A DNA stretch of 64,000 nt from Acidimicrobiales bacterium (GTDB taxonomy: Bacteria > Actinomycetota > Acidimicrobiia > Acidimicrobiales > Aldehydirespiratoraceae): positions 3,924,263 through 3,988,262 of the forward strand of contig JAWPML010000001.1 of assembly GCA_033344915.1 (NCBI GenBank). Direction: 5' to 3'. Below are positions 1 to 64,000 of the stretch, piece after piece. Each line of letters begins with the position of its first letter. The first letter of the stretch is position 1. The translations under genes were made by a program, and so were the position numbers. Below the pieces are notes generated by a model. That model was not told the DNA's origin. It worked only from the letters and a program-made list of their open reading frames with translations, and ran no database searches.

Positions 1-697
1 CGGGCTGGAGGAAGCGGCAGGACAGCTCGATCGTCGGGGCGAACCAGTCGAGCTCGCCGGTGTGTGGATAGCACGCGGGTCCCCATGCATCGAGGTCCGT
101 GGCGATGAGCAGCCGACAGTCGTCGAGCCACCGGTCCGCGGTGGGCGTGTGATCCAGGAACCGATACCACGAGGCGGCCTCCGGTTCGCGCGGCTCGCGG
201 TTCTCCCAGTCCTCGATCCATGTGGTCGGCCGGTAGTCGAGCCGGTGCCAGAACTCGTATGGCGACGGTTCCCCCGCTCGCCGGAGCAGCTCGATGAAGG
301 TGTCGAGCCCGTCGGGCCCGGGCACCGCGGGCCGGGCGCGGGCGGCGTGGTGCGCCAAGCCGTCCTCGGTGTCCGTCCCCCACACCGTCGCCTCGAGCAC
401 GGCCCGGTCACCCTGGGTCAGCTCCACCCGCATGCACGTGGCGACGCGGGTCGTCCGCAGCGTGGTGACGGTCACCGTCAGCTCGTCGTCGCCGGCGACG
501 GCGAGGAAGTTGGCGTTGATCGACGCGGGCCGGGCCCGGCCGCAGTGGGCCCCGGCGGCCCGGAGCGCGATCGACGCGATGTAGCCCCCCATCGGCCCCC
601 AGATCGCCCACTCGGACGACGCGGTGGCGGCGTAGGTCGTGACCCCGTCGGCCGCGCGGCGATGATCGACGCGGGTGTCCTGGTCGAGATCGGCCAT
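1..697 (-). CDS. Thioesterase/hotdog-fold family protein (partial, 3' end outside window)
   Basis: The reading frame opens at an ATG at 697, with an in-frame GTG one codon upstream, and runs off the left edge, leaving about 232 residues. An early WGPMGGY motif (about residues 33-39) is typical of the acyl-CoA thioesterase-like TesB/4HBT_3 hotdog family. Such proteins hydrolyse or bind acyl-CoA thioesters in the cytoplasm. The gene is divergent from the asparaginase with only about 20 bp between start codons, so the two probably share a promoter region. The exact substrate cannot be told. The family call rests on the motif and general sequence character. Confidence 0.65.
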   Translation of the reverse strand, partial: MADLDQDTRVDHRRAADGVTTYAATASSEWAIWGPMGGYIASIALRAAGAHCGRARPASINANFLAVAGDDELTVTVTTLRTTRVATCMRVELTQGDRAVLEATVWGTDTEDGLAHHAARARPAVPGPDGLDTFIELLRRAGEPSPYEFWHRLDYRPTTWIEDWENREPREPEAASWYRFLDHTPTADRWLDDCRLLIATDLDAWGPACYPHTGELDWFAPTIELSCRFLQP

Positions 698-720
698 CAC
701 GGGAACGTAGCCTCACGGTG

Positions 721-1653
721 ATGGCCGGCCCGCTCATTATCGACGTGACCCGTGGGGAACACATCGAGAGCCGCCACCGAGTCGACGTCGTCGCCGTGGA
801 TGCCGATGGCTCGATCGTGTGGTGGCGCGGCGACGGCCGCCGTCCGACGTTGCCGCGCTCCGCGATCAAGCCGGTGCAGGCCCTCCCGGTGGCTCGTGTG
901 GAGGATGATCCCGTCCGGCTCGCGCTGGCGGCATCGAGCCACAACGGCGAGCCCGAGCACGTCGCGCCCCTCCGGGCGTGGCTCGCGGCGCTCGGGCTCG
1001 ACGAGTCTGCCCTCCTCTGTGGCCCTCACCCGCCGATGCATCGCGCCAGCGCGGACCGCCTCGCGGCCGCAGGGGACACGCCGGGCCCGATCCACAGCGA
1101 CTGCTCCGGCAAGCATGTCGGCTTCCTGGCGGTGTGCCTGGCCCACGGTCTCGACATCGCCGGCTACCTGGCCCCGGACCATCCCCTCCAACGGGACCAT
1201 GTGTCTCCGGCGATTACCGCTCAGTGCGGTGTGGATCTCGGCGACCAGACCCCCGGGGTCGACGGCTGCGGCATCCCCGTCTGGACGATGCCGCTCGATC
1301 GGCTCGCCGCGGGCTGGGCGTCGCTTCCCGGCCACCCGGACGGGGCGAAGGTCATCGCGGCGATGGCGGCCCACCCCCATCTCGTCGCCGGGACGGATCG
1401 CCCCGGCACCCGGATGATCGAGACGGGCGGCGGACGAGTGGTCGCGAAGAGCGGCGCCGAGGGCGTCTACTGCGGGATCGACCGCGACAGCGGTGTTGCG
1501 ATCGCGGTCAAGGCGCAGGACGGGGCCGGGCGCGCCGCGGCGATTGCCGGCGAATGGGCGCTGGCCGAGCTCGGCGCGCTCCCGGCTCCGGCGCCGACCC
1601 CGGTGACGAACTGGGCGGGCACCCACGTCGGCGAGATCCGGGTGGTGGCTTGA
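721..1653 (+). CDS. L-asparaginase, zinc-type (AnsA/asparaginase II family PF06089)
   Basis: A 310-residue protein expected to hydrolyse L-asparagine to aspartate and ammonia in the cytoplasm. The signature SAIKP at residues 47-51 places a Ser-x-x-Lys pair (S47, K50) where the Rhizobium etli-type asparaginase has its catalytic serine and lysine. C128 and K131 (CSGK) and C183 (DGCGIP) match, from memory, the Cys-Lys-Cys zinc site of that enzyme. An in-frame GTG at 718 sits directly before the chosen ATG; neither has a clear ribosome binding site. Full length for the family. The neighbours do not suggest a pathway partner. Confidence 0.85.
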   Translation: MAGPLIIDVTRGEHIESRHRVDVVAVDADGSIVWWRGDGRRPTLPRSAIKPVQALPVARVEDDPVRLALAASSHNGEPEHVAPLRAWLAALGLDESALLCGPHPPMHRASADRLAAAGDTPGPIHSDCSGKHVGFLAVCLAHGLDIAGYLAPDHPLQRDHVSPAITAQCGVDLGDQTPGVDGCGIPVWTMPLDRLAAGWASLPGHPDGAKVIAAMAAHPHLVAGTDRPGTRMIETGGGRVVAKSGAEGVYCGIDRDSGVAIAVKAQDGAGRAAAIAGEWALAELGALPAPAPTPVTNWAGTHVGEIRVVA

Positions 1654-1735
1654 CTGTCGCCGGGCGGCGGTCCACTGGTACGTTCTGGCCCGTTCACGCG
1701 CGTCACCTCCCCCGCAAAACCCCGAAGGGATCGTC

Positions 1736-2848
1736 ATGAAGACCAGGGCAGCCATTCTCCGCGAAGTCGGCCAGGACTGGAGCGTCGAGGAGATCGAGCT
1801 CGATGATCCCAAGGAAGGCGAAATCCTCGTCAAGACCATGGCCGCGGGCATGTGCCACTCCGACGAGCACGCGCACGACGGCACCATGCCGGTGCCGCTG
1901 CCGATCGTCGGCGGCCACGAGGGAGCCGGTGAGGTCATCGCCCTCGGCCCCGGTGTGACCGAGTTCGAAGTCGGTGACCACATCTCCTGTTCGTTCATCC
2001 CGTCGTGTGGCAAGTGCACCTGGTGCGCCCAGGGCATGCAGAACCTCTGTGACCTCGGCATGCATCTGATGGAGCCGGGGATGATCGACGGCACCGTCCG
2101 CCACCACGACAAGGATGGCAACGACCTCACGCCTCTGCTCAAGCTCGGCACGTTCTCCGAACACATGGTCCTGAGCGTCGACTCGGCGATCAAGGTCCAA
2201 AAGGACGTCCCGCCCGGGCCCGCCGCCCTCGTGAGCTGTGGTGTCACGACCGGCTACGGCTCGGCCGTCAACCGGGCCGAGGTGGGAGCGGGCGACACCG
2301 TGGTCATCGTCGGCTGCGGTGGCCTCGGCCACGCGGCCATCCAGGGCGCGAAGGTCGCCGGCGCGAAGAACGTCGTCGCCGTCGACCCGTCCGAGTTCAA
2401 GCGCGAGTCCGCCGAGAGCTTCGGCGCCACCCACTCCGCCGCCTCGATGGAGGAGGCCATGGAGCTCGTGGGAGGCATGACCCTCGGCGTCATGGCCGAC
2501 AGCGTGATCCTCACCCCGGGCGTGCTGACCGGCGACATGATCGCCCCGGCCCAGTTCCTCACCCGCAAGGGCGGCACGATCGTGGCCACCGCCGTCGCCA
2601 ACGCGATGGACATGGACGTGCAGCTCAACCTCTTCGAGTTCGCCATGATGAACAAGGAGCTCAAGGGCTGCCTGTTCGGCTCCACGGCGCCGCGCAAGGA
2701 GATCCCGCACCTGCTGTCGATGTACCAGGCCGGTCAGCTCAAGCTCGACGAGATGATCACCAACACCTACACGCTCGATCAGGTCAACGAGGGTTACGCC
2801 GACATGCTCGCGAACAAGAACGTTCGCGGCGTGATCATGTTCGACTGA
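1736..2848 (+). CDS. NDMA-dependent (mycofactocin-type) alcohol dehydrogenase
   Basis: A 370-residue medium-chain zinc alcohol dehydrogenase. C40 and the H61-E62 pair form the catalytic zinc site, and C91, C94, C97 and C105 the structural zinc site. The GCGGLG motif near residue 190 marks the nucleotide-binding fold. The sequence looks like the actinobacterial group that holds its nicotinamide cofactor tightly, uses the dye NDMA as an artificial acceptor in vitro and is thought to pass electrons to mycofactocin in vivo. A GAAGGGA ribosome binding site precedes the ATG. The mycofactocin glycosyltransferase mftF lies 7 kb downstream, which supports this subgroup, although mftA-E are not in the window. 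Confidence 0.85.
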   Translation: MKTRAAILREVGQDWSVEEIELDDPKEGEILVKTMAAGMCHSDEHAHDGTMPVPLPIVGGHEGAGEVIALGPGVTEFEVGDHISCSFIPSCGKCTWCAQGMQNLCDLGMHLMEPGMIDGTVRHHDKDGNDLTPLLKLGTFSEHMVLSVDSAIKVQKDVPPGPAALVSCGVTTGYGSAVNRAEVGAGDTVVIVGCGGLGHAAIQGAKVAGAKNVVAVDPSEFKRESAESFGATHSAASMEEAMELVGGMTLGVMADSVILTPGVLTGDMIAPAQFLTRKGGTIVATAVANAMDMDVQLNLFEFAMMNKELKGCLFGSTAPRKEIPHLLSMYQAGQLKLDEMITNTYTLDQVNEGYADMLANKNVRGVIMFD

Positions 2849-2864
2849 CGGTCGACCGCTGCCG

Positions 2865-3776
2865 ATGACTGCTCTCGACGATCCCGCGGTTCTCGACGCG
2901 CTCGATGCCGCGCTCGTCGGGCGGCGACGGGAGATCGAACTCCTGGTGGCCGCGCTCGCCGCGGATCGCCACGTCCTGTTGGAAGGGCCGCCCGGCACCG
3001 GCAAGTCGACGATGCTGCGCGAGGTCGCCGAAGCCTCGGGCACCGGATTCGTCTTCGTCGAGGGCAACGCGGAGCTCACACCGGCCCGGCTCGCGGGCCA
3101 GTTCGACCCGTCGCGGGTGCTCGAGGAGGGCTACGCGACGGACGTGTTCGTCGACGGACCCCTCGTCGAAGCGCTGCGAGCCGGTTCGCTGCTCTATGTC
3201 GAGGAGCTCAACCGCGTGCCCGAGGAGACGGTGAACCTCCTCATCTCGGTGATGTCCGAAGGCGAGCTCCATCTGCCGCGGATCGGCCGAATCCCGGCCG
3301 CGCCGGGCTTCCGCCTCGTCGCCGCGATGAACCCGTTCGACAATGTCGGCACCGCACGGGTGTCCAGCGCGGTGTACGACCGGATGTGTCGGATCGCGAT
3401 GGGCTACCAGGCCCGCGACGACGAGTCCGGCATCGTCGAACGGCGCACGGATGCGACGGACGAGCGGCTTCGGCGCCGGGCCGTGCTCATCACGCGGGCC
3501 ACCCGCAACCACGGCGATGTGCGCGTCGGCTCGTCGGTCCGCGGCGCGATCGATCTCGTCGAGGTGGCCGTCCGGCTGGCTCGGATCCGCGATCTCCCGG
3601 TGACCGATGCCGAACTGGGCCTGGACGCCGCGCTCGTCGCCCTGTCCGGTCGTATCCGCCTCCACGAGGGGGGCGACACCCAGGCCGAGGACGTCATCCG
3701 CGAGCTGTGGGCTCAGGTGCTTGCGACCGAAGTCCAACATGATCCCGACGACGAGGGAAAAGCCCCCGCCCCGTAG
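2865..3776 (+). CDS. MoxR-family AAA+ ATPase
   Basis: A 303-residue AAA+ ATPase of the MoxR/ChlI type. Walker A is GPPGTGKST (41-49), Walker B lies in LLYVEELNR (109-117), and the sensor-1 region contains AMNPFDN (154-160). MoxR proteins act as chaperone-like ATPases working with von Willebrand factor A (VWA) proteins to insert metals or cofactors or to mature complexes. The next gene is a VWA protein, giving the usual MoxR-VWA pair. It starts 16 bp after the alcohol dehydrogenase and may be co-transcribed with it. The target of the pair cannot be told from sequence. Confidence 0.9.
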   Translation: MTALDDPAVLDALDAALVGRRREIELLVAALAADRHVLLEGPPGTGKSTMLREVAEASGTGFVFVEGNAELTPARLAGQFDPSRVLEEGYATDVFVDGPLVEALRAGSLLYVEELNRVPEETVNLLISVMSEGELHLPRIGRIPAAPGFRLVAAMNPFDNVGTARVSSAVYDRMCRIAMGYQARDDESGIVERRTDATDERLRRRAVLITRATRNHGDVRVGSSVRGAIDLVEVAVRLARIRDLPVTDAELGLDAALVALSGRIRLHEGGDTQAEDVIRELWAQVLATEVQHDPDDEGKAPAP

Positions 3777-3895
3777 GGGGCGACTCGGGTGCACCACTCA
3801 CGCTCGAAGGCGACGACGCCCAGCAGGCGCTCGCCGACGAGACCCGGCGCACGACGCCCCGGGAACAACTCCGACGCGACGAGGCGTTCGACGAC

Positions 3896-4717
3896 GTGTC
3901 GCCTGAGGTCGGACAGATCGACGAGGGCGCGTTCGCCGACCTGATGGAGGACGACGCCGATCATGCGCTCGCCCTTCTGGCCCAGATGACCGGTGCGAGC
4001 GATCCGGTGCTCGCGGCCCTTGCCCGCCGGCTCGCCGGTCGGCTGTTGATCGACCTGGCGCGAACCGGCCCGCGTGACAGCCGCGGCATCGGGCGCATCG
4101 TCACGTCGTCGGCGGAGCGTGCGGATGGCGATGTCGATCTCGATGCGAGCCTCGACGCGCTCGTCCTCGCCCGCGCCGGATCGTCGGCCGTTCCCGCTGA
4201 CGAGATGCGGGTGCGTCACTGGACGAAGCCGGCGATGGCGCTGTCGCTGCTCGTGGATCGAAGCGGCTCGATGAGCGGTGATCGTCTCGCCGTGGCTGCC
4301 GTTGCCGCGGCCGCCTGCTCGTGGCGGGCCCCGGCCGACTGGTCGGTCCTCGCCTTCGCCGACCGGCAGTTGGCGCTGAAGTCGCAGGATGACGGCCGGT
4401 CGGCGCCGTCCGTCGTCGGCGATCTGCTGCGCCTGCGGGGCCAGGGGACGACCGACCTCGACGCCGCCCTGCGCGCGTCGTCGCGCCAATTGGAACGATC
4501 TCGGGCCAAGCGCCGCGTCACCGTCCTGCTGTCGGACTGTCGAGCGACCGCGGGTGTGGACCCGGCGGCGGTCGCCCGTCGTCTCGACGAGCTCTGCATC
4601 GTCGCGCCGGCCGACGACGCCGACGATGCCGAGGCCTTCGCGCGCCAAGTCGGCGCGCGGTTCACGACGGTCACGGGAGCCTCCGAGATTCCCGCCGCGC
4701 TCGCTCGCGTGCTGTGA
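3896..4717 (+). CDS. VWA-domain protein, Mg-chelatase ChlD-like; true 5' end uncertain
   Basis: From the GTG used here the protein has 273 residues. A MIDAS motif DRSGS (D121, S123, S125) and GTTDLDAAL identify a von Willebrand A domain related to the magnesium chelatase D subunit. It should bind a divalent metal and partner with the upstream MoxR ATPase. The same frame continues upstream with clearly protein-like sequence (about 40 residues rich in Asp, Glu and Arg) but contains no start codon before a stop at 3740. An ATG at 3739 lies one frame away and would join this frame if the G5 run at 3776-3780 were one base shorter. The gene may therefore be frameshifted near its start or affected by a homopolymer error. 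Confidence 0.75.
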   Translation: MSPEVGQIDEGAFADLMEDDADHALALLAQMTGASDPVLAALARRLAGRLLIDLARTGPRDSRGIGRIVTSSAERADGDVDLDASLDALVLARAGSSAVPADEMRVRHWTKPAMALSLLVDRSGSMSGDRLAVAAVAAAACSWRAPADWSVLAFADRQLALKSQDDGRSAPSVVGDLLRLRGQGTTDLDAALRASSRQLERSRAKRRVTVLLSDCRATAGVDPAAVARRLDELCIVAPADDADDAEAFARQVGARFTTVTGASEIPAALARVL

Positions 4718-4808
4718 CGCGCGAGCGCGATCGCGCGTATGGGGCGTTCGACTCATCGCGGTCGGGACCGCTTTCGGCGGTGGAGCGGGCTTGGGTACCC
4801 TCGGGCAG

Positions 4809-7280
4809 ATGAGCAAAGCGGCCGAGCGGCGCATTCGGGCGTTCGGCGGCTATCAGCCCGGGCTCGACGGCATCCGCGGACTCGGCATGTTCGCGATGCT
4901 CGGCTACCACGCGGAGATGTCGTGGGCGGACGGCGCCTTCCTGTCGCTCTCCCAGTTCTTCACCCTCTCCGGCTTCCTCATCACGGCGATCCTTCTGGAC
5001 AGCCGTCGGCGAACCGGCACGATCGATCTGCCGGACTTCTGGGCCCGGCGGTTTCGCCGCTTGGCCCCGGCCGCGTTCGTCGGGCTCGCCGGTGTGGCGG
5101 TCTTCGGCGCGACCGTCGCGACCCGCGACCAGGTCGAGGGTCTGGCGGGCGAGGTCCTCGGCGTCGTGGGCTATGTCGTCAACTGGGTCTTCGTGCGGAC
5201 GGATCAGTCCTACACCGACCTGTTCGCGTCACCGTCGCCCGTCAACCACTATTGGTCGCTGGCCGTCGAGGAGCAGTTCTACCTCTTCATCCCGCTCGTT
5301 CTCTTCGGCCTCTTCCGCATCCGGGCCCACCCGCGAACCATCGGCCTGGTCGTCGCCGCCGCCGGAGTGCTCTCCACGGCGTGGATGTTTCGCCTGTACG
5401 ACAACGGCATCGACCTGGACCGCCTCTACTACGGCACCGACACGCGGCTGGCCGAGGTCATGGTCGGTGCGCTGCTGGCCGTGATCCTCGACACCATCGG
5501 CATCGACTTCGCGGCGCAGTGGCGGCGAGTCGCCCAGGCCGCCGGCGTAGCGGCGTTCGGCGTGCTCGCCTGGCTCTGGGTCGACCTCCAGCTCACCGAC
5601 TCGTTCACCTGGCAGGGCGCGTTCCAGCTCAATGCCGTCCTCACCGCGGTGATGATCGTCGCGATCGTCTCGAGCGACGGACCGCTCAGTCGCTTCTACG
5701 CGATCGCGCCCCTCGCGTGGCTCGGTCGCCTCAGCTACGGGGTCTACATCTTCCACTTCCCGATCTACCTGTGGCTCACCGAGGAACGCACGGGACTGTC
5801 GGACTGGCCCCTCTTCGCGCTCCGGGTCGTCGTGTCGATCAGTATTGCGGTCGTCTCCAAACGCTTCATCGAGGATCCGATCCGGCGCGGGGCGACCTTC
5901 GGACTGCCGACGTGGGCCCGGGTGGCCGCGTACCCCGTGATCGGGGCGGCCCTCGTCGGGATCGTCGCCCTCACCGCGAACACCGATGGCGAGGATCCGC
6001 TCGCGACCCTGCGCGACGACGGCGGGACCACGGTGGCGGTCGGCACGGAGGACGGCGTACTCGACATGCTCGTGATCCACGGCGACGAAGCGGCGGGCGA
6101 ACTGACCCGGTTGGCGTCGACGGTCGACGACGATCCCGCCCTGCGGCTCACGGCCGTGCCGTTCACCTGCGTCCCCGCCGCGACCGACGCGTCGTGTACC
6201 GACTGGGTCGACACCTGGCCGACGGTCATCGAGGACGCGGATCCCGATGTGGTGATCTGGCTGGCCGACCGTTGGCCGGACGAGGTCGCAGCCGCGGTCC
6301 CGGCGGAGGCCGACGCAGCCGCCTGGATGGCTGCGGCGATCGACGAAGGGGTCGACGTGCTCGCCGCCGAGGGCGCCGCGGTCGTCCATGTCGCGCCGGG
6401 TGCCACGGTCGGCGAGCAGTTCGCGCGGGCAGTCCGTCCGTTCATGCAGGCGATGGATGATGTGCTCGCCTCGAACGACCATGCGTTCTCCGTGCTCAGC
6501 GGGGCGATGCCCGACCCGTCAGTCGTCACCGACGAGGACGCGTTCCTCGACGCCTCGGTCGATGCCATCCTCGACGCCGCCGCGCTGTACCAGCGTGCCG
6601 ACCGGGCCGGGCAGGCTCGTGTCCTCGTCGTCGGCGACTCGCAGGCCCGATCGTTCGGTTACGGCCTCGAGCGCTGGGGCAACGAGGAGGACCTCTGGGT
6701 GTGGAACGTCGCGGTCAATGGGTGTGGCCTCGCCGACGAGGGCGTCGTGTACGGAAGCGGCTCGCCGCAACCATTGCGTGACGAGTGCCTCGCGGTGATC
6801 GGCGACCTCGAGCGCAGGATCGCGTCGTTCGAACCCGAGGTCGTGGTCGTCTTGAGCAGCGTCTGGGATCTCGGCGAACGCCGGCTCGACGAGTGGGCCG
6901 AGCCGCTGACGATCGGGTCCGCGGACTTCGATTCCTACCTCCTGCGTGAGTATCGACGGGCCGCAGAGGTCCTCGGCGCCGGCGGCGCGGAGGTGGTATG
7001 GATGCGCCCGCCGTGTCCCGGGGAGCGCGCCGGCGTCGGAAGCCTCGACGACGATTCGATCGACCTGCTCGACAGCAACGTGCTGACGCCGCTCGGGGAG
7101 GCGATGCCCGAGGTCCGCTTCTTCGATCTCGACGCCGTGCTGTGCCCCGACGGGGAATCGCTCGAAGAGGTCGAGGGCGTCGGGCTCCTGCGCGCGGACG
7201 GATTCCACTTCGGCGTCGAGAGTTCGATCTGGTTCGCAGAGAACTACGGTGACGTCATCCTGGGGTTGGAGGGATCGTGA
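4809..7280 (+). CDS. Membrane acyltransferase 3 with C-terminal SGNH hydrolase domain (OatA-like)
   Basis: An 823-residue fusion. Residues 1-350 form a multi-helix acyltransferase-3 membrane domain that starts with the typical GLDGIRGL sequence and contains VNHYWSLAVEEQFYLF. After a linker, the C-terminal third has an SGNH hydrolase fold with GDSQ (S611) and a D797-x-x-H800 pair. Proteins of this architecture O-acetylate peptidoglycan, lipopolysaccharide or other surface glycans, passing the acyl group across the membrane to the SGNH domain. The ATG at 4809 was chosen because the protein-like sequence begins there; the frame is open further upstream. Its stop overlaps the GTG of the next gene, so the two are translationally coupled. 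Confidence 0.85.
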   Translation: MSKAAERRIRAFGGYQPGLDGIRGLGMFAMLGYHAEMSWADGAFLSLSQFFTLSGFLITAILLDSRRRTGTIDLPDFWARRFRRLAPAAFVGLAGVAVFGATVATRDQVEGLAGEVLGVVGYVVNWVFVRTDQSYTDLFASPSPVNHYWSLAVEEQFYLFIPLVLFGLFRIRAHPRTIGLVVAAAGVLSTAWMFRLYDNGIDLDRLYYGTDTRLAEVMVGALLAVILDTIGIDFAAQWRRVAQAAGVAAFGVLAWLWVDLQLTDSFTWQGAFQLNAVLTAVMIVAIVSSDGPLSRFYAIAPLAWLGRLSYGVYIFHFPIYLWLTEERTGLSDWPLFALRVVVSISIAVVSKRFIEDPIRRGATFGLPTWARVAAYPVIGAALVGIVALTANTDGEDPLATLRDDGGTTVAVGTEDGVLDMLVIHGDEAAGELTRLASTVDDDPALRLTAVPFTCVPAATDASCTDWVDTWPTVIEDADPDVVIWLADRWPDEVAAAVPAEADAAAWMAAAIDEGVDVLAAEGAAVVHVAPGATVGEQFARAVRPFMQAMDDVLASNDHAFSVLSGAMPDPSVVTDEDAFLDASVDAILDAAALYQRADRAGQARVLVVGDSQARSFGYGLERWGNEEDLWVWNVAVNGCGLADEGVVYGSGSPQPLRDECLAVIGDLERRIASFEPEVVVVLSSVWDLGERRLDEWAEPLTIGSADFDSYLLREYRRAAEVLGAGGAEVVWMRPPCPGERAGVGSLDDDSIDLLDSNVLTPLGEAMPEVRFFDLDAVLCPDGESLEEVEGVGLLRADGFHFGVESSIWFAENYGDVILGLEGS

Positions 7281-8281
7281 CGGACATCCTGACCGCAGCT
7301 CGTGAACGGGAGGCTGCGGGAGACGTCTCCGGAGCCATCGAGCTGCTCGTGGATGCACTCGCCGACGGCCCCGACCAGGCCCTCGAATCCGCACTCCTGG
7401 CACTTCGCCATCGCGCCTTCGCCTCCGTGGAGGATGGTCGCTCCGACCATGCGACATGGCCACCGCCGGTCGAGGACCACTTCCCGGGCGGCGGCGTGCC
7501 GGAGGTGGCCGCTGCGGATCTCGACGCCGAGCTGGTTCGTTCCGCCCTCCTGCACCACGGGTCGCTGTTGGTGAGAGGCCTCGTCGACGAGGCACGCGCC
7601 GCGTCCTTGCGGCGGGCGATCGACGCGGCGTTCGCCGGTGCTGCGATCCATCGCGACGACCCGCACGCCGAGGTCGGCGACGGTTTCGTCCCCTTCGAGC
7701 CCGAGCCGCGCTACCCCTTCGGCGTCTACGAGCGGGCGTTCGCGAACTTCGGAAGCGGGGTCCTCGGGGTCGATTCGCCCCGCGCCATGCACGAGATGAT
7801 CGCGGCGCTGGAGGCGGCGGGCGTCCGTGGGTTGCTCCGCGACTATTTCGGCGAGCCGGCGGCGTTCTCGGTCAAGAAGACCACGCTGCGCCGCACGGAG
7901 CCGGACTCCCTCGCCGGTTGGCATCAGGACGGCGCCTTCCTGGGAACGCAGACGCGGGCGCTCAACATCTGGACGGCGCTGAGCCCGTGTGGCGTCGACG
8001 CGCCCGGTTTGGACGTGTTCCCAGATCGATTCGAGGAGCTCGTGCCGACCGGCGGCGACGAGATCTACGACTGGTCCGTCAGCAACGAGACCGCGAGTCG
8101 CTACGACCTGTCTCGCGTCGTTCGGCCGGCCTTCGACACGGGCGACGCCCTCCTGTTCGACCACATGACGCTGCATCGCACGGGTGTGGACCCGGCGATG
8201 ACGCGGACGAGATACGCGATCGAGATGTGGTTCTTCGCGCCGTCGACCTACCCGACGGACCAGATCCCGATCCTCTTCTGA
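7277..8281 (+). CDS. Phytanoyl-CoA dioxygenase (PhyH) family Fe(II)/2-oxoglutarate oxygenase
   Basis: A 334-residue protein with a WHQDG motif giving the iron ligands H216 and D218. A distal histidine in DHMTLHRTG (H300 or H296) is followed by arginines at 310 and 312 that would bind 2-oxoglutarate. These are the hallmarks of the PhyH family, which hydroxylates lipids or small molecules. The first 70 residues look like a helical extra domain. The GTG start overlaps the stop of the acyltransferase-SGNH gene, suggesting joint expression and possibly modification of the same envelope component; this is inference. The substrate is unknown. Confidence 0.75.
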   Translation: MTDILTAAREREAAGDVSGAIELLVDALADGPDQALESALLALRHRAFASVEDGRSDHATWPPPVEDHFPGGGVPEVAAADLDAELVRSALLHHGSLLVRGLVDEARAASLRRAIDAAFAGAAIHRDDPHAEVGDGFVPFEPEPRYPFGVYERAFANFGSGVLGVDSPRAMHEMIAALEAAGVRGLLRDYFGEPAAFSVKKTTLRRTEPDSLAGWHQDGAFLGTQTRALNIWTALSPCGVDAPGLDVFPDRFEELVPTGGDEIYDWSVSNETASRYDLSRVVRPAFDTGDALLFDHMTLHRTGVDPAMTRTRYAIEMWFFAPSTYPTDQIPILF

Positions 8282-8287
8282 GGCGGG

Positions 8288-9997
<1,710 letters not shown>

Positions 9998-10037
9998 ACG
10001 GAGAGCGTAGATCGAGCACACGGCTACCGTCCTGGCC

Positions 10038-11477
10038 ATGGCCACGAACGTCGACCGTCTGCCGCCGCCGGGTATCCGGCTCGTGGCCGACCCGGGACTG
10101 CGCCGGGTGGGCGCCGGGCGGGTGCTGATCGGCGGGTCGCCGCTGCGGATCACCCGGTTGTCGGCCGCCGGCGCCGCCGTGGTCGACGCATGGCTCGAGG
10201 GAACCCCGCTGGCCGACGTGAAGTCGGCGCGCGGTCTGGCCCGCCGGTTGCTCGACGCGGGGATGCTCCACCCCGTCGTGGCTCCGGCACCGTCGCCGCC
10301 ACCGGTGACCGTGGTCGTGCCGAGCTTCGAAGACGCCGATCAGCTCGACGCCTTGCTCGCCACGCTGACCGTCCCCGTCGTGGTGGTCGACGACGCGTCG
10401 AGCGACGCCGCCGCGATCGCCGCCGTGGCGGAGCGGCACGGCGCCACCCTCGTGCGCCGAACGGCAAACGGTGGGCCGGGTGCCGCCCGCATGAGCGGAC
10501 TGGAGGAGGTCGACACGACGCTCGTGGCGTTCGTCGACACCGACGTCACGCTTCCTGACGACTGGTGGTCACGGCTCGCGCCCCATTTCGACGACCCCGC
10601 CGTGGTCGCCGTCGCGCCCCGGGTGCGAAGCCGCGACGGGACGACGCTGCGCGAGCGATACGAGCGGGCCCAGTCGCCCCTCGACATCGGCCCCACGCCC
10701 GCCGCGGTCGGACCGCGCCGGCGCCTCGCCTACGTGCCGACGGCCGTGTTCGCGGCGCGGGTCGATGCCGTGATCGACGTCGGTGGCTTCGATCCCGGGT
10801 TGCGGGTGGGGGAGGACGTCGACCTGGTGTGGCGTCTCGTGGCGCGCGGCGGCACCGTGCGGTACGACCCGGGGGTCGAGGTGGAGCACCGCCCGCGACC
10901 GTCCTGGCTCGCGATGGCCCGCCAACGGATGCACTACGGCTCGTCGGCGGTCGGGCTCACGAAGCGCCACGGTGCCGTTGTCGCCCCGGCCCGCTGCTCG
11001 AAGTGGAGCCTCATGGCGTGGCTCGCGGCGGTGTCGGGTCGGCCCGGCCTCGGCCTCGGTGTGGCCGCCGGGTCGTCGGCCGCGCTCGTCCGCAAGTTCG
11101 ACGGCGTGCCCGACGCGCCGCGTGAGGCCACCCGGATCGCGGCGTGGGGCCACCTGCACTCGGGTCTCGGCCTCGGCCGTGCCGTCTCGCGTGTCTGGTG
11201 GCCGGTGCTGCTGCCCGTGGCGGCGTTGTCGCGACGCCGCCGAATCGGCGTGCTCACGGCGATGCTCGCCCCAGCGGTCGCCGACTGGATCGCCGGCGAA
11301 CGCGCCGTCGACCCGGTCCGCGGCGTGGCCCTCAGAGTTGCGGACGACATGGCCTACGGGGTCGGTGTCTGGCGCGCCGGCCTGCAGGCGCACGACCTCC
11401 GGGCGCTGGTGCCCGAGCTGACCGAGTGGCCCGGCAGGCGGCCGGCGATCGAGAGCGATACGGTCGCCGGACCATGA
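10038..11477 (+). CDS. mftF: Mycofactocin system glycosyltransferase MftF
   Basis: A 479-residue family-2 glycosyltransferase. The N-terminal 85 residues (GSPLRITRLS and following) match the small extra domain typical of MftF. The GT-A core follows with VVVPSF near 93, VVVDDASSD near 117 and a DTD motif near 167. RVGEDVDLVWRL and a late hydrophobic region are also typical. MftF adds a beta-1,4-glucan chain to the redox cofactor mycofactocin. No mftA, B, C, D or E is seen in this window, so it is a detached member of the pathway here. The stop overlaps the next start (ATGA). Confidence 0.85.
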   Translation: MATNVDRLPPPGIRLVADPGLRRVGAGRVLIGGSPLRITRLSAAGAAVVDAWLEGTPLADVKSARGLARRLLDAGMLHPVVAPAPSPPPVTVVVPSFEDADQLDALLATLTVPVVVVDDASSDAAAIAAVAERHGATLVRRTANGGPGAARMSGLEEVDTTLVAFVDTDVTLPDDWWSRLAPHFDDPAVVAVAPRVRSRDGTTLRERYERAQSPLDIGPTPAAVGPRRRLAYVPTAVFAARVDAVIDVGGFDPGLRVGEDVDLVWRLVARGGTVRYDPGVEVEHRPRPSWLAMARQRMHYGSSAVGLTKRHGAVVAPARCSKWSLMAWLAAVSGRPGLGLGVAAGSSAALVRKFDGVPDAPREATRIAAWGHLHSGLGLGRAVSRVWWPVLLPVAALSRRRRIGVLTAMLAPAVADWIAGERAVDPVRGVALRVADDMAYGVGVWRAGLQAHDLRALVPELTEWPGRRPAIESDTVAGP

Positions 11478-12595
11478 GCACTCTCGTACCCGAACGTCTC
11501 CGGAAGCTCGTCGATCGCTGTCGCCGCGAGGTCGACGAGGGGCGCATTCCCGGCTGCCAGTTGGCGCTCGGGTTCGACGGCGAAATCGTCCTGTTCGAGG
11601 CGTTCGGCGATCTGACGACCGACCACCGCCTGTTGACGTATTCGGCCATCAAGCCGACCGTGAGCCTCACCGTGCTCGAACTCGCCGCCGAGGGGCTGCT
11701 CGACCTCGACGCGCCGGTCTCCGCCGTGCTCCCCAGCTTCGGCACGAACGGCAAGGAAGCCATCACGCTGTCCCAGGTGCTCCTCCATGCGGGCGGGTTC
11801 CCCCACGGCCCGATGGGCCCCGCGGAGTTCGCCGATCGTGCCGCCCGGCTCGCCCGTTACGGGCAGTGGCGTACGACGTGGGAACCGGGCACCCGGTTCG
11901 AATACCACGCGTCGGCCGCCCACTGGGTGCTCGCCGACTGCATCACCGAGGTCACGGGCCGCCACCACGCCGATGTCGTGACGGACCGGGTGATGACCCC
12001 GGCCGGATGTTCGCGGTGGCTCGCCATTCCCGCCGAGGACCAGGCGGACATCGTCGAGGTCGTGAGCGTCGGTGAGGCGCCGGACCTTGCCGATCTCGCT
12101 CGTCAGTTCGGCATCGAGGAGCTGCCGGTGACCGAGGTGACGGACGACGCCCTGCTGGCGTTCAACGACCCCGAGCTGCGCGCCGCGGGCCATCCCGGTG
12201 GCGGAGGTGTCACCTCGGCGGCGGAGATGGCGCAGTGGTACCAGGCGATCCTGCACGACGACGGCGAGATCCTCCGGCCCGAGGTGAAGGTCGACGCGCT
12301 GGAGACCATCCGCCAGACCCATGTCGACTGGATGGGCGTGTCGGCGAACCGCACCCACGCGTTCACGATCGCCGGTGACGACGGCCAGGCCCTCATGCGT
12401 GGGTACGGCCACGGCACCGGGCCGACCGCGTTCGGCCACGGCGGTGCGAAGGGCCAGCGCGGCTACGCCGACCCGTCGACCGGCATCTCGCTCGGCTTCA
12501 TGACCCACGGCCTCGACCGCAACGACCTCGTCACCGCCAAGCGGTGCGCCGGGATCGTCTCGGCGGCGGGGATGGTCACCGTTCCCGTCGACTGA
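11474..12595 (+). CDS. Serine hydrolase, beta-lactamase/penicillin-binding-like esterase
   Basis: A 373-residue class C beta-lactamase-fold protein. S57-A-I-K60 is the catalytic Ser-x-x-Lys, a YHAS segment may supply the tyrosine motif, and HGGAKG near the C-terminus serves as the third motif. No signal peptide is visible, so it is probably cytoplasmic and acts as an esterase or amidase rather than a drug-resistance enzyme. The ATG overlaps the stop of mftF by 4 bases, so translation is coupled. A role linked to glycosylated mycofactocin is possible but is only inferred from position. Confidence 0.8.
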   Translation: MSTLVPERLRKLVDRCRREVDEGRIPGCQLALGFDGEIVLFEAFGDLTTDHRLLTYSAIKPTVSLTVLELAAEGLLDLDAPVSAVLPSFGTNGKEAITLSQVLLHAGGFPHGPMGPAEFADRAARLARYGQWRTTWEPGTRFEYHASAAHWVLADCITEVTGRHHADVVTDRVMTPAGCSRWLAIPAEDQADIVEVVSVGEAPDLADLARQFGIEELPVTEVTDDALLAFNDPELRAAGHPGGGGVTSAAEMAQWYQAILHDDGEILRPEVKVDALETIRQTHVDWMGVSANRTHAFTIAGDDGQALMRGYGHGTGPTAFGHGGAKGQRGYADPSTGISLGFMTHGLDRNDLVTAKRCAGIVSAAGMVTVPVD

Positions 12596-12636
12596 CCCTT
12601 CGTGCCCCGGTTGCCCGGCGAGTCCGGACGCCTTGG

Positions 12637-13404
12637 TCAGATGCCTCGTGCTTCGAGGTACCTCGCGGCGACGGCGCGGCTCTCCGCGTCGTGCATCGCG
12701 GTGACGAGCTGGTCGGCGTCGCTCCAGGCGCCACCGGTCGGTACGAGCGCCTCGGCGGCGGCGTCCACCGCATCGAGCGTGGCGCGCAGGGTGTAGGCGG
12801 ACTTCTCGGCGAGCAGGGCCGCGAGTTCCGCCACCTCGGTGTCGAGGTCGGCGTCGGCGACCATGCGATTCGCGATCCCTCGCACGTGGGCTTCCATCGC
12901 GGTGAACGGCCGGCAGGACAGGACGAGGTCCCGCGTCGCCGCGGGCCCGATCTCCCGGACGAGACGCGGGATGCCGCCCCACGTCAACGGAATGCCGAGG
13001 TCGACCTCGGGGATCACGAAGTTCGTCGACTCCGCCGCGACCCGGAGGTCACACGCCATGGCGAGCAGGACGGCGCCGCCGATGCAGTGGCCGTGGACGG
13101 ATGCGATCGTGACCGCGCCCATCCGCTCGATCGCCTCCACCATCCTCCGGCCCGCCTCGGCGCCCTCGCGGGCGGGTCGGTCTCCGGCGTCGCCGAACCC
13201 GGCGAGATCGGCGCCTGCCGAGAACGCCCGTCCGGCCCCCGACACGATGACGACCCGCACGTCCGGACGATCGTCGAACCATCGCGCTGCGGCGGCGAGC
13301 TCGTCGAGACAGTGGGTGGACAGGGGATTGAGCTTGGCCGGCCGGTCGAGGGTCAACCGGCCGATCCGCCCGTCGGCGGAGGTGGTGAGCGTGTCGAAAG
13401 TCAT
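12637..13404 (-). CDS. Enoyl-CoA hydratase/isomerase (crotonase-fold) family protein
   Basis: A 255-residue crotonase-fold protein with the oxyanion-hole segment SGAGRAFSAGADLAG (55-69) and IGGAVLLAMACD (108-119). Of the two catalytic glutamates of classical enoyl-CoA hydratases, the second is present (E133 in IPEVDLG). The first position (GGGCELAM in the model enzyme) is L113. It may therefore be an isomerase, hydrolase or other crotonase rather than a true hydratase. Other ATG codons in frame exist at 13425 and 13449; 13404 was chosen because family similarity begins there. It converges on the serine hydrolase gene. Confidence 0.8.
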   Translation of the reverse strand: MTFDTLTTSADGRIGRLTLDRPAKLNPLSTHCLDELAAAARWFDDRPDVRVVIVSGAGRAFSAGADLAGFGDAGDRPAREGAEAGRRMVEAIERMGAVTIASVHGHCIGGAVLLAMACDLRVAAESTNFVIPEVDLGIPLTWGGIPRLVREIGPAATRDLVLSCRPFTAMEAHVRGIANRMVADADLDTEVAELAALLAEKSAYTLRATLDAVDAAAEALVPTGGAWSDADQLVTAMHDAESRAVAARYLEARGI

Positions 13405-13454
13405 GCGCGACGATGCCACGCTCATCGGAGGAGCGTGGCACCGAAGCATGCGAC

Positions 13455-13496
13455 TGGCGAGTCGCGGCTCGCCACCACTGACCGTGGACCGGTCAG
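13455..13496 (-). terminator. Two short hairpins downstream of the ABC-like ATPase gene
   Basis: TGGCGAG/CTCGCCA with a 6-base loop (13455-13474) and CTGACC/GGTCAG with a 7-base loop (13478-13496) lie in the 112-bp gap between two minus-strand genes. Either could end transcription from the upstream gene. Neither has a clear T tract, so this is a weak call. Confidence 0.3.
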
Positions 13497-13516
13497 AGAA
13501 CGGGGCCGCCCGTCGG

Positions 13517-14848
13517 TCAGGCGACCTGGATGGTGTTGGCGGCGGCGTGGTCGGCGTCGACGTCCACGTCGGCCGTCGTCGGCTCGAGGATCGAGAGGTC
13601 GCCGGTGATCGCTTCGACGCGGGCCCAGTCGGTCACGTCGGCGTCCTCGGTGAGGAACACGATCTGCTGTCCTTCGCTCGCTCGGACGAGCATCTCCAGC
13701 AGGGGCGCCTTGAGGTCGGCATCGAGACCGTTGAGCGAGTCGTCCAGCACGAGCGGCATGTTCTCGCCGGCCGGACCGATGCCGCGGACCTCTTCGAGGC
13801 GCAGCATGAGCGCATGGGCGAGGGCCGCGACCTCGTCGTTCTCCGGGTCGATCGGCAGGGGCCCGGCGCTCAGGGCGTCGACGTCCTTCAACCGGCGGGC
13901 CGCCTCGTCGATCTCGTCGCGATGCTCTTCGGCCCACTCGACGACGACGTCACCGGCCGTTTCGAACCAGGCAGCCATCGCCGTCTCGTGCTCGGTGTTG
14001 ACCTCCATGAGGCGCTGCCGGGACGCCTGGCTGTCGAGCAGGCCGTTGACCCGCTGGAGGTGGAAGCCGAGATAGGACTGGGCGCCCGCCTCGGCCAGCG
14101 CGGCCTCCTCGGCCCGGCGGGCCCGTTCGCCTCGCTGGTTCTGCACGAACGAGAGCGCGGTGACCATGGCGGCGAGGATGACGAAGGCCATCGCCGCGGT
14201 CTGGCTGATCCACATGACCGAGGGCACGGCGAGGATCGCCGCGGCCACACCGCCGAAGAACGAGATGCGCCGGAACTTCTCGGCTCGAGCCTGCGCTTCC
14301 TCGAAGCGAGCGTGGCGTTCCTCGATGCGGGCGACCACGGCGGCGTCCTCGGGAGCCGAGCCGCTGGCGTCGGCTTCCTCGTCGAGCGCCGCCTGGGCGG
14401 CCTTCACGCGGTTGGCGAGACCCCAGAGTTCTTCGGGGTCGGCCGACGCGAGTCGGCGGATGATCTGGTCGTGGTGCGTGCTCGTCGTCAGGTCCGACGA
14501 GGTCAACCGCAGCTGACGCTTGGCCGCTCGGGTGTCGAGGCCCGCGACCGAGAGGAGATCGATCTGACCCTCGGCATCGGCGAACCGTGCGCTCACGTCG
14601 GCCGAGGCCTCCACGTCGATCACCCGGGCCCGGGCCCCGAAGGGCCGGAAGACCGCGAAGCGGTTGCCGTTGTCCGCCACGATCTCGGCGTGCACGCCGG
14701 CGCGGCTCGAGCTCAGCGAACCGATGAGCTCGGTGATGAGCCCCTCGCGCTCGAGCCGTCCCACACCGCCGATGACGGTGAGACGGGGGTGGAACTCCAA
14801 CGAGAAGGTGTTCTCGTCGGCCTCAATGACAAGCCGGTCGAATCGCAT
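13517..14848 (-). CDS. Membrane-associated SMC/ABC-like ATPase with degenerate P-loop
   Basis: A 443-residue protein. The N-terminus (MRFDRLVIEA, then PRLTVIGGVG) looks like the start of an ABC/SMC/RecF-type ATPase head, but the P-loop position reads GGVGRLERE and lacks the G-x-G-K-S/T lysine. A helical coiled-coil-like region follows. Two hydrophobic segments lie close together around residues 200-240 (VAAAILAVPSVMWIS and AMAFVILAAMVTAL). A Walker B-like sequence MPLVLDDSLNGLD (364-376) and a D-loop-like tail follow. The pattern suggests an ATPase-derived membrane protein that may bind but not normally hydrolyse nucleotide. Its function is unknown. It is transcribed away from the tRNA cluster. 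Confidence 0.6.
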   Translation of the reverse strand: MRFDRLVIEADENTFSLEFHPRLTVIGGVGRLEREGLITELIGSLSSSRAGVHAEIVADNGNRFAVFRPFGARARVIDVEASADVSARFADAEGQIDLLSVAGLDTRAAKRQLRLTSSDLTTSTHHDQIIRRLASADPEELWGLANRVKAAQAALDEEADASGSAPEDAAVVARIEERHARFEEAQARAEKFRRISFFGGVAAAILAVPSVMWISQTAAMAFVILAAMVTALSFVQNQRGERARRAEEAALAEAGAQSYLGFHLQRVNGLLDSQASRQRLMEVNTEHETAMAAWFETAGDVVVEWAEEHRDEIDEAARRLKDVDALSAGPLPIDPENDEVAALAHALMLRLEEVRGIGPAGENMPLVLDDSLNGLDADLKAPLLEMLVRASEGQQIVFLTEDADVTDWARVEAITGDLSILEPTTADVDVDADHAAANTIQVA

Positions 14849-14972
14849 GTGGTCCTTACGGCTCACTTCGGGCCCCACTTGAGCCGGAGGACCCAAATCC
14901 ATAGGGCGAAGTGACCATGGTCCGCGAGTGCCCCGTGCGCCGCGCGCTCGGGGCTTCTCTGGGGGAACCAGG

Positions 14973-15001
14973 TTGGTGACGCCGTTGGGGCGTGGCATCA
15001 T
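14973..15001 (+). promoter_or_regulatory. Candidate sigma-70 promoter for the tRNA-Thr/tRNA-Met genes
   Basis: TTGGTG and CATCAT are separated by 17 bases, and a start point near 15008 would lie just before tRNA-Thr. A CTCACG/CGTGAG hairpin (15011-15026) follows. The -10 match is imperfect. Confidence 0.4.
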
Positions 15002-15030
15002 TGCCGACGCCTCACGCGTGCGTGAGCGTT

Positions 15031-15103
15031 GCTCCCTTAGCTCAGTCGGCAGAGCGTCTCCATGGTAAGGAGAAGGTCGTCAGTTCAATTCTGACAGGGA
15101 GCT
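15031..15103 (+). tRNA. tRNA-Thr (GGT anticodon)
   Basis: A full cloverleaf can be drawn: acceptor GCTCCCT/AGGGAGC, D stem GCTC/GAGC, anticodon stem TCTCC/GGAGA around loop ATGGTAA (anticodon GGT), and T arm GTCAG/CTGAC with loop TTCAATT. CCA is encoded directly after the discriminator base (to 15106). The tRNA-Thr/tRNA-Met order upstream of secE is common in actinobacteria. Confidence 0.95.
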
Positions 15104-15131
15104 CCACGGAACGGCCCGCCGCTCCGAGGGC

Positions 15132-15205
15132 GGCGACGTAGCTCAGTTGGTGAGAGCGCTCGACTCATAATCGAGAGGTCGACAGTTCGAATCTGTCCGT
15201 CGCTA
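15132..15205 (+). tRNA. tRNA-Met (CAT anticodon)
   Basis: Acceptor GGCGACG pairs with CGTCGCT (first pair G-U). The D stem is GCTC/GAGC, the anticodon stem CTCGA/TCGAG with loop CTCATAA (anticodon CAT), and the T stem GACAG/CTGTC with loop TTCGAAT. CCA is not encoded. The paired acceptor end argues against initiator tRNA. A lysidine-modified Ile2 tRNA would have the same anticodon, but position after tRNA-Thr in this block favours elongator Met. Confidence 0.9.
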
Positions 15206-15210
15206 CGCGT

Positions 15211-15377
15211 TGTCTTCGCCGCCATGCGGCGGAACCCTGAAACCGTGTCTTCGCCGCCATGCGGCGGAACCCTGAAACCGTGTCTTCGCCGCCATGCGGC
15301 GGAACCCTGAAACCGTGTCTTCGCCGCCATGCGGCGGAACCCTGAAACCGTGTCTTCGCCGCCGCAGGGGCGAAACG
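15211..15377 (+). repeat. Tandem array: four perfect 35-bp units plus a degenerate fifth
   Basis: Units start at 15211, 15246, 15281 and 15316 and are identical. A fifth at 15351 keeps the first 13 bases and then diverges. Each unit holds a hairpin CCGCC-ATGC-GGCGG. The unit length is not a multiple of three and there are no spacers, so this is neither a coding repeat nor a CRISPR. It fills most of the 198-bp gap between tRNA-Met and the sigma factor. It could end tRNA transcription or form a structured leader of the sigma gene. Confidence 0.85.
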
Positions 15378-15403
15378 ACCAGCGTTCGACCAGAATGGAA
15401 CCC

Positions 15404-16048
15404 ATGTCGGCATCGTCACGCCTCCGGATCGTCACCGATCCGTCACGTAACGCCGACGGTGCCGGCGGGTCCAAACCCTCAGACGCCTCGATGGACGACC
15501 TCGTCCAGCGGGCGGTCGACGGCGAACGCGAGGCGTTCGACGAGATGGTGCGCCGAACCCATCGCGATGCGTACGGGTTGGCGCTCCGGCTCACGAGTGA
15601 CGAGGAGGATGCGAGGGACGTGGTGCAGGACGCCTACCTCCGTGCCTATCGCGGCCTCGACCGCTTCCGGGGCGACGCCCAGTTCAGCACCTGGCTCTAC
15701 CGCATCGTCGCGAACTGCGCCTCCACCGCCACCGGCAAGCGGGCCCGGCACCGCCACGAGGAGCTTCCCGACGAATCGTCCGTGGCCGAACTCCGACCCG
15801 ACTTCGACCCGGCCATCCAGGCCGACGTCGCCGGGCTGCGCGACGAGCTGGACCAGGCGATCGGCGATCTGCCGCCCCGGCTGCGCGCCGTCGTCGTGTT
15901 GCGCGACGTCTACGACATGCCCCACGAGGACATCGCCGACGAACTCGGCATCTCCGTGAGCGCCGCCAAGGTGCGGTTGCACCGAGCCCGCCGTCGGCTG
16001 CGTGAACGGGTGTTCCCGCTCCCGGGAGAGGAACTCCATGCGATCTGA
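15404..16048 (+). CDS. ECF-family RNA polymerase sigma factor
   Basis: A 214-residue sigma factor. Region 2 contains AYGLALRLTSDEEDARDVVQ and DRFRGDAQFSTWLYRI. Region 4 contains DLPPRLRAVVVLRDVY and the helix-turn-helix DIADELGISVSAAKVRLHRA near the C-terminus. It should direct polymerase to a stress or envelope regulon. The next gene, overlapping by 11 bases, encodes a zinc anti-sigma factor that would hold it inactive. ATG codons at 15395 and 15329 are also in frame; 15404 is chosen by domain spacing, and the ribosome binding site is weak at all of them. The start lies just after the 35-bp repeats. Confidence 0.9.
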   Translation: MSASSRLRIVTDPSRNADGAGGSKPSDASMDDLVQRAVDGEREAFDEMVRRTHRDAYGLALRLTSDEEDARDVVQDAYLRAYRGLDRFRGDAQFSTWLYRIVANCASTATGKRARHRHEELPDESSVAELRPDFDPAIQADVAGLRDELDQAIGDLPPRLRAVVVLRDVYDMPHEDIADELGISVSAAKVRLHRARRRLRERVFPLPGEELHAI

Positions 16049-16394
16049 TCATCCGTTCCCGCAGTGTCTCGAGCTGACCGAGGATCTCGCCGCGGGCGAC
16101 GACGCCGTGCTGTCCGCGCACGCTCGTACCCACGTGGCCCAGTGCCTGCGCTGCCAGGCCGAGCTCGCCAATTTCCGCCGCCTGCGTCGTTCGATGCGGG
16201 CGCTGGCCGACGTTCCCGTGACGGTCGACCCCGCCCTCGAACACGACATCCTCGTCGCGCTCGATGCGATCGACGGGCGTCCGAGCCTGCGGGTGCCGGG
16301 ATACGCGGCCGCGGCCGTGGGCGGCCTGGCCGCCGCCGCGGGTGTCATCGCCCTCGCGACGCGGGGTCGTCGTGGTGGTCGCCTCGCGGTCTGA
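16038..16394 (+). CDS. Zinc-finger (ZAS-type) anti-sigma factor, membrane anchored
   Basis: A 118-residue protein with a cytoplasmic zinc-binding anti-sigma motif H-x3-C-x2-C in HVAQCLRC and one predicted membrane helix near the C-terminus (GYAAAAVGGLAAAAGVIAL), followed by a positively charged tail. It probably binds the ECF sigma factor encoded immediately upstream and releases it on a redox or envelope signal. The two reading frames overlap by 11 bases, indicating coupled translation. Confidence 0.85.
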   Translation: MRSDHPFPQCLELTEDLAAGDDAVLSAHARTHVAQCLRCQAELANFRRLRRSMRALADVPVTVDPALEHDILVALDAIDGRPSLRVPGYAAAAVGGLAAAAGVIALATRGRRGGRLAV

Positions 16395-16453
16395 CGCACG
16401 CCGAACCCGGGGGACGGTATTCAGAGGGCCAGTGGTAACCTTGGCGGTCGCCG

Positions 16454-16526
16454 AGGGGCGTGGCTCAATTGGTAGAGCATCGGTCTCCAAAACCGAAGGT
16501 TGCAGGTTCAAGTCCTGTCGCCCCTG
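16454..16526 (+). tRNA. tRNA-Trp (CCA anticodon)
   Basis: Acceptor AGGGGCG/CGCCCCT, D stem GCTC/GAGC, anticodon stem TCGGT/ACCGA with loop CTCCAAA (anticodon CCA), T stem GCAGG/CCTGT. The 3' CCA is not encoded. tRNA-Trp directly upstream of secE is a classic actinobacterial arrangement. Confidence 0.95.
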
Positions 16527-16550
16527 CAGAACCAACCAAGGATCTTCCTC

Positions 16551-16847
16551 ATGTCGATGAACCGACAGCAGAAGCGCATGCTGCAGAAGCAGGGCGAGGT
16601 CGACGCCGACGGCTCGCCCGTTCGCACCCGTCGACAGCCCCAGCAGGCCGCGCCCCAGGAGCGCACGAGCCCGCTCCAGTTCCTGCGCGAGGTGCGCAAC
16701 GAGCTGCGCAAGGTCGCCTGGCCGTCTCGTTCGGAGACCGTCAACTACTCGATCGTCGTCCTGGTCACCATCGTGGTGCTCGGTGCGATCATCTACGGCC
16801 TCGACTGGGTCTTCTCCACCCTCATCCTCGACCTGTTCGAGAACTGA
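16551..16847 (+). CDS. secE: Preprotein translocase subunit SecE
   Basis: A 98-residue protein. An N-terminal basic and glutamine-rich region is followed by FLREVRNELRKVAWPSRSET (the conserved SecE amphipathic helix and loop) and a single membrane helix YSIVVLVTIVVLGAIIYGLD. SecE is the clamp subunit of the SecYEG export channel. The AAGGA ribosome binding site lies 8 bases before the ATG. Located between tRNA-Trp and nusG as in most actinobacteria. Confidence 0.95.
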   Translation: MSMNRQQKRMLQKQGEVDADGSPVRTRRQPQQAAPQERTSPLQFLREVRNELRKVAWPSRSETVNYSIVVLVTIVVLGAIIYGLDWVFSTLILDLFEN

Positions 16848-16853
16848 TCAACC

Positions 16854-17690
16854 ATGACTGACGAGAACGAAGACATGAACGACGAGACCACGTCCGAAGA
16901 CAGCATTTCCGAAGAGGCCGTCGTCGCCGAGGCCGAGGAGATCGTGGCCGAAGCGGCCGAGGATCTCGCCGACGGTGCGGGTGAGGACGAGGCGCCTCCG
17001 GCGAACACGCCGATCGGCGCCGGTCTGGCGAACGAGTGGACGGGCGGCACCGCCGACCCCGTCGCGTCCCCGGAAGCCGACGTGCTGCTCGACGAGGACG
17101 CCCTTCTCGCCGAGGACGACGTGGAGCCCTACGTCTCCCCCTACGACCGACCCGGCCGCTGGTTCGTGCTCCACACCCAGTCGGGCTACGAGAAGAAGGT
17201 CAAGCAGAACCTCGAGGCCCGCATCGCTTCGATGAACATGGAGGAGCGCATCTACGAGGTGGTCATCCCCACCCGTGAGATCCCCGAGTTCAAGAACGGC
17301 AAGAAGGTGATGACCGAGAAGAAGCTCTTCCCGGGCTACCTCCTGTGCCGCACCTCGCTCGACGACGACGCCTGGTACGTCATCCGCAACACCCCCGGGG
17401 TCACCGGCTTCGTGAACCAGGGCGGCAAGCCCTCGCCGATGCGGCGCAAGGACGTGGAGAGCTTCCTCGGGGTCGAAGCGGACCGCACGCAGGAACAGAC
17501 CAAGCGCGCCAAGCCGATGTTCGAGTTCGAGATGGGCGAGTCGGTCCGCGTCAAGGAGGGTCCGTTCGCGGACTTCTCCGGCGAGATCATCGAGATCAAC
17601 GAGGATCAGCTCCGCGTCAAGGTGCTCGTCAACATCTTCGGTCGCGAGACCCCGGTCGAACTCGAATTCGCCCAGGTCGGTCGGATCTAA
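16854..17690 (+). CDS. nusG: Transcription termination/antitermination protein NusG
   Basis: A 278-residue NusG. The NGN domain begins near residue 101 ([20 protein letters not shown]) and the C-terminal KOW domain contains [12 protein letters not shown]. NusG binds RNA polymerase, suppresses pausing and links it to Rho or the ribosome. The first 95 residues are an acidic, alanine-rich extension. Actinobacterial NusG proteins often carry such N-terminal additions, so it is unusual in composition rather than unique. It follows secE by 6 bp and leads into rplK. Confidence 0.95.
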
Positions 17691-17760
17691 CCCGCGCGGG
17701 TTGTCGCTCGGGGCATCCGGCTCCAGACTGATACGTCCGCATTTCTTCGTAGGAACTCTC

Positions 17761-18186
17761 ATGGCCAAGAAGCAGGTCGCTGCTGTCGTCAAGATCCAGA
17801 TTCCGGCCGGTCAGGCTTCGCCTGCACCGCCCGTGGGCACCGCGCTCGGTCCGCACGGTGTCGCGATCATGGACTTCTGCAAGGACTACAACGCACGCAC
17901 CGAGGACCAGCGCGGTCAGGTCGTGCCCGCCGAGATCACGATCTACGAGGACCGCTCGTTCTCGTTCATCCTGAAGACCCCGCCGACCGCCTTCCTCATC
18001 AAGAAGGCCGCCGGTCTCGATCTCGCCGCCAACCATCCCGGCCGCGAGACCGCCGGCTCGATCTCGGACGCCCAGGTGACCGAGATCGCCGAGATCAAGA
18101 TGCCCGACCTCAACGCCAACGACCTCGACGCCGCCAAGCTCCAGGTCGCCGGCACCGCCCGTTCCATGGGCATCGAGGTCAACTGA
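17761..18186 (+). CDS. rplK: 50S ribosomal protein L11
   Basis: A 141-residue L11, the standard length, with the conserved MAKKQ start, [20 protein letters not shown] and the C-terminal rRNA-binding domain. It forms the GTPase-associated stalk base that binds thiostrepton and activates RelA-type enzymes. An in-frame GTG-like extension upstream to 17701 has no family similarity, so the ATG at 17761 is used. Confidence 0.97.
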
Positions 18187-18188
18187 CC

Positions 18189-18227
18189 GAAGGTGAGACG
18201 CCGGGGTCAGAGCCCCGTCCCACCTTC
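18189..18227 (+). promoter_or_regulatory. Two-tier hairpin between rplK and rplA
   Basis: GAAGGTG (18189-18195) pairs with CACCTTC (18221-18227), enclosing CGGGG/CCCCG. It sits 3 bp after the rplK stop in a 119-bp gap. It could be a partial terminator, an RNA-processing site or an L1 autoregulation site; there is no T tract. Confidence 0.4.
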
Positions 18228-18305
18228 ACCGAACTCCGCAGCGAACGCCGCTGCCTGCTCGACCCGGATCACCTCGCCGGGCGGCAGTAACCAGAGGGAG
18301 CCGAC

Positions 18306-19007
18306 ATGGCGCAGAGCAAGCAGTACAAGGACAACGCCCAGAAGTTCGACCGAGATGCCCTGCACTCGGACGAGGAGGCCATCGGCATCCTCAAGACCTT
18401 CGGGACCAAGAAGTTCGACGAGACCGTGGACATCGTCATCCGCCTCGGGGTCGACCCCCGCAAGGCCGACCAGATGATCCGCTCGACCGTCGCCCTCCCG
18501 GCCGGTACCGGCAAGGACGTGCGCATCGCCGTCTTCGCCCAGGGTGAGGCCGCGCAGGCGGCCCGCGACGCCGGCGCCGACCATGTCGGTGGCGACGATC
18601 TCGCCGCCGAGGTCGAGAAGGGCATGACCGACTTCGACCTCGCGATCGCGACGCCGGACATGATGCCCACGGTCGGCAAGCTCGGTCGCGTGCTCGGTCC
18701 GCGTGGTCTCATGCCGAACCCGAAGACGGGCACCGTCACCCCCGACGTCGCCAAGGCGATCGGCGAGTTCAAGGGCGGCATGGTCGAGTACCGCACCGAC
18801 CGCTTCGCCAACGTGCACGTGCCCATCGGCAAGGCGTCGTTCGACGAGGCCGCGCTGCTGCTCAACCTGCGGGCGCTCATGGGCGAGATCGAACGGGCCC
18901 GCCCCGCTTCCGCGAAGGGCAACTACGTCCGCAAGGTCGTCGTCAGCACCACGATGGGTCCCGGTGTGCGCATCGACCCGGCCCGCATCCAGCTCCAGCC
19001 GGCCTGA
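18306..19007 (+). CDS. rplA: 50S ribosomal protein L1
   Basis: A 233-residue L1 of standard length. GRVLGPRGLMPNPKTGTVT is the family signature. L1 forms the mobile L1 stalk that helps eject the E-site tRNA and in many bacteria represses its own operon. A GAGGGAG ribosome binding site precedes the ATG. The order nusG-rplK-rplA is conserved. Confidence 0.97.
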   Translation: MAQSKQYKDNAQKFDRDALHSDEEAIGILKTFGTKKFDETVDIVIRLGVDPRKADQMIRSTVALPAGTGKDVRIAVFAQGEAAQAARDAGADHVGGDDLAAEVEKGMTDFDLAIATPDMMPTVGKLGRVLGPRGLMPNPKTGTVTPDVAKAIGEFKGGMVEYRTDRFANVHVPIGKASFDEAALLLNLRALMGEIERARPASAKGNYVRKVVVSTTMGPGVRIDPARIQLQPA

Positions 19008-19034
19008 GGATTCCGACCGCCGGGCCTCTAGCCT

Positions 19035-19228
19035 GTCCGACACAACAGATCTTTCGTTCACCGAAGACATCCGGTGCGCTTCGTGGGAAGCACCAATGAG
19101 CCAGCCGGCTCGCCGGACGAGGAGAACCTCCTGAGTCCCACGGTCCTGCCGTGCGATGTCCGGGCGTTCACCGATTCGGTGGGCGCCCGATTTCATTTCA
19201 GCAAGAACGAATCCAGGAGGTGACGAAC
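19035..19228 (+). promoter_or_regulatory. L10 leader with attenuator-like terminator hairpin
   Basis: The 221-bp gap before rplJ holds several inverted repeats. The strongest, 19161-19189, is a 13-bp stem: CGGGCG, two T-G wobbles, then CACCG around an ATT loop, with the matching strand. It is followed by ATTTCATTT, the form of an intrinsic terminator. Upstream structures include AGGAG/CTCCT. This matches the position and logic of the ribosomal L10(L12)4 autoregulatory leader. A TAGCCT hexamer at 19029 may be the -10 element of the operon promoter. AGGAGGTGA lies just before the rplJ ATG. Confidence 0.6.
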
Positions 19229-19987
19229 ATGGGAGACCCGAGACCGGAGAAGGTTGCGGTCGTCGACGAGGTGAAGCAGAAGCTCGCCGAGTCCGACGGC
19301 GCGATGCTGACCGAGTACCGCGGCCTCGATGTGCGAGCCATTGCCGAACTACGGCGGGCCCTGCGCGATGCGGGAGGCGAGTACAAGATCTACAAGAACA
19401 CGCTCGTCCGTCGCGCCGCGCAGGATGCGGGGCTCGAGATCGACGACCTGCTCACCGGCCCGACCGCCATCGCGTTCGTCGGCGAGAAGGCCGACGGGAC
19501 TGCCGGTGACGTGGCGGCCGTGGCGAAGGCCCTCAAGGAGTTCGCCAAGACCAACGACGCGCTGGTGATCAAGGGCGGCGTGCTCGACGAGCAGCTGCTC
19601 AGCCCCGAGGATCTCAAAGCGCTGGCCGAACTGCCCTCGCGCGACGTGCTGCTGGCTCAGCTGGCCGGTGCGTTCCAGGCCCCCATGGCCAAGTTCGCCG
19701 GACTGCTCGCGGCCGTCCCGCGGGACTTCGCCTACGGGCTGCAGGCCCTCATCGAGAAGGGCGGCGGCCCCGACGCTGCCGCCGATGAGACGCCGCCGGA
19801 CGCCGAGGCGTCCACCGAAGAACCTGCCGAGGCCGCCGCGGCCGAGGCACCCGCCGACGTGGAGGAATCCACCGACGCACCCGCAGAGGCCGAGGCCTCT
19901 GCCGATGAATCCGGCGAGGCCGATCAGGCCGAAGCCACCGACAACAACACACCGGCCGACGCGGCCGGCGACAACGAGGAGGCCTGA
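19229..19987 (+). CDS. rplJ: 50S ribosomal protein L10 with acidic C-terminal extension
   Basis: A 252-residue L10. The core (about residues 1-175) contains LTEYRGLDV and [12 protein letters not shown] and anchors L7/L12 dimers on the ribosomal stalk. The last 75 or so residues are an Ala/Glu/Asp/Pro-rich low-complexity tail not present in most L10 proteins of about 170 residues. The ATG at 19229 is supported by an ideal AGGAGGTGA ribosome binding site. It is followed by rplL with a 2-bp gap, and expression is probably controlled by the leader upstream. Confidence 0.95.
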
Positions 19988-19989
19988 TC

Positions 19990-20370
19990 ATGGCAACCAA
20001 GGAAGAGATTCTCGACGCGATCGGCGCCATGAGCGTCCTCGAGCTGAGCGAACTGCTGTCGGACTTCGAGGAGAAGTTCGGCGTCACCGCCGCGGCCCCC
20101 GTGGCCGTTGCCGCTGCCCCCGGTGGCGGCGGTGGTGATGCTGCCCCGGAGGAGGAGAAGGACTCGTTCGACGTCGTTCTCACCGCCGCCGGCGACAAGA
20201 AGATCCAGGTCATCAAGGAGGTGCGCGGTCTGACGTCTCTCGGTCTCAAGGAGGCCAAGGAGCTCGTCGACGGTGCCCCCAAGCCGATCCTGGAAGGCGC
20301 TTCCAAGGAAGACGCGGAGAAGGCCAAGGAGGCCCTCGAGGCCGCCGGCGGCTCCGTCGAACTCCAGTAG
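19990..20370 (+). CDS. rplL: 50S ribosomal protein L7/L12
   Basis: A 126-residue L7/L12: the N-terminal dimerization helix ([20 protein letters not shown]), a hinge rich in Ala, Gly and Pro, and a C-terminal domain with [20 protein letters not shown] that recruits elongation factors. Immediately follows rplJ. A strong hairpin after the stop suggests this is the end of the rplJL transcript. Confidence 0.97.
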
Positions 20371-20401
20371 CGCGCGGCGCTCCGGCGCCTCGAAAGACCA
20401 C

Positions 20402-20433
20402 GAACCGCACCGACCACCGGGTCGGTGCGGTTC
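20402..20433 (+). terminator. Strong hairpin terminator after rplL
   Basis: A perfect 13-bp stem, GAACCGCACCGAC with GTCGGTGCGGTTC, and a 6-base loop, located 31 bp after the rplL stop. There is no long T tract, as is common in high-GC genomes. It separates rplJL from the phosphatase gene. Confidence 0.7.
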
Positions 20434-20471
20434 CGCGTTCCGCGACGAACGTCGTCCGTTAGGGTGCGCCC

Positions 20472-21458
20472 GTGGCCGACCCGCTCTCCCATGTCAACGT
20501 GCTCGCCGCCGACGATCGGTTGATCGTGACCTGGCGGGGCGGTGGTCCGGAGTTGTCGGTCTTCCTGTCCGACTCGCCCGACGACGCCGGCACCGACGTC
20601 CGAGCCCCCGACGCGCCGGGTCGGGCGGTGCTGCCCCGCGCCCCGCATCCGCAGTACGTGCACCTCTTCAGCCCCGACGACGGTTTCGTCGTCGCCGCGT
20701 CGCGACGCATCGAGCTGGAGGGCCCGGACAACTTCCGCGACATCGGTGGCTATCCCACGGTCGACGGCCGGTGGACCCGCTGGGGCCGCGTGTTCCGCAG
20801 CGACGGTCTGCACGGATTGACCGCCACGGATCACGGTGTCCTCGAACGCCTCGGGATCACGACGGTCTTCGACCTCCGTTCCGACGCCGAGGTCGAGCAC
20901 GCCCCCGATCGACTTCCCGATCATGTCGACCATGTGCACATGCCCATGTCGAGCGATGTCGCCCAGCAGCGGTCGATGCTCGAGCGGATCGTCGACGGTG
21001 ATCTGACGAAGTTCGACGAGGACGACATGGCTGCGGGCTACCTGCGCATGCTCGAGGGGTTCCCCGACTACATCGCGGCGATGGTGGCCGCGGTCGCGGA
21101 CGGTCGGCCGATCCTCTTCCACTGCACCGCGGGCAAGGACCGCACCGGGATCACGGCGATGACCATGCTCGGTCTCGCCGGTGTGGCCGAGCCCTACATC
21201 CTCGACGACTACGAGATCTCCGCCCACTATCGGGCCCAGTCGTCGGAGGGCACGTCGTGGTTCGCCGACCAGATCCGACAGGCCGGCCTGGACCCGGACG
21301 ACTTCCACGCCATGTGGGGCTCGCCCCGTCCGGCCATGCGCAAGACCCTCGACGGGCTGCGCGAGAAGTGGGGCGATCACGCGGCGTACGTGCGCAGTAT
21401 CGGCGTGGACGAGGACGTCGCCGCCCGGGCCCGGGCCGCTCTGCGCAGCGGTGAATGA
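20472..21458 (+). CDS. Tyrosine-protein phosphatase (PF13350 type)
   Basis: A 328-residue protein with a P-loop phosphatase signature HCTAGKDRTG (catalytic C218, R224) and the typical NFRDIGGYPT and RSDGLHGLT segments of the actinobacterial tyrosine/lipid phosphatase family (PtpB-like). About 80 N-terminal residues form an extra beta-rich part. It likely removes phosphate from tyrosine, or from phosphoinositide-like substrates. It is placed between rplL and rpoB, an unusual site, with a terminator before it and rpoB promoters after it, so it is probably an independent unit. GTG start. Confidence 0.85.
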   Translation: MADPLSHVNVLAADDRLIVTWRGGGPELSVFLSDSPDDAGTDVRAPDAPGRAVLPRAPHPQYVHLFSPDDGFVVAASRRIELEGPDNFRDIGGYPTVDGRWTRWGRVFRSDGLHGLTATDHGVLERLGITTVFDLRSDAEVEHAPDRLPDHVDHVHMPMSSDVAQQRSMLERIVDGDLTKFDEDDMAAGYLRMLEGFPDYIAAMVAAVADGRPILFHCTAGKDRTGITAMTMLGLAGVAEPYILDDYEISAHYRAQSSEGTSWFADQIRQAGLDPDDFHAMWGSPRPAMRKTLDGLREKWGDHAAYVRSIGVDEDVAARARAALRSGE

Positions 21459-21514
21459 GCGGACGCGACCCGGCCGAACCAGATCACAGTCGGGTTACGT
21501 CCGCGCCGGGTTCC

Positions 21515-21543
21515 TTGACCTCGCGGCCGCCGTCCTTTACCGT
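21515..21543 (+). promoter_or_regulatory. Candidate sigma-70 promoter P1 for rpoBC
   Basis: TTGACC, 17-base spacer, TACCGT: a good -35 and an acceptable -10. It lies in the 304-bp gene-free stretch between the phosphatase and rpoB, which otherwise holds only P2 and the leader. Predicted start point near 21550, giving a leader of about 210 bases. Confidence 0.6.
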
Positions 21544-21625
21544 TCGCGGACAAATCCGCCCGGCTCGACCGGCCCGGATCGTGCACCGCCCGAACAGGCC
21601 GGTGCCGCTTCTGGTTGCCCGAAAG

Positions 21626-21654
21626 TTGCTGGAGTAGCGCGGAACCACTAGCGT
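21626..21654 (+). promoter_or_regulatory. Candidate second promoter P2 for rpoBC
   Basis: TTGCTG, 17-base spacer, TAGCGT, with a start point near 21661. Weaker than P1. Tandem promoters before rpoB are common in actinobacteria. Confidence 0.45.
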
Positions 21655-21762
21655 GCAAGGCAACGTGGTCGTCCTCGCGCCTGTGCCGAATCCCTGGATC
21701 TCGGTTCTCCGCGCCCGGACGACCAGTTGTCGTCCTCTTCCACGGCCAATTTTGGAGCCAAG

Positions 21763-24700
21763 GTGACTACACGCGCCGCTCATCGCGAACGCTATTCGTT
21801 CGGCAACCTCCCCGAGGTTCTCGAACTGCCCGATCTCATCGCTGTCCAGCGTGAGTCCTTCACATGGTTGCTCGACGAGGGTCTGGCTCAGACCTTCCGC
21901 GACATCAGCCCGATCAAGGACTTCACCGAGACGCTCCAGCTCGAGCTGGAGTTCGATCCCGACGACGAGGACCTGCGTCCGCCGCCGAAGTTCACGGTGG
22001 AGGAGTGCAAGGAAAAGGACATGACCTACAGCGCGCCGATCTTCGTGCGCGCTCGCTTCATGAACGCCAACACCGGCGAGATCAAGGAGCAGACGGTCTT
22101 CATGGGTGACTTCCCCATGATGACCGACAAGGGCACCTTCATCATCAACGGTACCGAGCGGGTCGTCGTGTCCCAGCTCGTGCGTTCGCCGGGTGTCATC
22201 TTCCAGCCGGGTGAGCGGTTCCGTCTGCGGAACCTGAGCAAGCACCAGCTCGTCACGGGCACCGTCCACCCGTACCGCGGTGAGTGGATCGAGTTCGACG
22301 TCGAGCAGAAGCCGGGCAAGGACGTCACCGCCGGCGCCCGCGTCGCCCGCAAGCGTCGGATCTCGCTGTTCACGCTCCTGCGCGCCCTCGGCTACGACGA
22401 GGAGAACGAGCCGGGCTTCCTCGACAAGTTCGTCGACTACTTCGACTTCCTCGAGGGTCAGTGGGAGAAGGACAAGGAGATCGCCCCGACCCAGGAAGAG
22501 GCGCTCCTCGAGATCTACAAGCGGGCCCGTCCGGGTGAGCCGCCCACGGTCGAGTCCGCCCGTGCCTACTTCCGCAACGCCTTCTTCGAGCCGCGGCGTT
22601 ACGACCTCAGCCGGGTCGGTCGCTACAAGCTCAACCGCAAGCTCGGTCCCGAACTCGACTTTCTCCAGAAGCAGTTCAAGCTCGATCTCGAGCGTCCCGA
22701 CGAGGACCAGTCGGTGCTGGCCCAGGCCGAGATGCTGGCCGCCACCACCTACCTGCTCAACCTCGCCAAGGGCGAGCCGGGCTATCGCCTCGACGACCAG
22801 GACCACTTCGCCAACCGCCGCATCCGCAGCGTCGGCGAGCTGATCCAGAACCAGGTCCGCATCGGTCTCAGCCGCATGGAGCGGGTCGTGCGCGAGCGCA
22901 TGACCACCCAGGACGTCGAGGCCATCACCCCGCAGACGCTGATCAACATCCGTCCCGTGGTCGCCGCGATCAAGGAGTTCTTCGGAACCTCCCAGCTGTC
23001 GCAGTTCATGGACCAGGTCAACCCCCTGTCGGGTCTCACCCACCGTCGTCGTCTCTCGGCGCTCGGCCCGGGTGGTCTGTCCCGTGAGCGGGCCGGCTTC
23101 GAGGTGCGAGACGTTCACTTCTCGCACTACGGCCGCATGTGCCCGATCGAGACCCCGGAGGGTCCGAACATCGGTCTGATCGGTGGCCTGGCGTCCTTCG
23201 CCCGGGTCAACCCGTTCGGCTTCATCGAGACGCCCTACCGCGTGGTCAAGAAGGGTCGCGTCACCGACGAGATCGTCTACCTGACCGCCGACGAGGAAGA
23301 GGACTACGTCGTCGCCCAGGCCAACGCGCCGATCGACGCCAAGGGCAACTTCCTCAACGACCGGGTGCTGGTGCGCCGGTCGCCGCAGGCTGCGTCGCTG
23401 CAGGACCTTCGCCTCCAGCTCGAACAGGAAGTGTTCTTCGGTGCCACCACCGAGATCTCCTCGGTGCCGCCGGAGGAAGTCCAGATGATGGACGTCTCGC
23501 CGAAGCAGATCATCTCGGTCGCCACGGCGCTGATCCCCTTCCTCGAGCACGATGACGCCAACCGTGCGCTCATGGGCGCCAACATGCAGCGCCAGGCCGT
23601 GCCGCTGGTGCGAGCCGAGGCTCCCTACATCGGCACCGGCATCGAGGGCCGCTGCGCCACCGACGCCGCCGACATGGTGCTCGCCGAGGAGGACGGCACC
23701 GTCGTCGAACTCGACGGCGACCACATGGTCCTCGACTACAAGAACAAGGGTCAGACCACGATCCGGCTCAAGCGCTTCGAGCGGTCGAACCAGGACTCCT
23801 GCATCTCCCAGAAGCCCCGCGTGGCCGAGGGCGACAAGGTCAAGAAGGGCCAGCTCCTCGCCGACGGTCCGTCCACGGACAACGGCGAGCTGGCGCTCGG
23901 CAAGAACCTGCTCGTCGCCTTCATGCCGTGGGAGGGCTACAACTTCGAGGACGCGATCATCCTCTCGGAGCGGCTCGTGAAGGACGACGTGCTCACGTCG
24001 GTCCACATCCACGAGCACGAGATCGATGCCCGTGACACGAAGCTCGGCCCGGAGGAGATCACCCGGGACATCCCGAACCTGAGCGAGGAGATCCTCGCCG
24101 ACCTCGACGAGCGCGGCATCATCCGCGTCGGCGCCGAAGTCGGCCCGGGCGACGTCCTCGTCGGCAAGGTCACGCCCAAGGGCGAGACCGAGCTCACGCC
24201 GGAGGAGCGCCTCCTGCGGGCGATCTTCGGGGAGAAGGCCCGTGAGGTGCGCGACACGTCGCTGAAGGTCCCCCACGGCGAGACCGGCAAGGTCATCGAC
24301 GTCAAGGTCTTCAATCGCGACGACGCCCACGAGCTGCCCCCCGGGGTCAACCAGCTCGTGCGGGTCTACGTCGCCCAGAAGCGCAAGATCAGCGTCGGTG
24401 ACAAGCTCGCCGGCCGCCACGGCAACAAGGGCGTCATCTCCAAGATCCTCCCGATCGAGGACATGCCGTTCAACGCCGACGGCCAGCAGGTCGACATCAT
24501 CCTCAACCCGCTCGGCGTTCCGTCCCGCATGAACGTGGGCCAGGTGCTCGAGGCGCACCTCGGCTACGCGGCGCGCTGGGGCTGGGACATCGATGGTGAG
24601 AAGGTCGGCGACGAGCCGGTCCGGGGCACCGAGCGCAAGACGCGTCCGACCACGAAGCCGTCCACGTTCATCGCCACGCCGGTGTTCGACGGCGCCAAGT

Positions 24701-25353
24701 GGGACGAGCAGGAGCTCGCCGGTGACAAGCCCGTCATCGTCGACATCCTGAAGAACCTCAACGCGGAGAGCCACGACGGTGAGACCCGCCTGATCGGTAC
24801 CGACGGCAAGCAGATGCTCTTCAACGGGCGCACCGGTGAGCCGTACGACAACCCGATCATGACGGGCTACGTCTACATCCTGAAGTTGGCCCACCTCGTG
24901 GACGACAAGATCCACGCCCGTTCGACCGGTCCGTACTCCATGATCACCCAGCAGCCGCTCGGCGGTAAGGCCCAGTTCGGTGGCCAGCGCTTCGGTGAGA
25001 TGGAGGTGTGGGCCCTCGAGGCGTACGGCGCGGCCTACTGCCTGCAGGAGCTGCTCACGATCAAGTCCGACGACGTGCTCGGCCGGGTGAAGGTCTACGA
25101 GGCCATCGTCAAGGGCGAGAACATCCCGGAGCCGGGCATCCCCGAGTCCTTCAAGGTGCTCATCAAGGAAATGCAGGCGTTGTGCATCAACGTCGAGGTG
25201 CTCTCCAAGGACGGTCAGGAGATCGAGATGCGTGAACTCGACGAGGAGACCTTCCGCACGGTCGAGGAGCTGGGGATCGATCTCCAGCGCCCCGAGCGTG
25301 GATCAGATGAAGAAGACGCTGCCCGTGCCGCCGCTCGTGCGGCCCGCGGCTGA
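21763..25353 (+). CDS. rpoB: DNA-directed RNA polymerase subunit beta
   Basis: A 1196-residue beta subunit, full length. The GTG at 21763 is chosen because GGAG lies 5 bases upstream. A TTG at 21727 would add 12 residues and cannot be excluded. The rifampicin region reads [20 protein letters not shown], with valine where E. coli has N518. HFSHYGRMC has phenylalanine where E. coli has P564. Together with beta-prime it forms the polymerase active-site cleft. rpoC follows after 26 bp. Confidence 0.97.
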
Positions 25354-25379
25354 GACCGGGAACGGACTGAGGGAACAAC

Positions 25380-29300
<3,921 letters not shown>

Positions 29301-29317
29301 TCCGGCCCCAACCCTGC

Positions 29318-29364
29318 AACTGGCGTGTGCATCACCCGAAAACCGGGTGATGCACACGCCAGTT
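29318..29364. terminator. Perfect 21-bp hairpin terminator between rpoC and the convergent SDR gene
   Basis: The arms 29318-29338 and 29344-29364 are exact reverse complements with a 5-base loop (AAAAC). T-rich bases follow on the plus side (GGTTTTGG). It sits between the convergent rpoC and SDR stops and could stop transcription from both sides. Confidence 0.85.
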
Positions 29365-29383
29365 CGTGGTTTTGGGGTGGGGC

Positions 29384-30226
29384 TCAGTCGGCGCCGCGGT
29401 CGTGGAGCGGTCCGTCGGGCAGGGATCCATCGATGTCGGTGAAGTTGTAGGCGTCGGCGAGGTCACGTGACGTGAGCGCCTGACCGGTCCAGCGGGCGAC
29501 ATCGGGGTCGGCGGCGAGATGGGCTGCCGCTCGACCGGTGAAGCGGAACGACTCCGCCGTGGAGGTGTCGAGCGACGCGGGGAGCATGCCGGCCCGTTCC
29601 GCGAGTTCGATCCGTTCGTTCTTCACGAATCCGGGCCACAGTGAGACGACCGTGACGCCGTGGGGGCCGAGTTCGTGGGCGGTGTCACGGGTGATGCGGT
29701 CGAGCGCGCACTTGCCCACGCCGTACACGACATGCCACGCGTACTCGGTCGCGCCGGACGAGCTGATGTTGACGATCGTGCCGGAGCCGGCCGGCACCAT
29801 GAACCGCTTCGCGGCCATCGCGCTCGCCACATAGGCCGAGCGGGTGCCGACGTCGATCATGTCGTCCCAGTCGGACAGCGGCACCTCCCAGAACGGCTTG
29901 CCGGAGGTGAGGTCCGGGGTGACGATGAACGCGTTGTTGACGAGGACGTCCAGGCGGCCGTGGTCCGACTCGATCCGATCGAAGACCGCCGCGACCGCGT
30001 CGTCGTCACGATGGTCGCAGACGAGGCCGACGGCATCGCCGCCCGCCTCGATGACCTCGGCGGCGGTCGCGCCGACGGTGCCCGGCAACGGGTTGTCGGC
30101 CTCCGTGGCCGACCGACCGGTGAGGTACACGGTCGCGCCCGCGGCGCCGAGCTCGATCGCGCACCCACGACCGATGCTGCGGCTCCCGCCCGTCACCAGC
30201 GCGACCTTTCCGTCGAGTGCGCCCAT
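29384..30226 (-). CDS. Short-chain dehydrogenase/reductase
   Basis: A 280-residue classical SDR: cofactor motif TGGSRSIG (12-19), NNA (97-99), catalytic serine near 155-157, and Y168/K172 in YGVGK. It should oxidise or reduce a hydroxyl/keto group with NAD(H) or NADP(H). It is the last gene of a minus-strand group starting with the VOC protein; its ATG lies one base after the esterase stop. The substrate is unknown, though the esterase neighbour hints at a shared degradative route. Confidence 0.85.
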   Translation of the reverse strand: MGALDGKVALVTGGSRSIGRGCAIELGAAGATVYLTGRSATEADNPLPGTVGATAAEVIEAGGDAVGLVCDHRDDDAVAAVFDRIESDHGRLDVLVNNAFIVTPDLTSGKPFWEVPLSDWDDMIDVGTRSAYVASAMAAKRFMVPAGSGTIVNISSSGATEYAWHVVYGVGKCALDRITRDTAHELGPHGVTVVSLWPGFVKNERIELAERAGMLPASLDTSTAESFRFTGRAAAHLAADPDVARWTGQALTSRDLADAYNFTDIDGSLPDGPLHDRGAD

Positions 30227-30227
30227 G

Positions 30228-31673
30228 TCAGTCCTCCCCGAGCCACGCCCGGCGGCGTTCGGCATCCGGATCGTCGTCGATCGTGATCTCGCGCCCGAGC
30301 CGGATCGTGGGTCGGGAGATCGTGTCGTGGGCCGGCCAGTCGCCGATCGGCGCGCACGCCGGTGTCCCGCGGTGGCAGAAGGCGGCCCATGCCTCCCGCA
30401 TGGCTGCGGACAGCCGGTCGGCCGCGTCGTCGCCGGCGACGAACGCCCGCCAACCCTGCGCGTCGAGGGTTCCGAAATGGAACGGCAGGTCGACGGCGTG
30501 GGCGGCACCGATGGTCGGCGCCTGCCAGTCGAACCGGTAGCGCCAGACGGAATGGCCGGCGGCCACATGGGCGTCGGCGAGCACGACGGCCGGGAGATGC
30601 AGCTCGGTGTCGGCGATGGCCTCGACGAGATCTCCGGCGGCGGCCAGGCCCGCTCGGACCTGCTCGTCCGCGGGGGGCGAGCCGGTGACCGCGGCGACCT
30701 TCGGTGCGAGCCAGGCGGCGGCGAACTCGTCCGGGAGGTCCGGCACCGCGTCGCGGAACAACTCCATCTCCTGACTCGTGGTCCCGATCACGACCGGCAC
30801 CGGCGCGAGCCGACCCTGGCGGGCGGCGTCGAGCGGTGAACGGGGGAGGATGTCGCCGTCGACCCACGGATGGAACGGCATCATGCCGACGGTGGCGAGG
30901 AGATCCGCGTCGGCGCGGGTCTGCACATCCAGGAGGTCATCGGCATCGAGCGCGCGCAACGCATCGACCGAGTCGGTACCTGCCGCGGCGAGCACCGCGT
31001 CGGCCACGACCCCCGCGGCGTCCGACGTGAGTGTGGCGCCGGGCGCGCCGCTGGCGATGATCGCGCCGCTTACCAGGTCTTCGATCCCCGGCACGGCGAG
31101 CAGGTGGGCGACGGCTCCCGCGCCGGCGGATTCGCCCATGACGACCACCCGGCTCGGGTCGCCTCCGAAGGCGGCGATCTCGTCGCGGATCCAGGTCAGC
31201 GCGGCGATCAGATCGCGGAGCCCGAGGTTGCTGGGCACGCCGTCGGCGGCGAGGAAGCCGCACATGCCGAGTCGGTAGTTGAGGGCCACCGTGACGAGAT
31301 CGCCCTCGGCTGCGAGCCGACTGCCGTCGTAGGTCGCCAGCGCGTTGCCGCCGATCTTGAACGACCCGCCGGGAATCCAGACGAGGACCGGCCGCGATCC
31401 GTGCAGACCCGGCGTGCGGATCTCGGCGCTGAGGCAGTCCTCGCCGATGTCGGCGACGGCCATCCCGGGTACCGGCGCGTCGTCCGGGACGACCTGTAGC
31501 GGCGCCGGGCCGGGCGCGTCGGCGGACCGGACGCCCGGCCAGGCCGGAACCGGCTCGGGGAGGCCGAAACGCTCCGCTCGGGCATACGCCACGCCGCGGA
31601 ACGCAAGGACGTCGCCGGGGAGGCCGCGGAGGCACCCACCGGACACGGTGGTCTGTTGTTCCCGGCGTTTCAC
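30228..31673 (-). CDS. Carboxylesterase/lipase, type B (alpha/beta hydrolase)
   Basis: A 481-residue type-B carboxylesterase with the oxyanion-hole segment PGGSF (101-105), nucleophile elbow GESAG (S182) and a histidine in the late AVDLPFHFG region. No signal peptide is seen, so it is likely intracellular. The GTG at 31673 is chosen because it overlaps the stop of the VOC gene (GTGA) and fits the usual N-terminus. The frame is open further upstream within the VOC gene. It cleaves carboxylic esters; the natural substrate is unknown. Confidence 0.85.
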   Translation of the reverse strand: MKRREQQTTVSGGCLRGLPGDVLAFRGVAYARAERFGLPEPVPAWPGVRSADAPGPAPLQVVPDDAPVPGMAVADIGEDCLSAEIRTPGLHGSRPVLVWIPGGSFKIGGNALATYDGSRLAAEGDLVTVALNYRLGMCGFLAADGVPSNLGLRDLIAALTWIRDEIAAFGGDPSRVVVMGESAGAGAVAHLLAVPGIEDLVSGAIIASGAPGATLTSDAAGVVADAVLAAAGTDSVDALRALDADDLLDVQTRADADLLATVGMMPFHPWVDGDILPRSPLDAARQGRLAPVPVVIGTTSQEMELFRDAVPDLPDEFAAAWLAPKVAAVTGSPPADEQVRAGLAAAGDLVEAIADTELHLPAVVLADAHVAAGHSVWRYRFDWQAPTIGAAHAVDLPFHFGTLDAQGWRAFVAGDDAADRLSAAMREAWAAFCHRGTPACAPIGDWPAHDTISRPTIRLGREITIDDDPDAERRRAWLGED

Positions 31674-32122
31674 GTGAACGTCCAGTGGTCCGGTTGGGGT
31701 TCGCCGCCGCGCTCGAAGCACTGGATGTCGAACCAGATCGGGAGCAGGAACCGCACGTAGAACGCGTGGGTCACATGGTCGCCGTTGACCAGGTCGTCGT
31801 ATTCCTTGATCTGCACGCGATCGTCCGCCGCTCGGCGTGCCTTGGCCTTCGCCAGCAGGGCATCGACCTCGGCGCGGGTGTCACACAAGAGCCCCAGATG
31901 GTCGTAGCCGGGGGAATCGATGTGAACGCGCTGTTCTGTCACGAGGATGAACTGGCTCGTGGCGTCGTCGGTGCGGAGCAGCAACCCGCTCTGGCCGAGG
32001 ATCGGGATGTCGCTCGCCGTCCAACCCAGCAGGTCGCCGTAGAACTCCCGTATCTCGTCGCGCGTTTCCGTGAGCCTTCCCGGTGGGAGCGTCAGCTCCA
32101 TGTGGTTGAACCGCAGTGGCAT
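31670..32122 (-). CDS. VOC (glyoxalase/dioxygenase) superfamily protein
   Basis: A 150-residue protein with the paired beta-alpha-beta pattern of the vicinal oxygen chelate superfamily: RFNHMELTL at the start, FYGDLLGW, a central DHLGLLCD and a late FYVRFLLPIWFDIQCFE. Candidate metal ligands are the histidines in NHMEL and YDHLG and a C-terminal acidic residue. It may bind a small aromatic or CoA-linked ligand. It is first in a coupled set with the esterase and SDR. Confidence 0.65.
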   Translation of the reverse strand: MPLRFNHMELTLPPGRLTETRDEIREFYGDLLGWTASDIPILGQSGLLLRTDDATSQFILVTEQRVHIDSPGYDHLGLLCDTRAEVDALLAKAKARRAADDRVQIKEYDDLVNGDHVTHAFYVRFLLPIWFDIQCFERGGEPQPDHWTFT

Positions 32123-32139
32123 GGGGTCGACCCTCTCGG

Positions 32140-33801
32140 TCAGGTGCCGGTCGTCGGCCTCCGGCCTCGGATGAGCAGGTAGCCGCCGCCGAGCGCGATG
32201 AGCGCCACCACGACGATGACGATCGCACCGCCCGCGCCGCCGTCACCGTCGTCGCTCGTGGCGTCCGCGGCCGGTTCGGCGGCCCCGTCATCGGGCGCCA
32301 GGGTGCCATCGTCGGTCGGCTCCGGATCGTCCGACGGCGGTTCCGTGGTCGTCGGCGCAACGGTCGTCGTGGTGGTCGTGGTCGGCGGCGGCGGGGTGAA
32401 GCCGTCGAGTCGGGCGACGAGCCAGCTGTCGTCGTCGGCCACCGGGGTTTCGTCCGGTGGGAACCCGAACGACGTCGGTCCGCTGGTTATCGCGAACACG
32501 ATCGCATCGCCGTCGGCGAGGAGTTCCGAGCCCCAGGACACGTCGAAGTCCTCGCTTCCGTAGCCGGTCGTCCACACGAGCGAGCCGTCCGGCTGGTAGA
32601 CGGCGACGCCGAGACGCGACTGGTCGCCGAGTTCCTGGGTCGGCTCGTCCGCGCCGAAGGTGACGCTGCCCGGACCCACGTCTCCAGAGACGATGATCTC
32701 GCCGCTCGGCCGGACCCCCAGCGAGCGGTACTCCTCCTCGCCGGCCTCCGCCGAGCCGATGACGTGGACCCACTCGAAGTCGCCGGCCGCGGAGTAGCGG
32801 GCCAGGAGGTGATCGTCGCCGAACCCGTCGTCGATCAGGATCTCGGCCGTCGCCTCCGCGTCCGTTCCCTCGCCCATGACGATCTCCCGGTTGGTGCTGA
32901 GCCAGAGGACCGAGGCACCGTCGTCGCTCGTCGCGAGATCGAGCACGTCGCCGGAGAACGACACGCCGGTGCCGACCCCCCAGTCGAGCTCCCGGGCACT
33001 GTTGTACGAACCGAGGATCGCGTCCTGCACGATCCGGGTGTCCTCCTGGACGACCTCGATCGTGGTCTCGGCTGCCCCCTCGCCGATGGTCACCGTGCTG
33101 GCCGCGACGCCGAGCACGCGCACGCCGCCGTCCGGGCCCGCGGCGACGGTGACGTCGCTGACGTCTGCCCACAGGTCGGTGTCGACCAGCGTCCCGTCCG
33201 GCGTCAACCAGGCGACGAACGCCGAACCGAGGGGGCTGCCCTCGTGCGTCAGGGACGTCTCGGTGTCCTCGCCTTCGCCGAGCACGATCGTGCCCGTGAA
33301 CCGGGCCGCGAGGGCGATCGTGCCATCCGTCAGCTCGACGGCGATCGGGGCGCGGAGACCTTCGATGCGACGCTCCCACCGGACCGTGCCGTCCGGAGCG
33401 ACGCGGGCGAGCGTGCGATCCTCGCTCGTCACCAACAGGTCGCCATCGTCGGTGATGGTGAGTCGTTCCGCCGCGGCGTCGAGCGCGATCACGGACCGAA
33501 GCTCTCCCTCCAGGCTGATGCGGAGCGCGTAGGTGCCGGTGGTGTAGGTCGCTTCGGCGACGTCGCCGCCGCCGAACGTGACGGACCCGTCCACGTTGAG
33601 GATGGCGACGATCTCGCCGGCGGCTTCGTCGACGGCGAAGCCGCGCGGGGTCGTCGTGCCCCCCGCGGTCCGAGGGATGGTGACCGCCCACTCGAGCTCG
33701 CCTGTCGCGTCGTCCTGGGCCGCGATCGGCGACACGGTCGCCAGCATCGTGGACACGAGGACGACCGTGAACACTGCCTGCCACCGTCGCCGCATCATCA
33801 C
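32140..33801 (-). CDS. Secreted beta-propeller-like protein with Thr/Pro linker and C-terminal membrane anchor
   Basis: A 553-residue protein with a signal peptide (basic MMMRRR, hydrophobic core, cleavage after a SPIAAQ-like site). A repetitive beta-rich body has recurring TFGGG/TVTIGEG-type strands and GTYALRIS/ARYSAAGDFEW segments, as in SBBP/beta-propeller proteins. A PPPPTTTTTTT linker, an acidic stretch and a C-terminal helix IVIVVVALIALGGGYLLI with a basic tail complete it. It is probably displayed on the outer face of the cell. Function unknown. ATG codons at 33798 and 33795 are also possible. Confidence 0.65.
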   Translation of the reverse strand: MMMRRRWQAVFTVVLVSTMLATVSPIAAQDDATGELEWAVTIPRTAGGTTTPRGFAVDEAAGEIVAILNVDGSVTFGGGDVAEATYTTGTYALRISLEGELRSVIALDAAAERLTITDDGDLLVTSEDRTLARVAPDGTVRWERRIEGLRAPIAVELTDGTIALAARFTGTIVLGEGEDTETSLTHEGSPLGSAFVAWLTPDGTLVDTDLWADVSDVTVAAGPDGGVRVLGVAASTVTIGEGAAETTIEVVQEDTRIVQDAILGSYNSARELDWGVGTGVSFSGDVLDLATSDDGASVLWLSTNREIVMGEGTDAEATAEILIDDGFGDDHLLARYSAAGDFEWVHVIGSAEAGEEEYRSLGVRPSGEIIVSGDVGPGSVTFGADEPTQELGDQSRLGVAVYQPDGSLVWTTGYGSEDFDVSWGSELLADGDAIVFAITSGPTSFGFPPDETPVADDDSWLVARLDGFTPPPPTTTTTTTVAPTTTEPPSDDPEPTDDGTLAPDDGAAEPAADATSDDGDGGAGGAIVIVVVALIALGGGYLLIRGRRPTTGT

Positions 33802-33829
33802 GGCAGGGTAGCCGCGCCGGCGCAGCAGG

Positions 33830-35431
33830 CTAGATCCGCTCGACCGTGCCGCCGTCGGGGAGCACCCAGCTCGTGGCGACCTCCACGGCCGTACCCGGCA
33901 CGGTCGCGTCCTCGACCTCGCGGAAGTCGGCTCGCCACTCCGTCGGCGTGATCTCGTGGCGGGTCCAACCGCGGCGGGTGGCCTGGGCCCACTCGAGGTG
34001 GGGATTCTGCTCCAGAACCGCCGGGATGATCGGCTCGAGCAGCGAGCCGTCGGACGAGACGGACGTGCCGACGAACTCGGTGCCGATCACCTCCGCGTTC
34101 TCGTCGTCGAAGTCCGTCGCCAAGCTGCCGACCCAACTGCTGTGGACATCGCCGGTGAGGACCACCGGGTTGCGCACGTCGGGGGACCGCAGGTCGTCGA
34201 AGAGGCGGTCGCGGGCGGCGGGATAGCCGTCCCACTGGTCGAGGTTCCACGCCGCGTCGCCCGGCAGGAGTCGCCATTGCTGCATGACGACCTGCTGTTG
34301 CAGGACGTTGTAGACGGCATCGGAGGCGGCGAGTCGGTCGCTCAGCCATGCCTCCTGTTCGGCGCCGAGCACGGTGAAGTCCGGCCCGTCCGATCCCTCG
34401 CAGCGTGGACCGACGTCGTTCGCGGCGCATGCCTGGTCCGTCCGGTACTGGCGTGTGTCGAGCACGGACAGGGACACGAGGCGACCGAACTCGACCCCGC
34501 GGTGGATCGGCAGCGATGCGCCGACCGGGGCGGCGAGGCGGACGGGCATGTTCTCCCACCAGGCCTGGTAGGCGGCGCCCCGACGGGCCAGGAAGCTCTC
34601 GCGATCCGGCGTATCGCTGCCGTTCTCCGCGACCTGACCCTGGTAGTTGTTCTCCACCTCGTGGTCGTCCCAGGTGACGACCCACGGCGCGATCGCATGC
34701 GCGGCCTGCAGCGAGGGGTCCGCCTTGTAGCCCGCGTAGATCGCCCGGTAGCCGGCGAGTTCGGTGGGCTCCGGGATGTCGAGCGTCCGGATACCGCTGC
34801 CGTTTCGCTCGTAGATGTAGTCGCCGCAGTGGACGATCGCGTCCACGTCGTGGGTCGCGAGATCGTCGAAGGCCGTCCAGTATCCCTGGGTGATCCGCTG
34901 GCAACTGATGTGCCCCAGGACGAGTCGGTCCGCGAGATCCCCGGCGGCCGGTGTCGTGCGGGTGCGGGCGGTCTCCGTCTCCCAGTCGCCGACGAAGAAG
35001 CGGTACCAGTAGGTGCGGGCCGGCTCGAGTCCGGCGAGCTCGATGTGGACACTGTGTCCGAACGCCGGGTCGGCGACCGCGTTCCCGGACGCCACGATGT
35101 CGCTCATGTTCTCGTCGGCGCCGACCTGCCAGCCGATCGTCACCGCTTCGGGGGTCATCCCGCCGTCGGGCGCGAAGGGGTCGGTTGCCAACCGGGTCCA
35201 GAGCACGACCGAGTCGCTCGCCGGATCACCGGAGGCGACACCGAGGCTGAAGGGATCGGCGGCGAAGCTCGGCCCCGGCGGCAGCGTCGACGCGGTCGTG
35301 GTCGGCGCCGCGGAGGTGGTGGACGCGGTGGTGACCGGCGGCGCGGACGTGGCGTCCCCCGAGCAGGCGGCGATTATGCCGCTGGCGGTGACGATCAGGA
35401 ACGATCGCCGGGTGAGTGGGGATCCGGCCAT
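33830..35431 (-). CDS. phoD: Alkaline phosphatase D (PhoD) family, Tat-exported lipoprotein
   Basis: A 533-residue PhoD phosphatase/phosphodiesterase. A twin-arginine motif TRRSFL (R8-R9) is followed by a lipobox ending at C23 (IIAACS) and a Thr/Ser-rich linker. The catalytic domain shows SVVLWTRL, HCGDYIYE, WDDHEVENNY and LTGDVHSS, the metal-binding motifs of the PhoD family (iron and calcium). It releases phosphate from phosphoesters outside the membrane. Only 62 bp separate it from the MBOAT gene downstream; a GGACA/TGTCC hairpin at 35461-35484 lies between them. Confidence 0.9.
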   Translation of the reverse strand: MAGSPLTRRSFLIVTASGIIAACSGDATSAPPVTTASTTSAAPTTTASTLPPGPSFAADPFSLGVASGDPASDSVVLWTRLATDPFAPDGGMTPEAVTIGWQVGADENMSDIVASGNAVADPAFGHSVHIELAGLEPARTYWYRFFVGDWETETARTRTTPAAGDLADRLVLGHISCQRITQGYWTAFDDLATHDVDAIVHCGDYIYERNGSGIRTLDIPEPTELAGYRAIYAGYKADPSLQAAHAIAPWVVTWDDHEVENNYQGQVAENGSDTPDRESFLARRGAAYQAWWENMPVRLAAPVGASLPIHRGVEFGRLVSLSVLDTRQYRTDQACAANDVGPRCEGSDGPDFTVLGAEQEAWLSDRLAASDAVYNVLQQQVVMQQWRLLPGDAAWNLDQWDGYPAARDRLFDDLRSPDVRNPVVLTGDVHSSWVGSLATDFDDENAEVIGTEFVGTSVSSDGSLLEPIIPAVLEQNPHLEWAQATRRGWTRHEITPTEWRADFREVEDATVPGTAVEVATSWVLPDGGTVERI

Positions 35432-35493
35432 CGCCGGACACTAACCGGGGGAGGGAGAACGGACAGGTGCCTGACTCCGTGTCCATTCTCGGA

Positions 35494-37050
35494 TCAGAGC
35501 AGGGCCTGCACCGGGGCGGTGACGAACTGCCAGAAGACCGTCCAGGCGAGCGAGTAGTCGCGGATCGACACGAACGCGAAGCCGCCGGCGACATAGAGGT
35601 TCGTGAGCACGGTGCCGCCGATGGTGCGGAAGCGACTCTCCTTGACGAGGTTCCACGGCCACCAGGCGAGCACCGCCATCCCGATGCCGTGGTACAGCCC
35701 CCAGGTCACCCAGGTCAGCGCGAGGTCGTGCCAGAGCGCGATCGTGAGCAGGGTGACGACGAGGGCGGCCGACTGGCTCCGCGTCGTCGCGATGACCGGG
35801 AAGAAGACGTTGCGGAACGCCCAGCCCGACAAGGAGATGTGCCACCGCCTCCAGAACTCGGCGAGGTCCGGCGCGAAGATCGGCCAGCGGAAGTTCTCGC
35901 CGATGGTGTGGCCGAACAGCCGGGCGAGCCCGATGGCGATGTCCGAATAGGACGAGAAGTCGAGGTAGGCGAGGAGGTAGGCGAGGATGCAGAAGCGCAC
36001 GACGTCCCACGGGTCGCCGGTCGGATCGGTGACGATTCGGCTCCAGAGTCCGCTCTCGAACAGCAGTCCGGCGAGGATCCCGTCGACGATGACGAGCTTC
36101 TTCGCCACCCCGACGGTGATCCGCATCGCGCCGTCACCGATGTCGTCGCGGGTGATGCGCTCGGCCCGGTTCTTGAAGAACGTGTCGACGAGCTCGATCG
36201 GTCCGGCGACGAGGGTCGGCGGGAACAGGACGTAGACGAGATAGCGCCGCAGCGTCAGGTCCTCGAGTTGGCCGCGGTGCCACCGGAGCTGGAGATCGAG
36301 CAGCCGGATCAGGAAATAGCTGGTGCCGAGCGGGAGCACAAGCGCCAGCGCCCCGTAATCCTCGAACGAGACGAGGAAGATGGCCTTGAAGTTCTTGAGG
36401 ACCAGCAGGATCAGCGCGGTGACGGCGAGCCAGGTGAGGATGAATCTCCCGCTGCGGCGGTCACTGGCCCGGTACCAGCGACCGATCGCGTAGAAGGCCA
36501 GCAGGATCGCGAGCAGGATCACCGTGAAGCCGAACTGGAGCGCCGCCAGGACGGTCACGGAGAAACCGATCAGCAGCCACTGACTGAGCGCTTCGCGCCG
36601 ATGGGTGAGCACGATCACCGGGACGAACGCGAGGGCGAGCAGGAAGAGGCGGCTGAGCCAGCGGCCGTCGAAGGGTGCCTGGCGGGTCTGGCGGACGTTG
36701 TCGATGCCGTCGACGTCCACGATTGCGCCGTCGAGCGTCGGGGCGATGACGAGGCGCAGTGAGTCGCCCACGAGGGTGGCGTGGCCGCGGCACGTGAACG
36801 ACGCATCGCACTCGACCTCGTTGAACCCGCGGGTCCGGATGTCGTCGACCGTGTCGACGCCGTCGACCGAGAAGCGGACGACATAGTCCAGCGTCGCACC
36901 GTGCCCCTCGAACTCGGCTTCCCATCGGCCGTCCTCGGTGATGCCCTGGGCTTCCGGTCCGGCGATGTCGTCCGTCACGATCGACCAGATGCCGACGAGG
37001 ACCGCGGCGAGGGCGAGCAGCGTGATCAGGGGGCGGAGCTTGGTGATCAC
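35494..37050 (-). CDS. MBOAT-family membrane O-acyltransferase (DltB/AlgI-like)
   Basis: A 518-residue multi-pass protein. After one N-terminal helix comes an extra-membrane beta-rich insert of about 100 residues containing paired cysteines, then the MBOAT helices. The invariant histidines are H441 (LWHDL, the catalytic-type position) and H404 (WRRWHISLSGW). It should move an acyl group from a carrier on the inside to an acceptor outside the membrane. The GTG start overlaps the stop of the SGNH-like gene. It is the last gene in the six-gene acylation operon. The N-terminal insert is unusual for DltB. Confidence 0.85.
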   Translation of the reverse strand: MITKLRPLITLLALAAVLVGIWSIVTDDIAGPEAQGITEDGRWEAEFEGHGATLDYVVRFSVDGVDTVDDIRTRGFNEVECDASFTCRGHATLVGDSLRLVIAPTLDGAIVDVDGIDNVRQTRQAPFDGRWLSRLFLLALAFVPVIVLTHRREALSQWLLIGFSVTVLAALQFGFTVILLAILLAFYAIGRWYRASDRRSGRFILTWLAVTALILLVLKNFKAIFLVSFEDYGALALVLPLGTSYFLIRLLDLQLRWHRGQLEDLTLRRYLVYVLFPPTLVAGPIELVDTFFKNRAERITRDDIGDGAMRITVGVAKKLVIVDGILAGLLFESGLWSRIVTDPTGDPWDVVRFCILAYLLAYLDFSSYSDIAIGLARLFGHTIGENFRWPIFAPDLAEFWRRWHISLSGWAFRNVFFPVIATTRSQSAALVVTLLTIALWHDLALTWVTWGLYHGIGMAVLAWWPWNLVKESRFRTIGGTVLTNLYVAGGFAFVSIRDYSLAWTVFWQFVTAPVQALL

Positions 37051-38237
37051 TCGGCGTCGATTCCCAGCTCGGTGTCGAGGAGGGCCTCGAACACGGCATC
37101 GGTGAGGCGGGGGCGGGCGGGCGCGAGGAGGTGTTCGAGGTCGAAGAACTCGTCGTCCTCGAACGGCAGCGACCGGAGGTCGAGCCGGGTGGCATCGCCG
37201 GCGGCGACGAGCCGGTCGACGTCGGCGTCGTACTGGTCCCAGATCGGTCCGTAGGCGGCGACGGACTGGCTCGCCCGCGGGACCTCGAGGAAGACGACCT
37301 CGGCGCCGGTCGCCCGGATGGCCTCGGTGAGCGCGGCCGCGATCGTCAGATCGAGCTCGTGATGATCGAGGTACCCCTGCACACGGGTCTCGGCGACGAT
37401 CTCGGCCAGCTCGGCCTTCTCGATGTCGGTCAGCGGCTGGTTGCCGTAGCCGTAGCGAACCGGGCGGCGGATGTCGCGAAACGAGGTGTCGGTCAGCGCG
37501 CCCCAGTCGACGTAGGTCAGCCGCCCGGCGAAGAGGTCCTGCCAGGCCTGGGTGGTCTCGCCGCGGAGCCGGCCCTCGACCCACTGGCGCAGGAACAGAC
37601 GATGCTCGAACACCGCGGTCTCGTCCCACGGCGAGAACACCGCCGAGTCACCGAACGCCTCGAGGTGCCCGGTGATCCCCGAGGGATCGGGGCGGGCGGC
37701 GTCGATCGGGTCGGCGGATACGAGCTCATCCAGCTCGTCGGCCGGGAGGAGGGAGAAGCGCGAGGCCGAGAACTCCTGTTCCAACGCGTCGTCGCCGAAC
37801 CCGAACCGTCGCGGGTTCACGCTGATCACGACCGTGTCGCCCTCGGCCAACGGCAGGTTCAGCGCGATCCTGGCGGTCTCGGCCATCGACTGGTCGAAGC
37901 TGTACAGGGTGTGCACCTCGGGCGCCGCCGGGCCGAGCACCGCGTCGATCTCCTGCTGGATGACCGCGTCGGGCAACAGGCCTTCCCGGATGGTCGAGCC
38001 GCCGATGAGGATGATGCGCCCGGCGTCCGGACGCTCGCTCGACTGGATCGCGACGACTTCGGAGACGAGGCGGCCGTGGTCGTCACGTTCGTGGGCGAGG
38101 AACGACTCGGCACTCCACTCGTCGAGACCGTCCGGATCGAATGCGACCCGCACGGTCACCTCCACCGCGACGAGCAGGATCGCGACGGTGAGGGCGGCGG
38201 CGGCGAAGGCGCGACGGTTGGCGAGCAGCCCGGTCAT
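37047..38237 (-). CDS. Membrane-anchored SGNH-like protein (DltD/AlgX-like)
   Basis: A 396-residue protein with one N-terminal membrane helix (11-32) and an outside domain. GGSTIREG (S81) takes the place of the GDS block, and a D366-x-x-H369 pair (DLEHL) near the C-terminus completes a possible Ser-Asp-His triad. This fits the SGNH partner that receives the acyl group from an MBOAT and passes it to a cell-envelope polymer. It overlaps the MBOAT gene by 4 bases. The substrate polymer is unknown. Confidence 0.7.
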   Translation of the reverse strand: MTGLLANRRAFAAAALTVAILLVAVEVTVRVAFDPDGLDEWSAESFLAHERDDHGRLVSEVVAIQSSERPDAGRIILIGGSTIREGLLPDAVIQQEIDAVLGPAAPEVHTLYSFDQSMAETARIALNLPLAEGDTVVISVNPRRFGFGDDALEQEFSASRFSLLPADELDELVSADPIDAARPDPSGITGHLEAFGDSAVFSPWDETAVFEHRLFLRQWVEGRLRGETTQAWQDLFAGRLTYVDWGALTDTSFRDIRRPVRYGYGNQPLTDIEKAELAEIVAETRVQGYLDHHELDLTIAAALTEAIRATGAEVVFLEVPRASQSVAAYGPIWDQYDADVDRLVAAGDATRLDLRSLPFEDDEFFDLEHLLAPARPRLTDAVFEALLDTELGIDAE

Positions 38238-38241
38238 CGGT

Positions 38242-38394
38242 TCAGAACCCGGCGTAGCGGAAGGCCGACAGCTCGGAGGACGTGAGCCAGATCGAGACCG
38301 CGATCGACAGGAAGACGATCACCCAGAACGCGTAAGCGATCGCGAAGTCGCGACGCGGATGGGCGGGCGGTTCGTCCGTCGGCTCGTCGCTCAC
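38242..38394 (-). CDS. 50-residue single-pass membrane protein, DltX-like
   Basis: A small open frame with a GTG start overlapping the stop of the ligase gene (GTGA) and a stop 4 bp before the SGNH-like start. The N-terminus is acidic and proline-rich, with two arginines (14-15) just before one hydrophobic helix (about 18-38). The protein ends in ELSAFRYAGF. The positive-inside rule places the C-terminus outside. Position between the ligase and SGNH genes, size, topology and the final Tyr/Phe motif resemble DltX of Gram-positive dlt operons, whose C-terminal tyrosine is, from memory, reported to carry the acyl group. Homology is not proven. Confidence 0.65.
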   Translation of the reverse strand: MSDEPTDEPPAHPRRDFAIAYAFWVIVFLSIAVSIWLTSSELSAFRYAGF

Positions 38395-39869
38395 GACGTC
38401 TCCAAGGACTCGATCAACGCGTCGAGTGCTCGGCGGTCGACCTTGCCGGATCCGGTGCGGGGGATCGAGGGGATCGGCACGAACGTCTTCGGGATGTGGT
38501 TGGTGGCCAGGTCCTCGCGGAGCCGGCGCACCGTCTCGGTCCGGTCGAAGTCGCCCCGTACGACGACGTAGGCGACCGGCACGTGGCCCTCCATCCGGTC
38601 CGCCGCCGCCCGCACGAAGGCGTCCTCCACCGAGTCGAGATCCTTGAGCGCATCGGTGATGACCTGGGCGGAGACCTTCAGGCCGGACCGTTTGAAGACG
38701 GCGTCCGACCGGCCGGCCATGAAGAGGTACCCGTCCTCGTCGCGGTACGCCTTGTCGCCGGTGTGGAAGCCGCGGGGGCCCAGCACCGCGTCGTTGGCCG
38801 CCGGGTTCTCGTGGTAGCCGTCGAAGCGGAACGGCCCGTCGACGTGCACTTCGCCGATTTCACCGGGCGCCGCGATCGCGCCGGACTCGTCGTAGACGTC
38901 GAGCTCGATACCCGAGATCGGCAGGCCGACGCTGCCCTTCTTGCGGACGATGTCCCCCGGCGGAAGCGTGCAGATGCGCCCGCCCATCTCCGCCATGCCG
39001 TAGACGACATGGAGCTCGAGATCGGGGAACGCCGCCAGGAGCTGGTCGATCGTGGAGACCGGCAGATGGTCGCCCGAGGACATCAGCCAGCGCAGATCGG
39101 GGAGACGCTCCGTGCCCGCCAGCGCGACGAACTGGGCATGGAAGGGCGAGCCGCCGAAGGCCGTGATGCGGTTGTCGGCCAGCTCCGTCATCAGGTCCTT
39201 CGGCATGAGGGTGGTCTCGACACCGTGGAACGCCGCGCCGCACATGAGCGTGACGACGAAGTGGCTGATCGAGCTGATGAACCGGAACGGGGTCGCGATC
39301 ATCAGCCGATCGGTCCGCCGCAGTCGGAGCCGATCCCGCGTCGCCAGGGCGTTCATCACGAGCTGTTCGTGGGTGAGCGGCACCCCCTTCGGGAGACCGG
39401 TGGTGCCGGAGGTGAAGATGAGGCCGGCGAGATCCGGCTGGGTGTCGGCCCCGGCCCAGGGCAGATCCCGCAGCGACGACACCGCCGCGCCCACCGGGTC
39501 GGTGTCGCCGACGGGTTCGAGCCCGGCGAAGGCCGGCGGCGGATCGATGCCGGCCGCGCACAGACGGGTGGCACCGGTGATCGCGAGCACGTTGGCGCCA
39601 TGGTCGTCCGGCACGTCCGGTTCGAGACACACCGGCTTGGCGCCGATCACCCACAGGGCGAGCAGGTCCACCCAGAAGCGCTCGCCCCGACCGCAGAGCA
39701 CGACGACGAACTCGTCGGCGCCCACGCCGGCATCGGTCAGCTCGTCGATGCGGCCCCGCACACGGGCCAGCAGGTCGCCGCGGGTGAGCTCGGACGATCC
39801 GACGAGGCATGGCGCGTGGGCGTCGGCGATGAGCGCACCCATCACGTAGCGGGCGATGTTCTTCTTCAC
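38391..39869 (-). CDS. AMP-dependent acyl-activating ligase (DltA-like)
   Basis: A 492-residue adenylate-forming enzyme. Motifs: FTSGTTGLPKG (152-162), YGMAEMGGR, FHTGDKAYRDEDGYLFMAGR, and the catalytic C-terminal lysine K476 in RTGSGKVDRR. It should activate a carboxylic acid as an adenylate and load it on the acyl carrier protein encoded just upstream. In the substrate region PFRFISSISHFV I see no aspartate where D-alanine ligase (DltA) and NRPS domains bind the amino group, so the substrate is probably not an amino acid. That reading depends on alignment. Confidence 0.85.
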   Translation of the reverse strand: MKKNIARYVMGALIADAHAPCLVGSSELTRGDLLARVRGRIDELTDAGVGADEFVVVLCGRGERFWVDLLALWVIGAKPVCLEPDVPDDHGANVLAITGATRLCAAGIDPPPAFAGLEPVGDTDPVGAAVSSLRDLPWAGADTQPDLAGLIFTSGTTGLPKGVPLTHEQLVMNALATRDRLRLRRTDRLMIATPFRFISSISHFVVTLMCGAAFHGVETTLMPKDLMTELADNRITAFGGSPFHAQFVALAGTERLPDLRWLMSSGDHLPVSTIDQLLAAFPDLELHVVYGMAEMGGRICTLPPGDIVRKKGSVGLPISGIELDVYDESGAIAAPGEIGEVHVDGPFRFDGYHENPAANDAVLGPRGFHTGDKAYRDEDGYLFMAGRSDAVFKRSGLKVSAQVITDALKDLDSVEDAFVRAAADRMEGHVPVAYVVVRGDFDRTETVRRLREDLATNHIPKTFVPIPSIPRTGSGKVDRRALDALIESLETS

Positions 39870-39879
39870 CGCGGGTGAC

Positions 39880-40107
39880 TCAGCTGTACTTCTCGACGGT
39901 CGCCACGATCAGCTCGATCGAGTCGAAGTCGTCGAGGGCGACGTCGAGCGGCGACAGGGTGATGCCGAGGTCGTCGTTCAGCGAGAACAACAGCGACACG
40001 GCACTGAGGCTGTCGAGCAGGCCGGACGAGAACAGGAGGGTGTCGTCGGCGATGTCGGGCTCGAGGCCCAGGTTCTCGATCACCAGGGATCGGATCTTGT
40101 CCTTCAC
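39880..40107 (-). CDS. Acyl carrier protein (DltC-like)
   Basis: A 75-residue acidic carrier protein. The DSL motif (D32-S33-L34 in SGLLDSLSAV) places the 4'-phosphopantetheine attachment at S33. Size and motif are typical of free-standing carriers such as DltC. It sits 10 bp before the ligase and 9 bp after the aldehyde dehydrogenase, so it is the likely carrier in this operon and not the fatty-acid synthase ACP. Confidence 0.85.
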   Translation of the reverse strand: MKDKIRSLVIENLGLEPDIADDTLLFSSGLLDSLSAVSLLFSLNDDLGITLSPLDVALDDFDSIELIVATVEKYS

Positions 40108-40116
40108 GCGGGCTCC

Positions 40117-41589
40117 TCAGTCGCCGTAGTTCAAGATGTTGGTCTTCGCGTACGTGTACGACTCGAGCATGGCTTCCAGTGAGCCCTCTTTGCCCAACCC
40201 GCTCGTGCGGATGCCACCGTACGCGATGCCCGGCACCATGATCGCGTTCTGGTTGATCTGCACGATGCCCGCTTCCAGACGGTCCGCGAGGCGCATGCAG
40301 GTGGTGATGTCCCGTCCCCAGACGCTGGCGGAGAGGCCGAACTCGGTGTCGTTCGCGAGGGCGAGCGCGTCGTCCACGTCGTCGTAGGAGAACACGCACA
40401 CGACCGGTCCGAAGATCTCCTCCACCGCGGCGCGATGGTCCGGCGGCGGATCGAAGATCGCATGGGGGCGCACGTAGTAGCCGCCGTCCCAGTCGACGCC
40501 GTCGGCAACGGTGCCGTAGGTGGCGACATCGAGGCCGTCGGCGATCGCGCCGTCGACATAGTCCTGCACCCGGTCCCGTTGGCGGGCGGAGATGAGCGGG
40601 CCGCACTGGGTGTCGGGGTCTAGGGCGGGACCGATCAGGATGTCGTCGAGTGCCTTGCCGAGCCGTTGGCGGAAGTCGTCGAGACGGGCCGTCGGGATGA
40701 ACACCCGACTCGCCGCGGTGCAGCTCTGGCCGCCGCGGGTGAAGCGCATCGACTGGACGACACCGTGCACCGCCTTGTCGAGGTCGCAGTCGGCGAGCAC
40801 GATCATCGGGCTCTTGCCGCCGAGCTCCAGGGTGACCGGGCGGATGAGCCGGGCGCTCGCCTCGTAGACGACGCGGCCGGTCTCGACGCTCCCGGTGAAG
40901 CTGACCTTGTCGACGTCGGCATCGGCCACCAGCGCATTGCCGGTGATCTCGCCCGTGCCCGTCAGGAAGTGCAGGATGCCGTCGGGTAGCACGGCGGTGA
41001 GTTCCTGAAGCACGCGGATCAGGGTGAACGAGGTCTGTTCGGGAACCTTGATCACCGATGCGTTGCCGGCGACGAGCGGGGCGGCGACCTTGTAGCCCAT
41101 CATCATGAGCGGCACGTTCCACGGAACGATGCCGGCCACGACGCCGTGCGGGTGGCGGGTCGTGAAGCCGAGGACGTCCGGACCGAGCTGGGTGGTGTGC
41201 CCCTTGACCTCGTGGCTCACGCCGGCGAAGTAGCGGAAGATCTCGACGACGAGTCCGACCTCGCCCCGACACTCCGTGGCGATCGCCTTGCCGGACTCCA
41301 GCGCGAGCAGATCCGCCAGCTCGTCACCGATGGCTTCGAGCCGGTCGGCGCACTCGTTCATGAGCCGGTTGCGTTCCTGCGCTGTGGTACGCGCCCACGA
41401 GGGTTGCGCCCGGCGGGCCGCCGCCGTGGCCTCGGCGACCCGTGCCGCATCACAGATCGGCACGGTCGCGATCACGGCGCCGGACGAGGGGTCGAACGCG
41501 TCGAACGTCGGCGTGTCGGAGGGGAGTGACGCGTGGTCGAGATACCAGGACCGCAGGTCGGCGATCGTCGCGGGGGTCGGGCCGTTCAT
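40117..41589 (-). CDS. Aldehyde dehydrogenase
   Basis: A 490-residue NAD(P)-dependent aldehyde dehydrogenase with catalytic C290 in GGQSCTA and the LELGGKSP motif carrying the general-base glutamate. It is first in the minus-strand operon leading to the ACP, ligase, membrane peptide, SGNH and MBOAT genes. It could make the carboxylic acid that the ligase then activates; this link is inferred only from gene order. A broad housekeeping role is possible too. Confidence 0.9.
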   Translation of the reverse strand: MNGPTPATIADLRSWYLDHASLPSDTPTFDAFDPSSGAVIATVPICDAARVAEATAAARRAQPSWARTTAQERNRLMNECADRLEAIGDELADLLALESGKAIATECRGEVGLVVEIFRYFAGVSHEVKGHTTQLGPDVLGFTTRHPHGVVAGIVPWNVPLMMMGYKVAAPLVAGNASVIKVPEQTSFTLIRVLQELTAVLPDGILHFLTGTGEITGNALVADADVDKVSFTGSVETGRVVYEASARLIRPVTLELGGKSPMIVLADCDLDKAVHGVVQSMRFTRGGQSCTAASRVFIPTARLDDFRQRLGKALDDILIGPALDPDTQCGPLISARQRDRVQDYVDGAIADGLDVATYGTVADGVDWDGGYYVRPHAIFDPPPDHRAAVEEIFGPVVCVFSYDDVDDALALANDTEFGLSASVWGRDITTCMRLADRLEAGIVQINQNAIMVPGIAYGGIRTSGLGKEGSLEAMLESYTYAKTNILNYGD

Positions 41590-41688
41590 CGCGCAACCCT
41601 ATTGCACCGCGAACGGTCTCCTCGCCTCCCCGTCGGTGACCCGCCGGCGAACGGAGAACCGGCGGTGCGGCCGGTAGGATCGCCGCTC

Positions 41689-42213
41689 ATGCGCCACTGG
41701 ATCACCGGCCTCGTTCTCCTCCTCGCCCTCGGCCTCCTGGCGGCCGGGTGTGGTGACGACGGCGGCGACGCCGACCCGGTCGCCGACCCCGACCCGGCCG
41801 ACGATTCCGCCGCTGACGAGGACGGGACCGGCGATGACGGCGCGGGCGACGCGGCCGACGATGGCAGCGACGCGCCGCCCGCCGTCGACTTCGAGGTCTT
41901 CGAGTCCGACGAGGGCGCGGGGTGCGCCGTCTACGTCTCGGTCCCCGAGGATGCGATCGGCGACGATCACCGGTTGCTGATCTGGCAGGGCGTGGTCGCA
42001 CAGGGCTTCACGACCTGCGGGTTCTCCGAGGTGGTCGAGGTCGGACTGTTGACCGTCAACGGGCTCGATTCGTACAACCAGCCGGACTTCTCACAGACCA
42101 TCGAGCACTCCTACTTCCAGGTCAGCGGTTGGGATGCGCTCGTCGCCGACTGCTACACGACGGACCTGGGGGATGCTTGCGCGGCACAGCTCCAGGCCGC
42201 GCTGACCGAGTAG
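41689..42213 (+). CDS. Lipoprotein with acidic linker, unknown function
   Basis: A 174-residue lipoprotein: hydrophobic signal, lipobox LLAAGC (C21), then an Asp/Ala-rich linker (about 22-65) and a small domain with four cysteines that may form two disulphides. I do not recognise the domain. It is divergent from the aldehyde dehydrogenase (99-bp gap) and 14 bp before the next lipoprotein, so the pair is probably co-transcribed. Confidence 0.6.
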   Translation: MRHWITGLVLLLALGLLAAGCGDDGGDADPVADPDPADDSAADEDGTGDDGAGDAADDGSDAPPAVDFEVFESDEGAGCAVYVSVPEDAIGDDHRLLIWQGVVAQGFTTCGFSEVVEVGLLTVNGLDSYNQPDFSQTIEHSYFQVSGWDALVADCYTTDLGDACAAQLQAALTE

Positions 42214-42227
42214 GCGACGCCACGGCC

Positions 42228-44162
42228 ATGGCGGGTCCGAGGCGGTGGGCGATCGCCGGTGTGGCGCTGGTCGCCCTTCTCGCCGCGTGCAGCGACGACG
42301 GCGGTGAGACCGCGACGCCGTCGAGCACGACGACCACGACGACGACCACCAGTACGACGACCACGACGACGGTTCCGTCGGGCGGTCGGGGCGTGGCGAC
42401 GTGGCCGCTCGTGGACGCGGTCCCGGCGTTTCGCAAGGCCGGCGTGCTCGTCGTGGCCGGCGTGGACCATCGACCGATCCTCGGTGCCTCGCTCGAGCAG
42501 GTCGCGGTCGAGCTCTCGCTGACCGCCGATGCGGCGGTCTTCGCGCTCGCGCCGGAGCGCGGCGAGGTCGCCTTCGATCAGATCCAGCTCGGCGCCGTCG
42601 ACGGCCCGGCGGCCGCGTGGCCGTTCGTGATCACGGCAAGCGGGGACCTGACCGTCTTCGTACCGGCCGAGGACGAGCGCGACTGCGCCGACGCGGTGGC
42701 CGAACCGGATGCCCTGCTCGCCGAGCACGGTGTCGTTCCCGTGGACGACGCCTTCGTGGTGACCGGCGCCCGCTGCGGACTCCTGCGAACGGACGATTCC
42801 GGAGCGTTCGGTCAACTGCCGCAGCCGGCGGACGGCGTCAACAGTTTCGGCGTGCTGCTGCGGGCGGTCGGTGCGCGACTCCCGGACTCGACCGTTCGCA
42901 TCGACTGGCTCGCGTTGGCGGCCTCCACCGAGACCGCGCCGGCCGCCGATCTCCGAATTCGCGTCGTCGGCCGCGAGCATGCCCTCGCCGCCCGCAGTGC
43001 CGATCCGGACGACGACGCCGCGCTCGACGCGCTCCACGTCCTGCGCGACGACGGCAGTACCACCGTCGTCGACATCGACCCCGCCGGCGGGTTCACGGTG
43101 CCGCGAGCGAACCTCGGCGTTCGAGCGAAGCTCTGGGTCGACGACTACGGGCTGGAGCACTTCGTGCAGCAGGGACCGTGGATCGACGTCGAGCGGATCA
43201 CCACCGATCTGACGATCGACATGACACCGGAGTTCCCCGTCGCCGACGGCCCACCGCCCGACAGCTATCAGACCAGACGACCGCACGACCTCCAGATCTG
43301 GAACGGTTCGACGGCGCTGGAACGCCAGCAGTTCCAGGGGCTGAACTGGAACAACAACCTCGGCCAGGCCGACCGCGACCGGGACCGGGACAATGCCGGC
43401 GAGTGCAGCCGGGCCGCCTGGTTCGGCGGGTCCTACGTGCAGGCCCTCCAGACCCGGGTGGACCAGAAGCCGGGCCTGATCGCCGAAGCCCTCCTCGAGC
43501 TCGGCTCGGACCGGTGCCACGAGGTCTTCTCCGTCGCCCGCTCGCTGTACTCGGTCGAGACCCACGCGGCGAACGCCCGCCAGATGGTCGAGGAGTTCGG
43601 TGTCACGCACCTGATCTTCGCCGTCTCCGGCAACGAGCTCTGCCGGATGGACGACGCGTCGTACACCGACATCCACGGGGTGGCGGCGGACACGCCTGTG
43701 CACTGGCGCCTCATCGACGGTGAGCTCGTCGAGCCGTTCACGAGGTCCGCGGCAACCGCCGTCGAGCCGGATCCGGACTTCGACCGGCGCGACGCGTGTT
43801 CGTTCCGCGACGCGGGCGACCCGGGTGCGGCCGAGGTGATCGACAAACTCCGGCAGCTCGGTGACCTCTACGAGGACCTCGGACCGGAGGTCGAGGTCAC
43901 GTTCTTCGTGATGAAGGACGTGCTCGCCGGGGCCGACGTGACGGCGGGCAACGTGTACGACATGTGCCTCACGACCGGACACCGCTGCGTGCTGCTCGAC
44001 GAGCCGGTCGCCCGCGAGAAGCCCGCCGACCTGGTCGAGGAGGACTACATCCCGTTCCTCCTGCGCTACGTGGGTGACGGCCATCCCAATGCCCGCGCGA
44101 ACCAGCACATCGGCCGAGGGCTCGCCGCGCTCATCACCGCGGCGGAGCTCGACGCCGACTGA
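42228..44162 (+). CDS. Lipoprotein with C-terminal SGNH-hydrolase-like domain
   Basis: A 644-residue protein with signal peptide and lipobox LLAAC (C21), a threonine-rich linker (TTTTTTTTSTTTTTT), a beta-rich middle and a C-terminal domain. The latter has AWFGGSYVQAL (a GDS-like block with Gly for Asp) and GDGHPNARANQHIG, close to the D-x-x-H block of SGNH hydrolases. It is probably a cell-surface esterase or acyl-acceptor protein. Next to the MBOAT operon on the opposite strand, it could act on the same polymer, but that is only suggested by location. Confidence 0.6.
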   Translation: MAGPRRWAIAGVALVALLAACSDDGGETATPSSTTTTTTTTSTTTTTTVPSGGRGVATWPLVDAVPAFRKAGVLVVAGVDHRPILGASLEQVAVELSLTADAAVFALAPERGEVAFDQIQLGAVDGPAAAWPFVITASGDLTVFVPAEDERDCADAVAEPDALLAEHGVVPVDDAFVVTGARCGLLRTDDSGAFGQLPQPADGVNSFGVLLRAVGARLPDSTVRIDWLALAASTETAPAADLRIRVVGREHALAARSADPDDDAALDALHVLRDDGSTTVVDIDPAGGFTVPRANLGVRAKLWVDDYGLEHFVQQGPWIDVERITTDLTIDMTPEFPVADGPPPDSYQTRRPHDLQIWNGSTALERQQFQGLNWNNNLGQADRDRDRDNAGECSRAAWFGGSYVQALQTRVDQKPGLIAEALLELGSDRCHEVFSVARSLYSVETHAANARQMVEEFGVTHLIFAVSGNELCRMDDASYTDIHGVAADTPVHWRLIDGELVEPFTRSAATAVEPDPDFDRRDACSFRDAGDPGAAEVIDKLRQLGDLYEDLGPEVEVTFFVMKDVLAGADVTAGNVYDMCLTTGHRCVLLDEPVAREKPADLVEEDYIPFLLRYVGDGHPNARANQHIGRGLAALITAAELDAD

Positions 44163-44240
44163 TCCGGTCGCACGCCGCCCCCGCGCCGCTCAGGCCGGGC
44201 CACGCGGTGCCGATGAAGAAGGTGACCGACGAGGAACCCC

Positions 44241-45686
44241 GTGTCACCGACTCCCGACCAAGCCGCGCCCATGGCCGAGGTGGGCCCGAACGCGGGCGAG
44301 TGGAAGGCCCGGCCGGTCCTGGCCTGGCTCGTGCGGGCCGCCCTGATCGTCGTACCGCTGGTCGTGAGTTGGCTCACCGTCCGGGTCGCGATGCGATACG
44401 TGAGCCGCCCCGACGGCCTCGGTCCCTCGATCGCCTGGTTCGCCGGCGCGCTCGTCCTCTCCTCGATCGTGTTCCAGGTCGTGCGCCGCCTGCTCCGCCG
44501 CTTCAGTTCGCTCAGCGTGCTGTTCAGCCTGTCGCTCACCTTCCCTGACGCGGCGCCGTCGCGCATGCGCGCGTTCTTCCGCTCGGGAGCCGACGCCCGT
44601 CCCGAGGATCTCGGCGTCGTCGTCCAGTCCGAGTTCGACGCGGCGATGATGACGAAACGGCTCGCCGCGCTCGTGGCCAAGGTGAGCCGACGGGAGGCGA
44701 GGTCGGGGCGCCACGGTGACCGGGTCCGGGGCTACGCCGAGCTGATCGCCCGGGAGCTCGGGCTCGAGGAACAGGAGATCGAGCGTCTCCGGTGGGCGAC
44801 CCTGCTCCACGATGTCGGGATGCTCGACGTCCCCGAGCACGTTCTCGACACGAAGGGCGGATTGAGCGCCGAGGAGCGCGCGATCGTCGAGCGCCATCCG
44901 GTCCATGCGATCGGTCATCTCGCGCCGTTCGCCGACTGGCTCGGCCCGTGGTCCGGCGCCGCCACCGATCACCACGAGCGGTGGGACGGCACCGGGTATC
45001 CGTCGGGTCTGGCCGGCGAGAACATCTCGTTGGCCGGCCGCATCGTCGCCGTCGCCGATGCCTACGACGCGATGACGGCGTTGCGCTCGTACCAGAAGCC
45101 CATTTCGCCGGCCGCGGCTCGACACGAGCTCGTCGAGCACTCGGGCACCCAGTTCGATCCGACGGTGGTCCGGGCGTTCCTGAACGTCGGCATCCGCAAG
45201 AACCGGGCCGGTTTCGGCGCCCTCGGCGCCCTCGTCGAGATCCCCGGTCACCTGGTCACCGCGGCCACGGGGGTCGGCGCCACGGCGACGGCGACCGTGG
45301 CGAGCGCGGCCGTGGTCGCCACGTCCGCCGCGGTCATCCCGGCCATCTCGACCGAGGCGCCGCCACCGACACTCATCGAGCGCGTCGTCGAGATCGAGGA
45401 GACGACCACCACGACGTCCACGACCCTGGCCGAGACGACGACTGTGGCGCCCAGCACCACCCAGCGGCCCACGACCACGACCACGACGACGACCACCGAG
45501 CCGCCCACCACGACGGTGACGACCACGACCGTCCCCGCGACGACGGCACCGCCGCCCACGCAGCCGCCGACGACAACCACCACGACGACGACGGCGCCGC
45601 CGCTGCCCCCACCGACGACCACCGTGCCGGCGTACCCGACCCTTCCGCCGGTCACGACCACGGTCCCGCCCTACCCGACGGTGTAG
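44241..45686 (+). CDS. HD-GYP phosphohydrolase with membrane helices and Thr/Pro-rich C-terminal tail
   Basis: A 481-residue protein. Two membrane helices (about 29-50 and 63-83) precede an HD-GYP domain with H190-D191 (LLHDVG), HH at 244-245 and DGTGYP (249-254). HD-GYP proteins hydrolyse cyclic di-GMP or related dinucleotides. A further hydrophobic Ala-rich segment (about 340-370) is followed by a roughly 100-residue tail of Thr and Pro runs. The tail is probably outside the membrane, linking the enzyme to the wall. GAGGAA lies before the GTG start. It ends 144 bp before rpsL. Confidence 0.8.
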   Translation: MSPTPDQAAPMAEVGPNAGEWKARPVLAWLVRAALIVVPLVVSWLTVRVAMRYVSRPDGLGPSIAWFAGALVLSSIVFQVVRRLLRRFSSLSVLFSLSLTFPDAAPSRMRAFFRSGADARPEDLGVVVQSEFDAAMMTKRLAALVAKVSRREARSGRHGDRVRGYAELIARELGLEEQEIERLRWATLLHDVGMLDVPEHVLDTKGGLSAEERAIVERHPVHAIGHLAPFADWLGPWSGAATDHHERWDGTGYPSGLAGENISLAGRIVAVADAYDAMTALRSYQKPISPAAARHELVEHSGTQFDPTVVRAFLNVGIRKNRAGFGALGALVEIPGHLVTAATGVGATATATVASAAVVATSAAVIPAISTEAPPPTLIERVVEIEETTTTTSTTLAETTTVAPSTTQRPTTTTTTTTTEPPTTTVTTTTVPATTAPPPTQPPTTTTTTTTAPPLPPPTTTVPAYPTLPPVTTTVPPYPTV

Positions 45687-45723
45687 CGGGTCCGCGTACG
45701 CGCGAAAGCGCGCCCCGCGCGGG

Positions 45724-45752
45724 TTGATGCTCCCGTGGGTCGCTCGTATGCT
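45724..45752 (+). promoter_or_regulatory. Candidate sigma-70 promoter of the str operon (rpsL)
   Basis: TTGATG and TATGCT are separated by exactly 17 bases, and a start near 45759 gives a leader of about 70 bases to rpsL. An upstream GCGCG-AAA-CGCGC-type hairpin near 45700-45715 may end the HD-GYP transcript. Confidence 0.6.
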
Positions 45753-45830
45753 TTCTCGTCGGCCTGAGCGCGCTTTCACGGCGCAGCCGGCCGCAACCGA
45801 TCTCCATTCCTCTTCCACGAAGGTTTTTCT

Positions 45831-46202
45831 GTGCCCACGATTCAGCAGCTGGTCCGCAAGGGTCGCCAGTCGAAGCGTCGCAAGGAAGCGACACCGGCGC
45901 TCAAGGGAGCGCCCCAGCGTCGTGGTGTGTGCACCCGCGTCTACACCGCCACCCCGAAGAAGCCGAACTCTGCGCTCCGCAAGGTCGCCCGTGTTCGTCT
46001 GACCAGTGGCATCGAAGTCACCGCCTACATCCCGGGCGAGGGCCACAACCTCCAGGAGCACTCGATCGTGCTCGTGCGCGGCGGCCGTGTGAAGGATCTT
46101 CCGGGTGTTCGTTACAAGATCGTCCGCGGCACTCTCGACACCTCGGGTGTGCGCGACCGCAAGCAGGCCCGTAGTCGGTACGGCGCGAAGAAGGATGGCT
46201 GA
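45831..46202 (+). CDS. rpsL: 30S ribosomal protein S12
   Basis: A 123-residue S12 starting with [14 protein letters not shown] and [12 protein letters not shown], the two loops near the decoding centre where streptomycin resistance mutations occur, carry the normal sensitive-type lysines. It guards decoding accuracy. rpsG follows after 2 bp. Confidence 0.97.
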
Positions 46203-46204
46203 CG

Positions 46205-46675
46205 ATGCCTCGTAAGGGTCCGGCTCCGCGCCGCGAGATTCACCCCGATCCGATCTACGACTCGGTGCTCGTCACCCAGTTCACCAACAAGATCCTCCAG
46301 CGCGGCAAGCGCACCCTGGCCGAGAAGATCGTCTACGACGCGCTCGCCATGGTCGAGGAGAAGACGGGTTCCGAGCCGGTCAGCACGCTCAAGCGTGCCG
46401 TCGACAACGTCCGTCCCCAGCTCGAGGTGAAGAGCCGCCGTGTCGGTGGTGCCACCTACCAGGTGCCGATCGAGGTCCGTCCCCGTCGTGCCACCACCCT
46501 CGCCATCCGCTGGATGGTCGGGTTCTCGCGTGACCGCCGCGAGCGCACGATGGCCGAGCGTCTCGCCAACGAGATCCTCGACGCCAGCAACGGCATCGGT
46601 GCGTCCTGCAAGCGCCGCGAAGACGTTCAGAAGATGGCCGACGCCAACAAGGCGTTCGCCCACTACCGCTGGTAA
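46205..46675 (+). CDS. rpsG: 30S ribosomal protein S7
   Basis: A 156-residue S7, standard length. [11 protein letters not shown] at the start and [11 protein letters not shown] are family features. It binds the 3' domain of 16S rRNA and starts head assembly; in E. coli it is the str operon repressor. Between rpsL and fusA in the conserved order. Confidence 0.97.
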
Positions 46676-46713
46676 CTCCGCGGTTCCCTACCGCAATCCC
46701 AATACACTTTTCT

Positions 46714-46752
46714 CACGACCGGGCAGCTCGTTTCCAGAGCGGTCCGGTCGTG
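46714..46752 (+). promoter_or_regulatory. Hairpin in the rpsG-fusA gap
   Basis: CACGACCGG (46714-46722) pairs with CCGGTCGTG (46744-46752), enclosing GCTC/GAGC. It lies in a 131-bp gap before fusA. It may be an attenuator, an RNA-processing site or an S7-binding site; no T tract follows directly. Confidence 0.45.
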
Positions 46753-46806
46753 GCGTGTGCGAACCCCCTTCGCCCACACCACCTCCATTCACTCTGAGGA
46801 ATACCC

Positions 46807-48900
<2,094 letters not shown>

Positions 48901-48954
48901 TCGTCTCCTAACCCCACCAAGAAGCCACAGAGAAAATCACAAGGAAAAACAGTT

Positions 48955-50142
48955 ATGGCCAAGGAGACGTTCGAGCGGAACAAGCCTCACGTCAACGTGG
49001 GCACGATGGGCCACATCGACCACGGCAAGACGACGCTCACCGCTGCGATCACAAAGGTTCTCTCGGACAACGTCGAAGGCTCCGCCTTCACCGAGTTCGC
49101 GAACATCGACAACGCGCCCGAAGAGCGCGAACGCGGCATCACGATCAACGTGTCGCACGTGGAGTACGAGACGGAGAACCGTCACTACGCCCACGTCGAC
49201 ATGCCCGGTCACGCGGACTACATCAAGAACATGATCACCGGTGCGGCGCAGGTCGACGGTGCGATCCTGGTGGTGTCCGCCGCTGACGGTCCCATGCCCC
49301 AGACCCGTGAGCACGTGCTGCTCGCCCGTCAGGTCGGTGTGCCGAAGATCGTCGTCGCGCTCAACAAGGTCGACATGGTCGACGACGAGGAGCTCCTCGA
49401 GCTCGTCGAGATGGAGGTGCGTGAGCTCCTCAACGAGTACGACTTCCCGGGCGACGACACCCCCGTCATCCACGTCTCCGCGCTGAAGGCCCTCGAGGGC
49501 GACGCCGACGCGGCCGCCGCCATCATGGATCTCATGGCGCAGGTCGACGAGTACGTCCCGACCCCCGAGCGTGACCTCGACAAGCCCTTCCTCATGCCGA
49601 TCGAGGACGTGTTCTCGATCACCGGCCGCGGCACCGTCGTGACCGGCAAGGTCGAGCAGGGCAAGGTCCACACCGGCGACGAGATCGAGATCGTCGGCAT
49701 CAAGGACACCACGAAGACCACCTGCACCGGTGTCGAGATGTTCCGCAAGCTGCTCGACGAGGGTCAGGCCGGCGACAACATCGGCGCCCTGCTCCGTGGT
49801 GTGGACAAGGAAGAGGTCCAGCGTGGCCAGGTGCTCGCCGCTCCCGGCAGCATCACCCCCCACACCGAGTTCGAGGCCCAGGTCTACGTGCTGTCGAAGG
49901 AGGAGGGCGGTCGTCACAAGCCGTTCTTCACCAACTACCGCCCGCAGTTCTACTTCCGGACCACGGACATCACCGGCACCATCCAGCTGCCCGAGGGCAC
50001 CGAGATGTGCATGCCCGGTGACAACACCGAGATGCACGTCGAGCTGATCAACCCGATCGCCATGGACGAGGGCCTGCGGTTCGCCATCCGTGAGGGTGGC
50101 CGCACCGTCGGCGCCGGCTCGGTCACCAAGATCCTCAAGTGA
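48955..50142 (+). CDS. tuf: Translation elongation factor Tu
   Basis: A 395-residue EF-Tu with [18 protein letters not shown] and NKVDMV as GTPase motifs. Met replaces the more common Cys in the G3 region, a position that varies in actinobacteria. It delivers aminoacyl-tRNA to the ribosome. AAGGAA precedes the ATG. Only one tuf copy is visible in the window. Confidence 0.97.
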
Positions 50143-50149
50143 GCATCTG

Positions 50150-50470
50150 ATGGCTGCAGGACAGAAGATTCGTATCCGGCTGAAGGCCTACGACCACGAG
50201 ATCATCGATCAATCGACGAAGAAGATCGTCGAGACGGTGAAGCGGACGCAGGCCCACCTGTCGGGTCCGATTCCCCTGCCGACCGAGAAGCACCGCTTCA
50301 CGGTCATCAAGGGTCCGTTCAAGGACAAGGATTCCCGGGAACACTTCGAGATGCGCATCCACAAGCGCCTGCTCGACATCCTGGATCCCTCGCCCAAGAC
50401 GGTGGATTCGCTGCAGCGCCTCGACCTCCCCGCCGGGGTCGACATCGAGATCAAGATCCAGCAGGCGTAG
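50150..50470 (+). CDS. rpsJ: 30S ribosomal protein S10
   Basis: A 106-residue S10 with [15 protein letters not shown] and [14 protein letters not shown]. The ATG at 50150 lies 7 bp after the tuf stop; an upstream extension into tuf is spurious. S10 is normally the first gene of the S10 operon, directly before rplC. Here it ends the str-tuf unit and is followed by a strong terminator; rplC lies 9.8 kb further on. Confidence 0.97.
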
Positions 50471-50491
50471 CGCCCGCCGGACAGAACGCGA

Positions 50492-50522
50492 AAGAGCCCC
50501 GGGCCCTCGGCCCGGGGCTCTT
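50492..50522. terminator. Intrinsic terminator after rpsJ
   Basis: A perfect 14-bp stem AAGAGCCCCGGGCC with a 3-base loop, then CTCGTTTT. It lies 21 bp after the rpsJ stop and before the convergent SLH-like gene. It is the clearest classical terminator in the window. Confidence 0.92.
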
Positions 50523-50549
50523 CTCGTTTTCGGTCGGCGCAGCCGAGGC

Positions 50550-51389
50550 TCAGTTGTTGCCGTTGGGGTTGTGGTTGCGCCCGTCGTCGCCGGCGCCGAG
50601 CGGGACGATGATCGGTCCGCTGCTGGCGTCGAACGGCACGAACAAGACGTTGAGGTTCTCGTTGTAGACGTAGAGGAGATCGTCCGCGTCACCGCCGTGC
50701 GACAGCGTGACGTCGACGTCGTTGTCGCCCGCGCTCGCCTCGAGGACGTGGGTGAACGACAGCGTGTGCGTGTCGAAGTTGAACAGTCCGGCGTCGAGAT
50801 CGATGACCTGGAAGAAGGTGTCGATGGTGTCGCCGTCGTGCTCGAACGTGGCGGTCACCGTGAGGTCGCCGGTGCCGCTCTCATTGATGTCCCGACCGAT
50901 GTTCGCGCTGTAGTTGACGATCAGGAAGCCGTCCGTCGGCACGTCGATCGTGACGTCGGTCTTCAGGTCGTTGCCGTCCCAGTTGTCCTCGTCGGTGAAC
51001 TGCTCGTAGGCGAGACGACCGACTTCGTCGTCGTGGGCGGACGCGTTGTCACTGATGGCGTCGGCGTTGTCGGCGATGTCGGCAGCGTTGTCGCTGATGT
51101 CGTCGGCGAGGGCGTCGCGGGCGGGGCCGGCGACGTTCTCGTCGTAGCGCTGCTGGAAAGTGACGGCCTCGTAGCGGGTGACGCCGTCGTCGCCGTTGAA
51201 GGTCGTCGGCGTCTTGCCGGTGGTGATGTCGTTGTCGTAGGCCCACTCGACAGCGTCGGAGTACCACTTGCCGTCCTCGACGTCGGTGAACGGGTGGTGG
51301 CCCGCATAGGCCACCGAGGTGCCGGCGAGGGCGACGGCCGCCACGACGAGAGCGAGCTTCGTCTTCGTGAGCTTGATGTTGATGTGCAT
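50550..51389 (-). CDS. Secreted SLH-like domain protein (paralog 1)
   Basis: A 279-residue protein with a signal peptide ([21 protein letters not shown]), then an S-layer homology-like module beginning [20 protein letters not shown] and ending near [12 protein letters not shown] short helical DNADDIADN-type stretch and a beta-rich C-terminal domain of about 150 residues follow. SLH modules usually bind cell-wall polymers. The N-terminal half is nearly identical to that of the next gene. The C-terminal domain is not recognised. Confidence 0.7.
51085..51296 (-). repeat. Duplicated 212-bp SLH segment, copy 1
   Basis: This stretch and the one at 51818-52029 have equal length and differ at only a handful of bases, while the rest of the two genes differ. 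It encodes the SLH-like module and the helical stretch after it. The pattern shows recent duplication or gene conversion. Confidence 0.85.
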
Positions 51390-51477
51390 GCGTTGTCCGC
51401 CAATCGGAGTCGTGTGCGCTCCTCGCGCACCACGGGTCCCGTCGGCCGCGACGCGCTCGATGTGAGCGCAGGTCCGA

Positions 51478-52119
51478 TCAGCAGTAGGCGACGAAACGGA
51501 ATGAACTGTCCGTCAGCGCCTCGCTGGTGTCGAAGACCCACACGGTGTGGAACTCGTTCTCCCCGCCGACCACGTAGCTGGTTGCGGTGAAACCGAGCGA
51601 CGTGGTTGCCGTGCCCATGCAGTAGATCTCGTTAGCGAAGAGATCGCTTGCCGGGACACCGTCGAATCCGACTCGATAGGTCCCGGTGTCGTCCCGATGT
51701 GCGGTCGCGGGGTGCGAGCTCGTGAGCACGGACCCGTCCGGATCGATCATCGCCCAGTAGTACTCGGTCTCGGCCGCCAGCGATGCGATCGCCTCGCCGT
51801 TGTCGGCGATGTCGTCAGCGTTGTCGCTGATGTCGTCGGCGAGGGCGTCGCGGGCGGGACCGGCGACGTTCTCGTCGTAGCGCTGCTGGAAGGTGACGGC
51901 CTCGTAGCGGGTGACGCCGTCGTCGCCGTTGAAGGTCGTCGGGGTCTTGCCGGTGGTGATGTCGTTGTCGTAGGCCCACTCGACGGCCTCGGAGTACCAC
52001 TTGCCGTCCTCGACGTCGCCGAACGGGTGCCCCGCCAACGCGGTGGCCGTTCCGGCGAGCACGGCCACGGCCACGAGGATCGCGAGCGTCGCCTTCGTGA
52101 TGCGGATGGTGATCGTCAT
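51478..52119 (-). CDS. Secreted SLH-like domain protein (paralog 2)
   Basis: A 213-residue protein: signal peptide (LAILVAVAVLAGTATALA), the same SLH-like module as its neighbour, then a different C-terminal domain of about 100 residues with two cysteines. The ATG at 52119 starts a normal signal peptide; a longer frame upstream is not supported. It is probably attached to the wall through the SLH part. The function of the C-terminal part is unknown. Confidence 0.7.
   Translation of the reverse strand: MTITIRITKATLAILVAVAVLAGTATALAGHPFGDVEDGKWYSEAVEWAYDNDITTGKTPTTFNGDDGVTRYEAVTFQQRYDENVAGPARDALADDISDNADDIADNGEAIASLAAETEYYWAMIDPDGSVLTSSHPATAHRDDTGTYRVGFDGVPASDLFANEIYCMGTATTSLGFTATSYVVGGENEFHTVWVFDTSEALTDSSFRFVAYC
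51818..52029 (-). repeat. Duplicated 212-bp SLH segment, copy 2
   Basis: Partner of the segment at 51085-51296; nearly identical at the DNA level, including third codon positions. Confidence 0.85.
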
Positions 52120-52189
52120 GTGCGTCCCGTCGGCCGCTCCCGCAGAGCCGTGAGCACGGCCACTCGGCGTGGCGATAGCGTCGCCGGCG

Positions 52190-53827
52190 ATGACCACCAT
52201 CCTCACGGCCAAGACCGTCCACCCGCTCGACGAGGCGGTTGCCGGCGATGCCGTCGCGATCGCTGACGGGTGGATCGTCGGCGTGGGTTCGACCGCTGAT
52301 CTCCTCGCCGCCCATCCCGACGCCGAGGTCGACGATCGTCACCGGGAACGGGTGCTGCTGCCGGGGTTCGTGGAGGCGCACTCGCATGCGATGGCCGGCG
52401 GCATGTGGAGCAACCTCTATGTCGGCTACTTCGACAATCGCGATCCGGACGGGAAGCTGTGGGCCGGCTGCACGACGATCGACGCGGTGATCGACCGCCT
52501 CCGTGGCGCCGACGCGGCGATGGACGACCCGGACGCGCCATTGCTCGCGTGGGGGCTCGACCCGATCTACTTCCCCGGCGAGCGCCTGGTGGCCGAGCAT
52601 CTCGACCGGGTCTCGACGACCCGGCCGATCTTCGTGTTCCACGCCTCGCTGCACCTCGCCACGGTCAACACCGCCCTGATGGAGAAGGAGGGCATCACCG
52701 CCGACACGCTGGCCGAGGGGGTACCGAAGGACGGTGCCGGACATCCCATCGGCGAGCTCCAGGAGCCGGCCGCGATGCGACTGGCCGGGGACAGCTTCAT
52801 GTCGATGGTCATGCCGCTCATGTCGCCCGAAGGGATCGGCGCGTTCGGTCGGCTCGCTCGCAACGCGGGGATCACGACGGCGGTGGACCTCGGCAGCGGT
52901 TCGCTCGCCGGCGACGGCATGGCGGCGATGTGGCGGCAGGTGGTCGACGACCCGGCGTTTCCCGCCCGCGTGTCCGTGTTCCACAATCCGGGTCACGGCG
53001 GTCCGTCCGACCTCGACGACGTCGCGGCGCTGATCGAGCGCCGCCGGGGAGAGTCGTCCGAGAAGCTGCGCTTCGGCGGCGTGAAGTTCGTGCTCGACGG
53101 AAGCATCCAGGGCTTCACGGCCCGGGTCACCGAGCCCTACGTGAACGGCAAGGACAACGGCCTGTGGCTGGTACCGCCCGCCCAGCTCGCCGACTGGTTG
53201 CGGCCGGTGCTCGACGCCGGGCTCCTACTCCATGTCCACTGCAACGGCGACCAGGCGGTGGACGTGTTGCTCGACGCGTTCACCGAGGTGACCGGCGGCG
53301 CGCCGTACGACGATCACCGCACGACGATCCAGCATTGCCAACTGACCCGCGACGACCAGTACCGGCGGATGGCGGAGCTCGGCATGTGCGCCAATCTCTT
53401 CTCCAACCACTTCTGGTACTGGGGCGACCAGCACCACGACCTGACCGTCGGCCCCGACCGGGCGTCGAGGATGAACGCGGCGGCCACGGTGCTGGCCCAC
53501 GACATCCCGCTCTCGATCCACAGTGACGCGTCGGTGACGCCGCTCGGCCCGCTCCATGTCGCGTGGTGTGCCGCCAACCGGCAGACCGCATCGGGCCGGG
53601 TTCTCGGACCGGACGAGCGGCTCACCGTGGACCAGGCGCTGCACGCGGTGACGCTCGGTGCCGCCTTCCAGCTGCGCATGGACGACGAGATCGGCTCGAT
53701 CAGTGTGGGCAAGCGTGCGGACCTCGTCGCCCTCGACGCCGATCCGTACGAGGTCGGCGCGGGCGGACTGCGTGACATCGGTGTCGTCGGCACGGTCCTC
53801 GGCGGCGACCACCACCCGGTCGGGTGA
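52190..53827 (+). CDS. Amidohydrolase family protein (YtcJ-like)
   Basis: A 545-residue metal-dependent hydrolase of the amidohydrolase-3 (YtcJ) branch. PGFVEAHSHA gives the first metal histidines, LHVHCNGDQAVD the middle histidine region, and SIHSDASVTP the catalytic aspartate. VGKRADLVALDADP near the end is typical. It cleaves an amide or ester of unknown type in the cytoplasm. Its stop overlaps the GTG of the G3E GTPase gene, suggesting that the GTPase may serve it as a metal chaperone; this is inference. Confidence 0.8.
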   Translation: MTTILTAKTVHPLDEAVAGDAVAIADGWIVGVGSTADLLAAHPDAEVDDRHRERVLLPGFVEAHSHAMAGGMWSNLYVGYFDNRDPDGKLWAGCTTIDAVIDRLRGADAAMDDPDAPLLAWGLDPIYFPGERLVAEHLDRVSTTRPIFVFHASLHLATVNTALMEKEGITADTLAEGVPKDGAGHPIGELQEPAAMRLAGDSFMSMVMPLMSPEGIGAFGRLARNAGITTAVDLGSGSLAGDGMAAMWRQVVDDPAFPARVSVFHNPGHGGPSDLDDVAALIERRRGESSEKLRFGGVKFVLDGSIQGFTARVTEPYVNGKDNGLWLVPPAQLADWLRPVLDAGLLLHVHCNGDQAVDVLLDAFTEVTGGAPYDDHRTTIQHCQLTRDDQYRRMAELGMCANLFSNHFWYWGDQHHDLTVGPDRASRMNAAATVLAHDIPLSIHSDASVTPLGPLHVAWCAANRQTASGRVLGPDERLTVDQALHAVTLGAAFQLRMDDEIGSISVGKRADLVALDADPYEVGAGGLRDIGVVGTVLGGDHHPVG

Positions 53828-54714
53828 CGGCGACGAGGATCCCGCTGACGGTGGTCGGCGGGTATCTCGGTGCCGGTAAGACGACATTGCTCAACCGGCT
53901 GTTGACCGGCGACCACGGTCGACGGATCGCGGTGGTCGTCAACGACTTCGGCGACGTCGCCATCGACGAGGCCCTCATCGAATCGGACGATGGCACGATG
54001 CGGGCGCTCGCCAACGGGTGCGTCTGCTGTTCCGCCGTCGACGGGCTCGCCGTCGCCCTCGACGAACTGGCGAACCTCGAGCCCCGCCCCGAGCATCTCG
54101 TCATCGAGGTGAGCGGCGTCGGCGATCCGTGGGCGGTGGCCCAGTGGGGTCGCACGCCGGGCTACGAGTTGGAGGGCGTCGTTGTCGTGGTCGATCCCGA
54201 GTCGGTAGACGGGTGGCTCGACGATCCGCTCGTCGGCGACACCGTGGCGACCCAGATCACCGGGGCCGACATCGTGCTCGTCAGTCGCACCGACGTCACG
54301 GATCCCGCCACCGTCACGCGGGCGCGCGACCGGATCGGGATCATCACCGATGCTCCCGTGTTCGACGCCGCGGCCGTGGGGGTCGAGATACTGCTCCCCC
54401 TCGACCGGGTCGGGCGTGGCGGGGCGGATTCGCACGCGTTGCACGTCGCTCGATCGTTCGTGCCCCAGCCCACCGATCGGGCCGGCCTCGATGCGTGGCT
54501 GGCGGCGGCGCCGGACGGGATCGTCCGGCTCAAGGGCTTCGTCGACGTCGACGGTGAGCGCCATGTCGTGCAGCGCAGCGGGCGCCGAACCGAGGTGACG
54601 CGGCAACGGCCGCCATCGACGGGCGAACCCGCGATGACCGCCGTTGCCGTGCCGGGTACGGACCCGGAAGTGCTCGCGTCGTGGACCGAGCGGATCAGCC
54701 GCCGAGCTCGATGA
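53824..54714 (+). CDS. G3E-family (CobW/COG0523) GTPase, putative metal chaperone
   Basis: A 296-residue GTPase with P-loop GGYLGAGKT (12-20), VVNDFGD switch region, and the metal-binding CxCC motif NGCVCCS (C66, C68, C69). A CobW C-terminal domain follows. COG0523 proteins deliver zinc or cobalt to target enzymes. The GTG start overlaps the amidohydrolase stop, so the two are co-translated. Its 3' end overlaps the convergent SLH-like gene by 20 bp. Confidence 0.85.
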   Translation: MTATRIPLTVVGGYLGAGKTTLLNRLLTGDHGRRIAVVVNDFGDVAIDEALIESDDGTMRALANGCVCCSAVDGLAVALDELANLEPRPEHLVIEVSGVGDPWAVAQWGRTPGYELEGVVVVVDPESVDGWLDDPLVGDTVATQITGADIVLVSRTDVTDPATVTRARDRIGIITDAPVFDAAAVGVEILLPLDRVGRGGADSHALHVARSFVPQPTDRAGLDAWLAAAPDGIVRLKGFVDVDGERHVVQRSGRRTEVTRQRPPSTGEPAMTAVAVPGTDPEVLASWTERISRRAR

Positions 54715-55399
54715 ACGGCGGCGTGAACGGCGCCGGCGACGTGCAGATCACCTGGAGCTGGAAGCTCGTGTTCTTCGACGTGCCGGTGTCGTCCGACACC
54801 CGTACCCGGATCTCGTCCTCGTCGCGGTCCCAGCCGTCGATCGTGATCGCCGTCGGCGTCGAGAGGTCGAAGTGGGGCTGGTCCTCGAAGTCGGGATCCG
54901 GCAACAGCAACAGGCCGTCGGTGGAACGATGGGTCACCGTCCAACTGCAGTCCGTCACGTCGCGGGGGAAGTCGACCACGTACTCGCCAGTGCTCTCGCG
55001 TTCGGCGGTGACGCCGTCCGTGGTGCCCGCGTCCATCGCCGTTCCGGCCGAGGACACGTTCGCCGCGTAGATCGTCGGGATGTCGATGTCGTCGATCTCG
55101 TCCTCGAGATCGGCGAGCGCGGGTTCGACCAGCTCGGTGTGGAACCGGTGCTGCACCGTGTACAGCTGATACCGATCGACGCCGGCGTCACCGCTGAAGG
55201 TCGTGGGGCTGGTCCCCGTGGTGAGGCCGTTGGCGTAGGCCCACTCGACGGCTTCGCTGTACCACTGGCCCTCGTCGACATCGACGAACGGGTGCGCCTG
55301 GGCGACCGCCGGGATGCCGATCGCGAGGGCGAGACCGACGGCGACGGCCTTGCGACCGAGCCGGCGCGTGGGCTTCTTCGGGGTGTCGTGGGTGTGCAT
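54695..55399 (-). CDS. Secreted SLH-like domain protein (paralog 3, diverged)
   Basis: A 234-residue protein with signal peptide (basic KKPTRRLGRK, hydrophobic core, AQA cleavage), an SLH-like module HPFVDVDEGQWYSEAVEWAY, and a C-terminal beta-rich domain with two cysteines. AGGAGGAG precedes the ATG. It is divergent from the sigma fusion gene, with nested inverted repeats in the shared 177-bp region, so the two may be co-regulated. Confidence 0.7.
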   Translation of the reverse strand: MHTHDTPKKPTRRLGRKAVAVGLALAIGIPAVAQAHPFVDVDEGQWYSEAVEWAYANGLTTGTSPTTFSGDAGVDRYQLYTVQHRFHTELVEPALADLEDEIDDIDIPTIYAANVSSAGTAMDAGTTDGVTAERESTGEYVVDFPRDVTDCSWTVTHRSTDGLLLLPDPDFEDQPHFDLSTPTAITIDGWDRDEDEIRVRVSDDTGTSKNTSFQLQVICTSPAPFTPPFIELGG

Positions 55400-55444
55400 G
55401 GGAGAACTCCTCCTGGTTCGCCGCGGCCGGGTGCCGCAGTCGTG

Positions 55445-55534
55445 GTCCAGAGCGCGGGCGGGGTGGTCGCTGGACACTTTTCGGCGAAAGAAGTTCGCGA
55501 AGTGTCCAGAATCGGGGTGCGGCGCGCTCTGGAC
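55445..55534. promoter_or_regulatory. Nested inverted repeats in the divergent SLH/sigma-fusion promoter region
   Basis: Outer arms GTCCAGAGCGCG (55445-55456) and CGCGCTCTGGAC (55523-55534) enclose inner arms CTGGACACTT (55470-55479) and AAGTGTCCAG (55500-55509). The hexamer GTCCAG occurs four times in alternating orientation. The arrangement suggests paired operators for a dimeric regulator or a large cruciform. Confidence 0.65.
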
Positions 55535-55576
55535 GGCCATGAAGCGCGCCCCCACCTCTCGCTACGCTGCGGCCCC

Positions 55577-57115
55577 ATGGCAGCGACGAACGGCGGTGAC
55601 GGAGACGCGTCGCTGGTCGCGCGCCACCTCGCCGGCGACCCCGCTGCGCTCGGCGCGATCTACGAGCGCTACGCCGACCGCGTCTACGACCTCTGCCTCG
55701 CCATGCTCCATTCGCCCGACGACGCGGCGGACGCCTTCCAGGACACCTTCCTCACCGCGAGTCAGAAGCTGGGCCAGCTGCGGGACCCCGAGCGACTGCG
55801 ACCGTGGCTCTACAGCATCGCGAGGAACCAGAGCCGCGCCCGGCTGCGCGGCCGGAAGCGCACGGTGGCGGAACCCGATGCGGGCGCGGACGTCGGGGTC
55901 GAGGTCGAGATGACCCGGTCCGTGGAGCGCGCCGAGCTGCGCCAGCTCATGGTCGATGCCCGCGCCGGGCTGAACGAGCGCGATCAGGAGGTGCTCGATC
56001 TCCACATGCGCCACGGCCTCGACGGTGAGGATCTGGCGGCCGTCCTCGGCGTGTCGACCGAGAACGCCTACAAGCTCGTGCAGCGGGTGCGGGCCCGCGT
56101 CGAACGGTCGCTCGGCGCCCTGCTCGTCGCCCGCCACGCCCGCTCCGACTGTGGCGAACTGCAGGCGGTGCTGGGCGAGTGGGACGGGTCGTTCTCGCCG
56201 GTCGTGCGCAAGCGGGTCGGTCGCCACGTCGACGGCTGTGAGACGTGCAGTCGTCGACGCAAGGCCCTCCTGGATCCGAGCGGGATGGCCTCCGCCATGC
56301 CACTGACCCCGGTGCCCGAGGGTCTGCGGGGCGATGTCGGTGCCCTGCTCGCCGCCGGCCATCCGCCGACGGTCACCATCGAGCAATGGCGCCCGGACGG
56401 GTTTCCGGGTGCGGCGGCCTCCGGTCGTCTGGGCGCGTTCCTGACGGTCGTGGCGCTGTCGGTGCTCATCGTGCTCGTCACCGCCGGCGTCGTCGCGGTG
56501 GACGTGCTGGGCGATCGGGCCGCGGTCGACGAAGGGTCCGTGGGGGCGCCGACCACGACCGCGGTTCCCGCGACGACGGCACCGTCGACCACGGTCGCGC
56601 CGCCGAGCTCGACCACGACCACCAGCACAACGACCACGACAGAGCCGCCGCCGACCTCGTCGTCCACGACCACCACGTCGACCACGTCGACCACGACGAC
56701 CACGTCGACCACCACGTCCACGACCACGACGACGACGACGACCGTCGCACCGGACCCGAACCCGCCCGACGTGGCGCGCTTCACCAACTCGGACTCGCCG
56801 ATCGTCGAACGCAACACGGCGAACTCGTGCGCGACGGCGCAGCTGGAGGAGCAGACCACGGTGACCGTGCTCGCCACCGATGACGTGGCCGTCACCGCCG
56901 TCACGGTCGACTGGGTCAACCCGGCCGGCTCCGAGTCCGGCTCGGTCGGATTGTCGCCGACCGGCCAGCCGGACACCTGGTCCGCGACGCTCGCGATCCC
57001 GGCCGGAACGTTCGCCACGACGACGCGCATGGAGATCCGGGCCACGGCCTTCGACGCCGCCGGGAACACGGACACGTCCGATCCCATCTCCGTCACCGTG
57101 ATTCCCTGCCCCTGA
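55577..57115 (+). CDS. ECF-type sigma factor fused to zinc finger, membrane helix and extracellular domain
   Basis: A 512-residue multi-domain protein. Sigma region 2 is about 15-90 (DAADAFQDTFLTASQKL) and region 4 about 130-180 (DGEDLAAVLGVSTENAYKLV). A ZAS-like zinc motif H217-x3-C221-x2-C224 (HVDGCETC) follows, then one membrane helix (286-309), a Thr-rich linker (326-400) and an outside beta-sandwich-like domain of about 110 residues ending in a cysteine pair. It appears to join a sigma factor, its anti-sigma switch and a surface sensor in one chain. Similar membrane-linked ECF groups exist in actinobacteria. How the sigma part would be released is unknown. Confidence 0.8.
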   Translation: MAATNGGDGDASLVARHLAGDPAALGAIYERYADRVYDLCLAMLHSPDDAADAFQDTFLTASQKLGQLRDPERLRPWLYSIARNQSRARLRGRKRTVAEPDAGADVGVEVEMTRSVERAELRQLMVDARAGLNERDQEVLDLHMRHGLDGEDLAAVLGVSTENAYKLVQRVRARVERSLGALLVARHARSDCGELQAVLGEWDGSFSPVVRKRVGRHVDGCETCSRRRKALLDPSGMASAMPLTPVPEGLRGDVGALLAAGHPPTVTIEQWRPDGFPGAAASGRLGAFLTVVALSVLIVLVTAGVVAVDVLGDRAAVDEGSVGAPTTTAVPATTAPSTTVAPPSSTTTTSTTTTTEPPPTSSSTTTTSTTSTTTTTSTTTSTTTTTTTTVAPDPNPPDVARFTNSDSPIVERNTANSCATAQLEEQTTVTVLATDDVAVTAVTVDWVNPAGSESGSVGLSPTGQPDTWSATLAIPAGTFATTTRMEIRATAFDAAGNTDTSDPISVTVIPCP

Positions 57116-57252
57116 GCGGCGAGTCGCTCGACGCCCCAGGCGGCGCGGGAGAGGGGCCGTTCGGCCCAGTCGACGCCGGGACGGCGGTCATCGTCCCCGA
57201 TGGGCCGAGGAGCGCTTCCGTGGTGACGAGCGGCCGGTCCTCGTCAAGTACA

Positions 57253-57266
57253 GGGCCAAGAGTCCC
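57253..57266 (+). promoter_or_regulatory. Candidate DosR box upstream of the DosR-like regulator gene
   Basis: GGGCCAAGAGTCCC matches the mycobacterial DosR palindrome GGGACTWWAGTCCC at 11 or 12 of 14 positions, depending on how the W positions are scored. It lies 76 bp before the ATG; a further GGGAC half-site occurs at 57325. This would fit autoregulation. Confidence 0.5.
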
Positions 57267-57341
57267 CGACGATCAGGACAGGTGACCGCACGGCATCCGC
57301 CGGGACCGGAACTCCGACCGAATAGGGACAAGGGACCTGCA

Positions 57342-58031
57342 ATGACGATTCGAGTGTTTCTCCTAGATGACCACGAACTCGTTCGAGAAGGCCTTCGTGC
57401 CGTGCTCGAGCGGGAGACCGACATGGAGGTCGTCGGCGAGGCCGGCACGGCCGCCGACGGTCTGCGGCTGATCGAGTCGACCCGGCCCGATGTGGCGCTG
57501 ATCGACCTGATGCTCCCCGACGGCGACGGTCTCGACGTCTGTCGGGGGATCAAGGAACGTCTGCCGAAGGTGGCGAGCGTCATTCTCACCTCCTACTCCA
57601 ACGACGACGTGCTGCTGTCGGCCATCCGCGCCGATGCCGCCGGCTTCCTCCTGAAGCGGACCGCCGGCACCGAACTCGTCCGATCGATCCGTGTCGTCCA
57701 CGGCGGCGGCTCGCTCATCGACCCGACGTTGACGGGCCGGTTGCTGGAGCGGCTGCGGACCGGTCGTATCGACGACGGCGATGCTTCCGTGCTGAACGAC
57801 CTCAGCCCCCAGGAGCGGCGCCTCCTCGACCATCTCGCCGAGGGCCTCACGAACCGCCAGATCGCGGAGCGCATGAGCCTCGCCGAGAAGACGGTCAAGA
57901 ACTATGTGTCCAACCTGCTGCGCAAGCTGAACATGAGCAGCCGCACCGAGGCCGCGGTCTTCGTCACGAACCTGCGGGCCGAGCGGGAGCGGCGGACGCG
58001 TCTCGTGGACGACGCCACCACGCCGGTCTGA
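57342..58031 (+). CDS. DevR/DosR-like NarL-family response regulator
   Basis: A 229-residue response regulator. The receiver domain has D9/D10, phospho-acceptor D55, T83 and K105. The LuxR-type DNA-binding domain LTNRQIAERMSLAEKTVKNY is almost the same as that of mycobacterial DosR, the hypoxia and nitric-oxide response regulator. No histidine kinase gene is seen nearby, so its sensor must lie elsewhere. A DosR-box-like palindrome lies upstream. Confidence 0.85.
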   Translation: MTIRVFLLDDHELVREGLRAVLERETDMEVVGEAGTAADGLRLIESTRPDVALIDLMLPDGDGLDVCRGIKERLPKVASVILTSYSNDDVLLSAIRADAAGFLLKRTAGTELVRSIRVVHGGGSLIDPTLTGRLLERLRTGRIDDGDASVLNDLSPQERRLLDHLAEGLTNRQIAERMSLAEKTVKNYVSNLLRKLNMSSRTEAAVFVTNLRAERERRTRLVDDATTPV

Positions 58032-58050
58032 CCGTCTGCGAGCGGCCGGC

Positions 58051-58827
58051 TCAGCCGGCGGCGTCCGACGCCTGAGCGTGTTCGTAGAGCTGCTGGTCGA
58101 AAACGACCGCAGCCCGGATCTCGTCGACGAGGTCGTCGTCGACCGCCACCGGCTCGCTGGTGCGGTTGAGGTGTTCGGGCGGCGACAACGGAAGTTCTGC
58201 GGCGGTGGCGAGACGGGAGACGAAGCCGGCGAGGTTCGCCGTGGTCCCCACGACGTCGAAGCGGGACAATGTCGCGATCGCCTGTGCCAACGCTGCGTCG
58301 TCGATCGCCATCGGGTTCCAGATCGCGGTCGACCACCCGTCGCTGAGCGACGCCAGGACGCGGCGCTTCATGGCGTCGTCCATCTCGTCGGGCAGGGGCT
58401 CGTTCGGGACGGGGCGGTCCTCGCGGTCCGCGAAGAGCTGGCACATGTAGTTCGACAGGCGCGCCCGGATCTCGGGGTCGTCCCAGGCCTCGCGGGGCGA
58501 GTCGGCGCGATGGTTGCCCCCGGCGATCTGGCGAAGATGGGACAGCGTTCGCGCCACCGGTTCGCGCAGCACCGTCGCGCGGATCGTGTCGGGTGGCGCG
58601 GTGAACGCGACCCACGCCGGCTGGTGCACCGTCGTGAACCGCAGGGCCCGGCGATCCTCGTCGTCGAGAGCCAGCAGATAGTCGGGTATGGACTTGGCGG
58701 CCACGACGGCCACATCGCCGGCCGAGTCCGGGAAAGTCCGGTCGGCGCCGACTGCATCCCGGATGGACGTCGTGATCGAGATCCCGCCCGTCTTCATGAT
58801 GTGCGTGTAGAAGATCGGTCGACTCAT
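58051..58827 (-). CDS. Sulfotransferase-like protein
   Basis: A 258-residue protein beginning MSRPIFYTHIMKTGGIS, where HIMKTGG (K12, T13, G14) resembles the 5'-phosphosulfate-binding loop of the sulfotransferase-2 family. A middle LREPVARTLSHLRQ matches the 3'-phosphate-binding region. It may sulfate a glycan or lipid using PAPS. Its ATG overlaps the stop of the AI-2E family gene (ATGA). The acceptor is unknown. Confidence 0.7.
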   Translation of the reverse strand: MSRPIFYTHIMKTGGISITTSIRDAVGADRTFPDSAGDVAVVAAKSIPDYLLALDDEDRRALRFTTVHQPAWVAFTAPPDTIRATVLREPVARTLSHLRQIAGGNHRADSPREAWDDPEIRARLSNYMCQLFADREDRPVPNEPLPDEMDDAMKRRVLASLSDGWSTAIWNPMAIDDAALAQAIATLSRFDVVGTTANLAGFVSRLATAAELPLSPPEHLNRTSEPVAVDDDLVDEIRAAVVFDQQLYEHAQASDAAG

Positions 58828-59969
58828 CGGGTCACTCCACGGCCGCGTCGTTGTGCGCTGCGTTCGAGGACATCCTCCTCGATCTCGTGGTGCTGTCGGT
58901 AGCCCGAGATGAACGCCTGCGCGGTGGCCGCGAAGGGGAGCGCGAGCAGGGCACCGACGACGCCGAGCAGGGCGGCGCCGGCGAGCACGGCGCCGAACGC
59001 CACCGCGACGTGGATCTCCATGGTCTGGGCCGTCACCCGGGGGGCAAAGAGATAGTTCTCCACCTGCTGGTAGACGACGATCACGATGAGCAGGACGAGC
59101 CCCTTCTTCGGGTCGTCGAGCAGCCCGATCACGACCGGGAGCGCGCCGGCGAAATAGGTGCCGATGACGGGGATGAACTGGGAGATGACGCCGACCCACA
59201 GGGCGAGCGGGAGCGGGAACGGGAGATCGACGATCTCGAAGGCGACCCAGTGGGCGGCGAACGAGAAGAACGCAAGGATGCCGCGGGAGTAGATGTAGCC
59301 GCCGGTCTTCTGGATCGCGAGGTCCCAGACCTCGAGCACCATGGCCTGGCGCTCGGGTTCGAGGAACGAGCAGATCGTGCGGCGCAGCTTCGGTCCCTCG
59401 GCCACCAGGTAGAAGGTGAACAGCGCGATCGTGAACGCCTGGAAGATGATGTTGAGGAGCGCCGCGCCGAGATTGACGATGTCGTCGGCGAACTGACCGG
59501 CGAGATCCGCCGCCCGCCCGTCGGCCACGAACTCGTCGCGGAACTCGGTGAGGTCGATGTCCTCGTCCACGTTCTCCTGGAGCCATGCCTCGGCGTCCTC
59601 GATGAGGCGCGGCGCGTCCTGGATCAGCTCGTCGATCTGGGTGGCGAGGGCGGTGCCGATGGCGGCCGAGAATCCGGCGATGCCGATCAGCATGAGCACA
59701 TAGACGATCCAGACGCCGCCGCCCCGACGGATTCCCCGCCGTTCGAGCCGGTTGACGGCCGGCTCGATCGCGAAGCTGAGGAACAGCGAGATCAGGATGA
59801 CGATCAGCAGTGATCGCAGCGATCGGACCATGCCGGTGCCGACATAGACCGCGAGCCACCCGAGCCAGAAGAGGCCGATCGCCTTGACGATCCACGTCGG
59901 GACCGTGGAGGCGCTCAACCAGGTGTCGGGCGCACTGGTTCCAGTATCTTCGTCACCCTCGGTCGCCAT
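58824..59969 (-). CDS. AI-2E/PerM family membrane protein
   Basis: A 381-residue protein of the AI-2E family transporter type, with about eight membrane helices. Two N-terminal helix pairs are followed by an amphipathic region of about 80 residues (IDELIQDAPRLIEDAEAWLQ and on). The conserved C-terminal core includes SQFIPVIGTYFAGALPVVIG and VVYQQVENYLFAPRV. Members export small molecules or ions; the substrate here is unknown. The ATG at 59969 fits the family N-terminus. Confidence 0.85.
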   Translation of the reverse strand: MATEGDEDTGTSAPDTWLSASTVPTWIVKAIGLFWLGWLAVYVGTGMVRSLRSLLIVILISLFLSFAIEPAVNRLERRGIRRGGGVWIVYVLMLIGIAGFSAAIGTALATQIDELIQDAPRLIEDAEAWLQENVDEDIDLTEFRDEFVADGRAADLAGQFADDIVNLGAALLNIIFQAFTIALFTFYLVAEGPKLRRTICSFLEPERQAMVLEVWDLAIQKTGGYIYSRGILAFFSFAAHWVAFEIVDLPFPLPLALWVGVISQFIPVIGTYFAGALPVVIGLLDDPKKGLVLLIVIVVYQQVENYLFAPRVTAQTMEIHVAVAFGAVLAGAALLGVVGALLALPFAATAQAFISGYRQHHEIEEDVLERSAQRRGRGVTR

Positions 59970-60136
59970 CCAATCGGACGCTACTTCCGGCCGCGGAAAG
60001 ACCCGGGGATGCCGGTTGGTACGCGGCAGTCCGGGCGCTAGCCTCGTCACCTTGTGCGGTTCCGATTCTCGGATCGGGCCATCAGCACGGAATCGACGTC
60101 GATGCAGGCCCCCGGGAACCACATCGCAAAACCGAA

Positions 60137-60230
60137 CGAACGCTCCGCCGGGTCCGCCCGAGCGGAGCGTTCGCGTGAAACCCCGCACCGGCTCGCCGGC
60201 GCGAACGAGCGCACCGATCCCGGTCGGTGC
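60137..60230 (+). promoter_or_regulatory. Structured leader of the rplC operon
   Basis: A 12-bp stem CGAACGCTCCGC/GCGGAGCGTTCG (60137-60173) with an inner CGGG/CCCG, then GCACCGA/TCGGTGC (60211-60230), just before the ribosome binding site of rplC. In the absence of rpsJ at the operon head, this leader probably carries the promoter output and possible ribosomal-protein feedback control. Confidence 0.55.
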
Positions 60231-60249
60231 CAAGGATGAGGATCCAATC

Positions 60250-60888
60250 ATGGCCACCAAGGCGATCGTCGGCGAGAAAGTCGGCATGACGCAGGTCTGG
60301 GACGACGAGAACCGTGTCGTCCCGGTCACCGTGCTGCGCGTGTCGACGTGCCGTGTCGTGCAGGTCAAGACCCCTGAAAGCGACGGCTACTCCGCCATCC
60401 AGGTCACGCTCGGCGTGAAGGATGCAGGCAAGCTCACCCGGCCCGAGGCCGGACACTTCGAGAAGGCCGGCGTCGAGTCCGGTCGCACGCTCGTCGAGCT
60501 CCGCCTCGATGACGTCTCGGAGTTCACCGTGGGCCAGGAGATCGGCGTCGACGTCCTCGAGCAGGGCGAACGGGTCGATGTCACTGCCGTTTCCAAGGGC
60601 AAGGGCTTCGCGGGCGCGATGAAGCGACACGGCTTCAAGGGCCAGCCCGCCTCGCACGGCGCCCACAAGGTCCATCGCAAGCCCGGCTCGGTCGGCCAGT
60701 GCGCCACGCCGAGTCGTGTGTTCAAGGGCAAGAAGCTGCCCGGCCGCATGGGCAACCAGAAGGTCACCACGCTGAACCTCGAGGTCGTCAAGAGCGATCC
60801 CGAGGCCGAAGTTCTGCTGGTGCGGGGCTCCGTGCCCGGCCCCCGCGGTGCCACCGTGGTCATCCGCGACGCAGTGAAGGGATCCTGA
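60250..60888 (+). CDS. rplC: 50S ribosomal protein L3
   Basis: A 212-residue L3 with [14 protein letters not shown] at the start and [20 protein letters not shown], the loop reaching toward the peptidyl transferase centre. It is an early assembly protein of the large subunit. It begins the remaining S10 operon here; rpsJ is missing directly upstream and lies after tuf. Confidence 0.97.
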
Positions 60889-60889
60889 G

Positions 60890-61537
60890 ATGGCTGATTC
60901 CTCGAAGATCACCGTCACCATGAAGTCCCCGTCCGGCTCCGATGCCGGCACGGCCGAACTGGTCGACGACGTGTTCGGCATCGAGCCCAACATCCCCGTC
61001 ATGCACCAGGTCGTGACCGCCCAACTCGCCGCCAAGCGGGCCGGCACCCACTCCACCAAGACCCGTCGTGAGGTCCGTGGTGGCGGGGCCAAGCCCTGGC
61101 GCCAGAAGGGCACCGGCCGCGCCCGCGCCGGTTCCTCCAACTCGCCGATCTGGCGGGGTGGCGGCATCGCCCACGGCCCGAAGCCGCGTGACTACAGCCA
61201 GAAGACCCCCAAGAAGATGGTGCGCCTCGCCCTGCGCAGCGCCCTGTCCGACCGGGCCAGCGAGGGCAACGTCATCGTGGTCGACTCCTGGAACTTCGAC
61301 ACCCCCAAGACCAAGGACGCCGTCGCCGCGCTCGCCGCGATCGGTGCCGAGGGCAAGGTGCTCGTGGTCCTCGGCGACGCCGACGAGTCCGCCTACAAGA
61401 GTTTCCGCAACCTCACCAACGTGCACTGCCTCCACGTCGGTGAGCTCAACACCTACGACGTGCTCGACAGCGACGTCGTGGTGTTCACCGAAGCCACCCT
61501 GCCGGGTGGCGCAGACGGCTCCGAAGGAGGCGAGTGA
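60890..61537 (+). CDS. rplD: 50S ribosomal protein L4
   Basis: A 215-residue L4. [20 protein letters not shown] is the extended loop that lines the exit tunnel. In E. coli L4 represses the S10 operon; the structured leader upstream could be such a target here. One base separates it from rplC. Confidence 0.97.
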
Positions 61538-61830
61538 TCGTGAAGGATCATCGCGACGTCATCATTCGTCCGGTCGTCTCGGAGAAGTCCTACGGGCTGC
61601 TCGAGGAGAACGTCTACACCTTCGTCGTGGCGCCGAGCGCGTCGAAGCCGGAGATCCGCGACGCCGTCGAGGAGATCTTCGACGTGTCCGTCCTCAAGGT
61701 GAACACCCTCAACCGCAAGGGCAAGCGCAAGCGCAACCGCCGCACCGGTGGTTTCGGCCAGCGTTCCGGTCAGAAGCGGGCCCTCGTCACCCTCGCCGAG
61801 GGTGACTCGATCGATCTGTTCGAGGCGTAG
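61534..61830 (+). CDS. rplW: 50S ribosomal protein L23
   Basis: A 98-residue L23 with [19 protein letters not shown]. It lies at the tunnel exit and binds trigger factor and SRP. The GTG at 61534 overlaps the rplD stop (GTGA); a second GTG at 61540 is possible. Confidence 0.96.
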
Positions 61831-61843
61831 GGGAGACAGCATC

Positions 61844-62680
61844 ATGGCCATTCGCAAGCGCAAGCCGTCCAGCCCGGGTCGTCGTTTCCAGACCTCCTCG
61901 GACTTCTCGGAGATCACCGCCTCTTCGCCGGAGAAGAGTCTCACCAAGGGTGAGACCAAGTCCGGCGGGCGCAACAACCACGGTCGCAAGACCAGCCGTC
62001 ACCGCGGTGGCGGACACAAGCAGAAGTACCGCCAGGTCGACTTCCTTCGCACGAAGGACGGCGTACCGGCCACGGTCGCGACCATCGAGTACGACCCGAA
62101 CCGCACCTGCAACATCGCCCTGCTGCACTACCACGACGGCGAGAAGCGCTACATCATCGCCCCCCGTGAGCTGCAGGTCGGCGACAAGCTCACGTCAGGT
62201 CAGGGTGCGGAGATCCGCCCCGGCAACGCCTTGCCGCTGCGCTACATCCCGGTCGGTACCGTCATCCACAATGTGGAGCTGAAGGCCGGCGCCGGTGCCA
62301 AGTTGGGCCGCTCCGCCGGCACCTCCATCCAGCTGGTCGCCAAGGAAGGCGAGTTCGCCACCCTGCGTCTGCCCAGCACCGAGATGCGACGGGTGCCGAT
62401 CGACTGCCGGGCCAGCATCGGCGAGGTCGGCAACAGCCAGCACGAACTCATCAAGATCGGCAAGGCCGGCCGCAACCGCTGGAAGGGCAAGCGCCCCCAG
62501 ACCCGCGGCGTCGCCATGAACCCGGTTGATCATCCCCATGGCGGCGGCGAGGGCAAGACCTCCGGTGGTCGCCATCCCGTATCCCCGTGGGGCAAGCCCG
62601 AGGGCCGTACCCGCAAGCAGAAGCCCGAATCCGACAAGCTGATCGTGCGCCGTCGCCGGACGCGCGGTTCGCGGAGGTAA
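61844..62680 (+). CDS. rplB: 50S ribosomal protein L2
   Basis: A 278-residue L2. [14 protein letters not shown] contains the conserved histidine near the peptidyl transferase centre, and [12 protein letters not shown] binds rRNA. Standard length. A GGGGAGA ribosome binding site precedes the ATG at 61844. Confidence 0.97.
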
Positions 62681-62685
62681 TCACA

Positions 62686-62964
62686 ATGCCGCGCAGCCTC
62701 AAGAAGGGTCCGTTCGTCGACGACCACCTCCTCAAGAAGGTGGATGCACTCAACGAGACGGGCGAGAAGAAGGTCATCAAGACCTGGTCTCGTCGTTCGA
62801 CCATCATCCCCGACATGATCGGCCACACCCTGGCCGTCCACGACGGTCGCAAGCACGTCCCGGTCTACGTGACCGAGTCGATGGTCGGCCACAAGCTCGG
62901 TGAGTTCGCGCCCACCCGCACCTTCAAGTTCCACGCCGGCCAGGAGCGGGGAGCCCGCCGATGA
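62686..62964 (+). CDS. rpsS: 30S ribosomal protein S19
   Basis: A 92-residue S19 with [18 protein letters not shown] and [13 protein letters not shown]. It binds the head of the 30S subunit with S13. GGAGG lies before the ATG. It overlaps rplV by 4 bases. Confidence 0.97.
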
Positions 62965-63902
62965 CCGGCACGAAGACCAACGAGCGTCCCGGCACCCGCG
63001 CCAAGGCGTCGCACGTGCGCGCGTCGGCCTACAAGGCCCGCGAGATCCTGAACCTGATCCGGGGCAAGTCCTACGCCGAGGCGTCGGAGATCCTCGCGTT
63101 CAGCGAGCGCGGCATCAGCGAAGAGATCGCCAAGGTTCTCGATTCCGCCGTCGCCAACGCCGAACACAACGACGGCCAGCTCGCCGAAGAGCTGTTCGTC
63201 TCGGCCTGCTACGCCGATGAGGGTCCGACGCTCAAGCGTTGGCGCCCCCGGGCCCGTGGCCGTGCCACCCGCATCCGCAAGCGCACCTGCCACATCACGG
63301 TGATCGTGTCGCGCTACTCCGAGGAGCAGCTCGAGGCGCTGCGCGAGCGCGAAGCCAACGCCGGTCGCTCGACCACGACGAACGCGGCCGAGGCCCGTCG
63401 TCAGCGCGTTGCCCAGAGCCGGGCCCGTGAGGAAGCCGAGCACGATCACGACCATGATCACGACCACGACCACGACGAACCGTCGGTCGAGGAACAGGCC
63501 AGCGAGATCGTCGCTGCGACCGTGGAAGCGGTCGAGGATGCGGCCGATGCCGCCGACGACGCCGCCGACGATCTCGAGGATGCGCTCGACGATGCCGACG
63601 TGAGCGACGACGTGGCCGACGCGGTCGACGATGTCGAGGACGCGGTCGACGATGCCGCGGACGACGCCGAAGACGCCGCCGAGGCACTCGCCGAGGGCGA
63701 CCTCGACGAAGCCCGCAAGGCCGCCGACAAGGCGACCGAGGAAGCGGCCGACGCCCGCAAGGCGGCCGATGAGGCCATGGCCGCGGCCGAGACCGATGAA
63801 GAGAAGGAACTCGCGGCCCAGGCCGCCGAGGCCGCGACCAAGGCCGAAGCGGCTGCGGCGACGGCTCGAGCGGCGGTCGAGGCCGCAGAGGAGAACGAGT
63901 AA
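62961..63902 (+). CDS. rplV: 50S ribosomal protein L22 with long acidic, His-Asp-containing C-terminal tail
   Basis: A 313-residue L22, more than twice the usual 110-130. Residues 1-122 are the normal core, with [19 protein letters not shown] and the tunnel loop [20 protein letters not shown]. From about 125 a tail of roughly 190 residues follows: an Arg/Glu helix, six His-Asp pairs (161-172), then Asp/Ala/Glu-rich heptad-like sequence. The tail is open and in frame with the core, with mixed codons, so it is not a simple slippage product. It overlaps rpsS (ATGA) and rpsC (TAATG). Confidence 0.93.
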
Positions 63903-64000
63903 TGGGACAGAAGGTCAACCCCTACGGGTTCCGCCTCGGCGTCACCACGGAATGGAAGAGCCGCTGGTTCGCCGACCGTGAGGAATATGCCGACAACGTC
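63902..64000 (+). CDS. rpsC: 30S ribosomal protein S3 (partial, 5' end only)
   Basis: The first 33 residues, [20 protein letters not shown] and on, are the conserved S3 N-terminus. The gene continues past the right edge. Its ATG shares one base with the rplV stop, as in other S10 operons. Confidence 0.95.

Follow-up and report, generated by a model that had tools for sequence, protein, structure and literature searches.

The Dlt system of Firmicutes loads D-alanine on teichoic acids, and AlgI is the alginate counterpart of the PatA-type MBOATs. According to an excerpt of a 2025 paper (PMC12148441), DltX carries the acyl-shuttle motif FXYXXF, and PatA/PatB-type systems have the shuttle motif on the MBOAT and use an acyl-CoA donor. 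The same excerpt states that MBOAT/SGNH pathways outside Dlt lack a similar carrier protein or DltX-like microprotein. DltABCDX is known from Bacillota and, in the controls used here, from other Actinomycetota.

The window, that is, the whole stretch of 64,000 nucleotides that was analysed, contains a six-gene minus-strand operon (35494-41589). Judged by its parts and motifs, this operon probably encodes a carrier-dependent, Dlt-type acyl export route for an acid other than D-alanine. In 5' to 3' order, followed by the downstream neighbor, the features are as follows.

40117..41589, minus strand: aldehyde dehydrogenase (ALDH), 490 aa; Pfam Aldedh, 470 bits
39880..40107, minus strand: carrier protein, 75 aa; Pfam PP-binding, 35.8 bits
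38391..39869, minus strand: adenylating ligase, 492 aa; Pfam AMP-binding, 170.5 bits, plus a C-terminal domain
38242..38394, minus strand: DltX-like membrane peptide, 50 aa, single span at about residues 17-35 by hydropathy; no family match
38245..38262, minus strand: FRYAGF codons, the C-terminal motif of the 50-aa peptide, with the presumed acyl-carrying Tyr47
37047..38237, minus strand: SGNH-like protein, 396 aa, with an N-terminal membrane anchor; motif positions S81 and D366/H369
35494..37050, minus strand: MBOAT acyltransferase, 518 aa; Pfam MBOAT, 56.7 bits, above the cut-off
33830..35431, minus strand: PhoD-like phosphatase, 62 bp downstream of the MBOAT gene; Pfam PhoD, 330 bits

The successive junctions within the operon measure 9, 10, -4, 4, and -4 bp, and the MBOAT gene starts with GTG at 37050, overlapping the SGNH-like gene by 4 bp. 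The earlier note had described six packed or overlapping minus-strand genes, and all six were found in place, with no junction longer than 10 bp.

Like DltABCDX, the locus combines, in one operon, an ATP-dependent ligase and a free carrier with an MBOAT bearing both histidines, a separate single-TM peptide with an FXYXXF end, and a membrane-anchored SGNH-like protein. The Dlt-like architecture proposed in the earlier note, in which five parts are of the same types as DltC, A, X, D, and B, is supported, the D label being weak. The presence of all five Dlt-type parts, FXYXXF peptide included, would also suit an ordinary D-alanylation operon with reordered genes and a stray dehydrogenase; DltC tops the NCBIfam scores of the carrier, and DltB is the only NCBIfam match of the MBOAT. 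However, none of the curated Dlt cut-offs is reached (DltB, 124 of 375; DltC, 37.8 of 68 bits; DltA, 118 of 560; DltD, no match), whereas a true actinobacterial dlt operon used as a control (L132) passes those for DltB (478), DltC (84), and DltD (234). The L132 ligase passes the DltA subfamily model (479 versus 476) and fails the DltA equivalog (490 versus 560). Gene order differs as well, as the earlier note had said: ALDH-C-A-X-D-B in the window against A-B-C-D-X in the controls L132 and L133. Other departures from Dlt are the ALDH at the head of the operon, the extra N-terminal domain of the MBOAT, and a shuttle that reads FRY, in contrast to the FVY or FIY of the five actinobacterial DltX tails seen. 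Given these scores, the loss of the pocket Asp and Cys from the ligase, and the placement of the MBOAT outside the DltB clade (both below), ordinary D-alanylation is very improbable, and the operon, on its sequence, is strictly not a Dlt system.

In the Bacillus cereus DltA, an Asp binds the amino group of D-Ala and a Cys lines the methyl pocket, as stated in an excerpt of PMC8972799. The operon ligase has I198 and S265 at these positions and keeps K476 (residue numbers counted from motif starts); by alignment, R298 also falls in the pocket. Ile and Ser recur in 3/3 ligase orthologues, and Asp and Cys in 7/7 DltA tested (the Bacillus subtilis enzyme plus six actinobacterial ones, out of 11 found), a coarse reading from alignments at 21 to 26% identity. 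The ligase thus appears to be without the D-alanine pocket, in agreement with the earlier note, which had suggested an acyl group other than D-alanine. We would not expect an alpha-amino acid as the substrate; the likeliest candidates are hydroxy, keto, and dicarboxylic acids. The carrier has its phosphopantetheine site at S33, within GLLDSLS.

Acyl-CoA-ligase and NRPS adenylation models score higher than DltA on the operon ligase, and natural-product clusters often contain a carrier paired with a ligase. Both points count for an alternative in which the ALDH, ligase, and carrier serve a secreted product (a lipid, glycolipid, or small molecule) that the MBOAT and SGNH-like protein acylate in place of a wall polymer; moreover, no glycopolymer genes adjoin the operon among the neighbors scanned. 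Yet no further biosynthetic genes lie inside the six-gene operon, and the combination of a shuttle motif with an SGNH protein is the pattern of envelope-polymer acylation in the excerpt of PMC12148441, so that we consider a secreted product unlikely.

The strongest evidence is the FRYAGF terminus of the 50-aa peptide, which was absent from the earlier note. This terminus matches FXYXXF exactly and is kept in 3/3 orthologues; among the 891 reading frames of the window, this peptide is the only one with an F.Y..F end. H404 and H441 of the MBOAT align with H289 and H336 of DltB (structures 8jem and 6bug), and the protein carries an additional N-terminal TM segment and a domain of about 100 aa. 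The operon shares with bacterial MBOAT-SGNH envelope acyltransferases an MBOAT that has both active-site histidines and an acyl-Tyr motif, the latter on a separate peptide. The MBOAT and SGNH pair and the FXYXXF acyl-Tyr shuttle recall PatA/PatB O-acetylation; unlike in PatA/PatB, the shuttle stands alone as a peptide of its own, and the acyl group would come from a ligase and carrier. The MBOAT itself ends in TAPVQALL and has no fused shuttle motif of the PatA type.

Fused C-terminal [FY]XYXXF motifs were present in 37 of the 40 MBOAT regions examined in the order; one region (L047) is without the motif, and two are cut by contig ends. The order has 129 genomes that match MBOAT; the regions represent 40 of them and are high-ranking without being strictly the top 40. 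At two of them (L069 and L070), ligase-like stretches lie a few kilobases from the fused MBOAT. The genome that carries the operon also holds an MBOAT locus of the fused kind (L011, FIYFQF). A phylum sample added 18 regions from 16 of 70 genomes, picked partly for short frames and therefore enriched for split forms. Among the 60 MBOATs in the tree, from which L078 and L079, cut by contig ends, were excluded, 44 end with [FY]XYXXF. In both trees that contain it, the operon MBOAT falls outside the 11-member DltB clade (100/100 and 100/99), and it also falls outside the fused-shuttle group. It groups with the L012 and L047 MBOATs at 97/85, on long branches and flagged by the tree tool as possibly false. 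When either pair was dropped (with L129 and every other fused row), the remaining pair still lay outside the DltB and fused groups, a result that leaves sisterhood unproven.

The proposed final transferase, in the role of DltD, is the SGNH-like protein, and this is the weakest label of the six parts. The protein has no Pfam match and no relevant NCBIfam match, DltD included. The label is based on the motif positions and on weak profile matches, in which both catalytic blocks were in register with DltD (P = 0.0016) and with the L012/L047/L151 profile (P = 0.0004), at hhalign probabilities of only 16 and 34%; six control pairs of unrelated proteins gave P values of 0.11 to 0.54. Intermediate values were obtained for window-L129 (0.0037), window-L047 (0.0081), L129-DltD (0.016), and L047-DltD (0.044). 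There was no support for a common family of the window protein with L012 alone (0.19), nor for the pairs L012-DltD (0.23), L129-L012 (0.31), and L012/L047/L151-DltD (0.10). AlphaFold2 models of the protein were poor (pLDDT 40 from a single sequence and 44 from three), and a Foldseek search with the pLDDT-44 model gave 708 matches at E ≤ 10, none of them at 0.001. PDB sequence searches with this protein and with the 50-aa peptide yielded nothing useful. The upstream divergent protein (42228-44162) was compared as a possible SGNH-like homologue, without support (P = 0.76).

Related cassettes were found at three further Acidimicrobiales loci, of which L012 is a second, different cassette elsewhere in the same genome and L047 belongs to another family. 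As in the window, L012, L047, and L151 have a ligase, a carrier, and an SGNH-type protein with the SGNH-like motif seen in L012 and L047; these two loci also have a motif-less MBOAT and a separate 47-aa FRY peptide, ending in FRYANL or FRYLEV, and at L151 the contig ends before the peptide and MBOAT could be seen. They differ from the window in that the carrier is a domain fused to the ligase, the ligase pocket is different, no ALDH was seen, and the SGNH-type protein is shorter in two of the three. A further locus, L129, has a split peptide and no ligase match in 15.5 kb.

The same gene order, which the earlier note had proposed to look for in related genomes, was seen in two. G005, which represents another species of the same genus, has all six genes in this order, split over two contigs: one holds the last 87 aa of the ALDH, the carrier, the ligase, the peptide, and the first 312 aa of the SGNH-like protein, and the other holds its last 26 aa, the MBOAT, and PhoD. 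In a different genus (G030), five genes are present in the same order, beginning with part of the ALDH; the contig stops 128 aa into the SGNH-like protein, before any MBOAT gene. The 50-aa peptide is identical to that of G005 at 50/50 translated codons, and the carrier is 99% identical to that of G005 and about 79 to 80% to that of G030. In all 10 gene pairs (window versus G005 or G030), dN/dS was ≤0.41, the highest value being that of the small peptide against G030 (dN 0.45, dS 1.10). The ligase occurs in 3 of the 51 family genomes, its own counted. The operon is therefore rare, and the evidence for its conservation comes from three genomes, of which two share a genus. An MBOAT search at E ≤ 1e-40 over 298 genomes of the order returned only its own genome, as did, among the matches listed, a ligase search at 1e-70 over 396 genomes of the phylum with three candidates scored per genome; both searches understate the spread. 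Two strict peptide patterns scanned over contigs matched only in G005 and G030, which has little bearing on wider spread.

The ALDH belongs to the Pfam Aldedh family and has the catalytic Cys/Glu pair of the hydrolytic aldehyde dehydrogenase superfamily, C290 and E255, together with N158. An Arg lies beside the cysteine (RFTRGGQSC). In the PDB, the sole chain matched at 1e-100 was phenylacetaldehyde dehydrogenase 4o5h (341 bits). The proposed role of the ALDH is to make the acid that the ligase activates. ALDHs are, however, promiscuous and abundant, and this enzyme might serve elsewhere, for example in aldehyde detoxification, with the acid drawn from central metabolism and every step but the first as in the best explanation. 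No ALDH match at 1e-3 was found in the sequence available around L012, L047, and L151, which fits such an unrelated ALDH and suggests that the enzyme is not part of the wider cassette design. Against this stand the position of the ALDH at the head of the operon, with a gap of 9 bp to the carrier gene, and its 79% identity in G030 over 378 residues, close to that of the carrier (80%) and ligase (74%). Furthermore, at E ≤ 1e-120 it was found in 2 of the 51 family genomes, both operon carriers, and in none of the 48 without the operon; in the third carrier, G005, only the last 87 residues are present, at a contig end. The ALDH travels with the operon, and an unrelated role for it is on the unlikely side.

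Under the favored reading of carrier-dependent export of a non-D-alanine acid, we infer the following chemistry from these parts. The ALDH would oxidize an aldehyde to a carboxylic acid, which the ligase would adenylate and attach to the carrier through its phosphopantetheine arm. The MBOAT would then move the acyl group across the membrane to Tyr47 in the FRYAGF tail of the peptide, from which it would reach Ser81 in the SGNH-like protein. Finally, this protein would esterify an extracytoplasmic acceptor hydroxyl, most likely on a cell-wall glycopolymer; a homologue of CDP-glycerol glycerophosphotransferase in the same genome makes a teichoic-acid-type acceptor possible. The PhoD-like phosphatase was considered as a possible link, PhoD being a teichoic-acid hydrolase. 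It adjoins the MBOAT in G005 too, but its relevance is doubtful, and it is only a putative member of the system. An empty-site comparison with G006 was void: the PhoD orthologue there is in another context, in 19.9 kb without other DNA common to the window.

A bolder proposal, which we regard as improbable, is that Acidimicrobiales have a separate carrier-loaded, split-shuttle (FRY) lineage, neither Dlt nor PatA type. The window version would export a semialdehyde-derived dicarboxylic acyl group, read by Arg298, the ALDH Arg, and the FRY Arg, and would add negative, not positive, charge to the wall.

Among the papers listed in a literature search that covered few subscription journals, none dealt with an MBOAT-SGNH operon that depends on a carrier and handles an acid other than D-alanine. 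The window operon, L012, and L047, whose ligases are not DltA, look like counterexamples to the statement, in the excerpt of PMC12148441, on pathways outside Dlt. If so, the carrier and microprotein would be a general route for exporting acids, with an exchangeable ligase setting the choice of acid, and ester groups may have gone unrecognized in the cell walls of some Acidimicrobiales.

The earlier note had described six tightly packed genes on the minus strand, and this set was borne out, with every gene in the place described.

35494-41589, minus strand: operon for an aldehyde dehydrogenase (ALDH), a carrier protein, a ligase, a 50-residue peptide, an SGNH-like protein and an MBOAT, in that order
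42228-44162, plus strand: lipoprotein-like protein of ~640 residues, divergent from the operon and adjoining it, with SGNH-looking blocks (FGGSY ... DGHPN)
29300-45800: ~16 kb that include the operon and separate rpoC from rpsL-rpsG-fusA-tuf

The operon junctions measure 9, 10, -4, 4, and -4 bp, and a PhoD gene comes next after a gap of 62 bp. Four of the six proteins match Pfam families (Aldedh, PP-binding, AMP-binding with its C-terminal domain, and MBOAT). The SGNH-like protein and the peptide matched no Pfam family, and NCBIfam returned one chance-level match for them and otherwise none; for the peptide, this means little because the DltX of an actinobacterial dlt control operon (L132) likewise lacks any NCBIfam match. 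The operon lies between rpoC and fusA-tuf, with rpsL and rpsG, recognized by eye, directly before fusA; rpoC and rpsL-rpsG-fusA-tuf are usually near each other. The divergent lipoprotein-like protein showed no family match and no profile match to the SGNH-like protein of the operon.

The same gene order was found in related genomes. Apart from the own genome, the operon is carried by a second species of the genus (G005; BQJV01000491.1, Acidimicrobiales bacterium DHS20C19) and by another genus of the family (G030; JAACCU010000175.1, Actinomycetota bacterium H12BWF_bin.29). By blast, G005 has all six genes and PhoD on two contigs, at 91-99% identity. G030 has ALDH, carrier, ligase, peptide, and SGNH-like protein in the window order up to a contig end inside the SGNH gene, with identities, over the parts present, of 79, 80, 74, 60, and 60%, respectively. 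The ligase search matched 3 of 51 family genomes (2 of 10 genera) and the SGNH-like protein search 3 of 61 genomes, own included in both; ALDH at 1e-120 was found in two of the 51, both operon carriers, the G005 contig holding only the last 87 ALDH residues. In all 10 gene pairs, dN/dS was ≤0.41. The operon is real and conserved in a few species. The window and G005 also share DNA from where rpoC ends to a point inside the ALDH gene.

In the Dlt system, the microprotein DltX accepts D-Ala from DltB on the invariant Tyr of its FXYXXF C terminus and delivers it to DltD; other MBOAT/SGNH pathways are described as having neither such a microprotein nor a similar carrier and as bearing the motif at the MBOAT C terminus instead (PMC12148441). 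The DltX motif is given as FLYFGF in PMC11035591. The operon peptide, with one predicted membrane span, ends in FRYAGF in all three orthologues. Among stop-to-stop frames of at least 30 residues, an F.Y..F ending occurs in 1 of 891 in the window, namely, this peptide, and in 48 of 14,517 in 59 other opened regions, which were chosen for their MBOAT genes. The residue before Tyr is I, L, or V in 44/44 fused MBOATs and Arg in 5/5 Acidimicrobiales ligase-linked peptides (window, G005, G030, and the loci L012 and L047), which represent three distinct lineages at most.

An MBOAT match at 1e-12 was obtained in 129 of 298 genomes of the order, own included. Of 40 such regions opened, 37 have [FY]XYXXF fused to the MBOAT (YIYFQF in four), two are cut by contig ends, and one (L047) has no fused motif. 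The own genome encodes two further MBOATs (L011 and L012).

L011, own genome: fused MBOAT, FIYFQF
L012, 9588-15267, own genome near 2.268 Mb: two ligases (one carrier-fused), SGNH-type protein, MBOAT, 47-residue peptide ending FRYLEV
L047: ligase with fused carrier domain, protein with SGNH-like motifs, MBOAT, 47-residue peptide ending FRYANL
L047, 8483-9397: gene for a sulfotransferase, lying between the carrier-fused ligase and the MBOAT

Within the own genome, L012 is a further MBOAT cassette of the ligase-linked, split-shuttle type, distinct from that of the window. The sulfotransferase of L047 may be a sign that the acyl group or the acceptor is sulfated. A search for the carrier-fused ligase of L012 at 1e-90, with four candidates scored per genome, matched 3 of the 298 genomes; in the third (L151), the SGNH-type protein matches Pfam Lipase_GDSL_2 weakly, below cut-off (3.4e-05).

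The active residues of DltB are His289 and His336 (PMC11035591). The window MBOAT keeps both, as H404 and H441, and has no shuttle motif at its C terminus. It also has an extra N-terminal span and a ~100-residue, presumably extracytoplasmic domain (36650-37050, minus strand) that were not seen in DltB or in the L012 and L047 MBOATs. In an unrooted maximum-likelihood tree of 60 MBOATs, one branch (98/92) has all 44 fused forms on the same side, the 11 DltB make up a clade (100/100), and a group on long branches (97/85) unites the window MBOAT with those of G005, L012, and L047. When either L012 and L047 or window and G005 were left out, the remaining pair still fell outside both large groups. 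Within the limits of this unrooted sample, the window MBOAT is thus not a DltB and does not belong with the fused forms.

A profile search at 1e-35 matched 70 of 396 genomes of the phylum, and 18 regions from 16 genomes were opened. Eleven (L130-L140), with DltA 38-47% identical to that of B. subtilis, are genuine dlt operons in other Actinomycetota; for 5 of the 11, a separate F.Y..F tail was seen close to the DltB gene, and the order is A-B-C-D-X in L132 and L133. Six of the others are fused types, and one is a locus that apparently represents a split shuttle without a carrier route, no ligase match being found within 15.5 kb.

L129, 5587-8329 (G357): long protein with SGNH-like motifs, MBOAT, separate 36-residue peptide ending KFLYIDF

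In L132, DltB, DltC, and DltD score above their curated cut-offs, and DltA passes the subfamily model but falls below the equivalog cut-off, whereas the window proteins reach no curated Dlt cut-off. By most tests that define one, the operon is not a Dlt system.

The window ligase keeps the catalytic Lys; the pocket positions examined besides the two described next, which we take to match those of the NRPS code, are S, S, M, V, G, and R, with no acidic residue that could hold an amine. In an alignment of this ligase and its two orthologues with seven DltA (that of B. subtilis and six from the 11 actinobacterial operons), all three carry Ile in place of an Asp and Ser in place of a Cys. In B. 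cereus DltA, this Asp contributes to binding the amino group of D-Ala, and the Cys gives the methyl pocket its shape (PMC8972799). Lacking an acidic residue at the positions examined, the predicted pocket argues against α-amino acids as the substrate.

The SGNH-like protein was identified only from motifs that fall in register and from weak profile matches; several profile comparisons gave nothing. The evidence supports a chain from ALDH to an acceptor, its parts shown and its chemistry inferred, which would run from ALDH through ligase, carrier, MBOAT, and shuttle Tyr to the SGNH-like protein and on to the acceptor. Because the genome encodes a CDP-glycerol glycerophosphotransferase homologue (151 bits), a teichoic acid-type acceptor is possible. 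The operon is a new variant within the known MBOAT-SGNH kind of acyl export.
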